From contig JAHHIL010000002.1 of NCBI GenBank assembly GCA_019358975.1, positions 124,001-188,000 on the forward strand: 64,000 nt of DNA, read 5' to 3'. How positions within the stretch are numbered: the stretch's first letter is position 1; every line of letters starts with the position of its first letter. The stretch is from Trichocoleus desertorum ATA4-8-CV12. GTDB lineage: Bacteria > Cyanobacteriota > Cyanobacteriia > FACHB-46. Positions 1-64,000 of this stretch are shown one piece after another. The notes below the pieces were generated by a model. The model saw only the letters and a list, made by a program, of their open reading frames with translations, ran no database searches and had not been told where the DNA came from. The position numbers and the translations under genes were made by a program.

Positions 1-2
1 AA

Positions 3-197
3 CCCCAGCCTCAGCTAAAACCTGTCAACTCGACCCACCGACCCTCTGTTGTTTGTCCTCATGCTGGGTGGATCTATCGAAACTTGCCAGACCAAGGGTG
101 GTCTCTCACCTTTAGCCAAACGCTAGAACGACCTGCCCAGGAAGTCAAGGGTCTAGTTCTACCGTTAACTTATCGTGCTAAAGCACAGAAACTCTAA
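3..197 (+). CDS. 3' end of an unidentified protein gene (partial)
   Basis: The window opens inside a reading frame that runs without a stop for 64 codons and ends with TAA at 195-197. The other two forward frames close within this stretch. The translated end is protein-like, with aromatic and polar residues (GWIYRNLPDQGWSLTF) and a basic tail ending AKAQKL. I do not recognise the family, and the start lies outside the window. A hairpin overlaps the stop codon, which is consistent with a gene end here. The downstream transporter gene reads the same way about 100 bp later. Confidence 0.5.
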   Translation, partial: PQPQLKPVNSTHRPSVVCPHAGWIYRNLPDQGWSLTFSQTLERPAQEVKGLVLPLTYRAKAQKL

Positions 198-205
198 GAG
201 TTTCT
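187..205 (+). terminator. Hairpin overlapping the stop codon of the upstream gene
   Basis: Perfect 8-bp arms agaaactc (187-194) and gagtttct (198-205) flank the stop triplet taa. Only a broken T-run follows (gatagttttgat), so termination would be modest. Confidence 0.35.
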
Positions 206-293
206 GATAGTTTTGATAAACCCTTTGTGAGTGAGCAAAGATCTTGTCTCATTCCATACCAAGGGTTGCTCTTTTTTGCCCTTTCTAACTGCT

Positions 294-1778
294 ATGAACG
301 ACCCCTTCTCCACTGCGGACGCTGCCAACGTTTCAGAAGACAAGCTGAGTTTAAGTACCAAGCTGGCCTATGGAGCGGGAGATTTGGGGCCTGCAATTAC
401 AGCGAATTTGCTGGGCGTATTTTTGTTGTTCTTCTTCACGAGTGTGGCAGGACTAGGGGCAGGGTTAGCCGCCAATATCTTGATGATTGGCAAGGTGTGG
501 GATGCAGTCAACGACCCGGTTGTCGGCACATTGAGCGATCGCACAAAGAGTCGCTGGGGTCGGCGGCATCCTTGGATGATTTTTGGAGCCATACCCTTTG
601 GCATTTTCTTCTTTTTACAATGGCTGGTGCCCCGCTTTAGCGATAACCCTGGAACCAACCAGTGGGGGTTGTTCTGGTATTACGTTGGCATCTCGATTTT
701 GTTCAACACGTTTTACACAGCTGTCAACCTACCGTATACCGCTTTAACGCCAGAACTTACCCAGGACTATAACGAGCGCACCAACCTCAACAGTTTTCGC
801 TTTGCCTTCTCCATTGGTGGCAGCATTCTCTCCTTAGTGTTAGCCCTAGTCGTTTTTAATACAGTCAAGGCTGACTCTGCCCAGCAGTATCTCGTTCTCG
901 CTGGCGTCTGCACCATTTTGTCAGTGCTGCCGATCTATTGGTGTGTTTGGGGCACCAGAAAACGAGTGAGTGTCACCGAACGACAACGCCAAGCGAGTAG
1001 TGATGGTACTGACCCTTTACCCTATTTGAAACAGCTACGCATTGTCTTTAGCAATCGCGCGTTTCTTTTTGTAGTTGGTATTTATCTTTGTTCTTGGATC
1101 GCTGTGCAAAATACAGTTGCAGTGATTCCTTACTTTGTCGTTAACTGGATGGGTCTATCCCAGAACACCTTCACTCAGGTGGTACTGGTCATTCAAGTGA
1201 CCGCTTTAATCATGCTGTTTGTCTGGAGCCGAGTGAGTGAGCGGTTGGGTAAAAAAGCGGTTTACTTCATGGGCATGAGCTTGTGGATCATCGCTGAAAT
1301 TGCTCTATTTTTCCTCCAGCCAGGGCAAGTACTGCTGATGTTTTTTCTGGCCTTTCTAGCGGGATTTGGCGTGTCAACTGCCTATCTGATTCCTTGGTCT
1401 ATGATGCCCGACGTGATTGAACTAGACGAGCTACAAACTGGACAGCGCCGTGAAGGAATTTTCTATGGCTTTATGGTGCTGCTCCAGAAAGTAGGACTCG
1501 CGTTCGGCTTATTTATGGTCGGCAAAGTTTTAGATGGAGCGGGTTTTATTGCGACCACTTCCGGACAGACGCCGCCCCAGCAACCTGAATCTGCTTTATT
1601 AGCAATTCGCTACTTAGTGGGGCCGTTACCCATCGTATTTCTGCTTCTGGGGTTAGGCTTGGCATATTTCTATCCCATTACTCGCGAAGTTCATGCTGAA
1701 GTTCTTTTAAAGCTTAGAGAGCGCAAAGCGAACCAAGGTAAAAGTCCTCACTCCGATGCTCCTGAGTCAAGCCTTTAG
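294..1778 (+). CDS. MFS transporter of the GPH (glycoside-pentoside-hexuronide:cation) symporter type
   Basis: Predicted inner-membrane sugar-cation symporter of about 494 residues with roughly twelve hydrophobic segments. The GPH signature is clear after the second segment: DAVNDPVVGTLSDRT followed by SRWGRRHPW (residues about 70-94 from the chosen start). The loop after the sixth span is charged and polar, as usual for the superfamily, and the ending is hydrophilic (KSPHSDAPESSL). I chose the ATG at 294 rather than an in-frame ATG at 231 because the extra 21 residues look like random sequence, whereas MNDPFSTADAAN leads directly into the conserved start. The substrate cannot be read from the sequence. 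The stop overlaps the stop of the convergent sensor kinase gene by 4 bp. Confidence 0.85.
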   Translation: MNDPFSTADAANVSEDKLSLSTKLAYGAGDLGPAITANLLGVFLLFFFTSVAGLGAGLAANILMIGKVWDAVNDPVVGTLSDRTKSRWGRRHPWMIFGAIPFGIFFFLQWLVPRFSDNPGTNQWGLFWYYVGISILFNTFYTAVNLPYTALTPELTQDYNERTNLNSFRFAFSIGGSILSLVLALVVFNTVKADSAQQYLVLAGVCTILSVLPIYWCVWGTRKRVSVTERQRQASSDGTDPLPYLKQLRIVFSNRAFLFVVGIYLCSWIAVQNTVAVIPYFVVNWMGLSQNTFTQVVLVIQVTALIMLFVWSRVSERLGKKAVYFMGMSLWIIAEIALFFLQPGQVLLMFFLAFLAGFGVSTAYLIPWSMMPDVIELDELQTGQRREGIFYGFMVLLQKVGLAFGLFMVGKVLDGAGFIATTSGQTPPQQPESALLAIRYLVGPLPIVFLLLGLGLAYFYPITREVHAEVLLKLRERKANQGKSPHSDAPESSL

Positions 1779-4700
1779 GCATCGATAGAGACGTCAGAGC
1801 CGTGCTGAATCGGCAGTGTTAACAAAAAAGTAGTCCATCCCGCCCCACTTTCTACTCGAATATTGCCTTTCAGCCGTTCTGCCAGTCGTTGGACTAGAGC
1901 CAAACCCAGACCTGTGCCACCTTGCTTCCAGGGGTCAGCATTCGGCACCCGATAAAATTTTTCAAAGATCCGAGGTAGCTCGGTGGCAGGAATTTCTACT
2001 TGATTGCGAAACGCCAAAGTAACGCTGGCTTTGCTTCCGGGCAGTGTGTTTTGGGGTTGGGGTTGGTAGTCAACCTGGAGGATAATCTGGCCTTGGGGTG
2101 GGGTGTATTTGCAAGCGTTGTTGAGCAGTTCGGCAATAATTCGGTTTAGGCTAGCTCGATCCGACACTAAGGGTGGAGGCTGTGACAAGAACTCTAAGCG
2201 CAAGATTTGTTGGTGCTGTTGCGATCGCGCCCGAAATGGTTCTAAGAGTTCGGGGAGCCAATCCTGCAAATTGAGTGACTCCACCACAAACATGGGATAA
2301 GAAGCAGCTTCAAGACGCTGTAAATCCAGAAGATCGTTGATCAGCTCCGCTTCACGGGTACATTCAGTCTGCAAAATCTGTAAGTAGCGCTCTTGTCGCT
2401 CTGGACTGGGCGCTATCCGCAGCATGTGAATCGCCATTTTCATGTTGGAGATGGGAGTCCGAAGCTCATGAGACACGGTGCTGAGGAAGTCATCTTTGAG
2501 CCGATTCAGCATCTCCAGTTCAGCCACTTGAGTTTGAGCTTTTTGGTAAAGGCGGGCTTGGCGGATGGCGATCGCGCACTGGTTTGCCACTTGTTGCACT
2601 AAGCGAATTTCTAGCTCATTAAAGACTGAACGGTTGGAACGAAAAAGCCAGAGATCTCCTAGTACTCCTTGGTCATCCAAGATCGGACAAGCCAGGATGG
2701 TAGATGCATGATGGATCTCTCGTACTCTAAAACCTGCATAGATCGAGAATTGTAAATACTGACCTTGTAAAAGCCGCTGGTAAACTTCTGGTCTATCAGC
2801 CATCTGAATGGTGTGACCAACCCCGGAAGGGCCAGTGCTGTAATCATGACTGATGGTAGAAGCTGTGTGGTCAAAATTGTAGAGTCCGGTGTCACAGCAG
2901 ATCGTACCCAAGCCCTGCGCTAACTCCTTGACAGTTGTGCTCAAGATGTAGTCTTCATCTAAACTATCGCGTACCTTATCGGTGATCCGCTTTAGCAGCG
3001 CTTCAAAATCTAGGGCTTGCTGTAGTTGCACCGTACGCTCTGCCACTTGCTGCTCTAGATCGGCATTTAAGCGTTGTACTTGCTCGTAAAGTTCCGATTG
3101 TTGAATGGCGATCGCCAATTGAGTAACGAGTCTTTGCAATGAATCAATTTCAAACGTTTCCCAATGACGCGGCGCAGAGCATTGGTGAACACACAGCAAG
3201 CCCCACAGCTGATCATTAGAAACAATGGGCACTAGCAAATTTGCTCGGATCTGGACTCGCTCTAGCAGTTCCAGATAGCAAGGCAGATAATTTGCTTGGT
3301 AAACATCATCAACCGCAGAAATCCGCCCCTGCTGATATTGGCCACTGTACTTTCTATCAAAACAGGGATCTTGGAGTGCGACATTCATCACTGATACACA
3401 ATCCAATGCCACTGATTCCACGATAAATTGTCCGGATTGCCCAGGAATAATCTGATAAATGGCAGCCCGCTCAACTTGGAGCAGGTTCCGCACCTCAGTC
3501 ACAGCGGTCTGGAGAATGTCATTCAAGTGCAGCGATCGCCGAATTCGCAAAGCAATATCAGCCAGTAAGCGATCGCGTTCTACCTGTTGCTGGAGCTGTA
3601 TTTCTGCCCGCTTACGTTCGGTAATATCCTTAAATGTGACAACCGCACCTTTTAAGATCCCTTGCTCACGGATGGGCGTACTTGTGTATTCCACTGGAAA
3701 CAGCGTGCCATCTTTGCGCCAAAACACATCTTCTAAGCCCTGCCGCACCACCCCATCCGCAAATACAGCGTAGATTGGGCAGTCTGTTTCCAAATGAGGC
3801 GTCCCATCTGCCCTGGAGTGATGAATCATGGCATGCATGGGTTTTCCGATCAACGCCTCTGCTTCCCAACCCACCATTCTAGAAGCAGCTGGATTCATGA
3901 AAGTCACGTGGCCTTGAATATCTAAGCCGTAAATGCCCTCCCCTGCCGAGTTTAAAATCAACTGGTTTTGATGGCTGAGGCGTTCTAGCAACTCCTGCGA
4001 TCGCTTTTGCTCGGTAATATCTGCAATCATCGCGATCGTGCCATTGACCTGTCCCTCAACGTTATACAGCGGCCCGACAGAAATGGTCAGATCAATCTGG
4101 GTATTATCCTGCCTTTGACGATGCACCTGTAAGCCCGTGAACGTCTTGCCCTGGCGTACATTTTGATAGAGCTGTTCAAATTCGGCTTGTTTACCATCAG
4201 GCACAATGGGCAGGGGTTGCCCCACCACAGCTACGTTTTCCCAGCCAAACAAAGCTTCGGCAGCAGCGTTCCATAGCTTCACATTACCCGCCTCATCCAG
4301 AGCAACAATGGCCAAGGGAGCAGTTTGGATCAACGCTTGCAAAACCTGATTCGTGTCTTGTAGTACTGCCTCAATGCGTTGATGCTGAGCAATCTCTGTC
4401 AAAAGCTGTTGCTCATGATTTTGAATTTCTAAATTTACCTGTTGGCGGTATTGACGAAAAAATCGACTCAGCCTTGGAGCTTCTTGTAGAAGTGGATCTA
4501 GATGTTCTTGCGCCCGCTGGTCAAATTCATAGGTGACTTCAGGATGCGTCTCTACCCAAACATGGCACAACTTTATATAAGCGAGAAGTACGCTCATATG
4601 GTTATAGTGGTAAGCCCCCAACACTCGACGCATCTCACTTTGGCAAGCTTTGGAAAGATCCAAGTTCAGGAAGACGTAAATTGCCCCGTTGAGAATACTT

Positions 4701-5080
4701 TCTTCCAGCAATGAGTTGGGTTCAGGCCATGTGATCAAAGGTACAGTTTGAGCCGCCAAACTATCAAGGTAAAATTTGATACTGGTTCCTTTAGGAGGCG
4801 GAGACTCTAATAACTTGACCACCTCAGAGGCCGACATTCCTAAGGGTCGCAAGGCGCAACTGTGGCAAATCATGCAGTAAGGAACGGCACAGTAGCGTGA
4901 CAGATAAGCTGCGAGCTTCTCTTTAAATAAAGGTGGCAAAGGATTGTTAAGATAAGCAAACAAAGTCTGCTGCCAGAGATTCTCTAAAATTTCTGGAGTT
5001 GGCTGAGCAGGGGCAAAGAAAGGTGGAAAAAAACCTAGCCGTTCTTCTATTTCTGCTTGGATTTGTTCGCTAGTTCGCAT
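1775..5080 (-). CDS. Multi-domain PAS/GAF sensor histidine kinase with Cys-rich N-terminal domain
   Basis: Cytoplasmic-looking two-component sensor kinase of 1101 residues without obvious membrane spans. Order: an N-terminal helical domain (about 1-210) holding C64, C69, C72, H73 and C75 (YCMICHSC), reminiscent of AhpD/carboxymuconolactone-decarboxylase-like CxxC folds; PAS about 240-360; PAS about 370-500, ending in a PAC-type ITERKRAE; GAF about 510-680; coiled coil; a second GAF about 700-855; HisKA with phospho-acceptor H871 in SHELRTP; HATPase with N-box ELLNNACKY (984-992) and GTGLGLAL. There is no receiver domain and no adjacent response regulator gene, so the partner is unknown. The C-terminal half is closely similar to the kinase at 52476. 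The N-terminal domain could sense redox or a metal, but that is inference. Confidence 0.9.
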   Translation of the reverse strand: MRTSEQIQAEIEERLGFFPPFFAPAQPTPEILENLWQQTLFAYLNNPLPPLFKEKLAAYLSRYCAVPYCMICHSCALRPLGMSASEVVKLLESPPPKGTSIKFYLDSLAAQTVPLITWPEPNSLLEESILNGAIYVFLNLDLSKACQSEMRRVLGAYHYNHMSVLLAYIKLCHVWVETHPEVTYEFDQRAQEHLDPLLQEAPRLSRFFRQYRQQVNLEIQNHEQQLLTEIAQHQRIEAVLQDTNQVLQALIQTAPLAIVALDEAGNVKLWNAAAEALFGWENVAVVGQPLPIVPDGKQAEFEQLYQNVRQGKTFTGLQVHRQRQDNTQIDLTISVGPLYNVEGQVNGTIAMIADITEQKRSQELLERLSHQNQLILNSAGEGIYGLDIQGHVTFMNPAASRMVGWEAEALIGKPMHAMIHHSRADGTPHLETDCPIYAVFADGVVRQGLEDVFWRKDGTLFPVEYTSTPIREQGILKGAVVTFKDITERKRAEIQLQQQVERDRLLADIALRIRRSLHLNDILQTAVTEVRNLLQVERAAIYQIIPGQSGQFIVESVALDCVSVMNVALQDPCFDRKYSGQYQQGRISAVDDVYQANYLPCYLELLERVQIRANLLVPIVSNDQLWGLLCVHQCSAPRHWETFEIDSLQRLVTQLAIAIQQSELYEQVQRLNADLEQQVAERTVQLQQALDFEALLKRITDKVRDSLDEDYILSTTVKELAQGLGTICCDTGLYNFDHTASTISHDYSTGPSGVGHTIQMADRPEVYQRLLQGQYLQFSIYAGFRVREIHHASTILACPILDDQGVLGDLWLFRSNRSVFNELEIRLVQQVANQCAIAIRQARLYQKAQTQVAELEMLNRLKDDFLSTVSHELRTPISNMKMAIHMLRIAPSPERQERYLQILQTECTREAELINDLLDLQRLEAASYPMFVVESLNLQDWLPELLEPFRARSQQHQQILRLEFLSQPPPLVSDRASLNRIIAELLNNACKYTPPQGQIILQVDYQPQPQNTLPGSKASVTLAFRNQVEIPATELPRIFEKFYRVPNADPWKQGGTGLGLALVQRLAERLKGNIRVESGAGWTTFLLTLPIQHGSDVSIDA

Positions 5081-5623
5081 AAGGCTTGCGAGTGGGATGC
5101 GGAAGGCAATTTCTGCTTGGTGTCTGTCGTTGATTTAAGCTCAGGCCCATTTCTAAGGTAATGACTTCGAGCTTACCAATCTCTCAACCATGCTCCTCAA
5201 GCTGAGTCATGCGACAAAACATTTCTTAAATATTTCTGCCTATTTTGTCGGCACGTAACCTTCATTTGAATTCAATATAGTTGCTTTAAGCCAGGTGCCA
5301 TTCTTGAGGTTTATTTCAACACACCAGCCTTCAAGTTTAACTGAGAAATTAATTCAGCTTTTGAAGCTACACCACTTCACTAATCAGTTTAATTTGCCCT
5401 CGGAAATGAATATTAGCTTTATATTCACCGAAACCCAATAAGCGTCCCAGGCTCCTGAGCTTTGGCTCTGCTAGTCATTCTTAAAAAATAAGATCTGATT
5501 TTAGGTTTTGCCCTAAAGTTCTAGGAGTCCTCATGCCCTTGTTAACCTAATCTTTACACTTTAGTTGTATTCTTCTCCTCGTTTGGTAGCAAGCAGTTCA
5601 GTAAAATTACTCGGAACCTGACC
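5081..5623. other. 543-bp divergent intergenic region upstream of the sensor kinase and pstS
   Basis: AT-rich non-coding stretch between two divergent genes. No convincing reading frame or RNA gene was seen. It carries the Pho box close to pstS. A 12-base string, atttctgcttgg, occurs inside the start of the kinase gene and again near 5109, a small direct repeat. The kinase promoter must lie here but could not be picked out. Confidence 0.6.
5541..5570 (+). promoter_or_regulatory. Three-repeat Pho box upstream of pstS
   Basis: Three 8-bp units with exact 3-bp spacers: gttaacct (5541-5548), ctttacac (5552-5559) and agttgtat (5563-5570). This is the architecture of cyanobacterial Pho boxes bound by the SphR/PhoB response regulator (tandem PyTTAAPyPy(T/A) repeats every 11 bp). 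The first unit matches best and the third is weak. The site ends 53 bp before the pstS ATG. Binding by SphR is inferred. Confidence 0.75.
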
Positions 5624-6757
5624 ATGTCGCTTCACTTCAATCTTGCTCGTCGAGCTTTTCTGACCTCCGCGATCGCACTGACGGTCGGTTTGGCTTCTTG
5701 CCAACAAACTCCCCCCAGCGGGCCTCAAGGCGGTAGTCCCGCGCCGGGCAATACTGCTGCCAATACCAATGCAGGTGGCGGTCAAACCATTGCTTTAAGC
5801 GGTGCCGGCGCTAGCTTCCCTAATCCGTTGTATCTACGCTGGTTCTCTGAGTACAACAAGCAAAACCCCACTGTTGAAATCAGTTACCAATCGGTTGGTA
5901 GTGGTGCTGGCGTTAAGCAATTTTTGGCCCAAACCGTAGACTTCGGTGCTTCAGATGCACCTCTACAAGCGGAGGAGCGACAAGGATTCCCCGCTCAGCG
6001 CGGCCAAGCTATTCAAATTCCCATGACAGGCGGCTCTGTAGTTTTTGCCTACAATCTAGATGGTGTTGACAACCTCAAGCTATCGCGCGAAACATACTGC
6101 GGCATTGTGCAAGGTGAAATCAAAACCTGGAATGACCCCCAGATTACCCAAGCTAATCCCGGAGTGAATCTCCCCAACACCCCCATCACCTTTGTTCACC
6201 GCTCTGATGGTAGCGGCACCACCTTTATCTTTACGACTCACCTCAAAGCTGCCTGCCCCAACTGGACCGCAGGTGCTTCTAAAGCGGTAGAATGGCCCGC
6301 TGGTTTCGTTGGTGCTAAAGGTAACGAAGGTGTCACCGCTCAAGTGCAGCAAACTCCAGGCGCGATCGGCTATACCGAGTACTCCTACGCCAAAGAGAAC
6401 AACCTCAAGTCAGCCTCCATCCAAAATAAAGCAGGCGAATTCGTCGCACCTACCCCTGAGTCATCTGCCAGAGCTTTTGCAGGCGTGACGGTTCCGGAAG
6501 ACTTTGCCCTAGTCATTCCTGATCCAGAAGCCAAAGAGGCTTATCCCATCAATGGTTTGACCTGGTTGTTGGTTTACAGCCAGTACGACGATCCAGCTAA
6601 AGCAGATGCGTTGAAAAATATGGTCAAGTGGGCACTCTCTAATGGAGATCAATATGCTCAGGAATTGGGCTATGTGCCATTACCAGATGATTTAGCCAAC
6701 CGAGTCGTTGCAACTCTTGATACCATTAAGGTTGCCGCAGCGACCCCGGCACAGTAA
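5624..6757 (+). CDS. pstS: Phosphate ABC transporter substrate-binding lipoprotein PstS
   Basis: Periplasmic phosphate-binding component of the high-affinity Pst transporter, 377 residues. The start shows LARRAFLTS (R9-R10, Tat-like), a hydrophobic stretch and a lipobox LASC with C26 as the likely lipid-anchored residue. A Gly/Pro/Asn-rich linker follows. Family motifs include GAGASFPNPLY, SVGSGAGVKQF, FGASDAPL and the phosphate-loop RSDGSGTT. The length is typical. It is the first gene of pstS-pstC-pstA-pstB, 53 bp after a Pho box, so phosphate-starvation control through SphS/SphR is expected. A hairpin terminator follows at once, which should make pstS transcripts more abundant than those of the permease genes. 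Confidence 0.97.
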   Translation: MSLHFNLARRAFLTSAIALTVGLASCQQTPPSGPQGGSPAPGNTAANTNAGGGQTIALSGAGASFPNPLYLRWFSEYNKQNPTVEISYQSVGSGAGVKQFLAQTVDFGASDAPLQAEERQGFPAQRGQAIQIPMTGGSVVFAYNLDGVDNLKLSRETYCGIVQGEIKTWNDPQITQANPGVNLPNTPITFVHRSDGSGTTFIFTTHLKAACPNWTAGASKAVEWPAGFVGAKGNEGVTAQVQQTPGAIGYTEYSYAKENNLKSASIQNKAGEFVAPTPESSARAFAGVTVPEDFALVIPDPEAKEAYPINGLTWLLVYSQYDDPAKADALKNMVKWALSNGDQYAQELGYVPLPDDLANRVVATLDTIKVAAATPAQ

Positions 6758-6775
6758 TCGATCTGGGATCTGGTT

Positions 6776-6813
6776 TTCCGTAGGCGGCTCCCCAGCTCCT
6801 ACGGAACGTTTTT
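6776..6813 (+). terminator. Intercistronic terminator between pstS and pstC
   Basis: Perfect 9-bp stem ttccgtagg (6776-6784) and cctacggaa (6798-6806) with a 13-nt loop, followed by cgttttta. It looks like a leaky rho-independent terminator or stabilising hairpin that lowers read-through into pstC, whose ribosome site agaggaa follows at about 6819-6825. Confidence 0.8.
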
Positions 6814-6829
6814 ATTAGTAGAGGAAATC

Positions 6830-7783
6830 ATGACTTTGCTGGCCAGAGATTCTCAAGCACCACTTCGGGCTCGGTCTCCAGTTTCCCGGTACATTGATAT
6901 TGGCTTTAAGGGGCTTACGGGCTTCTTTGGCATTGCTATCGGTCTAACCCTACTGGCGATCGCTTGGCAGGTAGCGAACCAATCCTGGCCTGCAATTCAG
7001 GAATTTGGCTTGAGTTTTTTGACGTCTACTACCTGGAACCCCGTTACTAACCAATACGGAGCCTGGCCAGCTATTTATGGCACTCTGGTCAGCTCTTTTA
7101 TTGCCCTGCTACTGGCATTACCTGTCGGCGTGGGGGTAGCGCTGTTTCTAAGTGAAGATTTCTTACCCCCCCGTATCCAACAGCCTTTAGTTTTTCTCAT
7201 TGAGTTACTCGCAGCCATTCCCAGTGTCGTGTACGGATTGTGGGGAATTTTCGTCCTGATTCCCTTTCTCGGCAAGCAGGCACTGTGGCTCCACCAAAAT
7301 CTCGGTTGGATTCCTTTCTTTAGCACCCCGCCTAGAGGGCCAGGGATGTACATCGCAGGTGTCATTCTGGCGATTATGACTCTGCCAATTATTGCTGCAA
7401 TTTCTCGCGATGCGTTAGTGTCAGTGCCACCTGAACTCCGGCAAGCTTCCTATGGTTTAGGGGCAACTCGTTGGGAAACGATTTTTAAGGTTATACTGCC
7501 GTCTGCTTTTTCCGGAATCGTTGGCGCTACAATGCTAGGCTTGGGACGAGCTTTGGGTGAAACAATGGCTGTCACGATGGTCATCGGCAACGCCAACACT
7601 GTCAGCCCATCAATTTTTTCTCCAGCTACTACGATCGCCTCTCTTTTAGCAAATCAGTTTGCCGAGGCATCAGGGTTACAAATTTCTTCGTTGATGTACA
7701 CGGCCCTAATCTTGTTTGGCTTAACGCTAGTAGTGAATATTCTGGCTGAAGTCTTGGTACGGACGATGCGGCAAAGCTTGTAG
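6830..7783 (+). CDS. pstC: Phosphate ABC transporter permease PstC
   Basis: One of the two inner-membrane permease subunits of the Pst transporter, 317 residues with six predicted spans. The N-terminal arm has SRYIDIGFKGLTG before the first span. The permease EAA-type loop is visible near residues 200-225 (PELRQASYGLGATRWETIFKVILPSA), followed by GRALGETMAVTMVIGN, typical of PstC. The start is supported by agaggaa 5 bp upstream of the ATG. It lies 72 bp after pstS across a terminator hairpin and 55 bp before pstA, so pstC and pstA should be co-transcribed by read-through from the Pho-box promoter. Confidence 0.96.
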   Translation: MTLLARDSQAPLRARSPVSRYIDIGFKGLTGFFGIAIGLTLLAIAWQVANQSWPAIQEFGLSFLTSTTWNPVTNQYGAWPAIYGTLVSSFIALLLALPVGVGVALFLSEDFLPPRIQQPLVFLIELLAAIPSVVYGLWGIFVLIPFLGKQALWLHQNLGWIPFFSTPPRGPGMYIAGVILAIMTLPIIAAISRDALVSVPPELRQASYGLGATRWETIFKVILPSAFSGIVGATMLGLGRALGETMAVTMVIGNANTVSPSIFSPATTIASLLANQFAEASGLQISSLMYTALILFGLTLVVNILAEVLVRTMRQSL

Positions 7784-7838
7784 TTTTACCGCTCAATTGC
7801 AGATTTAGTCGGAATCGGGTCTAGCAAATAGTGCTTAT

Positions 7839-8729
7839 ATGGCTAATCTTCCACCTTCCTTATCGTCGGAGCCTTCGTCTCGCAGCTTGATGCGATCACC
7901 GACTTCACCCCGGACCTTGTTTTCCACAGCCATGACTGGGTTGGTGTTTTTGGCAGCGGCGATCGCTTTATTACCTTTGATAGCAGTGCTCACCTACGTC
8001 ATCGTCAACGGTGCGGGTCGCCTGAATCTGGACTTGTTTACCCAATTGCCGCCGCCCCCATTAGTGAAGGGAGGTGGGTTTGGTAATGCCATCGTTGGCA
8101 CTTTGCTCACCGTCGGCATTGGCGCAGCTATCAGTATTCCAGTCGGGATCTTGGGCGCAATCTTTCTCTCAGAGTTTGCTAGAGATACAACTCTCGCCTC
8201 TTGGATTGACTTCTTCAACAATGTGCTCAGCGGCGTGCCTTCGATTGTAGTCGGTGTTTTCGCTTATGGCGTTGTAGTGCTCACTACAGGCACCTTCTCA
8301 GCAGTTGCCGGGGGAGTCGCCTTAGCTGTTCTAATGTTGCCTATTATCGTTAGAACCTCAGCAGAGTCACTCGAATCTGTTCCCAATGAAACTCGCCAAG
8401 CTGCATTGGGCTTAGGCGCGACCCAATTTCAAACCGTGACCCGTGTCGTTTTACCTGCGGCGATCCCAGCTATCTTGACAGGCGTAATGTTGTCCGTTGC
8501 GCGGGCTGCGGGCGAAACCGCTCCTCTCATTTTTACAGCTTTATTTAGCCAGTACTGGGTTCAAGGTGTCATGCAACCGACTCCTACCCTATCCGTACTG
8601 ATTTTTAATTACGCGATCGCACCTTACAAAAATCAGCAAGAACTTGCTTGGGCTGGATCACTGGTTCTTCTTACCTTAGTGTTAGTGACCAGCATTCTGG
8701 CCCGTTGGATCACTCGGCGTAAAAGTTAA
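7839..8729 (+). CDS. pstA: Phosphate ABC transporter permease PstA
   Basis: Second permease subunit of the Pst phosphate importer, 296 residues, six predicted spans. Motifs include GGFGNAIVGTL, PVGILGAIFLSEF, the coupling loop PNETRQAALGLGATQFQTV and VARAAGETAPLIFTALF, all characteristic of PstA. It pairs with PstC in the membrane and docks PstB from the cytoplasm. The upstream gap is 55 bp. Downstream there are 282 bp before pstB, long for an operon of this kind; they hold an imperfect hairpin (agcaac 8902-8907 with gttgct 8927-8932) but no T-run, so read-through remains possible. Confidence 0.96.
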   Translation: MANLPPSLSSEPSSRSLMRSPTSPRTLFSTAMTGLVFLAAAIALLPLIAVLTYVIVNGAGRLNLDLFTQLPPPPLVKGGGFGNAIVGTLLTVGIGAAISIPVGILGAIFLSEFARDTTLASWIDFFNNVLSGVPSIVVGVFAYGVVVLTTGTFSAVAGGVALAVLMLPIIVRTSAESLESVPNETRQAALGLGATQFQTVTRVVLPAAIPAILTGVMLSVARAAGETAPLIFTALFSQYWVQGVMQPTPTLSVLIFNYAIAPYKNQQELAWAGSLVLLTLVLVTSILARWITRRKS

Positions 8730-9011
8730 TTAGGGATTGATTAATTTTACTTAGCCGCGTGAAAAGAAAGATTGAATAGAATGTAAGATAACGGTGCGTA
8801 CTCATAGATGTTTGATGTTTGCGATCGCCTGCTTTGAGAGTTGGCTGCACCCGGAGATTTGGGTCTCAAGTTTATGACTTAATTGGATAAATATGTTTGA
8901 TAGCAACGCTTTGCATCTAAAGCAAGGTTGCTGGCTTTAATCTGAACACAAAGCATTCTGAACCATTTCAACAGCTTAAGAGGCGAACTAAATCCATACT
9001 TGGGTTGATTT

Positions 9012-9818
9012 ATGCATACTAATACTCCAGTTGCCAGTCAAACTGAAACCGTTTTACACACAGAAAATCTAAATGTGTACTACGGCAATTTCCGGGCCCT
9101 CCGCAATATCTCAATGGATATCGCCAAAAACCAAATCACAGCTCTCATTGGTCCCTCTGGCTGCGGTAAAAGTACCTTACTTCGATGCTTCAATCGCCTC
9201 AATGACTTGATCAAAGGGTTTAGAGCAGACGGTAGAGTTTATTACCATACTCAAAACCTTTACGCCTCAGAAGTTGACCCCGTAGAAGTAAGACGCCGGA
9301 TTGGCATGGTGTTTCAAAAGCCCAATCCTTTTCCTAAATCAATCTACGATAACGTCGCCTTTGGTCCTCGCCTCGTGGGTTACAAAGGTGACATGGATGA
9401 GCTAGTCGAACAATCGTTGAAGCAAGCAGCCATTTGGGACGAAGTCAAAGACAAACTCAAAGACAGTGGCCTAGCTTTGTCCGGTGGTCAACAACAACGG
9501 TTGTGTATTGCCCGCGCGATCGCGGTTCAGCCCGATATCATCTTGATGGATGAACCTGCTTCAGCACTAGACCCCATCTCAACCCTCCGCATTGAAGATT
9601 TAATGCAGGAGCTGAAGCAGCAATATACAATCGTGATCGTGACGCACAATATGCAGCAAGCGTCTCGTGCCTCTGACCGGACTGCCTTCTTTAACGTTGA
9701 GGAAAACGAAAAAGGCGGACGCAGCGGCTACTTGGTGGAATACGATCGCACTGAAATCATTTTCCAAAGTCCGCAACAGCAGATTACGCAAGAATATGTA
9801 AGCGGTCGCTTTGGTTAA
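9012..9818 (+). CDS. pstB: Phosphate ABC transporter ATP-binding protein PstB
   Basis: ATPase that powers phosphate import through PstC/PstA, 268 residues, the normal length. Walker [10 protein letters not shown] at 47-55, Q-loop in [11 protein letters not shown] signature LSGGQQQR at 156-163, Walker B IILMDEP at 176-182 and an H-loop in VTHNMQQA. The C-terminal EYVSGRFG is typical. No strong ribosome site is seen before the ATG. No phoU follows, and an additional promoter in the 282-bp gap before it is possible. A strong terminator follows at 9892-9927, closing the pst unit. Confidence 0.97.
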
Positions 9819-9842
9819 TCAGAGCTAGCTCCACGCCTGATT

Positions 9843-9869
9843 GCTGACAAACTTGGGCTGACAAACTTG
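9843..9869 (+). repeat. Tandem 13-bp duplication after pstB
   Basis: gctgacaaacttg occurs at 9843-9855 and again at 9857-9869 with one base between. It sits between the pstB stop and its terminator. No function is apparent. Confidence 0.8.
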
Positions 9870-9891
9870 AATCGTTGCGCTTAATTTCTGC

Positions 9892-9927
9892 ATCCAGCAA
9901 AATCTTTTTTGTCTGGATTATTTTTTT
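9892..9927 (+). terminator. Rho-independent terminator of the pst operon
   Basis: Stem atccag (9892-9897) with ctggat (9913-9918), extended inside by caaaa pairing with ttttg, then a near-continuous T-run (tattttttt to 9927). It ends pstB transcription before psb27. Confidence 0.85.
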
Positions 9928-10048
9928 GGGAGAATTTCGTATTTGCGCTCGATACTTATCTCTAAGGAAGGTGATCCCCCAGGACCGATACAAGATAGGA
10001 TTACGTTAATTTTGTTATTCAATCCTGTTCTTTTTCGGTTAACACATT

Positions 10049-10441
10049 ATGAAGCGTTATCTGTCACGTTTGCTAGCTCTAATTTTGGTGGTTACGGTTG
10101 GTCTGACAGGATGCAGTGGCGACCAGCTCAGCGGCAACTATCGTCAAGATACCCTTGCTCTCGTTAACAGTTTGAGAGAAACTATTGAGCTGCCCCAAGA
10201 TGCTCCTAACCGCGTCCCCCTTCAAACAGAAGCTCGGCAAAAAATCAATGACTTTGCCTCCCGGTACCGCCGAGATAGCTCCGTAACCAAGCTCAGCTCT
10301 TTCACCACGATGAGAACAGCCTTAAATGCTCTGGCTGGTCACTATAGCTCTTACCCCAACCGTCCCCTACCCCAAAAGCTCAAAGATCGTTTGACGCAGG
10401 AGCTGACTCAAGTCGAGACGTCTCTCAACCGAGGCGCTTAA
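10049..10441 (+). CDS. psb27: Photosystem II assembly/repair lipoprotein Psb27
   Basis: Thylakoid-lumen lipoprotein that binds CP43 in unassembled or damaged photosystem II and keeps the manganese cluster from forming prematurely. It has 130 residues: signal peptide 1-21 with lipobox LTGC (C22), then a four-helix bundle of about 100 residues with the family features NYRQDTLALVNSLR, DASRYRR-like (FASRYRRD) and a C-terminal amphipathic helix. Length and layout match cyanobacterial Psb27. It stands alone between the pst terminator and a convergent deaminase gene, so it probably has its own promoter in the 9930-10048 stretch. Confidence 0.93.
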   Translation: MKRYLSRLLALILVVTVGLTGCSGDQLSGNYRQDTLALVNSLRETIELPQDAPNRVPLQTEARQKINDFASRYRRDSSVTKLSSFTTMRTALNALAGHYSSYPNRPLPQKLKDRLTQELTQVETSLNRGA

Positions 10442-10555
10442 TTTCCCAACTTAAAAATATAGCCAGTTGACATCGTAACTTTCGCCGCAGATTAAGATCT
10501 CCCCGTTAGTTAACGTCTTACGATCGCATTTTTGGCATTTTTTCATTTCAACAAA

Positions 10556-10591
10556 ATCGCCGTAGACCCGAATCTCTGGATCTACGGCGAT
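10556..10591. terminator. Perfect inverted repeat between convergent psb27 and deaminase genes
   Basis: 11-bp perfect arms atcgccgtaga (10556-10566) and tctacggcgat (10581-10591) with a 14-nt loop. Reading leftwards it is followed by tttt, reading rightwards by cgcttta, so it can serve as a bidirectional terminator, better for the minus strand. It embeds part of a HIP1 site. Confidence 0.7.
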
Positions 10592-10605
10592 CGCTTTATT
10601 AAGAG

Positions 10606-10641
10606 GTTGGTTTAGTTGGTTTAGTTGGTTTAGTTGGTTTA
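10606..10641. repeat. Short tandem repeat of a 9-bp unit
   Basis: tttagttgg is repeated three times without error (10611-10637) and continues into ttta; a partial copy (gttgg) precedes it. It lies 13 bp beyond the deaminase stop. Such arrays vary in copy number between strains. Confidence 0.9.
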
Positions 10642-10653
10642 TAAGGGGTTGGC

Positions 10654-11706
10654 TTAATTGGCCACACTACGAACCAACTCGGATGACTTCTCATCTTCCC
10701 GCAGCACTTCCGTCAAGATGGAAGCAGGGCGTTGCCTGTGAGGCCAAGCAAACGCATGGTTAAAGGCGGCATCCTGGCAAGCTTGGAGTTCCTTAAAGCC
10801 GATGACATCGTAGGTCAATAGGTTCTCGTATTCAAACGGGAGACGGACATTGTGCAACCCTGCATTATCGGTACAGATAGCGATATCTACGCCTGCTTCA
10901 AAGCAGCGATCGAACACGACTTTAAGTTGCCGAATGTCTTCTAGAGTGCCAGTTTTGAGGTACGTCGTTGGGCAAACTTCCAGACACTGATTTTGTTGAG
11001 CCAGCTCTGGCAAGAGTTCTGGATACCGCAGCGGAATCTGAATGCCGTGACCAATTCGCATCAAGTAAGGCAAGAGTTCTGGATAACTGCCATCTGTGGT
11101 TTCGTACACATGCCCAGTCGTATTGAGCCCCAGCGATCGCGCATAGGCGTACAACTCAGTAAACTCATCCAAGCGATCGGCGTAGTAAGCATCACCCCCT
11201 GCTAAATCAATGCCGCAAACATAACTAGGCATCTGGGCTGCTAAATCGACAATGGCCCGATTCACCGCATAAGGAAGACGGGAGTGCATGCACAAAATTT
11301 GGGTGGTGACGATTGGGTATTCACTCAGCTGACTGGCTTGCCCCACGATCTCCACAATCTGAGCCATCTGGTCAATGCGATCGTTCTGAGATAAGTGATC
11401 TGGCGTCCGTAGGTAAGGCGTGTAGCGCAACTCCAGATACGCCAAATTCTCAAAGATATAAGCACCCCGAATCAGGCGATAGATAAAGTAAGGTAATGTT
11501 TTCGCGGTCTGGACATTTTCTACCAGCGTATGTAATTCTAGATACTCATCTAGGGTTTTACGAGGCCGAGTGTAGAATTCCTCAAACTCTGGGTACTCTG
11601 GAAAGCGTTGAGCTAAATCTGACTGACTGCGATGAAAGTAGCGCCAGAGAACCCGGGGAACAACTGAACCGCCTAAGTGACGGTGTAGCTCAGCATATAA
11701 AGCCAC
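10654..11706 (-). CDS. Adenosine deaminase-family metallohydrolase (variant)
   Basis: Cytoplasmic TIM-barrel amidohydrolase of 350 residues related to adenosine deaminase, which would convert adenosine or a related aminopurine to the keto form. Metal ligands are in place: H8 and H10 (ELHRHLGG), H199, D280; also E202 and H220 in RIGHG. GIDLAGGD and LEVCPTTYLKTG are family landmarks. Three usual motifs are altered: HLDG is HLGG, HAGE is HVYE and TDDP is TDNA, so the substrate may differ from adenosine. It is divergent from purA, suggesting a place in purine salvage. Its start at 11706 leads directly into the conserved ALYAELHRH. The 3' side carries a tandem repeat and a terminator. Confidence 0.8.
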   Translation of the reverse strand: MALYAELHRHLGGSVVPRVLWRYFHRSQSDLAQRFPEYPEFEEFYTRPRKTLDEYLELHTLVENVQTAKTLPYFIYRLIRGAYIFENLAYLELRYTPYLRTPDHLSQNDRIDQMAQIVEIVGQASQLSEYPIVTTQILCMHSRLPYAVNRAIVDLAAQMPSYVCGIDLAGGDAYYADRLDEFTELYAYARSLGLNTTGHVYETTDGSYPELLPYLMRIGHGIQIPLRYPELLPELAQQNQCLEVCPTTYLKTGTLEDIRQLKVVFDRCFEAGVDIAICTDNAGLHNVRLPFEYENLLTYDVIGFKELQACQDAAFNHAFAWPHRQRPASILTEVLREDEKSSELVRSVAN

Positions 11707-11931
11707 GGCAACCTCTTGTTCAATAATTTAAAGTTGACAATCGCCTGCCTGCGTAGGGAGAAAAATAGCAGATTGACCTAGCAAACTATCTGCCATGTTT
11801 AGCCCCAGTCAGTGGCTTCTGCTAAATTGTGTGAATCCTTCTTTAACTATAGACAAATCTCTTGGAGACAGGAGGGGTTCACCCGAAGGCCATTAGGCTA
11901 TTAACAGACTTGATCAACTTCGATTTTGAGG

Positions 11932-11961
11932 TTGACACTTGTCACGTTGGTTGCCGATAAT
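11932..11961 (+). promoter_or_regulatory. Sigma70-type promoter of purA
   Basis: ttgaca (11932-11937), 18-bp spacer, gataat (11956-11961), about 35 bp before the purA start codon. The -35 overlaps a short palindrome tgaca-ct-tgtca (11933-11944), a possible operator. Assigned by eye from consensus. Confidence 0.6.
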
Positions 11962-11975
11962 CGTAATTTGTGTGA

Positions 11976-13337
<1,362 letters not shown>

Positions 13338-13414
13338 GCCAACCGCTCTTCGCTACAGCCATTAGAGGCTATTAGAGAGATATGCCTGGGTGGAGAAGGC
13401 GATCGCTTCCCACT

Positions 13415-13431
13415 TGGGCTTCTAAAGCCCA
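13415..13431 (+). other. Small perfect hairpin in the purA-rplY gap
   Basis: tgggctt (13415-13421) and aagccca (13425-13431) around a 3-nt loop, without a T-run. It may stabilise the 3' end of the purA message. Confidence 0.45.
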
Positions 13432-13480
13432 GCGCACCTCAATGTCAAGTATCTCTCTACCCTTAGTGGGGTTTTAATCA

Positions 13481-13527
13481 ATGTGCTCTGTGTTAAACTT
13501 AAGGGCCATAGCCGAGCACATTTTTTT
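13481..13527 (+). promoter_or_regulatory. rplY: Terminator-like hairpin abutting the rplY start codon
   Basis: Arms atgtgctc (13481-13488) and gagcacat (13514-13521), 25-nt loop, then an unbroken run of T (to 13527) directly before the ATG at 13528. Either this ends purA transcripts or it is an attenuator in the rplY leader. The upstream GTG at 13483, an alternative start for rplY, lies within the left arm. Confidence 0.55.
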
Positions 13528-14145
13528 ATGCTACTGAACCTGGAATGTCAAAAACGGGAACCTGGAACCAAGCCTAGAGCGCTACGACGGGCTGGTAAAG
13601 TTCCTGCTGTTTTGTATGGGCATAAAGGGGCAGAGTCAATTTCCTTAACCCTGAGCACCAAAGTAGCAGAAACCTTAGTTGAAAAAGCTACTCTAAACAA
13701 CACATTGGTGCAACTGAGCATCCCCAGCTTGGGATGGAATGGTAAGACCTTGTTGAGAGAAATCCAGACCCATGCTTGGAAGCCCTCAATTTATCACCTC
13801 AGCTTCTTTGCGATCGAGTCTCAGTCCAGCATCCACGTTGAGGTTCCTATCCATCCGATGGGTGATGCACCAGGCGTCAAGCTAGAGCAAGGTTCTCTAG
13901 ATACGGTTTTGACATCAGTTCAGATTCAATGCCCTCCTGGCAGTATTCCTGACTTTATTGAAGTTGATATTTCCGACCTCCATGTAGGCGATATGGTCCA
14001 TATCAAAGATCTCAAACTGCCAGAAGGAGCGGCTACTCTAGAAGATCCAGAGCAGGTAGTGATGATCGTCATTGGACCTAGAACTAGCGCCGCTGCATCT
14101 GGAGAAGAAGCAGAAGCAACTGCTGGAGATACTTCAGCCACATAA
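13528..14145 (+). CDS. rplY: 50S ribosomal protein L25/general stress protein Ctc
   Basis: Ribosomal protein that binds 5S rRNA, long (CTC/TL5) form with a C-terminal beta domain. From the ATG at 13528 the protein has 205 residues. It begins LLNLECQKREPGTKPRALRR and continues GKVPAVLYGHKG, the typical L25 N-terminal domain. The TL5-type domain follows with VEVPIHPMGDAPGVKLEQG and DFIEVDISDLHVGDMVHIKDL. The tail is acidic and Ala/Glu/Thr-rich (EEAEATAGD), common in this form. I preferred 13528 over the GTG at 13483 because homologues start near the ECQKR motif. No ribosome site is visible; a T-run precedes the ATG. A strong terminator follows. Confidence 0.93.
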   Translation: MLLNLECQKREPGTKPRALRRAGKVPAVLYGHKGAESISLTLSTKVAETLVEKATLNNTLVQLSIPSLGWNGKTLLREIQTHAWKPSIYHLSFFAIESQSSIHVEVPIHPMGDAPGVKLEQGSLDTVLTSVQIQCPPGSIPDFIEVDISDLHVGDMVHIKDLKLPEGAATLEDPEQVVMIVIGPRTSAAASGEEAEATAGDTSAT

Positions 14146-14182
14146 GTTTGAAATGAAATTGCGAACCAAATAGAGCTACAAC

Positions 14183-14207
14183 AGCCAGGTTTAACCCTGG
14201 CTTTTTT
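14183..14207 (+). terminator. Rho-independent terminator of rplY
   Basis: Stem agccagg (14183-14189) and cctggct (14196-14202) with a 6-nt loop and a following T6 run. Textbook form. Confidence 0.92.
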
Positions 14208-14252
14208 GTGGGATAGGTTGTTTTGGACTGAATTTACTGGATATTAGAAGGT

Positions 14253-15788
14253 ATGACAGACACTTCTCTTCCTCCCTTTATTCAACAGATGCTGGAGCCA
14301 GGATTTTATCCGCATCCTGTCGTAGAGCCGATCCAGCTGATTCAGACTCATGTTTCCTATGTGCTGCTGACGGGTGACTATGCCTATAAAGCCAAAAAAC
14401 CCGTCAACTTTGGCTTTTTAGACTTCGATACCCTAGAAAAACGCCGCCATTTCTGCGAAGAAGAAATCCGCCTCAATCAACGGGGTGCGGCTGAACTGTA
14501 TCTAGAGATTCTGCCATTGACCCAAGATGGCGATCGCTACCAACTAGGCGGCTCCGGCGATCCGGTTGAGTACGTGATTAAGATGCGGCAGTTTCCCCAA
14601 GAAACGCTATTCACTAATTTGTTCGATCGGGGCGAACTAACGGCTGCGCGTTTGGTGGAGTTAGCCCAAGAACTAGCAAACTTTCACGCTAAGGCAACCA
14701 GCAGCGACTATATTCGGAGTTTTGGTGAGGTAGACCAAATCCGAGTGGCGATCGATGAAAACTACGACCAAACCCTGAAGTATGTGGGTGGGCCACAAAC
14801 TCAGCAGCAACTGGACGAAACCCGAAACTACACCGATCGCTTGTTTGCCGAGCACAAAGCTTTATTCGATCGCCGTATTCGCAACGGTTGGATTCGGGAA
14901 TGTCACGGTGATGTGCATCTGCGCAATATTTGCTTGTGGCAAGACAAAATTTTGCTGTTTGACTGCATTGAGTTCAACGAGCCGTTCCGCTTTGTTGATG
15001 TTATGTTCGATGTGGCTTACATCGTCATGGATCTGGATGCCCGCGATCGCTCAGACTTGAGCAACGTTTTCTTGAACGCCTACGTGGAGCAAACTGGCGA
15101 TTGGGAAGGACTACAAGTTCTACCTTTCTATCTCAGTCGGCAATCTTATGTCCGCGCTAAAGTAACTTCATTCTTGCTGGACGACCCGACTGTACCTGAA
15201 GCTGAGAAGCAAGCTGCCAAAGAGACCGCAGAGCGCTACTACCGCTTGGCGTGGCAATATACCCAACCGCAGCAGGGACAATTGATTTTGATGTCTGGGC
15301 TGTCTGGAGCAGGCAAGAGTACTACGGCTCGGCAGTTGGCAGGTGAGATCGGTGGCATTCATATTCGCTCCGATGCGGTGCGGAAACATTTAGGCGGCAT
15401 TCCACTCCATCAGCGAGGGAGTGCGGATCTTTATACGCCGGAGATGACCCAGAAAACTTATGATCGCCTGCTCAAACTCGGCACGACCTTAGCATCAGCA
15501 GGCTTCCCGGTCATTTTGGATGCTAAATACGATCGCCAAGTGTTACGGGCCGAGGCGATCGCTCAGGCTCAAGCCCATCAATTGCCGCTGAAGATTCTCT
15601 ATTGCACCGCTCCAGAAGATGTATTGCGCGATCGCTTGCAGCAACGCACTAATGACATTGCCGATGCCACAGCGGATTTGCTGGCTCAACAGCAGATGGA
15701 GTCATTTACGGCGGATGAGCAAGCTTTTGTGATGACCTTGGACACGACCCAAGATTTGACATCTCAACTTAAACAGACTCTGCAATAA
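14253..15788 (+). CDS. Bifunctional APH-like kinase/P-loop ATPase fusion
   Basis: 511 residues in two parts. Residues about 20-320 are an aminoglycoside-phosphotransferase-like (protein-kinase fold) domain with the catalytic loop CHGDVHLRN (H218, D220) and the metal-binding D in LLFDCIEFNE. Residues about 340-505 are an AAA_33/zeta-toxin-like nucleoside kinase domain with Walker A GLSGAGKST (349-357) and IRSDAVRK. This fused architecture is widespread in bacteria and is usually annotated as bifunctional aminoglycoside phosphotransferase/ATP-binding protein; its substrate is unknown and antibiotic resistance is not implied. It lies 107 bp after rplY, behind a terminator, so it should have its own promoter. 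A small membrane-protein gene follows 30 bp downstream. Confidence 0.85.
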   Translation: MTDTSLPPFIQQMLEPGFYPHPVVEPIQLIQTHVSYVLLTGDYAYKAKKPVNFGFLDFDTLEKRRHFCEEEIRLNQRGAAELYLEILPLTQDGDRYQLGGSGDPVEYVIKMRQFPQETLFTNLFDRGELTAARLVELAQELANFHAKATSSDYIRSFGEVDQIRVAIDENYDQTLKYVGGPQTQQQLDETRNYTDRLFAEHKALFDRRIRNGWIRECHGDVHLRNICLWQDKILLFDCIEFNEPFRFVDVMFDVAYIVMDLDARDRSDLSNVFLNAYVEQTGDWEGLQVLPFYLSRQSYVRAKVTSFLLDDPTVPEAEKQAAKETAERYYRLAWQYTQPQQGQLILMSGLSGAGKSTTARQLAGEIGGIHIRSDAVRKHLGGIPLHQRGSADLYTPEMTQKTYDRLLKLGTTLASAGFPVILDAKYDRQVLRAEAIAQAQAHQLPLKILYCTAPEDVLRDRLQQRTNDIADATADLLAQQQMESFTADEQAFVMTLDTTQDLTSQLKQTLQ

Positions 15789-15818
15789 CCGTAGAGGCAG
15801 GAGAAAAAGGCGGTGGCT

Positions 15819-16139
15819 ATGGCTTCTAGGTTTTCAGGCGGATTTGCAGTCGGGCTGAAGTGGTCTTTATTCTTTCTGCTCTGCTTTTTCATCCTGGGTT
15901 ACTCCGCTGTCTTTAGTATCCTCCTTGCCTCTATGGGGGGATTTGCAACTAGTTTGATTACAGATTGGTGGAATGCTAAAGGGGAGCCCTCCCCTCCCAC
16001 CACCTCGGATGCAGTGGAGAATCGAGAGAGTCAGCCTAAGGCGGAACGAATCCTAACCCGCGCTAAAAAATGGCAACGAGTCACGGGCAATCGTCGCAGG
16101 CGTCTCCCCAGATTAAAGTGGCCGTTTGGCAAAAGGTAA
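15819..16139 (+). CDS. Small membrane protein with basic C-terminal tail
   Basis: About 106 residues. Two adjacent hydrophobic segments lie between residues about 9 and 45 (GLKWSLFFLLCFFILGY, then VFSILLASMGGFATSL). A polar middle (KGEPSPPTTSDAVENRES) and a strongly basic tail (RRRRLPRLKWPFGKR) follow. I do not recognise a family. A GTG at 15813 could also start it; the ATG at 15819 is preferred, with gaggcaggag upstream. Its end overlaps the extended form of the next gene and lies 10 bp before the preferred start of that permease, so the two are likely translated from one message. Confidence 0.7.
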   Translation: MASRFSGGFAVGLKWSLFFLLCFFILGYSAVFSILLASMGGFATSLITDWWNAKGEPSPPTTSDAVENRESQPKAERILTRAKKWQRVTGNRRRRLPRLKWPFGKR

Positions 16140-16149
16140 AATCGACTTT

Positions 16150-17265
16150 ATGACTAACTCCCCCAATAAAGTGCAGCGATGGTTGGCCTTGGGTTTGCCG
16201 TTTCCGTTGATTGTGCTCAACGCTTGGGTTGCTCTTCGAGTCTTCGATTATTTTGAGCCACTGGTCACGGTCTTTGGCCTCGCTGTTTTGTTAGCTTTCG
16301 TCTTAAACTATCCCGTGCGTTTTTTGCACCAAGGCGGTATGCAGCGCAATCGAGCCGTGGTCTTAACGTTCTTGGTAGCGCTCATCGTTTTGATTGGCGT
16401 AGGAGTAACACTCATTCCCATCTTGCTGGAGCAACTCAGCGAAGTGCTCAGAGTTTTGCCCAGTTGGATTGATTCAGGCAGTACGAAACTGGAGCGCTTG
16501 AACCAATGGCTAGAAGCTCGCAACTTACCCATCGACTTTAGTCATTTGACGACTCAGTTAACCGATCGCTTCCCCGATGAAGTCCAAGCCCTCGCCGAAG
16601 AATTACTCACCTTAGCTTTGGATGCCGTCAACAGTGTTTCTGATGTGCTGCTGACAACTGTGTTGACGTTTTATCTGTTGCTGGACGGCGATCGCCTCTG
16701 GAACGGGCTGTTCCGTCGCTTGCCCAGTCGCTTTGGGGTGCCAATTCAGCGATCGCTCCAACAAAACTTTCAAAACTATTTTCTGGGTCAAGTTACTCTC
16801 GCAGCCCTTGTCGGTACTGCCATGACCTTGGCTTTTTTAGCCCTGAGGCTGAAGTTTGGCTTGCTGTTTGGCCTCGGCATTGGGGTCATGACCCTGATTC
16901 CCTTTGGCGATGTCCTCAGTTTTGTTTTAGTGGGGCTCCTAATTGCATCCCATGATTTTTGGTTAGGCATCAAGACACTTGGGGTCGCTGTAGTGATTGA
17001 TCAAATCATTGACCAAGCGATCGCGCCCAGACTGTTGGGCAGCTTTACAGGTCTAAGCCCGATCTGGGTCATTGCCGTTTTGGTCATTGGCACGAAAATT
17101 GGGGGATTGTTGGGACTCCTGATTGCCGTCCCTATCGCCAGTTCAATCAAAAGTTTGTTGGATCTTAGCCTAAAGTCCGCTCCTGAAGACAACGGTCACG
17201 AATTTGAGCCTTCCCAGCTCAATCCCATGCAACTTGCGCCCTCCGAATCTGATCCTTGTCCGTAG
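16150..17265 (+). CDS. AI-2E family transporter (permease)
   Basis: Inner-membrane protein of about 371 residues of the AI-2E/TqsA (UPF0118) family, whose members are linked to export of small molecules and ion antiport; the name does not prove autoinducer-2 transport. About eight spans are seen. The stretch between the third and fourth carries the long amphipathic region (LPSWIDSGSTKLERLNQWLE). Typical motifs are NYFLGQVTLAALVG, LGIGVMTLIPFGD and QAIAPRLLGSFTGLSPIWVI. The ATG at 16150 was taken rather than a TTG at 16126. The tail is polar. It probably forms an operon with the small membrane protein upstream. Confidence 0.88.
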   Translation: MTNSPNKVQRWLALGLPFPLIVLNAWVALRVFDYFEPLVTVFGLAVLLAFVLNYPVRFLHQGGMQRNRAVVLTFLVALIVLIGVGVTLIPILLEQLSEVLRVLPSWIDSGSTKLERLNQWLEARNLPIDFSHLTTQLTDRFPDEVQALAEELLTLALDAVNSVSDVLLTTVLTFYLLLDGDRLWNGLFRRLPSRFGVPIQRSLQQNFQNYFLGQVTLAALVGTAMTLAFLALRLKFGLLFGLGIGVMTLIPFGDVLSFVLVGLLIASHDFWLGIKTLGVAVVIDQIIDQAIAPRLLGSFTGLSPIWVIAVLVIGTKIGGLLGLLIAVPIASSIKSLLDLSLKSAPEDNGHEFEPSQLNPMQLAPSESDPCP

Positions 17266-17390
17266 AAGTAAAGCGTTTAGTAGGGGAGCTTAAGGCAGTT
17301 GCCAGGGTGCTTGAAGGAAAGCTTCGGCCTACGGCTCAACTCAGCACCTATTAGATCTGCTTAGATCTGCAAAACATCTGCGAAATATTC

Positions 17391-18182
17391 ATGTTCATAT
17401 TTCTATCGAAGCTGCTGCCTTTATTTTTGTATCCGTTAGGACTGACTTGTCTGCTCTTGGTGGTGGCCTTGTTGACATTTTGGAAGCGCCCCCGGATTGC
17501 CGCTGGTGCGATCGCCCTTGCCCTCACCATTTTGCTATTGGGAGGGAATGGTTGGGTCGCCAACCAATTGGTGCGATCGCTAGAGTGGCAAAATTTACCC
17601 GCAGCAGAGCTACCAACCGCAGATGCGATCGTCGTCTTGGGTGGTGCTACCAAATCTAGCGCCAAGCCTCGACCTGGAGTGGATTTGAGCGAAGCAGGCG
17701 ATCGCGTCGTTTATGGGGCACAACTGTATCGAGAAGGCAAAGCCCCACTCCTGATTCTCAGTGGCGGGCGGATTAACTGGCGAGGTGGGGGATCTCCAGA
17801 ATCAGCTGATATGGCGGCTCTGATGCAAAGTTGGGGCGTACCCCAGTCGGCAATTCTGCAAGACCCGCGATCGCTGAACACCTACGAGAATGCCGTTAAT
17901 GTGAAGCAAATCCTAAAATCCCACCAGCTTAAACGGATTTTGCTCGTCACCTCAGCCATGCATATGCCGCGATCGCGACTGATTTTCCAGCGTCAGGGGA
18001 TTGAGGCCATCCCAGCTCCAACCGACTTTTTAATCACAGAGCTAGAAATGCAAGAGTTGCAGAGTAGCCCAGAGTCGTTCTTACTCAATCTGCTGCCTGA
18101 TGCCGATCGGCTACAACAATCTTCTCGCGTCCTGAAGGAGTATTTAGGATTAGTTATTTATCGCCTACGAGGTTGGTTGTAA
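17391..18182 (+). CDS. YdcF/ElyC family (DUF218) envelope protein
   Basis: 263 residues. Two N-terminal membrane segments (about 3-60) are followed by a DUF218 Rossmann-like domain: IVVLGGATKS, LSEAGDRVVYGAQLYREGKAP, LILSGGR, and DPRSLNTYENAVNVKQIL with the conserved acidic/Asn cluster. C-terminally it ends with a hydrophobic stretch. Related E. coli proteins ElyC and SanA act in cell-envelope metabolism; the reaction is not established. A 10-bp direct repeat (ttagatctgc, 17351-17360 and 17361-17370) lies just upstream. Convergent with the CHAD gene, 18 bp apart. Confidence 0.85.
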   Translation: MFIFLSKLLPLFLYPLGLTCLLLVVALLTFWKRPRIAAGAIALALTILLLGGNGWVANQLVRSLEWQNLPAAELPTADAIVVLGGATKSSAKPRPGVDLSEAGDRVVYGAQLYREGKAPLLILSGGRINWRGGGSPESADMAALMQSWGVPQSAILQDPRSLNTYENAVNVKQILKSHQLKRILLVTSAMHMPRSRLIFQRQGIEAIPAPTDFLITELEMQELQSSPESFLLNLLPDADRLQQSSRVLKEYLGLVIYRLRGWL

Positions 18183-18200
18183 TACACCTGTATCGGTCAA

Positions 18201-19223
18201 CTACGCTCTCCCATTCGCCCCCACAGTCACAACCACTTCTGAAGTGGGGCTGATATGGGATACGACAGGATGCATCACTTGCAGCCGCAGCGTGTTTCGG
18301 AAATCAGGATCGAGGTAGCGCCGTTGAATCGGTTGCCAGCTTTGCCACAGTTGCAATTTTCTTTGTTGAATCTGCTCGTTCAAACTGGGTAGCGCTGTAG
18401 CCAAGTCTGACTCTAGTTCGGTGCTGAGGAACTCACTCAACACTGAATAATCTTGAATTTGACCCAGCACTTCCTGAATATTTTTGAAGTCTTCGACTTG
18501 AGCTGCATAGGCAGGCTCATAAAAGTCAGTAAAGAATTCTGTTTGATAGCGCACTCGCTTAAGTTGCTTGCGCAGATCATGCAGTTGGGCTGCTTGTTTT
18601 ACCAGTAAAGCTTGAACGGTTTTGGCATCTAACTTGGATGAGTATTGAGTTTGGCCTAGGGTTGCTCCGACTAGCCAACCGGGATGCAGCAGCAGTTGAC
18701 TAATGAGAGGCAGTAATAAATCGGGGAGAACCTTAAGGATGGGTTCGTTTGCGATCGCCTGATATTGCGGTTGTTTAACCCAATGAGAAAAGGCTTTTTT
18801 GAACTTTTGATAATGTCCGCGATGAAGGGTTTTTTCCAGCTCAGAAAAGTGATGCGATCGCTGCTTTTGCAGTTTTTTAAAGATGGCATCTAACTGTTTT
18901 TGTTCTGGTTTTTTAAGTGAGGGATAGTAACGATTTTTTAACTCGTCTTGAAGTACATCTAAGTCTCGAACTGCTCCTAGCTTTTTAGCAATTTTACTAA
19001 TCCGAGGAATATTAGTTGCCTTGGGTAAATCTAAAGCGGGGCCAAACACTTGCAGGGCAGTCCGGAGACGGCGCATGCCAACTCGCATTTGATGTACATT
19101 TTCTGGCTCCGAGTCTTGCAGAACGGCTGCTTCAGGCTTTATAGACTTTTTGAAGTGCTGTTGAATTGCCGCATGAGCATATTCTCCTAAGGTTGCCAGT
19201 TTTTCTGATGTCTGAATTTGCAT
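18201..19223 (-). CDS. CHAD domain protein
   Basis: 340 residues, all-helical, rich in His, Lys and Arg. The CHAD signature is clear at about residues 40-60 (ENVHQMRVGMRRLRTALQVF), followed by LGAVRDLDVLQDEL and the second half LHDLRKQLKRVRYQTEFF. CHAD domains bind inorganic polyphosphate, and in other bacteria they localise to polyphosphate granules. No triphosphate tunnel (CYTH) domain is attached. It is a stand-alone gene, divergent from a small cyanobacterial protein. It sits 9 kb from pst, so a link to phosphate storage is only suggestive. Confidence 0.88.
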   Translation of the reverse strand: MQIQTSEKLATLGEYAHAAIQQHFKKSIKPEAAVLQDSEPENVHQMRVGMRRLRTALQVFGPALDLPKATNIPRISKIAKKLGAVRDLDVLQDELKNRYYPSLKKPEQKQLDAIFKKLQKQRSHHFSELEKTLHRGHYQKFKKAFSHWVKQPQYQAIANEPILKVLPDLLLPLISQLLLHPGWLVGATLGQTQYSSKLDAKTVQALLVKQAAQLHDLRKQLKRVRYQTEFFTDFYEPAYAAQVEDFKNIQEVLGQIQDYSVLSEFLSTELESDLATALPSLNEQIQQRKLQLWQSWQPIQRRYLDPDFRNTLRLQVMHPVVSHISPTSEVVVTVGANGRA

Positions 19224-19550
19224 AGCTCTTGATCACAACACTAAAGGTATCAGGATGGCAAATCTTGTCGTAGATTTTGTCAAGCTTTTACTACTATTTT
19301 GTTGCTTTCAACTGGCTAGTTGTTCATCCCTTAGACAGTTAAGTTTAGGACTGTCTATATAAATTTGCTTAGGTAAAGAGAGCTAGTCAGGACGATCATT
19401 TTTCTTCCAAAGCTTATTGTCTGAAGCATAGCTAGTTAAACTATAAAAGCATGGTACTAGCGGTTAGATAAATTTCCACAGTGAAGCCCGCAAAGTTAAA
19501 AAAATTATTTATTAAAAGCAAATTGAAACCCTTAGAAATTAGCAGCTGAA
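19224..19550. other. 327-bp divergent intergenic region with an inverted repeat
   Basis: Non-coding and AT-rich. It contains agacagt (19333-19339) and actgtct (19350-19356), perfect 7-bp arms around 10 nt, followed by atataaatt. It could be an operator or the hairpin of a short RNA. No reading frame looks real here. Confidence 0.5.
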
Positions 19551-19775
19551 ATGACTCAACCTCTGCATTGGCTGGTTCCAGCTCCCCCAAAGGCTGCTGA
19601 GATTTTCGCGGTTTACCAAGCCACGCATGAATTCTATCGAGAGGCGCAGTATCGAGAAGCATTGGAGGAGTATTACGAATGGTATGAGCAGACTGCTGCT
19701 GCTCATCAGCAGGAAGCTGAGAAAATGCGGAAGGATGTGAATATTTTTGGCTGGTTTAGTCGGCGCGATCGCTAA
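19551..19775 (+). CDS. Small cytoplasmic protein, function unknown
   Basis: 74 residues. Two amphipathic helices seem likely: residues about 13-45 are rich in Glu, Tyr and Arg (FYREAQYREALEEYYEWYE) and 46-62 in Ala/Glu/Lys. The protein ends FGWFSRRDR. No signal peptide, Cys pair or known motif. The composition and regular heptad-like pattern argue for a real protein. The following DNA is a GC-rich repeat. Confidence 0.65.
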   Translation: MTQPLHWLVPAPPKAAEIFAVYQATHEFYREAQYREALEEYYEWYEQTAAAHQQEAEKMRKDVNIFGWFSRRDR

Positions 19776-19798
19776 CATTACATTCGCTGGGAGAACCA

Positions 19799-19860
19799 AG
19801 AGCTTGGGGGCACCTACCCCCAAACCCCCGCTGAGGGACGGTTACGTCCCCCAAAATCCC
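19799..19860. repeat. GC-rich palindromic repeat element
   Basis: Contains two adjacent hairpins: ttggggg (19804-19810) with cccccaa (19817-19823), and gggacg (19835-19840) with cgtccc (19845-19850), joined by acccccgctga. The base composition differs sharply from the flanks, and the style matches dispersed cyanobacterial palindromic repeats. It is the only copy in this window, so dispersal is inferred. Confidence 0.5.
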
Positions 19861-19973
19861 TCCAAAAGGTTCGTTAGACAAGGTGGCAAACAAAAACCCC
19901 TGATACTTCTAACTAGGAGAAATCAATCAGAGGTGATCAAGCTGATGAATTTTGCACCTGAGGGTGAGTTGAA

Positions 19974-19989
19974 TAGGAGTGGGCTCCTA
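19974..19989 (-). terminator. Hairpin after ftrV
   Basis: Perfect 6-bp arms taggag and ctccta with a tggg loop, 10 bp beyond the ftrV stop on the minus strand. No T-run follows, so its strength is uncertain. Confidence 0.35.
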
Positions 19990-19998
19990 GGAACAGAA

Positions 19999-20223
19999 TT
20001 AAGCTGTCACTTCTACTTCTATTTCTTGCAGGTGAGCACGGAATTTTTTGTCGAATTTGACCTGAATGGGTAAGTTGGCACTGACAGGTCGCCCATGCCA
20101 CTCTGTTACAACAGCTATCACTTCGCCTTCCTGACCTTTGATATCAAATGCTTGATTGCGATGGTCAGGGTGATGGTACACAATGACGGATTCTTTGACG
20201 CGAACGCGATCGCCAACTTTCAT
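19999..20223 (-). CDS. ftrV: Ferredoxin-thioredoxin reductase variable (alpha) subunit
   Basis: 74-residue SH3-like beta-barrel subunit of ferredoxin:thioredoxin reductase. It pairs with the catalytic 4Fe-4S subunit FtrC and passes light-driven reducing power from ferredoxin to thioredoxins. The whole length fits the family: MKVGDRVRVKESVIVYHHP at the start, then FDIKGQEGEVIAVVTEW, GRPVSANLPIQVKFDKKF and a C-terminal EIEVEVTA. ftrC is not in the window, so the two subunits are encoded apart, as is common in cyanobacteria. Transcribed with the same polarity as the PP2C gene upstream, 128 bp away. Confidence 0.96.
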   Translation of the reverse strand: MKVGDRVRVKESVIVYHHPDHRNQAFDIKGQEGEVIAVVTEWHGRPVSANLPIQVKFDKKFRAHLQEIEVEVTA

Positions 20224-20351
20224 AATCCTCGTGTTTCCTCTTCAACAACCCGAACCAATACAGCGCTCAGCCGTAGCTAGCACTTGCAGACAATCTTTTT
20301 ATCTTCACATAAGAGTGGCATTTATCTGCACACAAGAGTGGGACTTTCCGA

Positions 20352-22349
20352 TCAATTGCTAGGGGAACTGGGGGGTAAAGTTTGATTGAGGGGGTTGGGC
20401 AGGCGTTGTCGTAGTTGTTGGAAGCTTTGAGGATTGAGTTGCGACCAAGCAATTAAACCAGCGGTTCCTCCAGCAGCCAACAGGATTAATAAGCTGAGGA
20501 CGACGAAGCGGTTGCGCTTGCGAGTTACCGTGCCGACTGGAGCACCAGTGACGGGGGCGGGAGTTTCATCTGATTCGCCGTAGAGTAACGCCTTGGAGGC
20601 TTCAGACATGTCTGAGGGCCAGCTGCCCGTTACATTGGTCGTTCCTCGTTTGGGATCGAACCAGTTGAGCTGGAAGTCGGAAGAGACTCGACAGTGCATC
20701 AACACGACAGAAGTGTTGTCATAGCCGTTGTGTTGGTTGGCTAAATCAACCAAGGCTTGAACTGCGGCAGACAAAGATAATTTACCTTGCAGCACAGGTT
20801 CGGCGTAATCAACCCAGGCTCGCTCGATTAAACCGTTGTCACTTAAGCCATCAGAGCAGAGCAAAAGTAACCCATCTTCCTCAACAATGAAACGCTGCAC
20901 TGTAGGTCGGAGAAAATCGGCATCTCTGGTGCCTAGGGCTTGCGTTAAAGCGCCTGCGTCGGGTCTTTGTAGCGCTTCGCGATAAAGGCTACGGCCTAAG
21001 CGCACTTCTCTGGTTGTCACGTCGTCGTCTAGCGTCAAGAGATGGCAGTAGTGGGGGGTGATCCAGTAAGCACGGCTGTCGCCCACATTGGCAATGTATA
21101 GTTCATGCGCGTTGTCTGCGGTTGCGCCTGAGGTCAGCCTGATTCGTTGCGGTAATTGCAGGGCCATAACTAAGGTGGTTCCCATACGCTGCCGTGACTC
21201 TCGCCCTTGGGTGTCATTTTGGGCTGAAATCAAGTTGTTCACGACGCGAATCGCTGCTTCTAGCTGCTCCATGATTAGCTCTGGGGCCAGCAGTTCTTCT
21301 TGCTCTTCTACCTCAGCCAGAAAGGCGCGAATTTGGAGTTTGAGCGATCGCACTGCCAATTGACTAGCCACTTCACCACCTTCATGACCGCCAATGCCAT
21401 CACAGACGATCGCCAAGTGGGGCACTAATTTTTCTTTAGGGCGGGCTTGTCCTTCCCGCAAGTCAGCCACAGTGGGGAAATAAGCATCTTCATTCAGCGA
21501 TCGCTGCTTGCCTGTATCCGACTCGCCCAGCAACTTGAGATGTAGAGGCAATTGGGAGGATTGTTCTAGCAATAATTGGTTGAGTTGCGTAGCCACAGTG
21601 GTGAGTGAGGCTTCCGCAGTCCGTAATGGGTGTAAAACAGTTTGGAGAGGCTGGGCAACGACCACTTGAGCTTCCGAAGCCCAGGCAAAAAGGAATTCGC
21701 CAAATTCCTCTAAAGTGGGAGGCTGCGGCAACTTGCGATTTAGGAGCGATCGCGGCTGACCAGAAGATTCAGGTGCATCGGCATACAACTCTCGTAGTCG
21801 CATCCGCCAGCCTTCTACCCGCAGATTTTCTGGAATCATTAAGCTAGAGGCCACTCCTTGCTCGGACAGTGGTTGCCACAGTTGCAGCAATTGCCACAAC
21901 CAATACACCTGCCGCATGGAAGTTGTTTGCGGCCATACCTCGGCCATGGAGGGGTGTAAGTTGCCTTGGGAGTCGAGCGGGGCGCTGTCTAGTAGCACAA
22001 TATCCCACTGAGCCATACCTTCTTGGCTAGCAGCAAATCCATACAACTCTGGCACATGCAAACGCTGTGGATAGAGGTGTAGATAGGCGGCTATCTCGTC
22101 GGGCCAAACTTGGGGTAAGTGAGGCAGCAGTCCGGGCTGGGTGTCGAGCCAAACTTGCGGCATCACCACATAGTATCGACCTAGGACCAACTCTCCCGGC
22201 GATCGCTGAGTTCCACCGCTGCCACTGGCCCAAAGATAACGATAGATGAGCGGCGTTTCACAACTGTCACAGAGCTTCTGGCCTAGCGAATTCTGCGGAT
22301 TAGCACAGGCTAGGTTGGGGCAAGAAATTTTTAGCTCAGAACTGCTCAT
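20352..22349 (-). CDS. Zinc-ribbon, PP2C-type Ser/Thr phosphatase with C-terminal membrane anchor
   Basis: 665 residues. Zinc ribbon with C10, C15, C27 and C30 at the start, then about 230 residues that resemble a decayed protein-kinase lobe (LGRYYVVMPQVW, VPELYGF, a WLWQLLQLWQPL helix) without recognisable catalytic motifs. A PP2C domain follows from about 265 to 560, with RSLNEDAYF, the metal-binding DGIGGHEGG (317-325), GDSRAYW and LLLCSDGLSDN. A transmembrane helix (FVVLSLLILLAAGGTAGLIAW) lies near the C-terminus and a short Pro-rich tail ends the protein. It should remove phosphate from Ser/Thr in signalling. The ATG at 22349 was chosen over a GTG 12 bp upstream. The pseudokinase reading is inference. 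Confidence 0.85.
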   Translation of the reverse strand: MSSSELKISCPNLACANPQNSLGQKLCDSCETPLIYRYLWASGSGGTQRSPGELVLGRYYVVMPQVWLDTQPGLLPHLPQVWPDEIAAYLHLYPQRLHVPELYGFAASQEGMAQWDIVLLDSAPLDSQGNLHPSMAEVWPQTTSMRQVYWLWQLLQLWQPLSEQGVASSLMIPENLRVEGWRMRLRELYADAPESSGQPRSLLNRKLPQPPTLEEFGEFLFAWASEAQVVVAQPLQTVLHPLRTAEASLTTVATQLNQLLLEQSSQLPLHLKLLGESDTGKQRSLNEDAYFPTVADLREGQARPKEKLVPHLAIVCDGIGGHEGGEVASQLAVRSLKLQIRAFLAEVEEQEELLAPELIMEQLEAAIRVVNNLISAQNDTQGRESRQRMGTTLVMALQLPQRIRLTSGATADNAHELYIANVGDSRAYWITPHYCHLLTLDDDVTTREVRLGRSLYREALQRPDAGALTQALGTRDADFLRPTVQRFIVEEDGLLLLCSDGLSDNGLIERAWVDYAEPVLQGKLSLSAAVQALVDLANQHNGYDNTSVVLMHCRVSSDFQLNWFDPKRGTTNVTGSWPSDMSEASKALLYGESDETPAPVTGAPVGTVTRKRNRFVVLSLLILLAAGGTAGLIAWSQLNPQSFQQLRQRLPNPLNQTLPPSSPSN

Positions 22350-22659
22350 GTGTTCGCACACCCTAAAGCTAAGTGGATCAAAGGGCTAGATCTCTAAAGG
22401 CTGAGATAGATTGGTTGTGGCGGCACTCAGTTTTCCACCAGCCTACTCCATCCGTTCTAGGAACCTATCCGAAAACCCCATCCAAAGGTTTTTAATCCTC
22501 AAATTCTATCGAGTTTTTAGAGAGGCCCTCAGCCTAGGTTGAAGTACAAGACAGCAATCATAGCAGGGTTAGGGACTACCAGGAATTTGCGATCGCAGCA
22601 AACCAAGCTGGAATTTAGCTGAGTGTCTGTGAATCTATCTTCATCGCGCGGCGCAGGAT
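22350..22659. other. 310-bp divergent intergenic region between the PP2C and NfeD genes
   Basis: Carries promoters for both sides, but no clear -35/-10 pair was found by eye. A HIP1-like gcgatcgc stands at about 22590. No coding potential was seen. Confidence 0.5.
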
Positions 22660-23097
22660 ATGGTTATGGCTTTCAGTCCTACAGTGCTTTGGTTACTGAT
22701 AGGAGTTGGGTTTTGTTTAGTAGAGCTATTGCTACCCACTGCCTTTATCTCATCCGTGATGGGCGTGAGTGCGTTGATCGTTGCCCTCATCTCCCTAGTT
22801 TTGCCACAACTCAGTTGGCAAATTATTCTCTGGATGATTATTTCTGTGACCCTAGTCGTTTTGGTGCAACGCTGGGTTCCTAAACAGAAGGCATCCGCGC
22901 TCATGGATGACGTCGAGGCTGAAACGCTCACCGAAATTTTGCCTGGAAAGATGGGGCGGGTACTCTACGAAGGCAACTCCTGGCAAGGGCGATGTGGCGA
23001 TGAATCCTTAGCGATCGCACCTCAACAAAAGGTCTATGTGGTCGGTCGTAAAGGCAACACGCTGCTGATCATGCCCGAAAACTTACTGCATCACTAG
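22660..23097 (+). CDS. NfeD-like membrane protein
   Basis: 145 residues. An N-terminal membrane region (about 7-70, [15 protein letters not shown] and two further spans) precedes a small soluble OB-fold NfeD domain (about 85-145): [19 protein letters not shown] and [13 protein letters not shown]. This short form usually sits beside, and partners, SPFH proteins in membrane microdomains. Here the SPFH gene starts 122 bp downstream on the same strand, which supports that pairing. Confidence 0.9.
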
Positions 23098-23160
23098 GCC
23101 AGTTGAACGGGCCAGGTCGGACGGGCCAAATTTGTAAGGCCAAATTTGCAAGGTCAAGGT
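23097..23160 (+). repeat. Short imperfect repeats between nfeD-like and SPFH genes
   Basis: ggccaaatttgtaag (about 23127) is followed directly by ggccaaatttgcaag, and related cgggcca units occur before them. This degenerate tandem array lies in the leader of the SPFH gene. Confidence 0.6.
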
Positions 23161-23219
23161 TGGGCGGCAACTCTGCACTCGGTTTATCCGCTGTTTCAAG
23201 CTTCAGGAGATTTAAGTCA

Positions 23220-24221
23220 ATGAACCAATTTATATTAATGCTCTTTCTTGCCTTGGGCGGTGTGGGACTTTCCGGGATAAAAACCCTGAGCCAAGGGAAT
23301 GAAGCGCTAGTTGAAACCCTGGGACGGTACAACGGCAAAAAGCTCAAACCAGGCTTAAACTACGTCGTGCCTGTTTTAGATCGGGTCGTGTTTAAGGAAA
23401 CGGTTCGCGAAAAAGTTTTAGACATTCCACCCCAGCAGTGCATTACTCGTGACAACGTGTCCATCACCGTAGATGCCGTAGTCTACTGGCGGATTATGGA
23501 CATGGAAAAGGCTTGGTACAAGGTGGAAAACCTCAGGTCAGCGATGGTGAACATGGTGCTGACCCAGATCCGGGCCGAAATGGGCAAGCTGGAACTCGAT
23601 GAAACCTTCACGGCGCGATCGCAAATTAGTGAAATTCTGCTCCGAGAGCTAGACATTGCCACCGACCCTTGGGGTGTGAAAGTCACTCGTGTGGAATTGC
23701 GCGACATCGTTCCTTCTAAAGCCGTACAAGAATCAATGGAATTGCAAATGTCGGCAGAACGGCGGAAACGGGCCTCTATTCTGACTTCGGAAGGTGAGAG
23801 AGAATCAGCCGTCAACTCTGCCAGAGGCAAGGCAGAAGCTCAAGTGTTAGATGCGGAAGCGCGGCAGAAAGCGGTGATTCTTGAAGCTGAAGCGCAACAA
23901 AAAAGCACGATCCTCCGCGCCCAAGCAGAGCGGCAGCAGCAAGTCCTCAAAGCGCAAGCCACCGCTGAGGCAATCCAGATCGTCGCCAAAACCCTCAAAA
24001 CTGACCCAGATGCTCGTGATACTCTGCAATTCCTACTGGCTCAAAACTATCTAGAAATGGGCACGACCATTGGCAGTAGTGGCAGCAGCAAGGTGATGTT
24101 TATGGACCCGCGCAGTATTCCTGCCACCTTAGAAGGGATGCGATCGATCGTGGGAGATGGCACTACTCACGCGAACAACCATACCGCCAAGCTCGACTCT
24201 AACAATCTAGGACTTTCCTAG
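23220..24221 (+). CDS. SPFH/Band 7 (paraslipin-type) membrane protein
   Basis: 333 residues. A short N-terminal hydrophobic anchor ([17 protein letters not shown]) leads into the SPFH domain: [54 protein letters not shown] and [13 protein letters not shown] long Ala/Glu/Gln coiled coil (about 200-285) and a C-terminal helix complete the flotillin/stomatin plan. Such proteins build ring-shaped scaffolds in membranes and often work with NfeD proteins. The ATG at 23220 is chosen over an ORF beginning 117 bp upstream because aggaga precedes it and the extra sequence is repeat-derived. Confidence 0.93.
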
Positions 24222-24298
24222 CCTTAAACTCGTCTCAAAATTCCTGTGAAGGGCTACCTCTGCGATCGCGCCGCCTATAGCCCTGCCTATACAAGTGG

Positions 24299-24706
24299 CT
24301 AATTAGCAACCTCACTGGTGCTATGAGCCATCTGGCATGGGTCGCAGAGGCCAAAAAACTCTAGGGTATGGTAGTAGATTTTGAACTGATGCGATCGCTG
24401 GAGCTGGGTTTCTAGCTCATGAACAGGACATTCATGAATGGGAATTGAGGCTCCACATTGCAGGCAAGTGAGATGGTGCTTATCTTCCTGGAGACAGCTA
24501 TACAGCGATTCACCACTCGCTAATGTGCGTACTTGTACCACACCCTCTAATTTCAGAGCATCTAAAGAACGATAGACCGTAGCCAGACCCATACTTTGAC
24601 TGTGGTTCCGCAATTCTACATAGAGATCTTGAGCAGAGACAGCTCGATTAAGGGTTTTCAGTAGGGCTAGAATACGCTCCTGGCTGCGGGTGCGTTGAGC
24701 TTTCAT
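24299..24706 (-). CDS. zur: Fur-family transcriptional repressor, Zur type
   Basis: 135 residues. The N-terminal winged helix contains GLATVYRSLDALKLEGVVQV (recognition helix about 40-52), and the C-terminal dimerisation domain carries HH at 77-78 and the structural zinc cysteines C81/C84 and C121/C124. H91, C93 and H96 add possible sensing ligands. The sequence resembles cyanobacterial Zur/FurB more than FurA or PerR, from remembered family patterns; Zur represses zinc uptake and related genes when zinc is plentiful. No zinc uptake gene adjoins it. Divergent from purS. Confidence 0.82.
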   Translation of the reverse strand: MKAQRTRSQERILALLKTLNRAVSAQDLYVELRNHSQSMGLATVYRSLDALKLEGVVQVRTLASGESLYSCLQEDKHHLTCLQCGASIPIHECPVHELETQLQRSHQFKIYYHTLEFFGLCDPCQMAHSTSEVAN

Positions 24707-24865
24707 ATAAAAACGTTCTCAAGCGGGATTTTGGTGAGGACGCAGTGTGTCCTTATCTTCCAACCTAAACGATCCAGACTGCACAAATTGGAAATCGCAG
24801 CCTTAGAATTAGGACAGGCTACGGTGTATAAGCCGTCCATTCACTCTTTAAGTTAAGGCGCTGCT

Positions 24866-25150
24866 GTGACTCGAAAGTATCAGGCTCGAATCTATGTTAC
24901 CCTCCGCCCCTCCGTATTGGACCCAGCAGGCACCGCAGTGCAGTCAGGGCTGCAACATATGGGCTATGACAATGTGGAGCAAGTGCGAATTGGGAAGTAT
25001 GTGGAATTGACGCTAACAGCGGCAGATGAAGCAGCGGCTCGACAGCAACTGGATCAAGTTTGCGACCAACTCCTCGCCAATCCTGTGATCGAGAATTATC
25101 GGTTTGAACTCACCGAATCAGCCACCCTTAGCTCAGGGGTAAATGCATGA
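24866..25150 (+). CDS. purS: Phosphoribosylformylglycinamidine synthase subunit PurS
   Basis: 94-residue small subunit of the three-part FGAM synthase (PurS, PurQ, PurL). It holds the complex together and channels ammonia. Family features: YQARIYVTLRPSVLDPAGTA, QHMGYDNVEQVRIGKYVEL and a C-terminal NPVIENYRFEL. The start is GTG at 24866. Its TGA overlaps the purQ ATG (ATGA, 25147-25150), so the two are translationally coupled. purL is outside the window. Confidence 0.95.
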   Translation: MTRKYQARIYVTLRPSVLDPAGTAVQSGLQHMGYDNVEQVRIGKYVELTLTAADEAAARQQLDQVCDQLLANPVIENYRFELTESATLSSGVNA

Positions 25151-25845
25151 AGTTTGGCATTGTCGTGTTTCCTGGCTCCAATTGCGATCGCGATGTGGCG
25201 ACTGTGACCGAGGGCTTACTGCAGCAGCCCACTCGCATGGTCTGGCATGAGGAAAGTGATATTTCCGATTTAGATGTCGTGGTCGTTCCTGGCGGTTTCA
25301 GCTATGGCGACTACCTGCGCTGTGGAGCGATCGCGCGTTTTTCTCCCGTCATGCAAGCCACCCTTAAGCATGCTGAGCAAGGCAAGCTAGTCCTAGGAAT
25401 TTGCAATGGTTTTCAGGTATTAACAGAAGCAGGATTACTGCCTGGTGCCTTGGTTCGAAACCGTGACTTGCACTTTATTTGCGATCGCGTCCCGGTCAAG
25501 GTGGAGCGCAATGATTTGCCTTGGACCCAGGAGTATCGAGCGGGTGAAGTGATTACCCTGCCAATCGCTCACGGGGAAGGCAGTTATTACGCGGACCCAG
25601 ACAGCTTGGCGGAGCTAGAAGCCAATGGTCAAGTGCTGTTCCGTTATTGCACGGCGGCGGGAGCCCCTGAGAATGGCAGCAACCCCAATGGCTCACTCAA
25701 CAACATTGCTGGCATTTGCAATCGTCGGGGCAATGTTTTAGGCATGATGCCTCACCCAGAGCGGGCTGCCGAACCCATTTTGGGCAATATCGACGGCATG
25801 AAGCTATTTCATGGCTTGTTGTCTGCGGTTGCTGCGATCGCCTAA
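25147..25845 (+). CDS. purQ: Phosphoribosylformylglycinamidine synthase subunit PurQ (glutaminase)
   Basis: 232-residue class I glutamine amidotransferase that releases ammonia from glutamine for FGAM synthesis in purine biosynthesis. Nucleophile C86 in GICNGFQ; the oxyanion region GGFSYGDYLRCGAIA at 49-63; catalytic H203 and E205 in MPHPERA. The length is normal. The four-base overlap with purS fixes the start. The downstream 200 bp are unusually dense in HIP1 octamers (25863, 25899 and 25985 area) and hold no gene. Confidence 0.97.
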   Translation: MKFGIVVFPGSNCDRDVATVTEGLLQQPTRMVWHEESDISDLDVVVVPGGFSYGDYLRCGAIARFSPVMQATLKHAEQGKLVLGICNGFQVLTEAGLLPGALVRNRDLHFICDRVPVKVERNDLPWTQEYRAGEVITLPIAHGEGSYYADPDSLAELEANGQVLFRYCTAAGAPENGSNPNGSLNNIAGICNRRGNVLGMMPHPERAAEPILGNIDGMKLFHGLLSAVAAIA

Positions 25846-26047
25846 TTTTCTTAAGCCGCTGGAGCGATCGCTTAGCTTACTCAATCATGTAGCTAGAGCG
25901 ATCGCTTCTGCTGTATTGGCCATCACCATCAATATTGGCTACGAGCATTGGCAACCACAGCGGGTTCCTATCTGTAGTCAGATGCGATCGCTGCCCAGAC
26001 TCCCTTACTCTTAGGCTTTTAAAGCACAAAGGTTTCTGGATACGATT

Positions 26048-26728
26048 ATGCGATTGTTGCGGCGTAAAAGATTTTGGCTATTCGTGGCTACGATCGCTGT
26101 AATTGCTTTAATTAGTGTGCTCTTTCTCAAGGGCTGGTTTCTCAATCTCAGGAACTGGCTGCGGACCTTAGGACCGTGGGCTATTCCTATGTTTATCACC
26201 GTCTATATCCTGATGACCCTAGCTGGGCTACCTAACGCCTTACTCATGCTCGGTTCTGGCACGTTATTTGGCTTTAGCAAAGGAGTGCTCTACGCCTCAA
26301 TTGCCGACATCCTAGGAGCTACGGCTTGCTATGTCGTGGGCAAAACCATCGCCCGCAAACAAATCAAGAAATGGCTTGCTAAAAATCCCAAGTTTCTCGA
26401 ACTCGATAAAGCGATCGCCCGTAAGGGATGGAAAATCATCTTACTAACTCGCCTCTCGCCAATTTTGCCTTCCAGCTTGCTGAACTATGGCTTTAGCTGT
26501 ACCAAGGTCAAATTTAGAGACTACTTCATCTTTACCTGGATTGGGATGCTGCCTGTAGTTTCCTTCTACGTCTATCTTGGCTCTTTCGGCTTCAGGATGT
26601 TCGGCAAAAGTGGTACCCCCGAAAACCTGCTGATCCAGTTGGCAGGTTTGCTCGCCACTATAGCGACTGCCCTTTACACCACGCGAGTCGCCAAGCAAGC
26701 CCTCAGGCAAGCTGAAGATACTGCCTAG
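26048..26728 (+). CDS. TVP38/TMEM64 (DedA-superfamily) membrane protein
   Basis: 226 residues with five to six hydrophobic segments. The conserved VTT region is clear: GSGTLFGFSKGVLYASIADILGAT, then a basic loop and LTRLSPILPSSLLNYGFSCT with the re-entrant-loop Arg and Pro. Related proteins act as phospholipid scramblases or undecaprenyl-phosphate flippases in other organisms; the substrate here is unknown. The start codon at 26048 follows a gap with no strong ribosome site. The gene is convergent with the small membrane-protein gene after it, 20 bp apart. Confidence 0.87.
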   Translation: MRLLRRKRFWLFVATIAVIALISVLFLKGWFLNLRNWLRTLGPWAIPMFITVYILMTLAGLPNALLMLGSGTLFGFSKGVLYASIADILGATACYVVGKTIARKQIKKWLAKNPKFLELDKAIARKGWKIILLTRLSPILPSSLLNYGFSCTKVKFRDYFIFTWIGMLPVVSFYVYLGSFGFRMFGKSGTPENLLIQLAGLLATIATALYTTRVAKQALRQAEDTA

Positions 26729-26748
26729 AACGATTGAGAATGGGTTAA

Positions 26749-27126
26749 CTATTCGGGTTGCTGGAGTTCATTGGGCTGTCTCAGCTTGAACCAAGCGAGC
26801 AGCATCTCCAGAATGCGGTTAAGGCTACCCGGATGCGCGATCGCCCAGATATTAATCAATAGGCAGGTGCTAGCCAACCAAAACAAAATGTAGGTGGGGG
26901 GCATCACAACGCCAATCACCAGCCACGTTAAGACATGCAGCACCATGATGAGGGCGAAGCTACTGGCTAAACTAACAGCTCGCTGAATCTGCACGCTGGG
27001 ACGACGCAAGAGCACCAGCCCTAGGGTCAGCGAGGTAGACAGTAAGTTAGCTGGCACCAAGAACGCGCAAATGGCGATACAGTGGGTCCGGGAAAATTCA
27101 AATAGAGAGTTGAGAGCGTCAAACAT
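26749..27126 (-). CDS. Small multi-span membrane protein, unknown
   Basis: 125 residues with three or four predicted spans: about 15-38 (CIAICAFLVPANLLSTSLTLG), 50-78 and 80-98. The N-terminus MFDALNSLFEFSRTHC is short and the tail LRQPNELQQPE is polar. No catalytic motif is seen. It lies 118 bp downstream of the GH3 gene on the same strand and may share its transcript. I do not recognise the family beyond its membrane character. Confidence 0.65.
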   Translation of the reverse strand: MFDALNSLFEFSRTHCIAICAFLVPANLLSTSLTLGLVLLRRPSVQIQRAVSLASSFALIMVLHVLTWLVIGVVMPPTYILFWLASTCLLINIWAIAHPGSLNRILEMLLAWFKLRQPNELQQPE

Positions 27127-27244
27127 GAAGGATGAACCGTTAGAGTCTGGGTGCGATCGATTTGAGCGATCGCTCTAAGGTTATATATAACTAACCATTT
27201 CATTCTTTGAGAGTAACCACTCACCTTTTTTAACAACTCAACAC

Positions 27245-28936
27245 TCAACAAACAGCCACATCCTCTGGCAACCTAACTTCTCGCTGAATTTCTAAGCCAG
27301 CTAAAAAGCGACGGTCCTCACTAATGTGAGGGAACTTAAGCTGCGAGTCGGGAACTCCTTTTTGCAATTGCCGTTGCCGTACGACCGCAAAACTACCAGG
27401 TGCGAGAATGCGCAATCGCGGAGCAGGCACTACATCGGGACGCTTGACTCTGTAAGAGGTATGGATTGCCTGAAGTTTCTCGTCAAATTGTCGTAAAAAC
27501 TCGACTGGATTCGTCAAGGTTTGCTCTGGCAATAACTCAATATTCACCAGATAGTGAGCTGGAGTTTCAGTTTCAGAAAGTGTGACGCAAAAATCTTCTA
27601 GCGGTAAGCCAAATTCTTGCTGCAAAGCCTGCATGACCTGGGTAACATGAAACTCATTAGTTTTTTCACTTGTGGAAGAAAGAAGCCCACCGAGCCGATG
27701 CCGAAAGACAATCAGTGGCGTTTGCTCGTAGAAACCAGTGACCTCCACCACGTCGCCAATGTCATACCGATAGAAACCGCTATAGTTAGTCATCAAAATC
27801 CGGTAGCGATCGCCCGCTTTCACCTCTGGCCCTAGCAACGTTTTTGGGTGTTCGGCTTCCCATTGGTCTTCGGGAACAAACTCAAAAAAGCCACTCTCGA
27901 TCGCCAGAATGCTGCCATCCTGGTTGAGTTCGGGGTAGATGCTAAATGTCCCCTCTGCGGAGGCATAAACCGCGCCATAACCAGGGGTGTCACCAAAATA
28001 TTCGGGGAAGCGCTCAAAATAAAAGTCTGAGGTGCCGCCGCGAGCCGTCGCGACATAAGCAAGATTAGGCCAAACCAGTTGCGGCGTGAGTCGTCCTGCC
28101 GATTTGAGCATCTCCCGTAGTTGTGTGGTCCGTTGCGGTTGAGCTGACCACTGGCGTTCTAACTTGACTCGGACGCTGGGTTCTAGTTTTAGCCAAGGTG
28201 CGATCGCTCCCGTTTCCAGATCGTGAATCAGATCTTCGGCATACTGTTCTAAATAGTTGCAAATTCGCAGCACCAACATGGGGAAATTTGCCCCGATCCC
28301 TCGCAGATCTGGATTATTGAGGGCAAACAACAAGCAAAGATAGTGGCGGGTCGAACTTTCATTGGGCAGCAACGTCTCGTAAGGGTGTGTGAACAACTGC
28401 TCATACAAAAACTTGCCCATCCGCAATACACCGACGCTGGCAGGGCCATAGTCAATACCGCTCGGAGTTGTACCGATAAGTTGCACTGAGTTGGTAGCCA
28501 GGAGCTTGCCAAATTGCGATCGCCGTTGCCGTAACCCATCGCTCAAGAAACCAATGCTAGTTAAATTGGCCTGCCGCAGAGAATTTTGAAAGCGTTTGGT
28601 GACAGGAATCAATTTATGCTTGCCTGTCGAACCGCTGGTGAGGTTGAGATATACCACGGGGTCAGGGGTCAAGACATTTTGCTCACCCTTGGCAATCCGC
28701 TCGGTGTAGGATTCGTAGCTGCTGTAAGGCAGAACGGGGATGCGATCGCGAAATTGGTCAATCGTCTTGATGTCTCGCAAACCATAGTCTCGTCCCAACG
28801 CTGTGTCTTGATAGGCGAGGAGCAAGTTTCGCAAAAACTGCTCTTGCACCGCCAAAGGGCGACGAGTTTTTTTCACAAAGCTATTTTTAACTTGACGACT
28901 CACGGTCGCCAAAATCGGCAACAAAAAACTGGACAT
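27245..28936 (-). CDS. GH3 auxin-responsive-promoter family acyl-adenylating enzyme
   Basis: 563 residues of the GH3 superfamily within the ANL adenylate-forming fold. Plant members conjugate amino acids to acyl acids such as indole-acetate or jasmonate; bacterial substrates are mostly unknown. Seen: the ATP-binding LNLTSGSTGKHKLIPVT (about residue 100-117), YASAEGTFSIYPELN, and YRYDIGDVVEVTGFY with FRHRLGG and SEKTNEFHVTQV near the C-terminal lobe. The ATG at 28936, with gagggagag upstream, is preferred over a GTG 27 bp earlier. Regulation is not evident. A fatty-acid hydroxylase is divergent, so an acyl substrate is plausible. Confidence 0.88.
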   Translation of the reverse strand: MSSFLLPILATVSRQVKNSFVKKTRRPLAVQEQFLRNLLLAYQDTALGRDYGLRDIKTIDQFRDRIPVLPYSSYESYTERIAKGEQNVLTPDPVVYLNLTSGSTGKHKLIPVTKRFQNSLRQANLTSIGFLSDGLRQRRSQFGKLLATNSVQLIGTTPSGIDYGPASVGVLRMGKFLYEQLFTHPYETLLPNESSTRHYLCLLFALNNPDLRGIGANFPMLVLRICNYLEQYAEDLIHDLETGAIAPWLKLEPSVRVKLERQWSAQPQRTTQLREMLKSAGRLTPQLVWPNLAYVATARGGTSDFYFERFPEYFGDTPGYGAVYASAEGTFSIYPELNQDGSILAIESGFFEFVPEDQWEAEHPKTLLGPEVKAGDRYRILMTNYSGFYRYDIGDVVEVTGFYEQTPLIVFRHRLGGLLSSTSEKTNEFHVTQVMQALQQEFGLPLEDFCVTLSETETPAHYLVNIELLPEQTLTNPVEFLRQFDEKLQAIHTSYRVKRPDVVPAPRLRILAPGSFAVVRQRQLQKGVPDSQLKFPHISEDRRFLAGLEIQREVRLPEDVAVC

Positions 28937-29208
28937 TCGTCTCTCCCTCGCACTTCTCAGCACAGGTGCATTGAATTCCGATTAAAGCTGATTTATTCAC
29001 GGAGTTCAAATCTATACTAGCCAGTTGGCCACACTACCCAGCCAAACCAATCTATGCTGAGGCAACTTGCGATCGCGTCTCCATCTCGTCTCCTCAGCCT
29101 TAAGTCATGTTTTAAAGACATCTCTTAAGTAGCCCCAGAGCAGCTAAGAAGGATGCCAAAATAACTTTAAGTTGGTTCTTTGGGGTAATGGGTGAATAAG
29201 GAGACTTC

Positions 29209-29712
29209 ATGTTGACATTAGAGCCGATCGCCATCGGGATTGCTTGTTTCGTCATCGCCTTTATTTTGGCTAGCTTGGTTGAATATTGGATGCATCGCTT
29301 AATGCACGCTTCCCCGCGAGTCGGAGAACGCCACCGAGATCACCATCGGCGAAACGAAGGACAAGGTGTGGTGTGGGAATTCCGAGACTATGTCAGAGGC
29401 ACAATTATTGTGCTGGGTTTGATGTTTTTTGTCTCCATTCCTGCCGGAACTGGGTGGCTTTTGGGCGGCTTGGCCTTTGCGGCATTCTCAGCTTATGCCC
29501 ATCAACTCCAGCACGAAAATCCCACCAAATGCTTCTGGATGAAGATGCCTGTGCATTACGTGCACCATAAATATGGTATGTGGCATCACAACTTTGGCTT
29601 AGCTGTAGATTGGTGGGATCACGTCTTTGGCACCTACAAGCCTGTGGAATGGTTAAACGAAGAAGAACTGAACCAACCCGAACGCAACTATCTCCAACTG
29701 CGGTGGTGGTAG
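29209..29712 (+). CDS. Fatty acid hydroxylase superfamily membrane di-iron oxygenase
   Basis: 167 residues. Membrane-bound histidine-box oxygenase: HRLMH (H29, H33), RHRDHH (H42, H45, H46), AHQLQH (H98, H102), HYVHH (H116, H119, H120) and WHH (H126, H127), separated by two hydrophobic hairpins. It is small, like bacterial carotenoid-hydroxylase or sphingolipid/fatty-acid 2-hydroxylase relatives, so the substrate (fatty acid, sterol-like or carotenoid) is open. The start has a good ribosome site aaggaga. The Mpo1-like gene 143 bp downstream, whose yeast homologue consumes 2-hydroxy fatty acids, favours lipid 2-hydroxylation, as inference. Confidence 0.88.
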   Translation: MLTLEPIAIGIACFVIAFILASLVEYWMHRLMHASPRVGERHRDHHRRNEGQGVVWEFRDYVRGTIIVLGLMFFVSIPAGTGWLLGGLAFAAFSAYAHQLQHENPTKCFWMKMPVHYVHHKYGMWHHNFGLAVDWWDHVFGTYKPVEWLNEEELNQPERNYLQLRWW

Positions 29713-29855
29713 CGCTAGCTCAGAGACAGCCCAACTGGGTGATTTTTATAGGAAATAGGCGATCGCCCTCGCCGAAGCCAGAACCCTAGTGCTATGTTGC
29801 ATAAACAATAGTTCACTATTTCTGGCATGAATTTTTAGCGCGTGAGGATGCCACC

Positions 29856-30182
29856 TTGAGCGAATTTCGACAGTTGTTGCAAGAATCGAAAGCCCACTTT
29901 GTCGCCAGTCATCAAAACCCGATTAATCAGGCTTTGCATCATCTGACTAATATCTTGGCGATCGCAGCGGTAATCTTGCTATTTTACGATTGGCGGCTTA
30001 CTTTAGTTTGCCTCGTGCTGACTCAAGTATTTGCCCTGGGCGGACATGCCGTCTTCGAAAAAAACCACCCTGCTTTCGTTAAGTATCCTGGCATTACCAT
30101 TCTCAGTTCTATGACTTGGTCGTTTGAGCATTGGTTTGGCCTGCGCCAAATTCTGGCTTACTTACAGCGTAAGACGGCTTAG
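29856..30182 (+). CDS. Mpo1-like (DUF962) protein, possible 2-hydroxy fatty acid dioxygenase
   Basis: 108 residues, two to three membrane segments. It has the DUF962 pattern: a His-rich start (H14, H19, N21, H28, H29 in FVASHQNPINQALHHLTN), a span, then GGHAVFEKNHPAF (H64, E68) and a WSFEHWF helix. Yeast Mpo1 is an iron-dependent dioxygenase that shortens 2-hydroxy fatty acids during alpha-oxidation. The start is TTG at 29856; no other start in this frame keeps the conserved region. gtgagg lies 7-12 bp upstream. An aatagt-tc-actatt palindrome (29807-29820) precedes it. Confidence 0.8.
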   Translation: MSEFRQLLQESKAHFVASHQNPINQALHHLTNILAIAAVILLFYDWRLTLVCLVLTQVFALGGHAVFEKNHPAFVKYPGITILSSMTWSFEHWFGLRQILAYLQRKTA

Positions 30183-30224
30183 ACGTTACACTTGTCCAAA
30201 AACTCGATAACTTCTTTAGCAAAG

Positions 30225-30279
30225 TTTGTCGGAGACAAAGCTACAACGCTGCTGAGAACTGTTGTCCCTGTTGTCTCCG
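30225..30279 (+). promoter_or_regulatory. Leader with two mutually exclusive hairpins before the amidohydrolase gene
   Basis: cggagacaa (30230-30238) pairs perfectly with ttgtctccg (30271-30279), enclosing acaac/gttgt (30243-30247, 30261-30265). The same left arm can instead pair upstream: tttgtc (30225-30230) with gacaaa (30234-30239). Only ctttata follows the long stem. It could end the upstream transcript or act as a switch; the next ATG is 30 bp on. Confidence 0.45.
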
Positions 30280-30309
30280 CTTTATAGGCTATATCACTGA
30301 GGAGCGTTC

Positions 30310-31707
30310 ATGTATCAAGGTTTATTGGTGATCGATGCGGATGCCCATAAGCTCGAAAATCCCCTGCTACTGAGGGATTATATAGAGCCACAGTATCGTG
30401 ATCGCATTGGTTTAGTGATTGATAGCTTGGGTGACCAGCGGGCTAAGTTGATTGACTTTAACCCCGCTACTGGCAAAAACGATTATGTGCGGATGTTTCC
30501 TCAGCCTCAAGGCTTGGGCAAAGGTGGCTTCCGCAACCTCCATCCTGAAACAACCCTGGGTGCCATGTTCAACCGGGTTCGGATTGAGCACATGGATCGC
30601 GAAGGTGTAGATGTCCAAGTCATCTACGGCACGCTCAACCTAATTTTCTCTAGTATTTTAGATAAAGATTTTGCGATTGCCCTTTGTCGCGCCTACAACA
30701 CCTACATGGCAGACGACTGCCGTGGCTATGACAACCGCCTCAAGCCTATCGGTGTGCTTCCTCTACAGGATGTGGATGCGGCCATAGTCGAGATGAAGCG
30801 CTGCGTCAACGAGCTAGGTATGATCGGTGTGGCTGTGGCCCCCAACATGCCGATTCCGCATCCCAAAGCCCCCGATGCTTTCCCCGAAGTCCGCACTTGC
30901 AAGAACATTAGCCATCCCGACTTCCGCCCACTCCTGCAAACCGCAGTAGACCTTGATATTGCCCTCGGCATTCACGGTGGCCCTGGTTCCTACATGGTGG
31001 GTGGTATTGCTGACCACATGGAGACTTTTGTGCTCAGCCACATCTTCGTGCAGCGCAATCAGCAGCAGCTAGCAATGGCGCGGATGGTATTTGATGGTGC
31101 CTTTGAGCAATTCCCCACACTGCGGGTTGGTTTTCTCGAAGGTGGCTGTGGTTGGATTCCCGACCTCGCCCATGCTTTCCATGAACACTGGGAGAAGCGG
31201 ATTCGCGATTTCGATCCTAAGAATCCTTACCGTCCTTCGCTAATGGACTTCACCAAGCTGATGATCCAAGAGCGGGGTGTGCAAAACGTTAATCTACTCA
31301 ATCAGGCAAAAAATCTGTTCGACTTGCTCTGGAGCGCTGAGCACGATCCAGCCAAGATTGATGACGCAAGCTTATATGAGCACTACGACCTGCGTCACCG
31401 CGATCCCCTAGACTACTTCAATCGCGGACAAATCTTTGCTTCCTACGAGTCGGATGATCCAGGCCCTTCCTATATGCCTCAAGCGATGGGTGAAGCGGGC
31501 AAGCACATTCCCTGCTTCTCTGGCGACTACGGTCACTGGGATGGTGTTCTGAAGGATTGTGTCAAGGATGCAGCGACCGCGACTGAGTACGATCGCGACC
31601 ACCTCGGTTTGCTGCTGGGTGGCAATGCATTGGCCTTGTATGGCGATCGCCTCCGCAACTCCTTACCCGATTACGTCAAGGCAGACGCAACTGTAGCTGC
31701 CCAGTAA
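30310..31707 (+). CDS. Amidohydrolase-2 (ACMSD-like) family metallohydrolase
   Basis: 465 residues. TIM-barrel metal-dependent hydrolase or decarboxylase of the amidohydrolase_2 family: an N-terminal metal motif DADAH (D9-H13), IGVLPLQDVDAAIVEMKR, the strand-end His in GIHGGPGS, FLEGGCGWIPDLAHAF and the distal acidic motif FSGDYGHWDG. The family includes ACMSD and resorcylate decarboxylases; the substrate cannot be read here. It is larger than average, with an insertion of about 60 residues (310-390, rich in Asp/Tyr) before the last barrel strands. gaggagc precedes the ATG closely. A hairpin-rich leader separates it from the Mpo1-like gene. Confidence 0.85.
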   Translation: MYQGLLVIDADAHKLENPLLLRDYIEPQYRDRIGLVIDSLGDQRAKLIDFNPATGKNDYVRMFPQPQGLGKGGFRNLHPETTLGAMFNRVRIEHMDREGVDVQVIYGTLNLIFSSILDKDFAIALCRAYNTYMADDCRGYDNRLKPIGVLPLQDVDAAIVEMKRCVNELGMIGVAVAPNMPIPHPKAPDAFPEVRTCKNISHPDFRPLLQTAVDLDIALGIHGGPGSYMVGGIADHMETFVLSHIFVQRNQQQLAMARMVFDGAFEQFPTLRVGFLEGGCGWIPDLAHAFHEHWEKRIRDFDPKNPYRPSLMDFTKLMIQERGVQNVNLLNQAKNLFDLLWSAEHDPAKIDDASLYEHYDLRHRDPLDYFNRGQIFASYESDDPGPSYMPQAMGEAGKHIPCFSGDYGHWDGVLKDCVKDAATATEYDRDHLGLLLGGNALALYGDRLRNSLPDYVKADATVAAQ

Positions 31708-31733
31708 TCAGTAGTCCGACAACTGGTAATAAT

Positions 31734-31767
31734 TTTGAGTGGTGTAGGCTTTGTCCCACCACTCAAA
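31734..31767. terminator. Perfect inverted repeat between convergent genes
   Basis: 11-bp arms tttgagtggtg (31734-31744) and caccactcaaa (31757-31767) around 12 nt. It lies between the amidohydrolase stop and the convergent epimerase stop. T-runs are weak on both sides. Confidence 0.6.
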
Positions 31768-31828
31768 GTCCTAATCTATATACCACCTACTAATCTAGGA
31801 TCGTGGATTAAGCGCTAAGCGATATTGC

Positions 31829-32779
31829 TTAGGCGTATAAAGCCTGAATCCACTGCCATTCTTGGGCTAAACCTTCTGCTAGCGAGACCTTTGGCTCATA
31901 GCCGATCAACTTTTGAGCTTTAGAAACATCGGCTGCTGTGTGACGGGCATCTCCCATCGCTGACTCAATATGGTTGCGGCGAATCGGCTGACCCACAATT
32001 TTTTCCATTGTTTCCAGCACTTCGGTCAAGACTACACGGCTGCCTCCGCCAATATTGAAGACTTCACCTACAGCCTCAGGGACAGTTGCGGCTGCTAGAT
32101 TAGCGGCGATCGCATCAGCAACAAAGGTAAAGTCACGAGTTTGCTGACCGTCTCCATAAATCGGAATAGCCTGATCCTCTAAAACTGCCTTAAAAAACTT
32201 ATGGAACGCCATGTCTGGGCGCTGGCGGGGTCCATAAACCGTGAAGTAACGCAGAGCTGTCACAGGTACCCCAAAATTTTGGTGATATAGCCAGCACAAG
32301 CGCTCCGCTGCCAGCTTAGTAATCCCGTAGGGAGAAACGGGCTGCGGACAAATAGACTCATAGGTAGGCAGCGTTTCAGCATTGCCATAAACCGATGAAG
32401 TCGAGGCAAACACAAATCGTTTTAACTGCTTGGCCTCCTTCGCCGCCTCCAGCAAAATCTGAGTCGCATTGAGGTTACGTTCGGTATAAGCTAAAAATCC
32501 TGAGCCCCAGCTCGCTCTCACCCCAGCTTGAGCCGCTTGATGGTAAATTACATCAGCATTTGCCAGCAACTCTGCCCAATTGGCCGTTTGAATATCACCC
32601 TGAATTAATTGAAACTCTGGATGTTCTTTGAAGCCAGCAATATTTCCCCACTTAAGTGCTGGATCGTAGTAATCATTAAATTGATCGATTCCAATCACCC
32701 TTTCACCGCGTTTGAGCAGTGTCTCAGCCAGATGAGAACCGATGAACCCTGCAACACCTGTGACAATACTAGTACTCAT
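31829..32779 (-). CDS. NAD-dependent nucleotide-sugar epimerase/dehydratase
   Basis: 316 residues, extended SDR fold. NAD-binding GVAGFIGSH at 8-16, IDQFNDYYDP, the catalytic Ser in ASTSSVYG and the YGITK dyad, RYFTVYGPRQRPDMA and the substrate-side FNIGGGSRV. The pattern is closest to UDP-glucuronate/UDP-glucose 4-epimerases. It likely supplies activated sugars to the glycosyltransferases upstream on the same strand (32878-34796), 98 bp away. It marks the left edge of the glycan island. Confidence 0.88.
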   Translation of the reverse strand: MSTSIVTGVAGFIGSHLAETLLKRGERVIGIDQFNDYYDPALKWGNIAGFKEHPEFQLIQGDIQTANWAELLANADVIYHQAAQAGVRASWGSGFLAYTERNLNATQILLEAAKEAKQLKRFVFASTSSVYGNAETLPTYESICPQPVSPYGITKLAAERLCWLYHQNFGVPVTALRYFTVYGPRQRPDMAFHKFFKAVLEDQAIPIYGDGQQTRDFTFVADAIAANLAAATVPEAVGEVFNIGGGSRVVLTEVLETMEKIVGQPIRRNHIESAMGDARHTAADVSKAQKLIGYEPKVSLAEGLAQEWQWIQALYA

Positions 32780-32877
32780 AAACTTTAACTGTAGGTTTCT
32801 AAGAGTTACACGTTACTAATTAATAGCTAGCTAACAGGACTAGCTAACAAATCAATTGATTCTGTTTGGTGCAGGCA

Positions 32878-33783
32878 TCAGAATTGGCTCCGAACTTTGT
32901 TGACTAACTTTTGCCAGAATTTCCCCTTGGGTAGGGCTGAGATTGGATCAGCGGGTGCAGGCTCATGCAGATAGCGGTAGTGCTTCCAAGTGTCCCAGTA
33001 AGCACCACCTGGCTGAATTCTTACTCCTGCCCAATGCAAATAGCGAAGTGGCAAGTCAACTTTTGCATCGACCAAGATATTTCCTTGCTGCTGAAAGTGT
33101 TTGCTTCCAGCCCAGCAGCCAGGTTGCTTCTGCGGGCTTTGAGCTAAATTTAACCGCTGCGGAATATGCTTTAAGACCAGATAATTTAGAACGGTTTGGT
33201 CAGAGTTGAGCAAAAAGAAATACTTAGGATGGCTAACACAGGCCCTAAAAGTATCATAAATGTTTTCTTCAGTGAGTAAGCCTTTTTTAGAAGCCCAAAA
33301 GCCACTGTTAAATATGTCTTTTAGTTCAGTATCACTAAAGATTTTATCTTCGATGATTTCGGGCATAAAAACTTGCTTGATGCCACCTGTGTATTGGTAG
33401 TCATAACAAAGAAAACCATAGTCAGTTAAATACTCTAAAACATGACTGATTTTCTCGAAAACTACAATATCTGTATCAATATAAAGAAATTCCTCAAATG
33501 GGCCAAACCAACAAGCAAGTTTACGAAGTAAATTGGGGCGATCGAAGAGTTTATCTCCACAAACTTGCTGCAATTGCTCTGACAAACGTTGCAAGAACGC
33601 CATATCGTCATAAACCTGAACCCCATGCGATCGCTGCAATTGCTCGGCTGCAACCTGATATTGATCGTTATAGGGGATCATGACAATGGGTGTATCCGCA
33701 TCATAGGCTCGAATACTGTTAAGCAAAGCGATCGCCTGATCCAACACGCGATCGTTCGCCAGAATGTAAATTCCACGGCTCAT
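32878..33783 (-). CDS. GT8-like glycosyltransferase (Npun_R2821/R2823-type)
   Basis: 301 residues. GT-A fold: it starts GIYILANDRVLDQAIALLNSI with an early Rossmann strand, and a DxD motif in FLYIDTDIVVF (about residue 100) should bind a metal and nucleotide sugar. NSGFWASKKGLL and LRYLHWAGV are shared with its neighbour. These are cyanobacterial Npun_R2821/Npun_R2823-type proteins from memory; sugar and acceptor are unknown. The gene is more AT-rich than the housekeeping genes nearby, which hints at transfer. It starts 8 bp after the paralogue, so the pair is co-transcribed. Confidence 0.78.
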   Translation of the reverse strand: MSRGIYILANDRVLDQAIALLNSIRAYDADTPIVMIPYNDQYQVAAEQLQRSHGVQVYDDMAFLQRLSEQLQQVCGDKLFDRPNLLRKLACWFGPFEEFLYIDTDIVVFEKISHVLEYLTDYGFLCYDYQYTGGIKQVFMPEIIEDKIFSDTELKDIFNSGFWASKKGLLTEENIYDTFRACVSHPKYFFLLNSDQTVLNYLVLKHIPQRLNLAQSPQKQPGCWAGSKHFQQQGNILVDAKVDLPLRYLHWAGVRIQPGGAYWDTWKHYRYLHEPAPADPISALPKGKFWQKLVNKVRSQF

Positions 33784-33791
33784 TTAAAACC

Positions 33792-34796
33792 TCAGCGACT
33801 CAATCCCAATTTCTTCAATGCCCGATCCACAAAAGTAGGAGGTTTATCATAAGCTTGGGGCTTATTTGTAAACTGGGGACGTTTCTCAGGCTCGTGCAGA
33901 TAGCGATAATGCAAGAAAATGTCGCGGTAAGGAAATTCTATATTTTCTCCACTGCACAACCGAGCAAACAGTTTAGAAGACAAACCAATGTAATGCAGAT
34001 AAGTAAGCTGTGCTTCCTTGTCGTACAAAACCTGATCCCTCAGCTCAAAATGATCAGAAGTAACGGCATTTCCAGTCGCCTGATCTGCTGGCAACTGTAA
34101 GGCCAGATTGTGCACGGGTATCTCAGACCGCATCACCATATAGTTCAGCACAGACTGATTAGGAGCAGGCATACAAAGAACCTCAGCTTCACCTGCTTGC
34201 AATTGAGTAATCAGCCAGTCGCGTTGTTTTTGGTCTAGCAATCCTCGTTTAGAGGCATACATGCCAGCACAGAAAACTTCTGAGCGAATCCTAGATTCCG
34301 GAAAAACTATCTTTAGCTTAGGAGATTGTAAATTGTAGATGTGCCGAGGACTTTTGTATTGGAAATCATAAACAACAAAATTATGAGCATCTAGCGCCCG
34401 AAAAATGTTTTGTAAGGAATTCATCACTAGAACATCGGCGTCTAAGTAGATAAATCTTTCAAAAGGAGCGACTGGATCAAACGCCGCATACCGTCGATTC
34501 ATGCCTAGACGATGAACCCCAGAAATTCCTTGTTCTTGCCAAGTTTTCAGTGCAGTGGGATGAGCTGCCCAAACCTGTTTTGAGAAGTCTTCCCAAGGGG
34601 CAAATAAAGTCGGATCTTCTAAAAGCGTGACATTCTCTCTGGCGGCAATTTCTGTACGTACCTTATCTACTCGCTCGTCATAAGCAATGACACAGACGGG
34701 TAGTGAGCTACCAACGTTCGCTTCAATGCTGTTGAGGAGAGCTACTAACTGGTCATAGACCACATCATTAGCAAGGGTATAGATACCGTCTACCAT
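33792..34796 (-). CDS. GT8-like glycosyltransferase, tandem paralogue
   Basis: About 334 residues, GT-A fold: VDGIYTLANDVVYDQLVALLNSI at the start, a DxD in FIYLDADVLVM near residue 115, FCAGMYASKRGLLDQ and LTYLHYIGL, all alignable with the gene downstream. The ATG at 34796 is chosen because ggagag lies 4 bp upstream; an ATG 12 bp earlier also exists. It is first in the leftward unit of the island (this gene, its paralogue, the epimerase). The two may add successive sugars of the same glycan, as inference. Confidence 0.78.
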   Translation of the reverse strand: MVDGIYTLANDVVYDQLVALLNSIEANVGSSLPVCVIAYDERVDKVRTEIAARENVTLLEDPTLFAPWEDFSKQVWAAHPTALKTWQEQGISGVHRLGMNRRYAAFDPVAPFERFIYLDADVLVMNSLQNIFRALDAHNFVVYDFQYKSPRHIYNLQSPKLKIVFPESRIRSEVFCAGMYASKRGLLDQKQRDWLITQLQAGEAEVLCMPAPNQSVLNYMVMRSEIPVHNLALQLPADQATGNAVTSDHFELRDQVLYDKEAQLTYLHYIGLSSKLFARLCSGENIEFPYRDIFLHYRYLHEPEKRPQFTNKPQAYDKPPTFVDRALKKLGLSR

Positions 34797-35173
34797 TGAA
34801 CTCTCCATGCGTACAGGCTTGATGGCAACTTAAGGGCACTCATGTATTTTCTTCATGAGTTACAGTCTAAAATCCGTTGATCTTTATAATTGAAGTTTCA
34901 ACTGCTAACAGGCATGAATCCTCTAAACCCTACTAATAAGGCTCTAAAATTGCAAACCATCTGAGCTGAATAGTTGATATTTTCAAGGTTTCTTCTTAAA
35001 AATCTTCATCGACTTTATGTTTTCTTTGCAGGATGTCCTTTAGGCTATTTATTGGGCTTTCAACCCCTAAAACAATGTCAATACCCACTTAAAATCAATG
35101 GCAGAAGCAAAGCCTTTGGCAGGCTCTACTACCCCCGGCATATTTGAATTCCACGTAAGTTAAGGAAAGATTA
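34797..35173. other. 377-bp divergent control region of the glycan island
   Basis: AT-rich, non-coding; separates the leftward GT8-like unit from the rightward glycosyltransferases. It has actcatg (34838-34844) and catgagt (34854-34860), a 7-bp inverted repeat with a T-rich loop, and taaggaaag just before the ATG at 35174. No open frame of note. Confidence 0.5.
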
Positions 35174-36115
35174 ATGGCATCTCTCACTTGCTCATTATCC
35201 ATACTGGCGGCGCGGACTGATGTTCCCTTCATGATGCACACCATTCCTCATTTAGTGAGGGCTTGCAACTTTCCTTTCACCCAACGTCTTCTAGCCATCG
35301 ACACTGCTCCGCTCTCCGGTGACAAGATTGGTCGCCCAGGTATTGGCACTCTTGAGGAGGTGCGAAGCAACTGTGACCAGCTCTTGCAGTCAGGTGTGGT
35401 TGATAGAGTAGCTGATATCGATTACTCGGAAGCCTACCACAACCGTATCTATGCTAAACACTTCGGTCGCCGGATTCGCCAAACCCACAACTATAAAGGT
35501 TATCCCATCTTAGGCACCCTCTTTAAGATCGAGGAAGCCCAGAGTGATTATGTACTTCACTTTGACAGCGATATGTTGCTCCACCAAGCTCCTGGCTATA
35601 GCTGGATTGAGGAAGGCATAGCACTGCTGCAAAAACATCCTGAGATCATGGCTGTCCGACCCTTAACTGGACCACCGACGATGGACGGTAGCCTGTATCA
35701 ACGTGTCCCCTATGATCGTGATCCCGATGGCTTCTATCGCTTCAAATTCTTTAGTAGTCGGGCTTACCTAATCGACGTTAAGCGGTTTGAGCAGCTACTA
35801 CCATTGCCTATTCTGTGGCGATCGTACAAAAACGAAATTCTCAATCAGTTACCCAACCCTGTTAAAACGACCCTGAACTATCTCACTGGCAAAAACGCTT
35901 TAGATTCCTGGGAGATCATGGTTTCCAATCGGATTGAAGATACTGAATACGTACGGGCTGTTATTGACTCTCCGAAAGCTTGGACGGTGCATCCTAAAGA
36001 CCGTGGCCCCGAGTTTATTGCGGCTCTGCCTAGCCTGATTCAAAAAATTGAGTCAGGTTGGTACCCCCCTGAGCAAGCGGGGCAATATGACCTCCAGTTT
36101 CAGGCTTGGCTTTAA
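35174..36115 (+). CDS. GT-A-type glycosyltransferase
   Basis: 313 residues without membrane spans. It shows an N-terminal strand SLTCSLSILAARTDVPFMMHTIPHL, a central metal-binding D131-x-D133 in LHFDSDMLLH, and FFSSRAYLIDVKRFEQLLP followed by DSWEIMVSNRI, in the manner of GT-A enzymes related to GT2. Start supported by aaggaaag 6-10 bp upstream. First gene of the rightward part of the island, 77 bp before a putative GT-B gene. Donor and acceptor are unknown. Confidence 0.72.
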   Translation: MASLTCSLSILAARTDVPFMMHTIPHLVRACNFPFTQRLLAIDTAPLSGDKIGRPGIGTLEEVRSNCDQLLQSGVVDRVADIDYSEAYHNRIYAKHFGRRIRQTHNYKGYPILGTLFKIEEAQSDYVLHFDSDMLLHQAPGYSWIEEGIALLQKHPEIMAVRPLTGPPTMDGSLYQRVPYDRDPDGFYRFKFFSSRAYLIDVKRFEQLLPLPILWRSYKNEILNQLPNPVKTTLNYLTGKNALDSWEIMVSNRIEDTEYVRAVIDSPKAWTVHPKDRGPEFIAALPSLIQKIESGWYPPEQAGQYDLQFQAWL

Positions 36116-36192
36116 TAAGTAGTTGCTCAAAAGCACCATCTTTTACCCAGCGCTAGTGATATTCGTACAAATTACCTATTCTGATTACACCC

Positions 36193-37287
36193 ATGACTAG
36201 CCAGTTACCCCCGATTTATTTTTATCTTCCTCAAGCCGACTGGCCTGTCGGTAATATGCTCGAGAGTACGAACAGCTATCAAGAGGTTTATAAAAATTGC
36301 CGTTCTACGGGAACGTTCAATTGGATCTTACAAACCTACCTTCGCCTTAAAGAGAATGGTTTTCCTTGCGAACTGGTAGGAAGCATGCCTACTGAAGGGA
36401 TTGTCGTTGCTGGTTTGTCTTCTGTCCCCCCCGATCTACGTCCTAGGCCCAAGCTATTAATTGTGGTGCCGTATGGCGATAAGACTCCCCATCCCTACGC
36501 TCAAGTCCATGTAGTTCAGAACCCTCAGGAAATCCTTAAACCTTACCGCTTACTAGGAGACAGGTATCTATTGCCTGGAGAAAAGTATTATATTCCCCAC
36601 TGGCCACAACCAACTTTAATTCCTCGCAATCCTGATCGAGGCGATCGCTTTGAGACGATTGCTTTCTTTGGCCGGGAAGTCAATATTGTTCCAGAGTTCA
36701 AACACCCACAGTGGCACGAGCAGCTAGGTCACTTAGGACTACAATGGCGCCTTATCAGTAACGTAGAGTACTGGAATGATTACAGCGAAGTAGATGCAGT
36801 CTTAGCAGTACGTAGTTTTAATAAACAAGGGGATTACTACTGGAAGCCAGCTTCCAAGTTGTATAACGCTTGGCATGCGGGTGTACCAGCGATTCTAGGT
36901 TGCGAATCAGCTTACCAAGCAGAGCGGAAGAGCGATTTGGACTATATAGAAGTTGCTTCATTAGATGAGACGCTCTCAGCACTTAAACAACTCAGAGATG
37001 ATCCAGAATCGCGCCGAGCGATCGTTGCCAATGGAAGAATGCGCGCTGAAGAAACCCAACCTGAAAAGCTGATTGCGCGCTGGCGAACCTTTTTTGCAGA
37101 TGTAGCAGTTCCAGCTTATGAACGCTGGTGTAATGGCTCAGAATGGAGCCGAGAAACGTTTTTGATGCGACGACAGCTGGCAATTGAGACACAGGATATG
37201 CGGAAAAACTTGCAACAAGTTCGTAACTATTTAGGACTGCGTAGCCGTTTCCGCACAGTTATGTCTCGTGTTACTGGTACTCCTTAA
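36193..37287 (+). CDS. Putative GT-B glycosyltransferase, paralogue 1 of 3
   Basis: 364 residues. N-terminal part: PPIYFYLPQADWP, FNWILQTYLRLKENGFPCELVGSMP and HPYAQVHVVQNPQE; C-terminal part with DRFETIAFFGRE, DAVLAVRSF and KPASKLYNAWHAGVPAILGCESAYQ, which has the shape of the donor-binding region of GT-B enzymes. About 45-55% similar by eye to the genes at 37372 and 39553, so a local gene triplication. No signal peptide or membrane span. The family is not one I can name. It probably acts on the nucleotide-sugar pool at the cytoplasmic face. Confidence 0.68.
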   Translation: MTSQLPPIYFYLPQADWPVGNMLESTNSYQEVYKNCRSTGTFNWILQTYLRLKENGFPCELVGSMPTEGIVVAGLSSVPPDLRPRPKLLIVVPYGDKTPHPYAQVHVVQNPQEILKPYRLLGDRYLLPGEKYYIPHWPQPTLIPRNPDRGDRFETIAFFGREVNIVPEFKHPQWHEQLGHLGLQWRLISNVEYWNDYSEVDAVLAVRSFNKQGDYYWKPASKLYNAWHAGVPAILGCESAYQAERKSDLDYIEVASLDETLSALKQLRDDPESRRAIVANGRMRAEETQPEKLIARWRTFFADVAVPAYERWCNGSEWSRETFLMRRQLAIETQDMRKNLQQVRNYLGLRSRFRTVMSRVTGTP

Positions 37288-37371
37288 GGATTTATGCCAA
37301 TTTTCAAGCCTTAGTATTATTAGTGTTTATCCATTATTACCTTGCTTGGCCTCCACTTTTTTCCGTACCCT

Positions 37372-38430
37372 ATGCCTGGAAAGCTACCACCAACTTATTT
37401 TTATATCCCTGAGGCCGATTGGCCTGCTGAGATGCCTAAGCATGCTAGTACCTATTGGCAATGGCAGTGTTCTCAGGTAGGTAGCCGAGGGATCTATAAC
37501 TGGACGCTACAAACCTATTTGCAGCTTCGAGATGCAGGCTTTCCGTGTGAACTAGTTGGAACATTGCCCACTGTGGGTATCCTGGTTGCCCACCGAGATT
37601 CGCTCCCTGATGAACTGCGACCAGGACCGCAATCGCTAATCGTTTGCATTCAAGGCGATAAAGCTCGCCACCCTTATGCACAGCTACATCTTGCACAAAA
37701 TTCTCAAGAGGAAATGCTAGTTCGTGGAATCAAACTTTGGCAGAGCTACTACATTCCCTTTTGGCCCCAACCTGGTCTGATTCCTCGTGACTCTAGCGGT
37801 GGCGATCGCTTTGAGAATATTGCCTTCTTTGGTCGAGAGCGTGAACTAGCTGCGGAACTAAAAACTTCAATGTGGCAAGAGCAACTGAGTCAATTAGGCT
37901 TGCAGTGGCAGATTGTTAGTCGCGATCGCTGGCATGATTACAGCCAGGTTGACGCTATTTTGGCAGTACGAAATTTTGGTAAGCAAAGTGATTACCAATG
38001 GAAACCTGCTTCTAAATTAGTCAATGCTTGGCATGCTGGTGTACCTGCTATCTTGAGCCGTGAATCAGCCTACCAAGCCGAGCGCCAAACAGAGTTGGAT
38101 TACATTGAGGTCAACTCAATGGCCGAAATCTTAGCAGCTCTAAAAAAACTACGGGATCACAAAGAGTTGCGAGCAGCAATGGTCGAGAATGGCAGATTAC
38201 GGGCAGAAGCGATCAAACCTACTAAACTAGCTGAGAAATGGAGTGATTTCCTCAAGGATGTTGCCGTTCCAGCCTATGAGCGTTGGTGCGGAGACCCTAG
38301 TTGGCAACGGCAAACCTTTTTGACTCAGCGCTATTTAGCAGTTGAAACAAAGGATTTGCGGCACCAAGCACGAATTATGCGATCGCGAATCTCAGGCCCA
38401 ATCAAAACAGTTTTAGGACGCAGCAAATAA
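37372..38430 (+). CDS. Putative GT-B glycosyltransferase, paralogue 2 of 3
   Basis: About 352 residues from the ATG at 37372, chosen because PGKLPPTYFYIPEADWP then aligns with the paralogues; an upstream start at 37342 adds ten unrelated residues. Same landmarks: YNWTLQTYLQLRDAGFPCELVGTLP, DRFENIAFFGRE, DAILAVRNF and KPASKLVNAWHAGVPAILSRESAYQ. It differs from paralogue 1 mostly in the first 60 residues and at the C-terminus. 84 bp separate it from the first copy, and an inverted repeat (tagagg 38460, cctcta 38489) follows before the next gene. Confidence 0.68.
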   Translation: MPGKLPPTYFYIPEADWPAEMPKHASTYWQWQCSQVGSRGIYNWTLQTYLQLRDAGFPCELVGTLPTVGILVAHRDSLPDELRPGPQSLIVCIQGDKARHPYAQLHLAQNSQEEMLVRGIKLWQSYYIPFWPQPGLIPRDSSGGDRFENIAFFGRERELAAELKTSMWQEQLSQLGLQWQIVSRDRWHDYSQVDAILAVRNFGKQSDYQWKPASKLVNAWHAGVPAILSRESAYQAERQTELDYIEVNSMAEILAALKKLRDHKELRAAMVENGRLRAEAIKPTKLAEKWSDFLKDVAVPAYERWCGDPSWQRQTFLTQRYLAVETKDLRHQARIMRSRISGPIKTVLGRSK

Positions 38431-38516
38431 TATTTTTCTTTAGTACCATTTTTCATACCTAGAGGAAAAGGCGGAGGGTGCTTGAGCCCCTCTAAGAGCA
38501 TAAACTAAACGACTAC

Positions 38517-39437
38517 ATGACAACTTGCTATTTCATCCAAACTCATAAGCATCCAGAACAAATCTATCGGCTTGTTCGAACGATCAAACGGTCTAGTCCA
38601 ACCGCAAAAATATTAATTGGGCATGACTTCATAAATTGTCAGTTAGATTTTTCACCATTGCGTGACCTACCAAATATTGATCTGCTTAAGATTAATTTTT
38701 CCGTAAGGCGGGGTAGATTTTCTCTCCTGCAACCATACCTTAATGCTATCGAATGGCTGCACCAGCATAATCAGGAATTTGATTGGTTGGTCTACCTATC
38801 AGGGCAAGACTACCCTACCCAGTCACTACATCAGATGGAACAATTTTTAAGTGACAGTGGCTACGATGGATTTATGCGCTACTGGGACATTAACTCTCCA
38901 GAAAGTCCTTGGGGAGCAGAAAAAGGACACAGGCGTTATTGCTATCACTATTATGAGTTACCAGATAAATTAGCTAGATGGTTCTTTGTTCGTAGGTCAA
39001 AAATTGAACGACTGTCACCTATCCGATTTTATCCAACCTATGGTTCTCTAATAGGATTACCAGCCCGATCAGTGCCATTTAATGAGAAATTTGTCTGCTA
39101 TGGTGGCAGACAGTGGCATTCTCTGTCCAGAAAGTGTATTAATTTCCTCAGAAATTTCTTCATACAGGATCGATCTCTCATTAATTACTACCAACGAACG
39201 GTTGTTCCCGATGAGTCTTTGATTCAAACAATATTAGTGAATAGTGGTTTATTCCATCTATGTAATGACGATAGACGTTATGTTGATTTCTCAGGCGACC
39301 AAGCAGGACATCCTCGAACATTAACTGTTCAGGACTATGAGACGCTTAAAAGCGAAAAGTTCTCCTTTGCTAGAAAGTTTGATCTCAATGAAGATGTAGA
39401 AATTTTAGATCTGCTTGATGCCAAAATTTTCGGCTAA
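38517..39437 (+). CDS. GT14-like beta-N-acetylglucosaminyltransferase (core-2/I-branching type)
   Basis: 306 residues. Family features: CYFIQTHKHPEQIYRLVRTI at the start, DWLVYLSGQDYPTQSLHQMEQFL (the LSG.DYP signature), GGRQWHSLSRKC and PDESLIQTILVNSG with the probable catalytic acidic pair. GT14 enzymes add branching sugars such as GlcNAc or xylose. The gene is clearly AT-richer than the ones on either side and splits the triplicated paralogues, so it looks inserted. No membrane segment. The linkage and sugar made here are unknown. Confidence 0.82.
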   Translation: MTTCYFIQTHKHPEQIYRLVRTIKRSSPTAKILIGHDFINCQLDFSPLRDLPNIDLLKINFSVRRGRFSLLQPYLNAIEWLHQHNQEFDWLVYLSGQDYPTQSLHQMEQFLSDSGYDGFMRYWDINSPESPWGAEKGHRRYCYHYYELPDKLARWFFVRRSKIERLSPIRFYPTYGSLIGLPARSVPFNEKFVCYGGRQWHSLSRKCINFLRNFFIQDRSLINYYQRTVVPDESLIQTILVNSGLFHLCNDDRRYVDFSGDQAGHPRTLTVQDYETLKSEKFSFARKFDLNEDVEILDLLDAKIFG

Positions 39438-39552
39438 GTAAACTCTGATTTTTTATTTAATAGAAGCTACTAAAGTAGAGACCGTTAAAGCCAGAATTAA
39501 GATTTATTTAGATGGGTACTTCAACTTAAATTAACAAGTATCAGGCACTCCT

Positions 39553-40605
39553 ATGGTTCAAACATTGCCTCCCATTTACTTCTACATCCCTTGCCAAGAT
39601 TTCCCACCTGATGGACTTCCAAAAAATATGGCCGAATATTGGCAATGGAAGTTTTCAGTTTCTGAAAAGTACCGAAGTGGCAAATATGATTGGGTTTTGC
39701 AGACATTCCTCTACTTACAGGAAGCTGGCTTTCCTTGCCAGCTAATTCAGCACTTACCAGAGGAAGGAATCCTAGTTTCTCATCGGGACTTTTTAGCATT
39801 TGATCTACAGCCTCAGCCGAAGGTGCTGATGGTTTGCATCCAGGCAGATCGCCCTAACCATCCCTATGCTCAGCTTCACATCGTTCAAAATTCTCAGGAT
39901 CCCAAGCAGCAGCAACTCAGCAACTTTTGGGAGAGCTATTACATTCCTTTATGGATACAGCCTTCGTTAAAGCCACGCTGTTCTGAACGCGGCGATCGCA
40001 TTGAGAATGTGGCTTACTATGGTATCAAATACAACTTGGCAGCGGAACTAAAAGATCCCGCTTGGCAAGAGCAACTACAAGCTCTCGGGCTGAATTGGCA
40101 AATAGTCAGACCTGAACAATGGCATGACTATAGCAATGTAGACGTCCTGATTGGCGTACGTAGCTTTGAGTATGACGGACAGTATCTCTGGAAGCCTCCT
40201 TCTAAGTTATTGAATGCTTGGCATGCAGGCGTTCCAGCAGTTTTAGGTTGTGAATCTGCATTTAGGGCGCAACGACAAAGTGACCTTGATTATCTCGAAG
40301 TTCACTCCCCAAAGGATACGCTTTCAGCACTAAAGCGATTGCAGAATGAGCCAGAACTCCGCCGAGCTATGATCGAGCACGGCAAAACCCGTGCCAAAGA
40401 TAGCCAACCTGCAAAGATGGTTGAGCGTTGGTGCAACTTCTTGATCAATACGGCAACGCCAGCTTATTACCGCTGGGTGAATGCGAACCCCTGGGGACAG
40501 CAAACTTTCCTCAAGCGTCGCTACCTATTGATTAAGACTCAAGGTTTGCAGCGTCGTTTGCGATCGCTCGTCAGCCCTATTTCTGAGAATGGCAACTGGA
40601 ACTAA
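39553..40605 (+). CDS. Putative GT-B glycosyltransferase, paralogue 3 of 3
   Basis: 350 residues. PPIYFYIPCQDFPPDG, YDWVLQTFLYLQEAGFPCQLIQHLP, HPYAQLHIVQNSQDP, DRIENVAYYGIKYNLAAELKDP and KPPSKLLNAWHAGVPAVLGCESAFR match paralogues 1 and 2. It is the most diverged copy: AFFGRE is AYYGIK, and VLAVR is LIGVR. It lies 115 bp after the GT14-like gene and is convergent with the ABC exporter, 73 bp apart. Separate copies may use different acceptors, as inference. Confidence 0.68.
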   Translation: MVQTLPPIYFYIPCQDFPPDGLPKNMAEYWQWKFSVSEKYRSGKYDWVLQTFLYLQEAGFPCQLIQHLPEEGILVSHRDFLAFDLQPQPKVLMVCIQADRPNHPYAQLHIVQNSQDPKQQQLSNFWESYYIPLWIQPSLKPRCSERGDRIENVAYYGIKYNLAAELKDPAWQEQLQALGLNWQIVRPEQWHDYSNVDVLIGVRSFEYDGQYLWKPPSKLLNAWHAGVPAVLGCESAFRAQRQSDLDYLEVHSPKDTLSALKRLQNEPELRRAMIEHGKTRAKDSQPAKMVERWCNFLINTATPAYYRWVNANPWGQQTFLKRRYLLIKTQGLQRRLRSLVSPISENGNWN

Positions 40606-40678
40606 GCGTTTTTAAAACCTACAAACTATAAGTTAATTTCGTGAGATTTATGGCTTATAGGCTCCAATATCCAGGAAG

Positions 40679-42697
40679 TTAAACTGGAGACTTCATCTCG
40701 GTTGTATCTTCAAGAGACTCTAAAGTTTGTAGTAGCTTAACTGCCGAGTAGTAGGCTTCTTCCGTAAGTTCGTTGGCTTCTTCTGGGTTTTCCGTCATAC
40801 CATCAACGATCAGCTTTAAGGAACCAATCATGGAATTCAGCCGACTACGAATTTCATAAGAGGTTTTGGATAAAGCGTCATGCTTGCTGACTTTGAGGGC
40901 TTCTTGGGTGTCCTCGGAAAACTGCATTAGACATAGGCGGGCATAATAACCACCTTGTTTTAACAGCTCTTCGTGGGAACCTAGCTCTACAACAGAGCCT
41001 TTTTCCATTACCGCGATTTGATGCGCTTTTTGCACCGTGGAGAGTCGGTGAGCAATCACTAAAGTGGTGCGATCGCGGCTCAGTTCGTCTATAGCTTGTT
41101 GCACTAAGCGCTCCGACACTGTATCCAAGGCGCTGGTTGCTTCATCCAAGATCAAGATTTCCGGATTACGCAGAAGGGCACGAGCAATGGCAAGGCGCTG
41201 ACGTTGGCCCCCAGAGAGTAAAACACCGCGATCGCCTAAAGGTGTATCAAAGCCTTGAGGCAACTGGACAATAAACTCGTAAGCATTCGATCGCTTAGCC
41301 GCCTCAATTACATCCTCATCGGTGGCATCCTCTTTACCATAGGCAATATTGTTACGGACTGAATCATTGAACAAGAAGGTGTCTTGGCTAACGATCCCCA
41401 TTGCCCTTCTTAGGGATTGGAGATTAAACTCTCGCAGATCTTGGTTGTCTATAGTGATGCGGCCTTCCGTAGGCTCATAAAACCTAGGCAACAAATCAGC
41501 CATCGTTGACTTTCCGGCACCAGAGGCTCCTACCAAAGCCAACGTTGTTCCTCGTGGTACCCAGAGGTCTACATTTTTCAAAACTAAGCTGTTGCGGCTA
41601 GGATAAGCGAACGAGACATTTTCAAATCGGATGCCCTGCTCTAGTTTCTTATAGGCCACCGCACCACTTTGCATAAAGGGTTTGTTGTCGCGACGGAGGA
41701 AATCAGTGACGCTCTCCACACTAGCCGAGGCATTCGCAAATGCGTTCCGGGCGTTGTTTAACTGACTGATAACGGGAAGGAGCCGAAAGAGGACAAATAA
41801 GTAAGTCAGTAATACAGCCGAGACAGCTTCTAGTTGCTGGAAGAAAAAAGTCCGCCCCACAAAGAGGATTGCTAACACTGCCAGCAGTCCAGACATTTCG
41901 TTCACGGGTCCGATCGCTGCAGAGTTAGCCTGAGATTGAAACTCAGCCTTCTCTCGGATCAGAATCAAATTCTCAAGTTGCTTATATTCTTTTTCTTCAT
42001 TGCCAGCAGCCTTAATGAGGCGAATACCAGTTAAGACATCTAGCAAGCGACTAGAGTAAACGCGGGCGATCTCGGTTAAGGTACGACCAAATTCTTTAGA
42101 GCGATGAATCCAGTATTGATTAGTTAGATTAACTAGTGAAAGTAAGCCTGTAGCAACCAAGGTCAACTGCCAGGATATTGATAGTAATATGCCAACAAAT
42201 ACCAAGATGGTGGCAACAGTTGAAACGAGTTGAAAGATAATTTGAACTGACCTGGCAGTTCGACTGACTTCATTACCAATTCGATTCGTAATATCACCAA
42301 TCTTAATTCGAGTGTAAAAGTCTAAATCAACTTCTAGAAGAATTCTCAATCCTTCTTTTCTGAGATCATTGACTAACAGACGAGCTAAATGACCTGCAGA
42401 CAAGGAGTTAACATATCCAGTTATATTTTTGAGAGCAATGGCAAATAGAATGGCCCCCAGCATTAGCAGTAGTCGATACTGCTCAGGAGCACTATCAAAC
42501 AGACCCATAATTCTTCGGATGATGGGTGGGCCACTATTCAAAACCACATCTTGACCTAAAAAGCCCAGGACTACAGGCACAATTAGAGTGGTGCTAACAC
42601 CGTTAAATAAGGCTCCTGAGAAGCCCAATATAATGGTAATGAAATTCCAAAATGGGTATCGGAGAGCGTACTTTATCAGTAACTGGTTGGGAGACAT
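40679..42697 (-). CDS. MsbA/HepA-type ABC exporter with degenerate histidine-kinase-like tail
   Basis: 672 residues. Six-span permease domain (about 15-330) fused to an ATPase domain (about 345-595): Walker A GASGAGKST, signature LSGGQRQRLAIARA, Walker B ILILDEATSALD and H-loop IAHRLS. It resembles HepA, the heterocyst polysaccharide exporter, and MsbA lipid flippases. The last 75 residues are extra: SYEIRSRLNSMIGSLKLIV and EEANELTEEAYYSAVKLLQTLE align with a HisKA dimerisation helix pair, but the phospho-acceptor His is replaced by Y614. Convergent with the glycosyltransferases, so it is the likely exporter for their product. aggaaac lies upstream of the ATG. Confidence 0.9.
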   Translation of the reverse strand: MSPNQLLIKYALRYPFWNFITIILGFSGALFNGVSTTLIVPVVLGFLGQDVVLNSGPPIIRRIMGLFDSAPEQYRLLLMLGAILFAIALKNITGYVNSLSAGHLARLLVNDLRKEGLRILLEVDLDFYTRIKIGDITNRIGNEVSRTARSVQIIFQLVSTVATILVFVGILLSISWQLTLVATGLLSLVNLTNQYWIHRSKEFGRTLTEIARVYSSRLLDVLTGIRLIKAAGNEEKEYKQLENLILIREKAEFQSQANSAAIGPVNEMSGLLAVLAILFVGRTFFFQQLEAVSAVLLTYLFVLFRLLPVISQLNNARNAFANASASVESVTDFLRRDNKPFMQSGAVAYKKLEQGIRFENVSFAYPSRNSLVLKNVDLWVPRGTTLALVGASGAGKSTMADLLPRFYEPTEGRITIDNQDLREFNLQSLRRAMGIVSQDTFLFNDSVRNNIAYGKEDATDEDVIEAAKRSNAYEFIVQLPQGFDTPLGDRGVLLSGGQRQRLAIARALLRNPEILILDEATSALDTVSERLVQQAIDELSRDRTTLVIAHRLSTVQKAHQIAVMEKGSVVELGSHEELLKQGGYYARLCLMQFSEDTQEALKVSKHDALSKTSYEIRSRLNSMIGSLKLIVDGMTENPEEANELTEEAYYSAVKLLQTLESLEDTTEMKSPV

Positions 42698-42854
42698 TCA
42701 GTGTTTCCTGTTTGTTTCCTGCTAATGGTTTCTAGCTAACAACAAATATTTTTTTATATCTAATATCTGAGATTGTCATTATCTCATTAAAACTTATTTT
42801 TGAAGTCGCCATTTCAAGTTCTAGAATTTAAAGCTTCTATTTTCTGTGCCCAAC

Positions 42855-42878
42855 GATGCACTAAATGATGCACTAAAT
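42855..42878 (+). repeat. Tandem 12-bp duplication upstream of the ABC exporter
   Basis: gatgcactaaat occurs at 42855-42866 and 42867-42878 within the 283-bp AT-rich gap between the exporter start and the end of the NAD operon. The gap has no other feature I can name. A role as an operator is possible but untested. Confidence 0.7.
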
Positions 42879-42980
42879 ATAGTTGGTTCCGCTATATGTT
42901 AGTCAATCTATTTTGGTGATTAGACGCACTCTCAAGGCTGCTTTATGTATTCTTCAAGGCGGTGTAAATATTAAGTGAAG

Positions 42981-43727
42981 TTAAATGAATACAAGCGGTT
43001 TGTCTTTCAACGGAGCAAAGGCATTGGCATCAAAGCGGTAGAGACTTGCGGGGCGTCCTGCTCCTCGCGACACCTTGATACCAGTGTCGTAGAGAAAGCC
43101 GAGCTTGAGCAGACGAGAGCGAAAATTGGAATAGTCAGAAAAATTCTCGCCTAGTACAGTTGTATAAAGTTGGTAGAGGTCGTTGAGCGTAAACAGGTCC
43201 GGTAGTACCTCGAATGCTATAGGACTATATTCCAGCTTGTTACGAAGTCGTTGATACCCATATTGCAGAATTCGATTGTGGTCAAAGGCTAGTTGGGGTA
43301 CTTGCTCTAGGGGATACCAGGCAATACCGCTCACACCATTGGCAACCAGTTCTGCTTCTTCGAACCGTACGAGGGCAAAATAGCTAACTGAAAGATAGCG
43401 CACGCCATAGCTATCCGGGGCTTCTCTGGGGTCGCGACCCAGTTCACCAAAGGTATAAAGCTGTTCTAGGTAAAGGTTTTTGACACGAATTTTTTCAGCC
43501 AAAATCCGATAGGCAGCTTCTTCTAGGGATTCTCCCTGTCGCACCAAGGTTCCGGGCAAACACCACTGACCTAGAAATGGCTCCTCTTGCCGCATGACTA
43601 ATAAAGCTAGGAGGCGGTTCTGAAGGGTATCGACTGAGAAGATGACGTTGTCTACTCCAACTTTGAAGTCCGCTAATGCTGTTTGGGTTACCGGATCTGC
43701 ACTCTTTTTGGGGCGGTGTCCTGGCAT
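42981..43727 (-). CDS. nrtR: Nudix-type regulator of NAD metabolism, NrtR family
   Basis: 248 residues. An N-terminal Nudix-fold domain (about 20-150) whose Nudix box is degenerate ([20 protein letters not shown], with RIL and EKI where catalysis needs RE..EE), then a C-terminal winged helix ([30 protein letters not shown] and [11 protein letters not shown]). This is the NrtR plan: an ADP-ribose-sensing repressor of NAD synthesis. It overlaps the end of nadD by 40 bp and follows pncB-nadD on the same strand, which strongly supports the role. A catalytic Nudix activity is unlikely. Its operator was not located. Confidence 0.87.
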
Positions 43728-44287
43728 GCGTACAATTGCTCTTGATGAATATAGGCTTCAACGGTTGGGGATAATGCTTCTGATTGGCCTGCTTCGCGGT
43801 AGGCGGTGGAGGAAATGGCAGGGCCAGTTAAGTCAGCGATCGCAACTTTTGCACCCAGCCGCCTTAATTCCGCCAAATCATTATCCTTTAGAGGGTAACC
43901 TGGCCGTGGAATAACCAAAAGCTTGACTTGTTGCAGTAAGTCTTCTATTCGATACCAAGTAGGCAATTGAGCCACTAAATCTGCCCCGATCGTGAGGGTG
44001 AGATCTGCATCAGGCCATTGCTTACGTGCCTGGTCTACGGTGATCAAGGTCCGAGGGCTGCTAAGTTCTGGCTGCAAACTAATATTGTGCCGTGGCGGTT
44101 CAATATCCTGAATCAACAGCCGCAGCATAGCGCTTCGATGCTCTAGAGGCGTTTGATGAGATTTGAAAGGATTATCAGAAGCCCACACCGCGACGTAGTC
44201 AAAGTGTTGAGATAACCAGCTTAAGATCGCTTGATGCCCAGCGGTCGGTGGGTCAGCACTAGTGCCAAAGAGAGCAATTTTTAGCAT
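43688..44287 (-). CDS. nadD: Nicotinate-nucleotide adenylyltransferase NadD
   Basis: About 199 residues. It adenylates nicotinate mononucleotide to form deamido-NAD. The start [21 protein letters not shown] has the GxFxPxHxGH-type motif with the variant SADPPTAGH, and ISSTAYR near the C-terminus is the second nucleotidyl-transfer motif. The ATG at 44287 is preferred over one 30 bp upstream, since homologues start just before the first strand. The last 40 bp are shared with nrtR in another frame, so the C-terminal 13 residues may be shaped by the overlap. Middle gene of pncB-nadD-nrtR. Confidence 0.88.
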
Positions 44288-44373
44288 AGGGAGTGACAAG
44301 GAAAATGGGTGAGTCATAAAGGAGCATCCAATAGAGGCAGGAGTCTAGAGGTAGGAGTCGCAAATCGTGACTG

Positions 44374-45717
44374 TTAGGCGTGGCGGGTTTTGTCTGTTAG
44401 TTCTAGGAGATGAGCGGAAATTTCCACAGGGGACGGGGATGGGCGATCGAGGCGACGTAGCTCTGCGGGCAAACTAGCCACTGCTGTGGCTGTGCGTTCA
44501 GCGATCGCCTCTAAGGATTCGGGTGGCTGTAAGCGCTCCCCTTGCTTAAAGACTGGTTGTAGCAATGGTTGCTCGTGCTGAGAAACTTCTGTAATCAACC
44601 CTAAGCGATCGCCCTGGATTTGTCCGTGTTCAAAGCGGCGAAAAATTTGCTTACGCCCTGGATAAGTTAGCTTACCGCTAGCCTCTTTCATGACAGGGAG
44701 ACCATCCAGTTCGACTAACTTATACACGCCATTGACAGGCTCTCCAGTGACTAATCGGGTGCCTACACCGTAGCCATCGATGCAAGCGCCTGCGGCCCGC
44801 AGTTCTGCAATTTTCCACTCGTCTAGATCCCCACTGGCAAAAATGGGCACGCCTGGAAGCCGCGATCGCACTTGCTGAGAGAGCGCCAGCAAATCGCCAG
44901 AATCAATTCTTACTCCTTCCAGGGTCATGGTGCCAGCTTTGACTTGCTGAGCGAGTTGATCGGCAGCGGCGATCGTGTTGTAGGTGTCGATTAGCAGAGG
45001 AGCCCCCGGGAAGTAGCGGTGAAAGGCGGTAAACGCTTCGATTTCACTTCCTTGGACGGCAGCTAAAGCCATCACTAAAGAGTGAGCCATCGTCCCGGCG
45101 GGCTGACGACCGAGCTGGAAAGCTGCCAGCACATTGGAGGTGGCATCTAAGCCAGCAGCTAAAGCGGCTCTTGCGGCCCAGAGTGCGGCCTGGGGGCCAA
45201 AAGCGCGACGAGTGCCAAACTCTAGCAACACGGCTTGCTGACCCGCTGCATCTCGGATTCGGGCGGCGCGGGTAGCAATGAGCGTTTGGTAGTTCAGCAC
45301 ATTGAGTAGATAGGTTTCTACAATTTGGGCTTGCCACAAAGGTGCTTCGATTCTTAACAGCGGTTCGTTGGCGAAGACAACAGTCCCTTCTGGAACGGCC
45401 CAAACATCTCCGGTAAAGCGAGCCGTTTCTAGCAAGCTCCAGAAGCGATCGGGGGCTTGGCTAAAAATGCCACTGGCTTGTAGAGCTGCAATTTGCGTTG
45501 CACTAAATTTGAGTTGTTCTAAGTACTCCAGTGCTTGAGCCAAACCCATCGCCACTAGATAGCCAAAATTCTCTGGTAAGCGTCGCACGGTTAGCTCAAA
45601 ACTAGCCCGACGCTGCTCAATACCTTCCCCGGTATAGCAGGCGGTCATGGTGAGCTGATAGAGATCGGTCAGCAAACTATAGTCTTCTGGCTGTAGCGTC
45701 AGCTCTAAATTGGCCAC
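44374..45717 (-). CDS. pncB: Nicotinate phosphoribosyltransferase PncB
   Basis: 447 residues. First enzyme of the Preiss-Handler salvage route: nicotinate plus PRPP gives nicotinate mononucleotide. Motifs: SLLTDLYQLTM at the start, EFGTRRAFGPQAAL, GTMAHSLVMAL with the catalytic-site His, and RIDSGDLLALS near 270. The length is normal for the short bacterial form. It leads the operon, 86 bp before nadD, and its product is NadD's substrate. The regulator NrtR is encoded last. A promoter and NrtR operator should lie in 45718-45850 but none was recognised. Confidence 0.93.
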   Translation of the reverse strand: MANLELTLQPEDYSLLTDLYQLTMTACYTGEGIEQRRASFELTVRRLPENFGYLVAMGLAQALEYLEQLKFSATQIAALQASGIFSQAPDRFWSLLETARFTGDVWAVPEGTVVFANEPLLRIEAPLWQAQIVETYLLNVLNYQTLIATRAARIRDAAGQQAVLLEFGTRRAFGPQAALWAARAALAAGLDATSNVLAAFQLGRQPAGTMAHSLVMALAAVQGSEIEAFTAFHRYFPGAPLLIDTYNTIAAADQLAQQVKAGTMTLEGVRIDSGDLLALSQQVRSRLPGVPIFASGDLDEWKIAELRAAGACIDGYGVGTRLVTGEPVNGVYKLVELDGLPVMKEASGKLTYPGRKQIFRRFEHGQIQGDRLGLITEVSQHEQPLLQPVFKQGERLQPPESLEAIAERTATAVASLPAELRRLDRPSPSPVEISAHLLELTDKTRHA

Positions 45718-46195
45718 CCTTCTCTCCTAGACCAGCAAAATTTTCAGGTTTGATTCTTTGCAAGGCAGCAAGTTTGCCCTCAATCCCCTAGGTTGCCTCA
45801 ACCAAGCAATTCAACCATGTTGCTTCAAATTACCTTTTCACAACTAGCTATCGATTGCCGTGTCAGTTGTTTCAAATTCAAATGGCCTTTTCTGGCAGGT
45901 TGGGTTTTGTTGTAACAGGGCCTTTGAATAATTATAGTCAAAATTACCAAAATTAGTGACTTGTCTGAGAGAAAACTAAGAAGTCTTAGGGCGATCGCAA
46001 GTCTTAGCTGACTCGGCACATCCTGATTAATTATCAAAGGTAAAGCAGTATCAAGAAGAGTAAATGGTGCTCCAACTAAGCTAAAGAATTATGCGCGTTA
46101 CGGCTCTTTCTAAAGGAGTTGGCGATAATGAAGATATCAGGTTACATAGCTTGGTTTAGATCGAGTCATTACTCACTAATCTTGAGAGCAACCTT
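45718..46195. other. 478-bp intergenic region upstream of pncB
   Basis: Divergent region between pncB and the small 46196 gene. One HIP1 octamer lies at about 45991. A 70-codon minus-strand frame here looks random. No hairpin with a T-run and no RNA gene was seen. Confidence 0.5.
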
Positions 46196-46345
46196 ATGAA
46201 GTTACGTACAACTTTTAATGATTTAGTTCAGTTTGTTTTTGGCGCGGTTAGCCGGATCTTTAGCCCTACCGACGATGAGTATCCTGCGACTGGTGTCCAG
46301 CCTTTTGAAGGAGATGTGAGATCAAGTCGGTCTTATGATCGGTAG
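46196..46345 (+). CDS. 49-residue small protein, unknown
   Basis: A short gene below usual length cut-offs. The product is MKLRTTFNDLVQFVFGAVSR followed by IFSPTDDEYPATGVQPFEGD and a polar end. The front half can form an amphipathic helix (hydrophobic V, F, L, I with R and D on one face). The back half has a compact Tyr-Pro/Gly-Val-Gln-Pro motif that looks selected rather than random. Codon use fits the neighbours. A clear stem-loop terminator lies about 135 bp downstream, consistent with a small mono-cistronic message. I recall similar C-termini in cyanobacterial small proteins but cannot name one. Confidence 0.6.
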   Translation: MKLRTTFNDLVQFVFGAVSRIFSPTDDEYPATGVQPFEGDVRSSRSYDR

Positions 46346-46480
46346 CCAATCAGGCGCTTGCCAGGTCTGCCCTGACCCAGAGAACCGAATCTAACCTCAA
46401 TTATTGCAATCCTAAATTGCATAACTGCTGTTGTAAATTGTCTAAATTAATCTGTGACTTTTACTGGTAAATCTTTCTAG

Positions 46481-46520
46481 CTCGGTGAAGTACCCTATCT
46501 ATTCTTCGCCGAGTTTAGTT
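46481..46520 (+). terminator. Hairpin terminator after the 49-residue gene
   Basis: ctcggtgaag (46481-46490) and cttcgccgag (46504-46513) pair over 10 bp with one G-T pair, 13-nt loop, followed by tttagtt. Plausible transcript end for the short gene. Confidence 0.65.
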
Positions 46521-46626
46521 CTGAGTATTTAGATTTATTAGGTTTAGTTTGTTTTATGAAATTTTGTAGCGATCGCTATGCAAATTAATTAGCTCGCATA
46601 AATCACATAAAACCTACATAAAACAA

Positions 46627-47292
46627 TTAATCCGACAAAATTTCTTGAGTACAGTTGCCGCTAGAATCCCACTGCAATTCTGCTAATAGCAGAGCGTTGA
46701 CCCCGATCACGACTCCAGTCAACAAAAATTGCCAAGCTGCAAAGTAAGGCAGGATGAAAATACCGAGAAAGTGAATGAGCGCTACTAAGATAAAAGCTCG
46801 CGATCGCATCCGCCAACCTGTGCCCAAATAACCCACTGCATTTAATCCCAGCCATAGCGGACAAAGCTGAAGCAGCATACTGCCCCAACCCAAAAAAATG
46901 CTGAGGTCAGTAATCACTAAACCACCTAGCATCAACCAAGCCCACCAGCGCAGCACCCATTTGAAATGCTCAAATTGGCTCCAAGGTGCTGTTAATCCAT
47001 GCATGCCCAGGGTGCCTAAAACCGTTACGCCAGACCACAGAACGGCTTGTAAACTCCAGTTAATAGGTAAAAACTGAGCCGTTGCGAAGATAGCGATCGA
47101 GATGACTCCCCAGAGAATACAAGCTTGATCGATGCGTGTATAAAAGGTGGAAATAATTGTTTGACCACCTACTTGCCAATGAATTCGCCATAAACCGGGC
47201 AAATCCTCGATCGCAAAAGCAGATTCTTTAAAGCGAACTAAAGGAATATCGAAATTAAAAAAATTCAGATTAATTTGACTAACTAAATTCAT
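46627..47292 (-). CDS. Multi-span membrane protein, unknown
   Basis: About 221 residues. The start at 47292 (MNLVSQINLNFFNFDIPLVRF) is favoured over an ATG 75 bp upstream because the latter adds sequence with no protein character. A cytoplasmic first part (about 1-55) precedes six hydrophobic spans rich in Trp and Leu, for example ACILWGVISIAIFATAQFL, WAWLMLGGLVITDLSIFLGW and YFAAWQFLLTGVVIGVNALL. No transport or catalytic motif was found. I do not recognise the family. It is transcribed leftward behind the phytol kinase gene, with a 369-bp gap. Confidence 0.65.
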   Translation of the reverse strand: MNLVSQINLNFFNFDIPLVRFKESAFAIEDLPGLWRIHWQVGGQTIISTFYTRIDQACILWGVISIAIFATAQFLPINWSLQAVLWSGVTVLGTLGMHGLTAPWSQFEHFKWVLRWWAWLMLGGLVITDLSIFLGWGSMLLQLCPLWLGLNAVGYLGTGWRMRSRAFILVALIHFLGIFILPYFAAWQFLLTGVVIGVNALLLAELQWDSSGNCTQEILSD

Positions 47293-47661
47293 TGACTTCA
47301 ATAAGGTGATTGCAAATAAAAACGATGTCGTCCCTTTGATCGGAACGATACAATCATCTCTCCTCATGTATCGCCTTGAATCTATCGGCAGAAGCGGTTT
47401 AATGACTCTTAGAGTCTGCCAACAGAAGTACCTGAAGTCGTTAGCTTTTACGTTAGATGAATGACTGTAATCTCTAGACCCAGCTTAATGCTGCGCTAAA
47501 GACTAATAGCTTATGTGGGTTGCCAGATTGAAACTGTATCTGTTTTTACGCTCAAATTTGATTGAATCCTGACTTTTCAAAAGCATTAATTTTTTGATAC
47601 AAATTTAACAAATAATCTAAGGCGTCAATTATTTATAATGAAACCAAATTTAGCTAATTTA
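47293..47661. other. 369-bp intergenic region
   Basis: AT-rich region between two leftward genes. At its right edge agctaa (47652-47657) and ttagct (47662-47667) form a palindrome overlapping the phytol kinase stop codon. No other element was recognised. Confidence 0.45.
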
Positions 47662-48369
47662 TTAGCTTGGAAAAAGAATTTTGTGTAATAAGAAACTTAA
47701 AGCTCCGCTGGCAATGGGTACGGTTAAGTTATCAATTCCAAACTTAGAGAAAGCTTCTAATCCAGCGGCAACGGTAGCCACTACCAGCGGAATGCACCAA
47801 GTTTGCCAAGTATTTCCTTGCACTCCAAACAAAATGGCGCTACTGACCACGTAGCTCACTGCTGCCATCGTCAATGATCCTTCCCAACTCTTTTGCATAT
47901 CCCAGAGTTTGTAAGGATGGCGACCAAAACGGCGACCAATTAAAGCGGCGAGCCCATCTCCCCAAGTCATTACCAAGATGCCGAGAACTGCGTGCTGAGG
48001 CTGCTGGATGGGCCAGAACCAAGCAATCAACACCCCGATGCTGATGGCATAAAAAAAGGTGCCCCAGCTTTTGCGACCCACGCTGTTCATACTGGCCAAG
48101 ATGGGGACGTAGTAAGAAATAAAGGCGATCGCGCTTGCCAAAATAGAAGCCGTAATTCCCATCCAGGCGGGAATCTGGAGCCACCAAGCCAGCAAAATGA
48201 CATTGCCCACGCCAATATGGACGACTTTCCGCACGATCTCGGCATCGGTCTGAGTGTAGCGGCCTAGCCACTCTGCTAAGAGCACAACACAACTAAGCCA
48301 GACTCCGACAACAGTTAGCTGAACCCAAAAGCTGGGTGGGAAAACAAGGCCGAGTACTTCAGTCAGCAA
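47662..48369 (-). CDS. Phytol kinase (VTE5-like polyprenol kinase)
   Basis: 235 residues, six to seven membrane spans. CDP-type kinase of the phytol/dolichol/farnesol kinase family: RKVVHIGVGNVILLAWW (conserved K and H in VRKVVHI), TWGDGLAALIGRRFGRHPYK and KSWEGSLTMAAVSYV carry the conserved Asp and Lys. It would phosphorylate phytol released from chlorophyll, for re-use in tocopherol or chlorophyll synthesis. From memory this matches plant VTE5 and its cyanobacterial relatives. Stand-alone gene, divergent from the TIGR01777 gene. Start at 48369 begins with a membrane-ready sequence. Confidence 0.86.
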   Translation of the reverse strand: MLTEVLGLVFPPSFWVQLTVVGVWLSCVVLLAEWLGRYTQTDAEIVRKVVHIGVGNVILLAWWLQIPAWMGITASILASAIAFISYYVPILASMNSVGRKSWGTFFYAISIGVLIAWFWPIQQPQHAVLGILVMTWGDGLAALIGRRFGRHPYKLWDMQKSWEGSLTMAAVSYVVSSAILFGVQGNTWQTWCIPLVVATVAAGLEAFSKFGIDNLTVPIASGALSFLLHKILFPS

Positions 48370-48585
48370 AGCGAGAACACAGGTAGGGGTTCCTTTTCAC
48401 TTTATTAGATCTTGGCTCGAATCTCGCTGCCCTAGCTAGGAGTGCGATCGCTAATTGTGCGCTTAACTACAGCTTCAGCTTCAGTTCTGTATACTGAGCT
48501 TTAAGTTTCTTTGCTGTTTTTACATCCCAGGTCAGTCTCCTTTAAGCCAGCTTTTTGAAGGCATTTTTAAGTAACGGAAGAGAAT

Positions 48586-49512
48586 ATGAAAGTTGCGATT
48601 GCAGGTGCCACAGGTTTTGTCGGGAGTCGATTAGTCGAGCGGTTACAGGCGGAAGGCCATCAAGTCGTCATTTTCAGCCGTGGTCGTGAGCGGGCTGAGC
48701 GGTTGTTTCCCGGCAGCGTTTTCTCAAATGTAGAGATTGTGCCTTATAACCCCACGACTCCCGGTGCTTGGCAGCAGGCAGTTGCAGGTTGTGATGGGGT
48801 GGTGAATTTGGCAGGGGAAGCGATCGCAGACGGCAGATGGATTGAATCTCGTAAGCAAGAGATTTTGAGCAGTCGCCAACTTAGCACCCAAAACATCGTG
48901 GCAGCGATCAACCAAGCCAACCCCAAACCTGCTGTGCTAGTCAACGCTTCAGCAGTGGGCTACTACGGCACCAGTGAAACCGCTGCCTTTGACGAAACCA
49001 GTGCTGCGGGTCAAGATTTCCTGGCTCAAGTCTGCCAAACCTGGGAAACCGAAGCCCAAAAGGTCAAGGATAGCGGCACCCGCTTGGTAATTGTGCGAAT
49101 TGGGATTGTTTTAGGTATGGGCGGTGCATTGGCTAAGATGCTGCCTCCGTTCAAGCTGTTTGCAGGCGGGCCGATTGGTAGTGGTCGGCAATGGTTTTCT
49201 TGGATCCATCGCGAAGACTTGGTCAGTCTAATTCTGCAAGCGCTGACCCAAAGCGACCTGCAAGGGGTGTATAACGGCACTGCTCCTAACCCAGTCCGCA
49301 TGGCTGAGTTTTGTCACGTGTTGGGCGAGGTGCTCAATCGTCCTTCCTGGTTGCCAGTCCCTGATTTTGCTTTAGAAGCTTTGCTGGGAGATGGGGCCAA
49401 GGTGGTTCTAGAAGGCCAGCAGGTATTGCCAAAGCACGCCCTCGCCGATGGCTTGCAATATCAATACCCTACGGTGAAGCAAGCGCTGTCAGAAATTTTG
49501 GCAACTAGCTAA
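48586..49512 (+). CDS. TIGR01777 family SDR-type oxidoreductase/epimerase
   Basis: 308 residues. Atypical short-chain dehydrogenase: NAD-binding GATGFVGSRL at 7-16, VVNLAGEAIADGRW (family hallmark LAG), ASAVGYYGTS and FSWIHREDLVSLI. C-terminal part LPVPDFALEALLGDGAKVVLEGQQVLP is typical of the family, related to E. coli YfcH and plant plastid SULA-like proteins. In cyanobacteria it is annotated with thylakoid or cell-division roles; no reaction is known. The 98-residue gene begins 9 bp after its stop, so they share an operon. Confidence 0.9.
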   Translation: MKVAIAGATGFVGSRLVERLQAEGHQVVIFSRGRERAERLFPGSVFSNVEIVPYNPTTPGAWQQAVAGCDGVVNLAGEAIADGRWIESRKQEILSSRQLSTQNIVAAINQANPKPAVLVNASAVGYYGTSETAAFDETSAAGQDFLAQVCQTWETEAQKVKDSGTRLVIVRIGIVLGMGGALAKMLPPFKLFAGGPIGSGRQWFSWIHREDLVSLILQALTQSDLQGVYNGTAPNPVRMAEFCHVLGEVLNRPSWLPVPDFALEALLGDGAKVVLEGQQVLPKHALADGLQYQYPTVKQALSEILATS

Positions 49513-49520
49513 AGCCGCTC

Positions 49521-49817
49521 ATGCCCGCAGAAGATGCTCTTTTGGAGTTTAAGTATCAACTGCTGAGACTCACAGGTTCCGATCGGGCGATCGCGCTCTT
49601 ACACTCTGTGATTCAGGCAACCATCTCTCAGGCATTAGAGCCAAAATTCACAATAGAGGCAGTTCAAGATATTGCGATCGCCTGTGAACCAATCGATAGT
49701 AAAGCGGCAGTAGCTGAGTTGCTGTCAACCTTGGCCCATCCCAATGTAGAGGTGCAAAGCTGGGCAGCTTGGGCTTTAAGTCAAATCGGCGGTGAAACGA
49801 GCGAGATGGAAAGTTAG
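49521..49817 (+). CDS. Small helical protein with HEAT-like end
   Basis: 98 residues. All-helical by pattern. The C-terminal half, KAAVAELLSTLAHPNVEVQSWAAWALSQIGG, reads as one HEAT/PBS-lyase-type repeat, as seen in phycobilisome-lyase and scaffold proteins. The N-terminal half is hydrophobic-polar alternating without a motif. It begins 9 bp after the TIGR01777 gene, so it may be its partner. A single repeat is too little to form a solenoid alone; function unknown. Confidence 0.65.
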   Translation: MPAEDALLEFKYQLLRLTGSDRAIALLHSVIQATISQALEPKFTIEAVQDIAIACEPIDSKAAVAELLSTLAHPNVEVQSWAAWALSQIGGETSEMES

Positions 49818-50037
49818 TACAGGCGTTTCAGCAAGCTAAGCCTAGTATGGGGCTTTGGTAGAGGCGGATAGGCGTAATCATAGAGGACGGCGATCGCGCC
49901 TTACCAACCCACCCCTATCTTTCAGCAACCTTGTAGTATGTGAGATGGAGCTTGTGTTGGGTTAAAATGCCGCTTGCTCTGAAGCTGCCTAACCCAGTTT
50001 AATGAGTGTTCTTGCTCGCGATCGCACCTAGAGTTTT

Positions 50038-52395
50038 ATGACTGCCACCACTGACTTTCTCGGCCATCTCAACCCTTCGCAAAGACAAGCCGTGGAACAT
50101 TTCTGCGGGCCGCTGTTGGTGGTAGCAGGAGCAGGCTCAGGCAAGACGCGCGCCTTGACTTACCGCATTGCCAATTTGGTACTGACGCACCGAGTCGATC
50201 CAGAAAGCATCCTGGCCGTGACGTTTACCAACAAAGCCGCCAAGGAAATGAAGGAGCGGATTGAGCGCTTGTTTGCTGAGCAGCAAGCCCTAGATGAATT
50301 TAGCAAGCCCTTTCATTTGCTCGCGCCCTACGAACAAAAGCAACTGCGATCGCGTGTCTACAAAGGCATCACCAAAGAATTATGGATTGGCACCTTCCAC
50401 GCCCTCTGTTGTCGCATTTTGCGATTTGACATTGATAAGTATCAAGACAGTAATGGACGTCAGTGGACAAAGAATTTTTCGATTTTTGATGAATCGGACG
50501 CGCAGAGTTTGGTCAAAGATATTGTCCAAAACAAGTTGAACTTGGATGACAAAAAGTTCGATCCGCGATCGGTGCGCTACGCCATCAGCAACGCCAAAAA
50601 CGAAGGGCTATCGCCGCAAGAATTAGAGCAACAACAGCCCAACTTTAGAGGCCGCGTCATTGCCAATGTCTATAGCTGCTATCAAGATGCTCTAGCCGCC
50701 AACAACGCTCTAGACTTTGATGACTTGATTTTGCTCCCTGTAAAACTGTTTCAGCAGAATGAGCAGGTGTTGGCTTATTGGCACAAGCGGTTTCGTCACA
50801 TTTTGGTAGATGAGTACCAAGACACCAACCGCACTCAGTACGACTTAGTACGCTTGCTGGTCACTAACGGTGCAGATTCCCGCGACTTTAAGAGCTGGGA
50901 TTACCGCTCAATTTTTGTCGTGGGCGATGCCGACCAGTCGATCTATTCTTTCCGCAAAGCCGATTTCAAAATTTTGATGGGCTTTCAGGATGATTTTGGC
51001 GATCGCCTCCCCGATGACGACACGCGGACAATGGTGAAGCTAGAGGAGAATTACCGCTCCACCGAAAATATTCTCCAAGCTGCGAACGAACTGATTGAGA
51101 ACAACACGGAGCGGATCGACAAAGTCCTGAAGCCGACTCGCGGTAGTGGCGAAACCATCTTCTGCCACCGCTCTGATGATGAAACCGCTGAAGCCGAGTT
51201 TGTGATTCAGCAAATTCGCACCCTAGAACGTCAGAACCCCGAACTTAACTGGGGTTGTTTTGCCATTCTCTACCGCACTAATGCTCAATCTCGCGCCTTT
51301 GAGGAATCCTTGGTGCGTTGGGGTGTGCCTTACAAAGTCGTGGGTGGCCTCAAGTTCTACGATCGCAAAGAAATTAAAGATGTGTTGGCCTACCTGAGAG
51401 CGATCGCCAATCCCGCAGATACCCTGAGTTTGCTGCGCGTGATCAACACCCCCCGACGGGGAGTAGGCAAAACCACAATCGATTCATTAACCAATGCGGC
51501 TCAACAACTTGGGGTCACACTCTGGGACATTTTGAAAGACGAAACTTCAGTCAAAACCCTAGCGGGGCGTTCGGCTAAAGGCGTGCTCAACTTTGCCAAC
51601 ATCATCCAAACCTGGCAAGAAAAAATAGAAACCATCCCCGCCACAGAGATTGTTCAAGGTGTATTAGAAGACTCTAGCTATATTCAGGACTTGCAGAACC
51701 AAGGTACAGACGAAGCTTTAGAACGAGTACAGAACGTCCAAGAACTTTACAACGCGGTGCAGCAATTTGAGGAAGACAACGAAGACAAAAGCTTGTCAGG
51801 TTTCCTCGCCAGTGCCTCTCTCGCCTCCGACCTTGATGACCTGAAAGAAGACGACGCTCGCGTTTCTCTAATGACGCTGCACTCCTCAAAGGGATTGGAG
51901 TTTCCAGTCGTGTTTCTGGTGGGCTTAGAGCAAGGCTTGTTCCCCAACTTCCGATCGCTCGAAGACCCCACGGCTCTAGAAGAAGAACGTCGGCTTTGTT
52001 ACGTCGGTATTACTCGTGCCCAAGAGCGATTGTTCATTAGCCATGCCCGTGAACGTCGGCTTTATGGTTCGCGGGAACCTGCTAGTCCTTCGTTATTTCT
52101 AGCGGAGTTACCCAGAGAGTTACTCACCAGTAACGTTTCTACCGCCATCCCCACCCGGATGACCCAAGGCATTGCGGCGGCTAAACGCCAAGGTGTGGCT
52201 GTCGCGTCCTCTCGGCCCGATACTCATGAAAATGACTGGACTGTGGGCGATCGCATTGTCCACAAAGCCTTTGGGGTGGGCCAAGTTACGCATATCTTTG
52301 GTAAAGGTGACAAAATTTGTCTCGCCATTAAGTTTCCAGGCTTAGGTCAGAAAATTATTGACCCCAAGGTCACAGCATTGCAGCGGGTAGAATAA
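50038..52395 (+). CDS. pcrA: ATP-dependent DNA helicase PcrA/UvrD
   Basis: 785 residues. Superfamily 1A 3'-5' helicase in DNA repair and conflict resolution. Walker A GAGSGKT at 31-37, Walker B LVDEYQDTN with D258-E259, GDADQSIYSFRKAD (motif III), LEENYRST, and VSLMTLHSSKGLEFPVVF with YVGITRAQERLF at the C-terminal ATPase half. The last 50 residues form the small PcrA tail (VGDRIVHKAFGVGQV, Tudor-like) that binds RNA polymerase. Its length matches cyanobacterial PcrA. There is no clear LexA box upstream. Confidence 0.96.
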   Translation: MTATTDFLGHLNPSQRQAVEHFCGPLLVVAGAGSGKTRALTYRIANLVLTHRVDPESILAVTFTNKAAKEMKERIERLFAEQQALDEFSKPFHLLAPYEQKQLRSRVYKGITKELWIGTFHALCCRILRFDIDKYQDSNGRQWTKNFSIFDESDAQSLVKDIVQNKLNLDDKKFDPRSVRYAISNAKNEGLSPQELEQQQPNFRGRVIANVYSCYQDALAANNALDFDDLILLPVKLFQQNEQVLAYWHKRFRHILVDEYQDTNRTQYDLVRLLVTNGADSRDFKSWDYRSIFVVGDADQSIYSFRKADFKILMGFQDDFGDRLPDDDTRTMVKLEENYRSTENILQAANELIENNTERIDKVLKPTRGSGETIFCHRSDDETAEAEFVIQQIRTLERQNPELNWGCFAILYRTNAQSRAFEESLVRWGVPYKVVGGLKFYDRKEIKDVLAYLRAIANPADTLSLLRVINTPRRGVGKTTIDSLTNAAQQLGVTLWDILKDETSVKTLAGRSAKGVLNFANIIQTWQEKIETIPATEIVQGVLEDSSYIQDLQNQGTDEALERVQNVQELYNAVQQFEEDNEDKSLSGFLASASLASDLDDLKEDDARVSLMTLHSSKGLEFPVVFLVGLEQGLFPNFRSLEDPTALEEERRLCYVGITRAQERLFISHARERRLYGSREPASPSLFLAELPRELLTSNVSTAIPTRMTQGIAAAKRQGVAVASSRPDTHENDWTVGDRIVHKAFGVGQVTHIFGKGDKICLAIKFPGLGQKIIDPKVTALQRVE

Positions 52396-52475
52396 CCCAA
52401 TTTTGATGACGCTGCTTCTATCAACTACGGGAAATCTCTATATTAGGAATACCTACGATGTTTTAGAGGATACCC

Positions 52476-55145
52476 GTGCTTGACCCGTTTCACGCAGACG
52501 ATGCCGCGAAGACGCGAGAGCAGCTCATTCGTGAATTGATGGAACTGCGTCAACGCTTAGCGGCAATACAAGCACCCCAGAACTTGGCATCCCCTGATCT
52601 GCCCTTGCCGCAGGGCTTTTGGGCGCTCACTCCTCACCTTGATGCAGTGTTTTGGGTCAGCCCAGTAGAAAACTTTCAAGTTATCTATGTTAGCCTTGCC
52701 TATGAGCAGATTTGGGGGCAAACTTGTGCCAGCTTCTATGACCATCCCTGGTCGATTCTTGATCCAGTCTATGAGAGCGATCGCCCCCTACTGCGTCAGG
52801 TCTTAGAGCATGCAGAAAACCACACTTTTGACTTAGAGCATCGCCTGATTCATGCTGATGGTTCCCAGCGGTGGATTCAGCATCAGGGTTTTGCGATCGT
52901 GAATGCTTCTGGACAGGTTGTGGCACGAGCAGGTATAGCTCAGGACATCACCGACAAGAAGCACGATCAAGCCTTGCAATTAGCGCAGCGGCAAATTTTA
53001 GAACTGATGACGGCGGGAGCGCCGCTCTCAGAGGTGTTAGCAGTTCTGACCCAAAAGGTAGAAGCGCAGTTGCACGAGTCGATTGCTTCTATCTTTCAGT
53101 TCGACCCCACCAGCAACCGACTAGGTTCAGTCGTAGCCCCTAGTTTGCCGCCTAGCTACCGCGAAGCCATTCGGGATGGTATTCCAATTGGTTTAGGAAT
53201 GGGCAGTTGTGGCACCGCAGCCTACGAGCGGCACCCGATCGTTGCGTCAGATATTGCTCAAGATTCCCATTGGGTTTCTTACCGCGATTTTGCCCTCTCT
53301 CATGAACTCAGGGCTTGTCTTTCTATGCCCATCTTGGCTAGAGACGGCAGATTGCTAGGAACACTTGGAGTATTTTTTCGCACCTCCCGCACCCCCAGTC
53401 CCCAAGAATGGAAGTGGATAGAACTAGCGACACCACTTGCAGGCATTGCGATAGAACGGCAGCAAGCGGAAATCGCTCTCATCGAAAGTGAAGCTCGGCT
53501 CAATTTAGCCCTAGATGCGACTCGAATGGGCACCTGGGATTGGCATGCAGCGACTGATCAGGTGAATTGGTCTACCAGATGTGAGCGCTTGTTTGGTCTA
53601 GAATCAGGTAGCTTTCCTGGTGCCTACGCTGACTTTGAAGCTTATTTGCATCCTGAGGATCGCGAACTGGTCCGCCAAGCAGTCGAGCGAGCGGTGGCTT
53701 TGCGCCAGAATTTTTCTTACCAATACCGCATCTTCTGGCCAGATGGCAGCTTGCATTGGATCGAGGCAAAAGGAGACTTATTGTATGACGCTTCGGGTCA
53801 ACCAGTCCGCATGATTGGCACTGTGGTAGAAATCACAGAACGAAAGCAGGCGGAAGCGGCCCTACAGCAACTTAATGCTCAACTAGAACTGCAAGTCCAA
53901 GAACGCACGGCCACCTTGCAACAAGCTTTGCACTTTGAGGCACTACTCAAGCGAATTACCGATAAAGTCCGCGATAGTTTGGATGAAAGCCAAATTTTGC
54001 AGACTGCCGTGCAAGAGCTGGGTCGCGGCTTGGGGACAGATTGTGATACTGGTTTATATAACTCCGACCAGACAATTTCTACGATCGCCTATGAATATGT
54101 GATTTCGATTCCCTCAGCTCATGGAGCGATCACAACAATTAGGGATTTTCCAGAACTCTATTCACAACTACTTCGAGGCCAGCATGTCCAGTTTTGCCGC
54201 ACGGCTTCTCATTGGCCCCGCCCGCTAGAGTATCCTGTGCTGATTCTGGCTTGCCCCATTGTGGATGACCAAGGAGCGATTGGCGATCTATGGTTATTTA
54301 AGCCCACCGAGGCACAGTTTGGTGAGCTGGAAATTCGCTTAGTGCAGCAGGTGGCGAATCAGTGTGCGATCGCGATTCGGCAAGCTCGGTTATACCAAAC
54401 AGCTCAACGCCAAGTTCAAGAGCTGAGAAGATTGGATACGCTCAAAGACGACTTCCTCAGCACAGTTTCTCACGAACTCCGCACCCCTGTCGCTAACATC
54501 AGAATGGCGATCGAAATGCTAGAAATTAACCTCGCTCGGGGCGGGGCTGTGGGTATCAGCGCTGATAAAGCAGCTCGATATCTCAAAATTTTGCGGCATG
54601 AGTGCGAAAGGGAAGCAGGACTGATTAACAACTTACTAGATTTGCAGCGCCTAACCGCAGAGGCACAGCCTCTCTATCTAGGTGTCATTGAGCTACGGAT
54701 CTGGCTACCTCAAATCATGCAACCCTTTGAGGAGCGAGCCCAAGCGCAGCAGCAAAGTTTACAGTTAGAGCTGGCTCCTGATTTACCTCCTGTCTTGTCA
54801 GATGCTGCTAGTTTGGCGCGAATTTTGTCAGAGTTGCTCAACAACGCTTGCAAGTACACACCTAAGCAAGAGCGAATTAAGGTGAGTGCTACGGCGATCG
54901 CTGGAGGAATTGCGATCCAAGTGACCAATACAGGGATCGAAATTCCTGCCAGTGAGTTGCCACGAGTGTTTGACAAATTTTATCGAGTGCCCAGCGCCGA
55001 TCCTTGGAAACAAGGCGGTACAGGACTAGGGCTAGCTTTGGTGCAAAAATTGGTAGACCATCTAGGCGGCGCGATCGCAGTTGTGAGTGAGGCGGGCCGA
55101 ACCCAATTTACACTCACCCTTCCTCATCGCCCCCATCTGGTGTAA
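52476..55145 (+). CDS. PAS/GAF sensor histidine kinase, paralogue of the 1775 kinase
   Basis: 889 residues, no membrane span. Order: short coil, PAS (about 40-165, ITDKKHDQ end), GAF (about 170-330), PAS with PAC (about 335-465, EITERKQAE), coiled coil, GAF (about 490-650), HisKA with H666 in SHELRTP, HATPase with ELLNNACKY and GTGLGLAL. From ALLKRITDKVRDSLDE to the end it aligns closely with the kinase at 1775, so they arose by duplication with swapped N-terminal sensors. Start is GTG at 52476 with agagga upstream. No response regulator is adjacent; partner and signal unknown. Follows pcrA by 80 bp. Confidence 0.9.
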   Translation: MLDPFHADDAAKTREQLIRELMELRQRLAAIQAPQNLASPDLPLPQGFWALTPHLDAVFWVSPVENFQVIYVSLAYEQIWGQTCASFYDHPWSILDPVYESDRPLLRQVLEHAENHTFDLEHRLIHADGSQRWIQHQGFAIVNASGQVVARAGIAQDITDKKHDQALQLAQRQILELMTAGAPLSEVLAVLTQKVEAQLHESIASIFQFDPTSNRLGSVVAPSLPPSYREAIRDGIPIGLGMGSCGTAAYERHPIVASDIAQDSHWVSYRDFALSHELRACLSMPILARDGRLLGTLGVFFRTSRTPSPQEWKWIELATPLAGIAIERQQAEIALIESEARLNLALDATRMGTWDWHAATDQVNWSTRCERLFGLESGSFPGAYADFEAYLHPEDRELVRQAVERAVALRQNFSYQYRIFWPDGSLHWIEAKGDLLYDASGQPVRMIGTVVEITERKQAEAALQQLNAQLELQVQERTATLQQALHFEALLKRITDKVRDSLDESQILQTAVQELGRGLGTDCDTGLYNSDQTISTIAYEYVISIPSAHGAITTIRDFPELYSQLLRGQHVQFCRTASHWPRPLEYPVLILACPIVDDQGAIGDLWLFKPTEAQFGELEIRLVQQVANQCAIAIRQARLYQTAQRQVQELRRLDTLKDDFLSTVSHELRTPVANIRMAIEMLEINLARGGAVGISADKAARYLKILRHECEREAGLINNLLDLQRLTAEAQPLYLGVIELRIWLPQIMQPFEERAQAQQQSLQLELAPDLPPVLSDAASLARILSELLNNACKYTPKQERIKVSATAIAGGIAIQVTNTGIEIPASELPRVFDKFYRVPSADPWKQGGTGLGLALVQKLVDHLGGAIAVVSEAGRTQFTLTLPHRPHLV

Positions 55146-55229
55146 CGAGTGCCAACTCAGTGCGGCAAGGTGCGATCGCCTCGATTACATTGAAAGAAAG
55201 ATGAATTCAAGCAGAGGCACCTAGATAGG

Positions 55230-55481
55230 ATGGCAAAGCATACACAAGCCCACATGGCCAAGACCTTGGAGAAGAACAGAGCCGAGGCTTGGAAGGATAT
55301 GACAAAGCGCCAGATGGAATACTATATGGGCGCTAAACTTTTGGAGATTGGGGTGAACCCGAAGTCAGCTATTTACCGCTGGTCTATGGAAGACAAAGGA
55401 AGCAGCGAGGAGTGGACCTATAGCGCTTATTGGGGAGACTCGAAGGAGAAGCTGGAGCAGCAGGAAGCTCAGGGTAGTTAA
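55230..55481 (+). CDS. Small hydrophilic protein, unknown
   Basis: 83 residues, basic front (AKHTQAHMAKTLEKNRAEAWKDM) and a core RQMEYYMGAKLLEIGVNPKSAIYRW ending in acidic EEWTYSAYWGDSKEKLEQQEA. No motif, signal or Cys. Aromatic-rich pattern and good codon use suggest a true gene. A strong hairpin follows. It may be related to small cyanobacterial proteins of unknown role; not recognised. Confidence 0.6.
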   Translation: MAKHTQAHMAKTLEKNRAEAWKDMTKRQMEYYMGAKLLEIGVNPKSAIYRWSMEDKGSSEEWTYSAYWGDSKEKLEQQEAQGS

Positions 55482-55492
55482 ATGGGCTAGGG

Positions 55493-55549
55493 CTGTGAGT
55501 CGAGATAGATCGCGCTATTGCTACTCCACCTCGATTCACAGTTTGTTTG
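55493..55549 (+). terminator. Long hairpin after the 83-residue gene
   Basis: ctgtgagtcgag (55493-55504) pairs with ctcgattcacag (55530-55541), 12 bp with one G-T pair and a 25-nt loop; tttgtttg follows. Likely terminator for the upstream gene, also facing the convergent gene at 55594. Confidence 0.6.
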
Positions 55550-55593
55550 AAAAACTTTGTAGATCCTAAAGCAGCTATTCAATAAAGTTCTTG

Positions 55594-56070
55594 CTATTTT
55601 GCAGCGGATGATGGGCAGTAATATTGCGGCCCTAAAGCATTGATTAATTCTGTACTCACCATATTTGCATCTGTGTAGATAGATGACCGGGAAACAGCTC
55701 TAGTCTGTAAGCGACGAATTGTATCTAAAGAAAGCCCTGCTTTGATGCCCTCACAAACACCCTTGGCTTCATTGATCAGAAGCTCAGGTGAACCTGCTGA
55801 AAGCTCTAACAAAAGATTACGAATTTTGGCGGGCTTGTTAGTCGTCAGGTTCCTATAGCCTGCAATAAAAGCTGAGTCTAGGTCAGGATTGACAGATATA
55901 GCGTCTGGCTTAAAGCCACAAACTGATTCAGATAGATTCACTGCTCTTCCTGCACCGTCCCTCATGAAGCAAAGGTAATCGACTTCTTCAGCAGTGACTT
56001 TTGGCAGTACAACTACGAGGACAAGGAAGGCGATCGGTAAACTAGTGATAGCAGAAAGCGTTTTAATCAT
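55594..56070 (-). CDS. Secreted small protein with DUF732-like Cys pattern
   Basis: 158 residues. Signal peptide about 1-27 (TSLPIAFLVLVVVLPKVTA, cleavage near TAEE). Mature part has four Cys (C34, C51, and two near 110 and 153). The end KGVCEGIKAGLSLDTIRRLQ ... YYCPSS resembles the conserved VC..L..G...YCP pattern of DUF732 proteins of actinobacteria and some cyanobacteria. Function unknown. Minus strand, between two terminator-like hairpins, so probably a single-gene transcript. Confidence 0.65.
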   Translation of the reverse strand: MIKTLSAITSLPIAFLVLVVVLPKVTAEEVDYLCFMRDGAGRAVNLSESVCGFKPDAISVNPDLDSAFIAGYRNLTTNKPAKIRNLLLELSAGSPELLINEAKGVCEGIKAGLSLDTIRRLQTRAVSRSSIYTDANMVSTELINALGPQYYCPSSAAK

Positions 56071-56160
56071 GGAACTCTCCAGAAACTACTGTCCGAGTTA
56101 CAAGCTCAATGGCTCTGGTGAATGTCTTATGTAGCTTTTGCAGTGGTCTGAATCATAAAC

Positions 56161-56207
56161 AACTTCGGCTGAGGCAAGTAGGCGAGAAAGTTGCTTCAGC
56201 CGAGGTT
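56161..56207 (-). terminator. 17-bp inverted repeat after the secreted 200-residue gene
   Basis: Arms 56161-56177 and 56191-56207 pair over 17 bp with two G-T pairs, loop of 13 nt. It lies 60 bp beyond the stop of the gene at 56267, reading leftward; gtttatg follows. Strong structure, moderate T-run. Confidence 0.65.
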
Positions 56208-56266
56208 GAGCGATAAATCAAACTGCGGTTAAATTTCTTAGAAGTCTTGAACTGATCTTAAAAGGC

Positions 56267-56869
56267 TTAGCGCTTAGTAATTGTCACGCCACCACTGGTG
56301 GAGGAATTTAAGCCAGCATAGTCATTCGACAAGTTTGCAATTAGATTGGTGCCATCTAGGTTAATGCTGCCAGAAACTTCAGCATCACGGTAGGCTCCTG
56401 TGTAGCGAGAGTTAGATGTGTAGCCAGGAGAATGGTAGTGATAACTACTTCTACCCCGAGCTAGGTCGCCAGTTCCAGTCCATGTCAAGTTTACGTTTAG
56501 AGTTTTAGTGGAATCCGTAGAGTAGTCGTACACTGGAATCGTTCCGGTCAGACTCGCTGATTGGAGAGCAGAGCTGCTATTGAAGTTTACGTCAGAGCTA
56601 AAGCCAGAGCCTGATGAGTAGCTGTCAGTACAGTAGTTATAGGTGTAATAGGAAACGAAGGCTTGATTTTGCGCCGTAGGCGCTCCTGGCTCAGTACGGC
56701 TAACGTTGTTGTACCCCGAAATGGAAACCCCGGTATAACTGCAATTGTCAGATGTGGAAAACGAGGCGGAAGCGCTCTCCCCCTTGACCCGATAGGTATC
56801 ACTAGCTGCTGCCGCTGGGAGCGCGAGACTAAGTACTGCTACACCTGCTCCGATGATTAATTTCTTCAT
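56267..56869 (-). CDS. Secreted Ser/Thr/Tyr/Asn-rich protein
   Basis: 200 residues. Signal peptide 1-21 (KKLIIGAGVAVLSLALPAAA). The mature chain is low in Lys and hydrophobics and very rich in Ser, Thr, Tyr, Asn and Gly (SSGSGFSSDVNFNSSSAL, HYHSPGYTSNSRYTGAYRD), with two Cys 36 residues apart (DNCSY and YNYCTD) that could form a disulphide. Repeating beta-strand pattern suggests an extracellular beta-sandwich. It may be a secreted surface or matrix protein. No family recognised. Confidence 0.65.
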   Translation of the reverse strand: MKKLIIGAGVAVLSLALPAAAASDTYRVKGESASASFSTSDNCSYTGVSISGYNNVSRTEPGAPTAQNQAFVSYYTYNYCTDSYSSGSGFSSDVNFNSSSALQSASLTGTIPVYDYSTDSTKTLNVNLTWTGTGDLARGRSSYHYHSPGYTSNSRYTGAYRDAEVSGSINLDGTNLIANLSNDYAGLNSSTSGGVTITKR

Positions 56870-57088
56870 GATTAAGTAATTTTGGCTTGTAGTTGGGCTT
56901 GGGCTGTCTGCTTCATATGCAGGAGAACGATCCTCATGATGAAACAGTAAAGCGAGATACAGATTGACGAAAGCAGATTCCAGATATCCCTCAAAGTTTT
57001 TACTGAGAATTGCGCTGAGCGACCTGCCTTAGGAAAGAGGGATGCTCTCCTGGATTTATCTACGCTGTGAGCAGAATGGAGAAAATCA

Positions 57089-57178
57089 ATGAGCTACCTA
57101 TTAATTATTGTTCTGCTCGCTTGGGGCGCAGTTTACCTGTTTGCTAGGCAGGCGGGTAAGAATGACGCTCCTAAATAA
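57089..57178 (+). CDS. 29-residue single-span membrane protein
   Basis: MSYLLIIVLLAWGAVYLFAR is one hydrophobic helix, followed by the basic-polar end QAGKNDAPK. A ggag motif lies about 8 bp before the ATG (tggagaaaatca), a good ribosome site. The protein resembles in size the small subunits of photosynthetic complexes (PetN, PsaM, Psb30 and others), but its sequence matches none I know. It ends 41 bp before the DUF-type membrane protein gene on the same strand, so the two may be co-transcribed. Could also be a chance frame, though the ribosome site and helix make that less likely. Confidence 0.5.
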   Translation: MSYLLIIVLLAWGAVYLFARQAGKNDAPK

Positions 57179-57219
57179 CTGAATCGGGTGGTTGATCTAA
57201 TCGTGGTGTGAGACGAGCA

Positions 57220-57855
57220 ATGCTCAGGAAAGTAGGATTGTGGCTACTTTGGATTGGCTTCATTGCTTATGCTGTCTTCCTTGCTCCTCCGTGGCAACCT
57301 GATGTGGGTCGGTTGCAAAACTTGTTAGCAGGGAACTGGACTGACATCAATGCATTGGTGCTAGCAATCTTTAGTCTGATCGGCATGTGGGTAGCGATCT
57401 ATAGTTGCCTCATGTTTGTTGATGGCCGCATGCAAAGGCTTCCTGCTTGGCCGTTTATTTTAGGTTCGCTAGGGGCAGGTGTGTTGGGCTTGATTCCTTA
57501 CTTAGCGTCTCGCGAGCCGAACCAACATTTTTCGGGGCCGAAGGATGGCTGGTTGAAGTTTTGGGATTCCCGCCGCACCGCATGGCTGATTAGCCTCAGT
57601 ACGATCGCCTTTGTGGCTTATGGCATTTTGTTTGGCGATTGGGCGGGCTTTGTGCAGGAGTTTCAAACCAGTCGCTTTATTCATATGATGAGCTTGGCCT
57701 GCTGTCTTTTTGGCTTGTTATTTCCGACCTTACTAGGAGATGACATGGCGCGTCGGGGACTGAAGGATGCACGGCTATTCTGGACTGTGGCTTTGATCCC
57801 GTTGTTTGGGCCATTAGCTTACCTGTGTTTCCGCCCAGCTCTACCAGAAGCTTGA
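57220..57855 (+). CDS. Multi-span membrane protein (DUF2834-like)
   Basis: 211 residues from the ATG at 57220; a GTG 12 bp upstream is an alternative. Six spans. LGLIPYLASREP and TLLGDDMARRGL in short polar loops, and ALIPLFGPLAYLCFRPALP at the C-terminus, which resembles DUF2834-type cyanobacterial membrane proteins from memory. Function unknown. Followed by folK after 46 bp on the same strand. Confidence 0.72.
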   Translation: MLRKVGLWLLWIGFIAYAVFLAPPWQPDVGRLQNLLAGNWTDINALVLAIFSLIGMWVAIYSCLMFVDGRMQRLPAWPFILGSLGAGVLGLIPYLASREPNQHFSGPKDGWLKFWDSRRTAWLISLSTIAFVAYGILFGDWAGFVQEFQTSRFIHMMSLACCLFGLLFPTLLGDDMARRGLKDARLFWTVALIPLFGPLAYLCFRPALPEA

Positions 57856-57901
57856 AAGGATTGGCGATCGCTGTCACTCTAAAGGCATCTGGTTTCGTTG
57901 A

Positions 57902-58426
57902 GTGAAGATGCCACAACCAATCCCTCTTAATCGCTCTCCTGAGGAATCACTTCATTCTGCCGCGATCGCTTTAGGCAGCAATTTAGGAGACTCGCAACAA
58001 ACTTTAGAGTCGGCATTGGTGGCGCTAGACCAGACACCTGAAATTACTTGGCAAGCGCGATCGCACTGGTACGTCACTGCTCCGGTTGGCCCACCACAAC
58101 CAGATTTTTTAAATGGCTGTGCCTTGCTCGTTACCACGCTGACACCGCAAGCTTTACTGGCAACTTTATTAGAGATAGAACAGCAGTTTGGCCGAGTCAG
58201 GCAGGAACGGTGGGGGCCGCGATCGCTCGATCTCGACTTGTTGTTCTTTGATGATGTAATTTTGGATACCGCTGACCTCACACTGCCCCACCCTCGCATG
58301 ACTGAACGAGCGTTTGTGTTGGTGCCTCTGGCCGAAATTGCTCCAGATTGGGTGGAGCCAGTTTCTGGGAAAGCGATCGCAGACTTGGTTCAGACGGTAG
58401 ACTGTTCTGGAGTGTGCCGATTGTGA
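57902..58426 (+). CDS. folK: 2-amino-4-hydroxy-6-hydroxymethyldihydropteridine diphosphokinase (HPPK)
   Basis: 174 residues. Folate pathway: transfers pyrophosphate from ATP to hydroxymethyl-dihydropterin. IALGSNLGDSQQTLESAL, YVTAPVGPPQPDFLNGC, FGRVRQERWGPRSLDLDLLFFDD (the RxxxxxxxRxxDxD signature) and LPHPRMTERAFVLVPL are all family motifs. Start GTG at 57902 or ATG at 57908. A Nudix hydrolase starts 13 bp after its stop, so the pair forms an operon. Confidence 0.95.
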   Translation: MKMPQPIPLNRSPEESLHSAAIALGSNLGDSQQTLESALVALDQTPEITWQARSHWYVTAPVGPPQPDFLNGCALLVTTLTPQALLATLLEIEQQFGRVRQERWGPRSLDLDLLFFDDVILDTADLTLPHPRMTERAFVLVPLAEIAPDWVEPVSGKAIADLVQTVDCSGVCRL

Positions 58427-58438
58427 GTTGGATGTCCT

Positions 58439-58987
58439 ATGGGTTTTGGTTCCGAACCCCCACAACTATTAAAGCAACGCCTCTTTTACCGAGGCCGCAA
58501 GTTTAATTTCGAAGTCAACACCTTGCGTCTACCCAACCGGGCGGTGGGAGATTGGGAATGTGTGCGGCATCCCGGTGGAGCGCTGGCTGTCCCTGTCACC
58601 CCGGATGGCAAACTCATTTTGTTGCGGCAATATCGCTTTGCTTTAAAGGGTCGGATTCTAGAGTTTCCGGCGGGCACCATTGAGCCTGACGAAGATCCAG
58701 CAGAAACCATTCGGCGAGAAATCGAAGAAGAAACTGGTTATCGCGCCCGTAGTTGGCGGAAGCTAGGACAATTTTCTCTAGCTCCGGGCTACTCAGATGA
58801 GATTATTTACGCTTTTTTGGCTCAAGATTTAGAAAAGTTAGAAACGCCACCTGCCCAAGATGTCGATGAAGATATTGAACTGGTCTTGATGACTCCTGAG
58901 GAGCTGGAGCAAGCCATCTTAGCGGGACAGCCTGTAGATGCGAAGTCGATTTCCAGCTTCTTTTTGGCTCGCCCATTTCTAACCTAA
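58439..58987 (+). CDS. Nudix hydrolase, ADP-ribose pyrophosphatase-like
   Basis: 182 residues. Full Nudix box GTIEPDEDPAETIRREIEEE followed by TGY, preceded by LEFPA and with the usual LRQYRFALKGRILE strand. SLAPGYSDEIIYAFLAQDL matches ADP-ribose pyrophosphatases (NudF type). Unlike the NrtR at 42981, the catalytic RE..EE..G is intact. Translation is likely coupled to folK, 13 bp upstream. Removes ADP-ribose or similar nucleotide-sugar compounds; exact substrate not shown. Confidence 0.9.
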   Translation: MGFGSEPPQLLKQRLFYRGRKFNFEVNTLRLPNRAVGDWECVRHPGGALAVPVTPDGKLILLRQYRFALKGRILEFPAGTIEPDEDPAETIRREIEEETGYRARSWRKLGQFSLAPGYSDEIIYAFLAQDLEKLETPPAQDVDEDIELVLMTPEELEQAILAGQPVDAKSISSFFLARPFLT

Positions 58988-59023
58988 AAATTGTTCAAGC
59001 CTGAGCGAAATTTGGCAGAGTTC

Positions 59024-59037
59024 AGTACAGTAGTACT
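59024..59037 (+). promoter_or_regulatory. LexA (SOS) box upstream of the photolyase gene
   Basis: agtacagtagtact matches the cyanobacterial LexA consensus RGTACNNNDGTWCB at every position. It is the core of a longer perfect palindrome ttcagtac-agta-gtactgaa (59021-59040), ending 30 bp before the phr start. LexA control is inferred from the site alone. Confidence 0.6.
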
Positions 59038-59069
59038 GAAACAGTTCCTTGCAGTTGTTGTAAGCCCGG

Positions 59070-60509
59070 ATGTCTGATCTAATTTTGTTTTGGCACCGTC
59101 GTGATCTGCGAATCACGGACAATATTGGCTTGGCTCAAGCGCGTCAGCAAAGCCCCAAAGTGGTGGGTGTGTTTTGCCTTGACCCTAATATTTTGCAGCG
59201 CCATGATGTGGCTCCTGCCAGAGTCACGTATATGATCGGCAGCTTGCAAGCACTGCAACAGAGCTATGCCCAAGCGGGAAGTGAGTTACTGATTGTACAA
59301 GCTGATCCTCGTGTGGGCATTCCTGCCTTAGCAACGGCCCTCAATGCCCAGGCAGTGTTTTGGAATTGGGACGTGGAGCCTTACGCCCGCCAACGCGATC
59401 GCGCAGTTCTAGAAGCGCTGCACGAAAAAGAGATTAAAGCAGTTAACTTCTGGGATCAACTGCTACATGCGCCGGAAGAGATTCGTTCTGGTTCAGGCAA
59501 GCCTTACACGGTCTACACACCTTATTGGAGAAACTGGAATAGTCGCCTCAAAGCCGAACCCGCAGCCACTCTGCAAGGCGTAATGGGTTTAACGTCAGCC
59601 GAACAAGCAATAGCGCAACAAGCAGGCGCGATCGCTCTACCTACGGCTAAAGATCTAGGCTTTGTTTGGGAAAACGAACTGGTTTTGTTGCCAGGTGAAA
59701 AAGCGGCCCAAGAGCGACTAGACGGATTTTGCGATCGCGCTTTGTCTGGCTATGCTGAGCAGCGCAACTTCCCGGCAGAAGATGGCACCTCTCAACTTAG
59801 CGCTGCGTTGAAGTTTGGCGTGCTGGGGGTGCGTCATGTTTGGGCAGCAACGGCAGGAGTGATGGAGCAAGCCCGTAGCGATGAAGCTAGAGATGGGGTA
59901 CAAACTTGGCGGCAAGAACTAGCATGGCGCGAGTTTTATCAGCATGTCTTGTACTTTTTTCCAGAAGTAGCAGATGGCCCTTACCGTCAACCACTCAAAG
60001 ATTTTCCTTGGCAAAATAACGACGACTACTTGCAAGCTTGGTGCGAAGGCAGAACAGGCTACCCAATGGTGGATGCAGCCATGCGCCAAATGAACGAAAC
60101 AGGCTGGATGCACAATCGTTGCCGCATGATTGTGGCTAACTTCTTAGTCAAAGACTTGATCATCAATTGGCAAGAAGGAGAAAAGTACTTCATGCAGAAG
60201 CTGTTTGATGGCGACCTTTCCGCTAATAACGGTGGTTGGCAATGGAGCGCCTCTAGTGGCATGGACCCCAAACCGCTCCGAATTTTTAACCCTGCTAGCC
60301 AAGCCAAGAAATTTGACCCAGATGCTGCCTACATCCGTCATTGGCTACCAGAACTGAGAAGTATTGATACAGAAGATTTGCTCAGCGGTAAAATTTTGCC
60401 ACTAGAGCGCGATCGCTGTGGTTATCCTACCCCGATTGTGGATCATAACCAGCAGCAAAAATTATTCAAGCAGCTCTACCAACAACAGCGAGCGGGAGCT
60501 GTCGTTTAG
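59070..60509 (+). CDS. phr: Deoxyribodipyrimidine photolyase
   Basis: 479 residues. Light-driven repair of cyclobutane pyrimidine dimers using FADH and an antenna pigment. Starts [18 protein letters not shown] (antenna-domain signature), has [19 protein letters not shown] and the FAD motifs [39 protein letters not shown] and [15 protein letters not shown]. Class I photolyase of the 8-HDF or folate type; cryptochrome function is less likely, because the FAD and DNA-binding residues are all present. Preceded by a LexA-box match and convergent with uvsE, so two UV repair routes are encoded together. Confidence 0.95.
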
Positions 60510-60512
60510 CAC

Positions 60513-61445
60513 TTATCGAGATGGACTCCCTACGGGTGCAGGAACCAACCATTCCTCGCGGAGCTTGGCGATCGCTTGCTCTTTTAGTTTGGCTTCCACC
60601 TCAATCCAAGGCACCTCACGGTAAGCACTAGGCATGACGGTGATGAAGTCGCTGTGGTGAGGATCGGCAAAAGCATCACAACCATTGGAAATATGCACGA
60701 GTTGCCATTCGGGCTTAGGCCATGTGGTACGGGCTGCCAGTACCATCTCCGCAACGCTGGGATGCTCGTAGCTCTCTAATTTTTCGTGGATCACATGATG
60801 GTGAGCGTCAAACACCATTGGCACTTCAGCCGCCCGACAGACCGCTAAAATTTCCTCAGCACTGTAAGCGTACTCGTCGTTTTCTAGCGCCAAGCGGCAA
60901 CGAATTCCATCGGGTAGATTGCGGATCACTTGCACCAACCGCTCTGCCCGATCGCCTTTGCCGCCATGAATTTCCATCATTGCCCAAGGCGATCGCGGCA
61001 AACCCAGCAAATCGAAAGTTCGGGCTTGAGTGCGGAGAATTTTAATACTGTTTTCGATCACATCTGGCTTGTCGGAACTGAGTACCACAAACTGATCAGG
61101 ATGGAGCACCACCCGAATTCCTAGGGCTTGAGCGCGATCGCCCGTCTCCCGCAGCGCCTCCTGAAACTCCAGCAAGATAGCTTCACCAATCGGCTCATCC
61201 GCAAAGGGAAACAGAGCTGAGGTGAGCCGATAGAGCCGAATCCCTTGCTCCACACAGAAGTCTAACGCCAAATTAAAGCGGCGTAGATTATCTGCATAGA
61301 GTTCTCGCAGCGATCGCTCTTGCTCTGGTAACTCTAGCTGCAACAACCGCTTCCGAGTCATGGCCCGATAGCGCACCTGATTGGACGAGGTAATGCAGAC
61401 CAATCCCAATTCAGGCAAGGGGACTGTAGTTGGCTGTGGGCTCAT
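60513..61445 (-). CDS. uvsE: UV damage endonuclease UvsE/UVDE
   Basis: 310 residues. TIM-barrel, metal-dependent enzyme that nicks DNA 5' to UV photoproducts and starts light-independent repair. GLVCITSSNQVRYRAMTRKRLL, RLTSALFPFADEP, RVVLHPDQFVVLSSD, MMEIHGGKGDRAERLVQ, LALENDEYAYSAEEIL, FDAHHHVIH and VHISNGCDAFADPHHSDFI carry the His, Glu and Asp metal ligands. The C-terminus ends 3 bp from the photolyase stop. Many cyanobacteria lack this enzyme. No LexA box was seen on its promoter side. Confidence 0.94.
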   Translation of the reverse strand: MSPQPTTVPLPELGLVCITSSNQVRYRAMTRKRLLQLELPEQERSLRELYADNLRRFNLALDFCVEQGIRLYRLTSALFPFADEPIGEAILLEFQEALRETGDRAQALGIRVVLHPDQFVVLSSDKPDVIENSIKILRTQARTFDLLGLPRSPWAMMEIHGGKGDRAERLVQVIRNLPDGIRCRLALENDEYAYSAEEILAVCRAAEVPMVFDAHHHVIHEKLESYEHPSVAEMVLAARTTWPKPEWQLVHISNGCDAFADPHHSDFITVMPSAYREVPWIEVEAKLKEQAIAKLREEWLVPAPVGSPSR

Positions 61446-61478
61446 CTAGATTTGGCTCTCTATACAGCGTCGAGTCGG

Positions 61479-61510
61479 GCTTACTCTTCTACATGCTTAC
61501 TCTTCTACAT
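61479..61510. repeat. 16-bp tandem duplication across a gene end
   Basis: gcttactcttctacat is repeated without error at 61479-61494 and 61495-61510. The second copy spans the stop codon and last codons of the 95-residue gene at 61497; the first copy lies just beyond it, so the gene end was duplicated. Confidence 0.9.
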
Positions 61511-61784
61511 ACATAGGGGGTTCGATCGCGAAGTTGTCGATCCGACCAGACTCATCGATCACGTAACCATCCGTGGTCTTGAGGTCAGTGTTTTCTTCCT
61601 GCTTCACCGCAGCGTTTAAATTCTTTACGTTCTGAGCTACATCTACGTTGGAGGGAATTTCTTCATCAGCGGGATTCACAGCAGGGTTTTGGGCCATCTG
61701 CACCCCAAACTGATCGCCACCCGCACCTTTGCCAGGTTGAGCGTCTTCAGGATTACCAACGTTATATTCTTGTTCTTGACTCAT
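61497..61784 (-). CDS. Acidic, probably disordered small protein
   Basis: 95 residues. Low in hydrophobics, rich in Asn, Asp, Glu, Gln and Gly, with a front GNPEDAQPGKGAGGDQFGV and an end DGYVIDESGRIDNFAIEPPM. No Cys or signal peptide. I recall similar cyanobacterial small acidic proteins without a known role. The ribosome site is tattctcc in reverse (ggagaata) 9 bp before the ATG. Its last 14 bases lie in the 16-bp tandem duplication. A hairpin (aggctc 61831, gagcct 61845) sits upstream. Confidence 0.7.
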   Translation of the reverse strand: MSQEQEYNVGNPEDAQPGKGAGGDQFGVQMAQNPAVNPADEEIPSNVDVAQNVKNLNAAVKQEENTDLKTTDGYVIDESGRIDNFAIEPPMYVEE

Positions 61785-62047
61785 GGTGACTATTCTCCGT
61801 ATTTAGCATTGAGGCTAGCTGGGCAGAATTAGGCTCCTATTTCTGAGCCTTCAGTTCTGCTGCCACAAGTCATGCAGCTAGCGCATCCAACGCCTATAAA
61901 GCTATCCCAGTTCTCTGGTAGGGTGATTCCTTCGGCGGTAAGGGACTCGGCTTGAGCCTCCTATGCCTTGAGTAAGGTTCCGATCCCCCCACACTTGTAG
62001 TCTGCGATCGCGAGAATAAAAGAAACGCTTTGCTCGCTGCTAAACTC

Positions 62048-62680
62048 ATGAATCTTTTTTCCTGGAACCAAAAATCTTGGAATAAAAAGCAACTGTTCGA
62101 TCACTGGGCTCCCAGTTATGACTGGCTCTTTCCCTCGGTGTTTTACCAAGCCATTCATCAGCGATTGTTGGAATATGTCCAGCTAGGCGATCGCGCTGAA
62201 GTCTTAGATTTAGGCTGTGGCACTGGGCGCTTACTGCATCGTTTAACCAAGCAGTTTCCCACCGTGCAAGGCACAGGACTAGATCTGTCGCCAGAAATGC
62301 TACGGCAAGCTCAACTGCGACAAGCTCACCACCCTCAGCTCACCTATGTTCAGGGTAATGCCGAACAATTACCTTTCGCTGAGGCACAGTTCAATGCTGT
62401 GTTTAATACGCTTAGCTTTTTACACTATCCGCAGCCAGAGCAAGTTTTAGCAGAAGTGAGCCGCGTCTTAAAGCCAGCAGGTTGCTTCTACCTGGTTGAT
62501 TTGACTTGGCAGCCTTGGTCAGACGCCCAGATTCTCCTGATCTCACCGGGTGACATTCGGCTTTACAGCCGGCAAGCCCGTGAGCACTTGGGACAACAGG
62601 CAGGACTAATTTGCCAAGGTCATCACTATTTGCTCGGTCCTGTAATGCTGACGCACTTTACTAAACCCAAAGATGCCTGA
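62048..62680 (+). CDS. Class I SAM-dependent methyltransferase
   Basis: 210 residues from the ATG at 62048 (an earlier TTG at 62030 is less likely). SAM-binding motif I EVLDLGCGTGRLLHRL, motif II GLDLSPEMLRQAQL, FNAVFNTLSFLHYPQP and a post-motif region SRVLKPAGCFYLVDLTWQ. Resembles UbiE/MenG-type or Methyltransf_11 proteins, but the substrate is not deducible. The front KKQLFDHWAPSYDWLFPS contains the usual N-terminal helix. Stand-alone, convergent with the small gene after it. Confidence 0.84.
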   Translation: MNLFSWNQKSWNKKQLFDHWAPSYDWLFPSVFYQAIHQRLLEYVQLGDRAEVLDLGCGTGRLLHRLTKQFPTVQGTGLDLSPEMLRQAQLRQAHHPQLTYVQGNAEQLPFAEAQFNAVFNTLSFLHYPQPEQVLAEVSRVLKPAGCFYLVDLTWQPWSDAQILLISPGDIRLYSRQAREHLGQQAGLICQGHHYLLGPVMLTHFTKPKDA

Positions 62681-62727
62681 ATCCCATTCTGTTGTCTGTT
62701 AGAAATAGATCGCTACAAATAGTAACG

Positions 62728-63072
62728 CTAGTCACAGATTAAAGACTCAAACGTGGCTCTCAAAGCCTGGAGATCTGCGATTCTAGCCACAATTAAGTTC
62801 TCTTGGCCTGCATCTTCCAATCGATGTTTCCAAAGGTGAATTTTTTCAGAATTATTCATCCAAAAATCGACTACAGTTTGCACCACTTGATCTAAGTCCC
62901 AATTACGTTTGGGTGGTACTGTTTCGACGGATTGAATAAAAGAATCCAGGGTACAGCGGTAAGAACCGATGTATTCCACACCAGGTTCTAGTTGCTTCTG
63001 AATAATTTCTTGTTGGTGATTGAAGAAATGTAAAATGGGTGAGACACCTAGGACTTCAAATGTGTATGTCAT
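62728..63072 (-). CDS. Small conserved-looking protein, unknown
   Basis: 114 residues. Starts TYTFEVLGVSPILHFFNHQQEIIQ, then GVEYIGSYRCTLDSFIQSVE, a helix QVVQTVVDFWMNN and an end DLQALRATFESLICD. Mixed alpha/beta pattern, no motif, no signal peptide. Probably cytoplasmic. The reading frame has a balanced composition. The regular placement of aromatic residues argues for a genuine gene. Divergent from the FGGY kinase gene, 107 bp away. I do not recognise it. Confidence 0.7.
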   Translation of the reverse strand: MTYTFEVLGVSPILHFFNHQQEIIQKQLEPGVEYIGSYRCTLDSFIQSVETVPPKRNWDLDQVVQTVVDFWMNNSEKIHLWKHRLEDAGQENLIVARIADLQALRATFESLICD

Positions 63073-63179
63073 GTGAAACTCCTAAAGAGTTTTTACCGTC
63101 CCTTATGAGAAATTAATTGTAATGAGTATAAAACCAAGCGTCTAACGTCAGTGGATAGATTTAATACCTTTTTAACCCA

Positions 63180-64000
63180 ATGAACCTATACCTTGGTCTA
63201 GATTTCGGTACCTCAGGAGCACGGGCGATCGCCATTGATGCGGAGGGTACTGTTCAAGCGCAAGTCACTTATGACTATGTGGCAACAGCTTCCAAGGATT
63301 GGATCACAAGTTGGCAAACGGCTTTATTTGCCTTAATTGAAAAGATTCCCTTAGACCTACGGCAGGCGATTCGAGCGATCGCGATCGATGGCACCTCTTC
63401 CACCGTATTAGTTTGCAATAGCGCCGGACGGCCCATTGGTGAACCTATCCTCTATAACGATGGGCGTGGAGCGGCAGTTCTAGAAATGGTGCAGGCGATC
63501 GCTCCTGCCAATCACAGCGTCATCAGTGCTACTTCTAGTCTCGCCAAGCTGTTATGGTGGACTCAGCAACCGCAGTTTACTCAGGTGCGCTATTTTCTGC
63601 ACCAAGCGGATTGGCTGGGGTTTCTCCTCCACGGCAAACTCGGTATCAGTGACTATCACAACAGCCTGAAGCTCGGTTACGATGCAGAGCAACTATGCTA
63701 CCCAGCTTGGCTAGAGAGCTTGCCCATGTCACCTCTGCTGCCCCAGGTCGTGGCTCCTGGTACTCCGATTGGCCCCATCAAAGCGGCGATCGCGACTCAG
63801 TTTAAGCTGCGATCGGATTGTGTAGTCTGTGCTGGCACTACCGACAGCATTGCCGCTTTTCTCGCCAGCGGAGCCGAAATTCCAGGGGAAGCAGTTACCT
63901 CCCTCGGCTCCACGTTAGTCCTCAAGCTTCTCAGCAAAACGCGGGTAGATGACGCCCAGTTTGGGATTTACAGCCATCGTTTAGGCGATTGGTGGTTGGT
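63180..64000 (+). CDS. FGGY-family sugar kinase, likely D-ribulose kinase (5' part)
   Basis: The gene runs off the window; 273 codons are visible from the ATG at 63180. LYLGLDFGTSGARAIAID is the phosphate-1 ATP motif, AIAIDGTSSTVLV and YNDGRG follow, then HQADWLGFLLHG, CAGTTDSIAAFLASG and TSLGSTLVLKLLS. The pattern is near cyanobacterial and plant D-ribulose kinases, from memory, rather than glycerol or xylulose kinases. No stop lies before the edge. Its C-terminal ATPase lobe is missing from the window, so completeness cannot be checked. Confidence 0.85.
   Translation, partial: MNLYLGLDFGTSGARAIAIDAEGTVQAQVTYDYVATASKDWITSWQTALFALIEKIPLDLRQAIRAIAIDGTSSTVLVCNSAGRPIGEPILYNDGRGAAVLEMVQAIAPANHSVISATSSLAKLLWWTQQPQFTQVRYFLHQADWLGFLLHGKLGISDYHNSLKLGYDAEQLCYPAWLESLPMSPLLPQVVAPGTPIGPIKAAIATQFKLRSDCVVCAGTTDSIAAFLASGAEIPGEAVTSLGSTLVLKLLSKTRVDDAQFGIYSHRLGDWWL

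Follow-up and report, generated by a model that had tools for sequence, protein, structure and literature searches.

Three predicted GT-B glycosyltransferase paralogues in the variable middle of a probable surface-glycan locus of Trichocoleus desertorum

Results

A window of 64,000 nucleotides from Trichocoleus desertorum ATA4-8-CV12 (contig JAHHIL010000002.1, positions 124,001 to 188,000) holds three paralogous genes, GTB1, GTB2, and GTB3, which probably encode GT-B transferases and occupy the central, exchangeable part of a locus for surface-glycan assembly, next to conserved genes for precursor supply, sugar transfer, and export. The locus is of an ordinary kind, and the enzyme family is one that is barely named in databases.

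All three genes lie on the forward strand. GTB1 (36193..37287) encodes 364 amino acids, GTB2 (37372..38430) encodes 352 amino acids when read from its ATG, and GTB3 (39553..40605), the most divergent of the three, encodes 350 amino acids. The mechanically called open reading frame of GTB2 has an alternative TTG start at 37342, 10 codons upstream of the ATG. The frames are intact and the products are full-length paralogues that are 46 to 56% identical pairwise, with similarity that spans almost the full length and is well above chance. GTB1 is 56% identical to GTB2 and 46 to 47% identical to GTB3, the latter figure varying with the alignment, and GTB2 and GTB3 are about 52% identical. An earlier note on this DNA had reported three related genes in one orientation; this observation is confirmed, and the shared motifs that it quoted were found in the sequences of all three copies. 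The same note described the set as split by a GT14 gene. Such a gene does sit between GTB2 and GTB3, but GTB1 and GTB2 are adjacent, with a gap of 84 bp and no gene between them, and only GTB3 is separated. A search of the draft genome (6.06 Mb in 90 contigs) with GTB1 revealed no fourth copy, the remaining matches all having E values above 0.1.

The family had been called unnamed, which in the strict sense it is not. It can be named because PF13524 (Glyco_trans_1_2) matches GTB1 above the curated gathering cut-off (26.1 bits against 25); the same model matches 34 of 50 family members at an E value of ≤0.01 and leaves 16 without a match. About 100 residues in the C-terminal half of the GTB copies are matched, whereas the N-terminal half lies outside the match, and GTB2 and GTB3 score below the cut-off (23.8 and 17.0 bits, respectively). 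In the 50-row alignment, which omits the close, partial, or long-branch rows L034, L068, L081, L086, L087, L088, L091, L094, and L100, 11 residues are invariant in all 50 members, including the three GTB copies.

A sequence search of solved structures with GTB1 alone returned three matches, taken as chance, and the 50-row profile returned one, WlaC at an E value of 0.11, so that a comparison of folds was needed. The structure model built from a 12-row alignment (pLDDT of 85.1 and pTM of 0.83) superseded a first model built from 3 rows (pLDDT of 70.5), which had already given PimA at a Z score of 16.5. Foldseek retrieved 161 PDB matches to the model at an E value of ≤1e-3, and the 50 matches listed are all GT-B proteins that are either named as sugar transferases or synthases or, in the case of HepE, BshA, SdgB, TarM, and SenB, known as such enzymes. 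The 50 matches listed by VIA-align have Z scores of 17.2 to 19.6 across 254 to 275 residues at 8 to 16% identity, with rows covering model residues 3 to 311, and include BshA (Z score of 19.6), SenB, PimA, PimB', MshA, SdgB, and Anabaena HepE. The structure comparison proposed in the earlier note as a check for the GT-B fold came out in favor of a predicted two-domain GT-B protein, the fold being defined by two Rossmann-like domains and a C-terminal helix that returns across them. As judged from this model, GTB1 to GTB3 are PF13524/GT4-like GT-B glycosyltransferases. This placement gives a name to genes now annotated as hypothetical; five plasmid-borne relatives are listed merely as “hypothetical protein.”

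The whole two-domain fold is common to the GTB copies and GT4-type GT-B enzymes (PimA, BshA, SenB, MshA, and Anabaena HepE/Alr3699; Z scores of 17.6 to 19.6 and rmsd of 3.0 to 3.8 over 254 to 273 residues), and a P..KL...A.G.P segment in the GT4 protein of a sister genome aligns weakly with the family (probability of 1.1%). The catalytic motif of GT4 is EX7E. Position 225 of the family, which we take to be the site of the second glutamate of this motif in the GT4 enzymes, is instead Asn in 45 of the 50 members, Ser in 3, Gln in 2, and Glu in none, in a register that comes from a weak alignment. The KPxSKLxNAWHAGVPA block at first sight resembles the block of GT10, TEKL.NA...G.VP. Membership in GT10 was rejected: PF00852 was found in 0 of 50 members at an E value of ≤0.01, and a comparison by hhalign with the GT10 protein of a sister genome aligned regions of the family other than this block (probability of 0.7%). 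PHROG 33989 represents the same family (E values of 2e-26 for GTB1 and 9e-171 for a member from an IMG/VR contig) but carries no function, and its match to GTB1 is limited to residues 130 to 301. GTB1 had no match at an E value of ≤1e-3 in the INPHARED phage records.

The neighboring genes named in the earlier note are all present. On the reverse strand lie an NAD-dependent sugar-nucleotide epimerase/dehydratase (31829..32779; PF01370, 2.4e-56) and two GT8-like genes of the Npun_R2821/R2822 family, R2821b (32878..33783; NF045582, 325.8 bits) and R2821a (33792..34808; NF045582, 413.6 bits), both above the cut-off of 250; all three belong to the constant part of the locus. At an E value of ≤1e-30, R2821a has homologues in 147 of the 388 genomes of the class, and a literature search for Npun_R2821 found no paper. 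The first gene of the variable cassette, GTA (35174..36115, forward strand), is putatively named GT-A-like from its DxD motif only (an invariant DSD, with HFDSDM in four of four aligned relatives); it matched no Pfam or NCBIfam family at an E value of ≤1 and had no credible PDB sequence match. The GT14-like gene (Core-2/I-branching type; 38517..39437, forward strand) matches PF02485 (Branch) at 58.6 bits and 9e-16, above the cut-off of 23.4, and is AT rich as had been noted, with a GC content of 0.394 that is the lowest of eleven genes measured (0.483 for the window).

At its far side the cassette is bounded by a conserved HepA/MsbA-like ABC exporter (40679..42697, reverse strand; PF00005 and PF00664). 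The best-scoring NCBIfam model for this gene is NF045513, which describes the HepA-family exporter of heterocyst envelope polysaccharide, but the gene is not HepA by the NCBIfam rule because its score of 566.7 bits falls short of the cut-off of 725; it is also matched by the exporter models for MsbA and PglK, again below their cut-offs. The scan of nine locus genes identified neither a polymerase nor an initiating transferase nor an outer-membrane export protein.

The genus comparison covered the genome of the window and two sister genomes, G001 and G002, each of a different species. Both sisters retain the epimerase, R2821b, R2821a, and the ABC exporter, with protein identities of 83 to 88%, 59 to 60%, 65 to 78%, and 87 to 93%, respectively. 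All three genomes carry different transferase genes between R2821a and the exporter: the window has the order GTA-GTB-GTB-GT14-GTB, one sister has GTA and a third R2821-like gene, and the other has GT10 and GT4. GTB1 to GTB3 and the GT14-like gene have no match in either sister locus, where other transferase genes stand; GTA is 88% identical in G001 and was not found in G002. The DNA beside the exporter is 90 to 92% identical in G002 and 81 to 84% identical in G001. Conservation of the left edge is limited to G002, because the amidohydrolase flank of G001 is displaced to about 27 kb from the epimerase and the block is inverted relative to it. Transposase genes stand between the amidohydrolase and the epimerase in G002, where the window has 121 bp. 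With regard to a mobile origin of the cassette, the window contains no tRNA or tmRNA gene and no Rfam match at gathering thresholds.

Both the Pfam and NCBIfam assignments and the comparison of sister loci support the earlier view of a single glycan-assembly locus. The stretch has the appearance of a surface-glycan cassette open to exchange, and the differences among the sisters presumably arose by exchange rather than by loss or gain. Polysaccharide loci of the variable serotype type exchange a transferase cassette between conserved genes. The present locus is like these in its conserved exporter side, its constant genes, and a middle that differs in three of three sister species, but differs from them in that no polymerase was identified at it and its left edge is conserved in one of two sisters.

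Of the 388 genomes sampled from the class, 67 carry the GTB family, representing 41 of 160 genera, and elsewhere too its members stand beside glycan genes. The neighbor scan covered 88 of the 107 genes near family members and 61 of the 71 more distant ones, with very long open reading frames and seemingly duplicate or short loci omitted, the gene sets thinned, and overlapping Pfam families merged. GT2 matches were present in 8 of 88 adjacent genes versus 2 of the 61 distant genes; sulfotransferase (6/88), pyruvyl transferase (6/88), and GT4 (5/88) matches each occurred in no more than 1 of 61 control genes.

Discussion

The most likely role of each GTB copy is the addition of a single sugar to an oligosaccharide that is exported. 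In the proposed pathway, the epimerase would supply an activated sugar, after which R2821a and R2821b, GTA, GTB1, GTB2, the GT14-like enzyme, and GTB3 would carry out successive additions to a lipid-linked oligosaccharide at the cytoplasmic face, and the HepA/MsbA-like exporter would flip the product or export it to the surface of the cell. It is possible that the constant genes act in the making of a different product. Similar donors are probable for the three paralogues, whose C-terminal halves, on the donor side, are generally better conserved, and different acceptors are likewise probable, as their N-terminal halves are more diverged; each paralogue would thus make a different linkage. With the border between the halves set by the analyst at residues 145/146, the C-terminal halves are more alike than the N-terminal halves in 84% of 1,225 family pairs. 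The exceptions include GTB2 and GTB3, which are equal in this respect (0.55 for the C-terminal and 0.54 for the N-terminal half), and GTB1 with its relative L007 of Phormidium pseudopriestleyi, for which the order is slightly reversed (0.61 and 0.63, respectively).

A more far-reaching reading is put forward tentatively. PHROG 33989 and its relatives in cyanobacteria, in other bacteria, and on large IMG/VR contigs might constitute a GT-B family in its own right, distinguished by an active site in which K-P-x-x-K-L-x-N replaces the usual acidic pair. The locus would then be a site that collects and exchanges diverged members and so writes strain-specific surface glycans, with the three copies sharing one donor and acting on three acceptors in succession. 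If this were true, they would offer a natural test set for the evolution of acceptor choice.

It is unlikely that the genes form a protein-glycosylation or lipopolysaccharide-core locus instead of a capsule, O-antigen, or exopolysaccharide cassette. The scores of the MsbA and PglK models on the ABC gene, although under their cut-offs, point in that direction, as does the presence among the structural matches of WlaC and PglA, presumably enzymes of Campylobacter protein-glycan pathways. No oligosaccharyltransferase, however, was found among the nine genes scanned, and the sulfotransferase and pyruvyl transferase neighbors seen elsewhere fit exopolysaccharide better.

For the preferred surface-glycan cassette, the three-species comparison suggests a block that changes while the exporter side stays 81 to 92% identical in DNA. 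One study reports that cyanobacterial phage-resistance mutations under nitrogen starvation fell mainly in cell-surface-linked glycosyltransferase genes (PMC12507012), and a natural exchange site like this one would on this account be a candidate place to study phage pressure.

The three genes had been described as a local triplication, which is unsupported because GTB1 is nearer to a protein of another genus and a single clade for the three copies is rejected. The P. pseudopriestleyi assembly (about 6.0 Mb) has one family match at an E value of ≤1e-3, L007, to which GTB1 is 61% identical, closer than to either of its neighbors, a relation that the earlier note itself had named as speaking against its claim. 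GTB1 and L007 form a clade with support of 100/95 in a tree of 59 rows (family hits with an aligned length of >200; L036, at 180, excluded) and of 98/96 in a tree of 24 rows, a subset picked after the 59-row tree had been seen. The AU test rejected a single clade for all three copies with both sets (P of 0.024 and 0.0029, respectively) but not the clades of GTB1 with GTB2 (P of 0.076) or of GTB2 with GTB3 (P of 0.465), and these tests are compatible with two of the copies having arisen by an old duplication. The set was probably assembled from old, already diverged family members rather than by recent triplication.

A possible, if doubtful, alternative is that a distant ancestor had a multi-copy locus produced by old duplication, and that its later loss from most descendants keeps the copies from grouping together today. 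Consistent with this history, P. pseudopriestleyi retains a GTA homologue (73%) directly before its single GTB gene, in the same order as in the window, and UBA2566 retains the epimerase, R2821b, R2821a, and an exporter with one GTB gene. In P. pseudopriestleyi, R2821a lies on another contig. However, the present genome was, by eye, the only one of the 67 positives in the sample of 388 to show three intact neighboring copies, many independent losses would be required, and such a history is not cleanly separable from repeated gain by transfer. A lineage-specific tandem triplication, in which one ancestral gene was copied twice in place and then diverged, is improbable: it would account for the shared orientation, proximity, and 46 to 56% identity, for the present genome being the only one of the 67 with three full copies inside 5 kb (listing read by eye), for GTB1 being the most identical relative of GTB2, and for the pair clades that were not rejected, but it is opposed by the rejected clade of all three, by the grouping of GTB1 with the P. 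pseudopriestleyi protein, by third codon positions that are only 0.36 to 0.39 identical among the copies, and by the finding of a GTB copy in neither sister species. At another family locus, L008, two GT14-like homologues lie beside the GTB gene.

Organization of the locus and predicted fold of the family

Copies 1, 2, and 3 (GTB1, 36193-37287; GTB2, 37372-38430; GTB3, 39553-40605) are intact, paralogous open frames, which bears out the observation in the earlier note. No further family member was found in the 6.06-Mb assembly (90 contigs), the remaining matches to copy 1 having E values of >0.1. GTA (35174-36115), GTB1, GTB2, the GT14-like gene (38517-39437), and GTB3 follow one another on the plus strand with intergenic gaps of 77 to 115 bp. 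The epimerase gene (31829-32779) and two Npun_R2821/R2822-family genes, R2821b (32878-33783) and R2821a (33792-34808), are on the minus strand, divergent from GTA and 365 bp away, and the ABC exporter gene (40679-42697) is convergent with GTB3 across 73 bp. GTA retrieved no match in Pfam or NCBIfam; its family is GT-A-like and has a DSD motif that is invariant.

The Pfam model PF13524 (Glyco_trans_1_2) scored 26.1, 23.8, and 17 bits against copies 1, 2, and 3, respectively (cut-off, 25), and matched 34 of 50 family members at an E value of ≤0.01. NCBIfam models gave no credible match to the window copies, and PHROG 33989, a group without function, matched copy 1 at 2e-26. An AlphaFold2 model was obtained from a 12-row alignment (pLDDT, 85.1; pTM, 0.83). 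The 50 PDB matches listed by Foldseek all carry the name of a sugar transferase or synthase or, like HepE, BshA, SdgB, TarM, and SenB, are known to be such proteins; they are known as GT-B enzymes. The 50 matches listed by VIA-align (Z scores of 17.2 to 19.6, spanning residues 3 to 311) include BshA, SenB, PimA, PimB', MshA, SdgB, sucrose-phosphate synthase, and Anabaena HepE. Together, these matches point to a predicted GT-B fold of the GT4 type, which bears out the enzyme class proposed previously.

Eleven residues (R145, G160, W194, D201, R207, K218, K222, L223, W227, W297, and W312 in copy 1 numbering) are invariant in all 50 members, and because each window copy keeps all eleven, the three are probably all active. 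In the 12-row alignment, which has four IMG/VR members, ten of these residues are kept and W312 is not. At position 225, where the GT4 motif EX7E would be expected to place its second Glu, 45 of the 50 members have Asn, 3 have Ser, and 2 have Gln. We treat this departure as no more than a lead, since the register comes from a weak pairwise alignment.

Relationships among the three copies

The earlier note had proposed a local triplication, which as an evolutionary statement is not supported. A tree of 59 rows joins copy 1 to a gene from Phormidium pseudopriestleyi with a support of 100/95 and leaves copies 2 and 3 each alone on unresolved branches; a single clade of the three is rejected (p-AU = 0.024). 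With 24 rows, a subset picked after the first tree had been seen and without its distant group, the pair has a support of 98/96 and the forced clade is rejected at a p-AU of 0.0029. An old duplication of two of the three copies is possible, since neither a clade of copies 1 and 2 (p = 0.076) nor one of copies 2 and 3 (p = 0.465) is rejected on the 24 rows; any duplication would be old, because third codon positions among the copies are only 0.36 to 0.39 identical. A search of P. pseudopriestleyi at an E value of ≤1e-3 yielded one family member, located directly after a GTA gene with 73% identity. As this is the order found in the window, GTA and GTB1 look like an old or co-transferred pair. 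The R2821a homologue of P. pseudopriestleyi is on a different contig from its GTB gene.

Proposed exchange of genes between R2821a and the exporter

Positions 28001 to 46500 were compared with two sister species of the genus (G001 and G002), and their loci were then read. In G002, both flanks have 90 to 93% DNA identity to the window and enclose, from left to right, two transposase regions, the epimerase (84% DNA and 88% protein identity), R2821b (60%), R2821a (65%), a GT10 gene (PF00852, 51.3 bits), a GT4 gene (PF00534, 69.1 bits), and the exporter (93% protein identity), with the GT10 and GT4 genes in the place of the window's GTA-to-GTB3 stretch. The transposase genes, of IS4/5 type and DDE_3, are at the edge of the variable locus, where they separate the epimerase from an amidohydrolase gene (L109:4580-6764).

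Starting at the exporter (87%), the G001 locus runs through a third R2821-like gene, GTA (88%), R2821a (78%), and R2821b (59%) to the epimerase (83%). The third R2821-like gene (L110:9935-10909) is diverged, with 35% identity to R2821a, and adjoins the exporter in the place of GTB1 to GTB3. DNA outward from the exporter is 81 to 84% identical, and the amidohydrolase flank (80 to 81%) is on the same contig, about 27 kb from the epimerase. The exporter-to-epimerase block (G001:C13:88263-120312) is turned round and displaced relative to that flank, which indicates a region rearranged within the genus. The transferase set between R2821a and the exporter differs in all three species, with GTA kept in two (the window and G001), and by these sequence comparisons the stretch looks like an exchangeable cassette. 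UBA2566 has the epimerase, both R2821 genes, an exporter, and one GTB gene between two sulfotransferases.

Neighborhoods elsewhere and proposed role

Among 88 proteins encoded next to family members (of 107 near genes), the models found include Glycos_transf_2 (8), Sulfotransfer_3 (6), PS_pyruv_trans (6), Glycos_transf_1 (5), and ABC_tran (3); these models overlap, so that the matches are not throughout separate genes. The control, 61 proteins (of 71 far genes) encoded at these loci more than 6 kb but not beyond roughly 10 kb away, gave two Glycos_transf_2 matches. The other four models are absent from the 25 listed and so have at most one match each; the control also contains isolated glycan genes of other types, WecG and GDP_Man_Dehyd among them. 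By gene context, the family sits among glycan genes elsewhere too, and the interpretation of the region as a glycan-assembly locus is upheld. This kind of locus is already known, and the members of this one are both new and poorly named.

R2821a is present in 147 of 388 class genomes (E ≤ 1e-30) and GTA in 39 (E ≤ 1e-10; 22 of 160 genera). When the listings are read by eye, at least 11 of these 39 genomes have R2821a and GTA no more than 5 kb apart on a single contig (G367 has only a GTA fragment), and at least 4 of 67 have R2821a and GTB equally close (the window, G059, G154, and G347); among the matches listed, no R2821a neighbor was seen in most GTB-bearing genomes.

The GTB enzymes are most likely sugar-adding steps of an exported oligosaccharide. 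Each would form one linkage, with a nucleotide sugar bound by the C-terminal half and an acceptor bound by the N-terminal half, and the exporter would move the product out. Identity is higher in the C-terminal half in 84% of 1,225 family pairs, including copies 1 and 2 (0.62 versus 0.53) and copies 1 and 3 (0.55 versus 0.42), but not copies 2 and 3 (0.55 versus 0.54), and it is slightly reversed between copy 1 and the P. pseudopriestleyi gene (0.61 versus 0.63). This fits, without proving, similar donors and different acceptors for the three copies. The product may be an O-antigen, a capsule, or a released polysaccharide.

Distribution of the family

Family members (E ≤ 1e-10) occur in 67 of 388 sampled class genomes and 41 of 160 genera, with none at this threshold in G001 and G002. 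Five loci come from named records, four from cyanobacteria and one from a contig labeled Candidatus Gracilibacteria (JAAUUT010000063.1). The GTB gene of this contig groups with a Xenococcaceae gene (support, 100/89), and two GT14 homologues are also present; the contig may be cyanobacterial and wrongly binned.

Distant relatives (31 to 33%), annotated as hypothetical proteins, are found on plasmids of Lawsonia (three records) and Sulfitobacter (two), including NC_008014.1 and NZ_CP084953.1. INPHARED phage records gave no match at an E value of ≤1e-3, and ten IMG/VR contigs carry relatives. Two IMG/VR contigs (272 and 226 kb) encode members 35% identical to copy 1 (L112:4905-5888 and L113:4986-5990) in similar small-gene neighborhoods.

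Judged by eye from the match listing, no other genome among the 67 has three full copies within 5 kb of one another as this one does, and G206 has two neighboring copies. In G292:C414 and G385:C181, the family matches appear as two adjoining parts, which may be broken or frameshifted copies.
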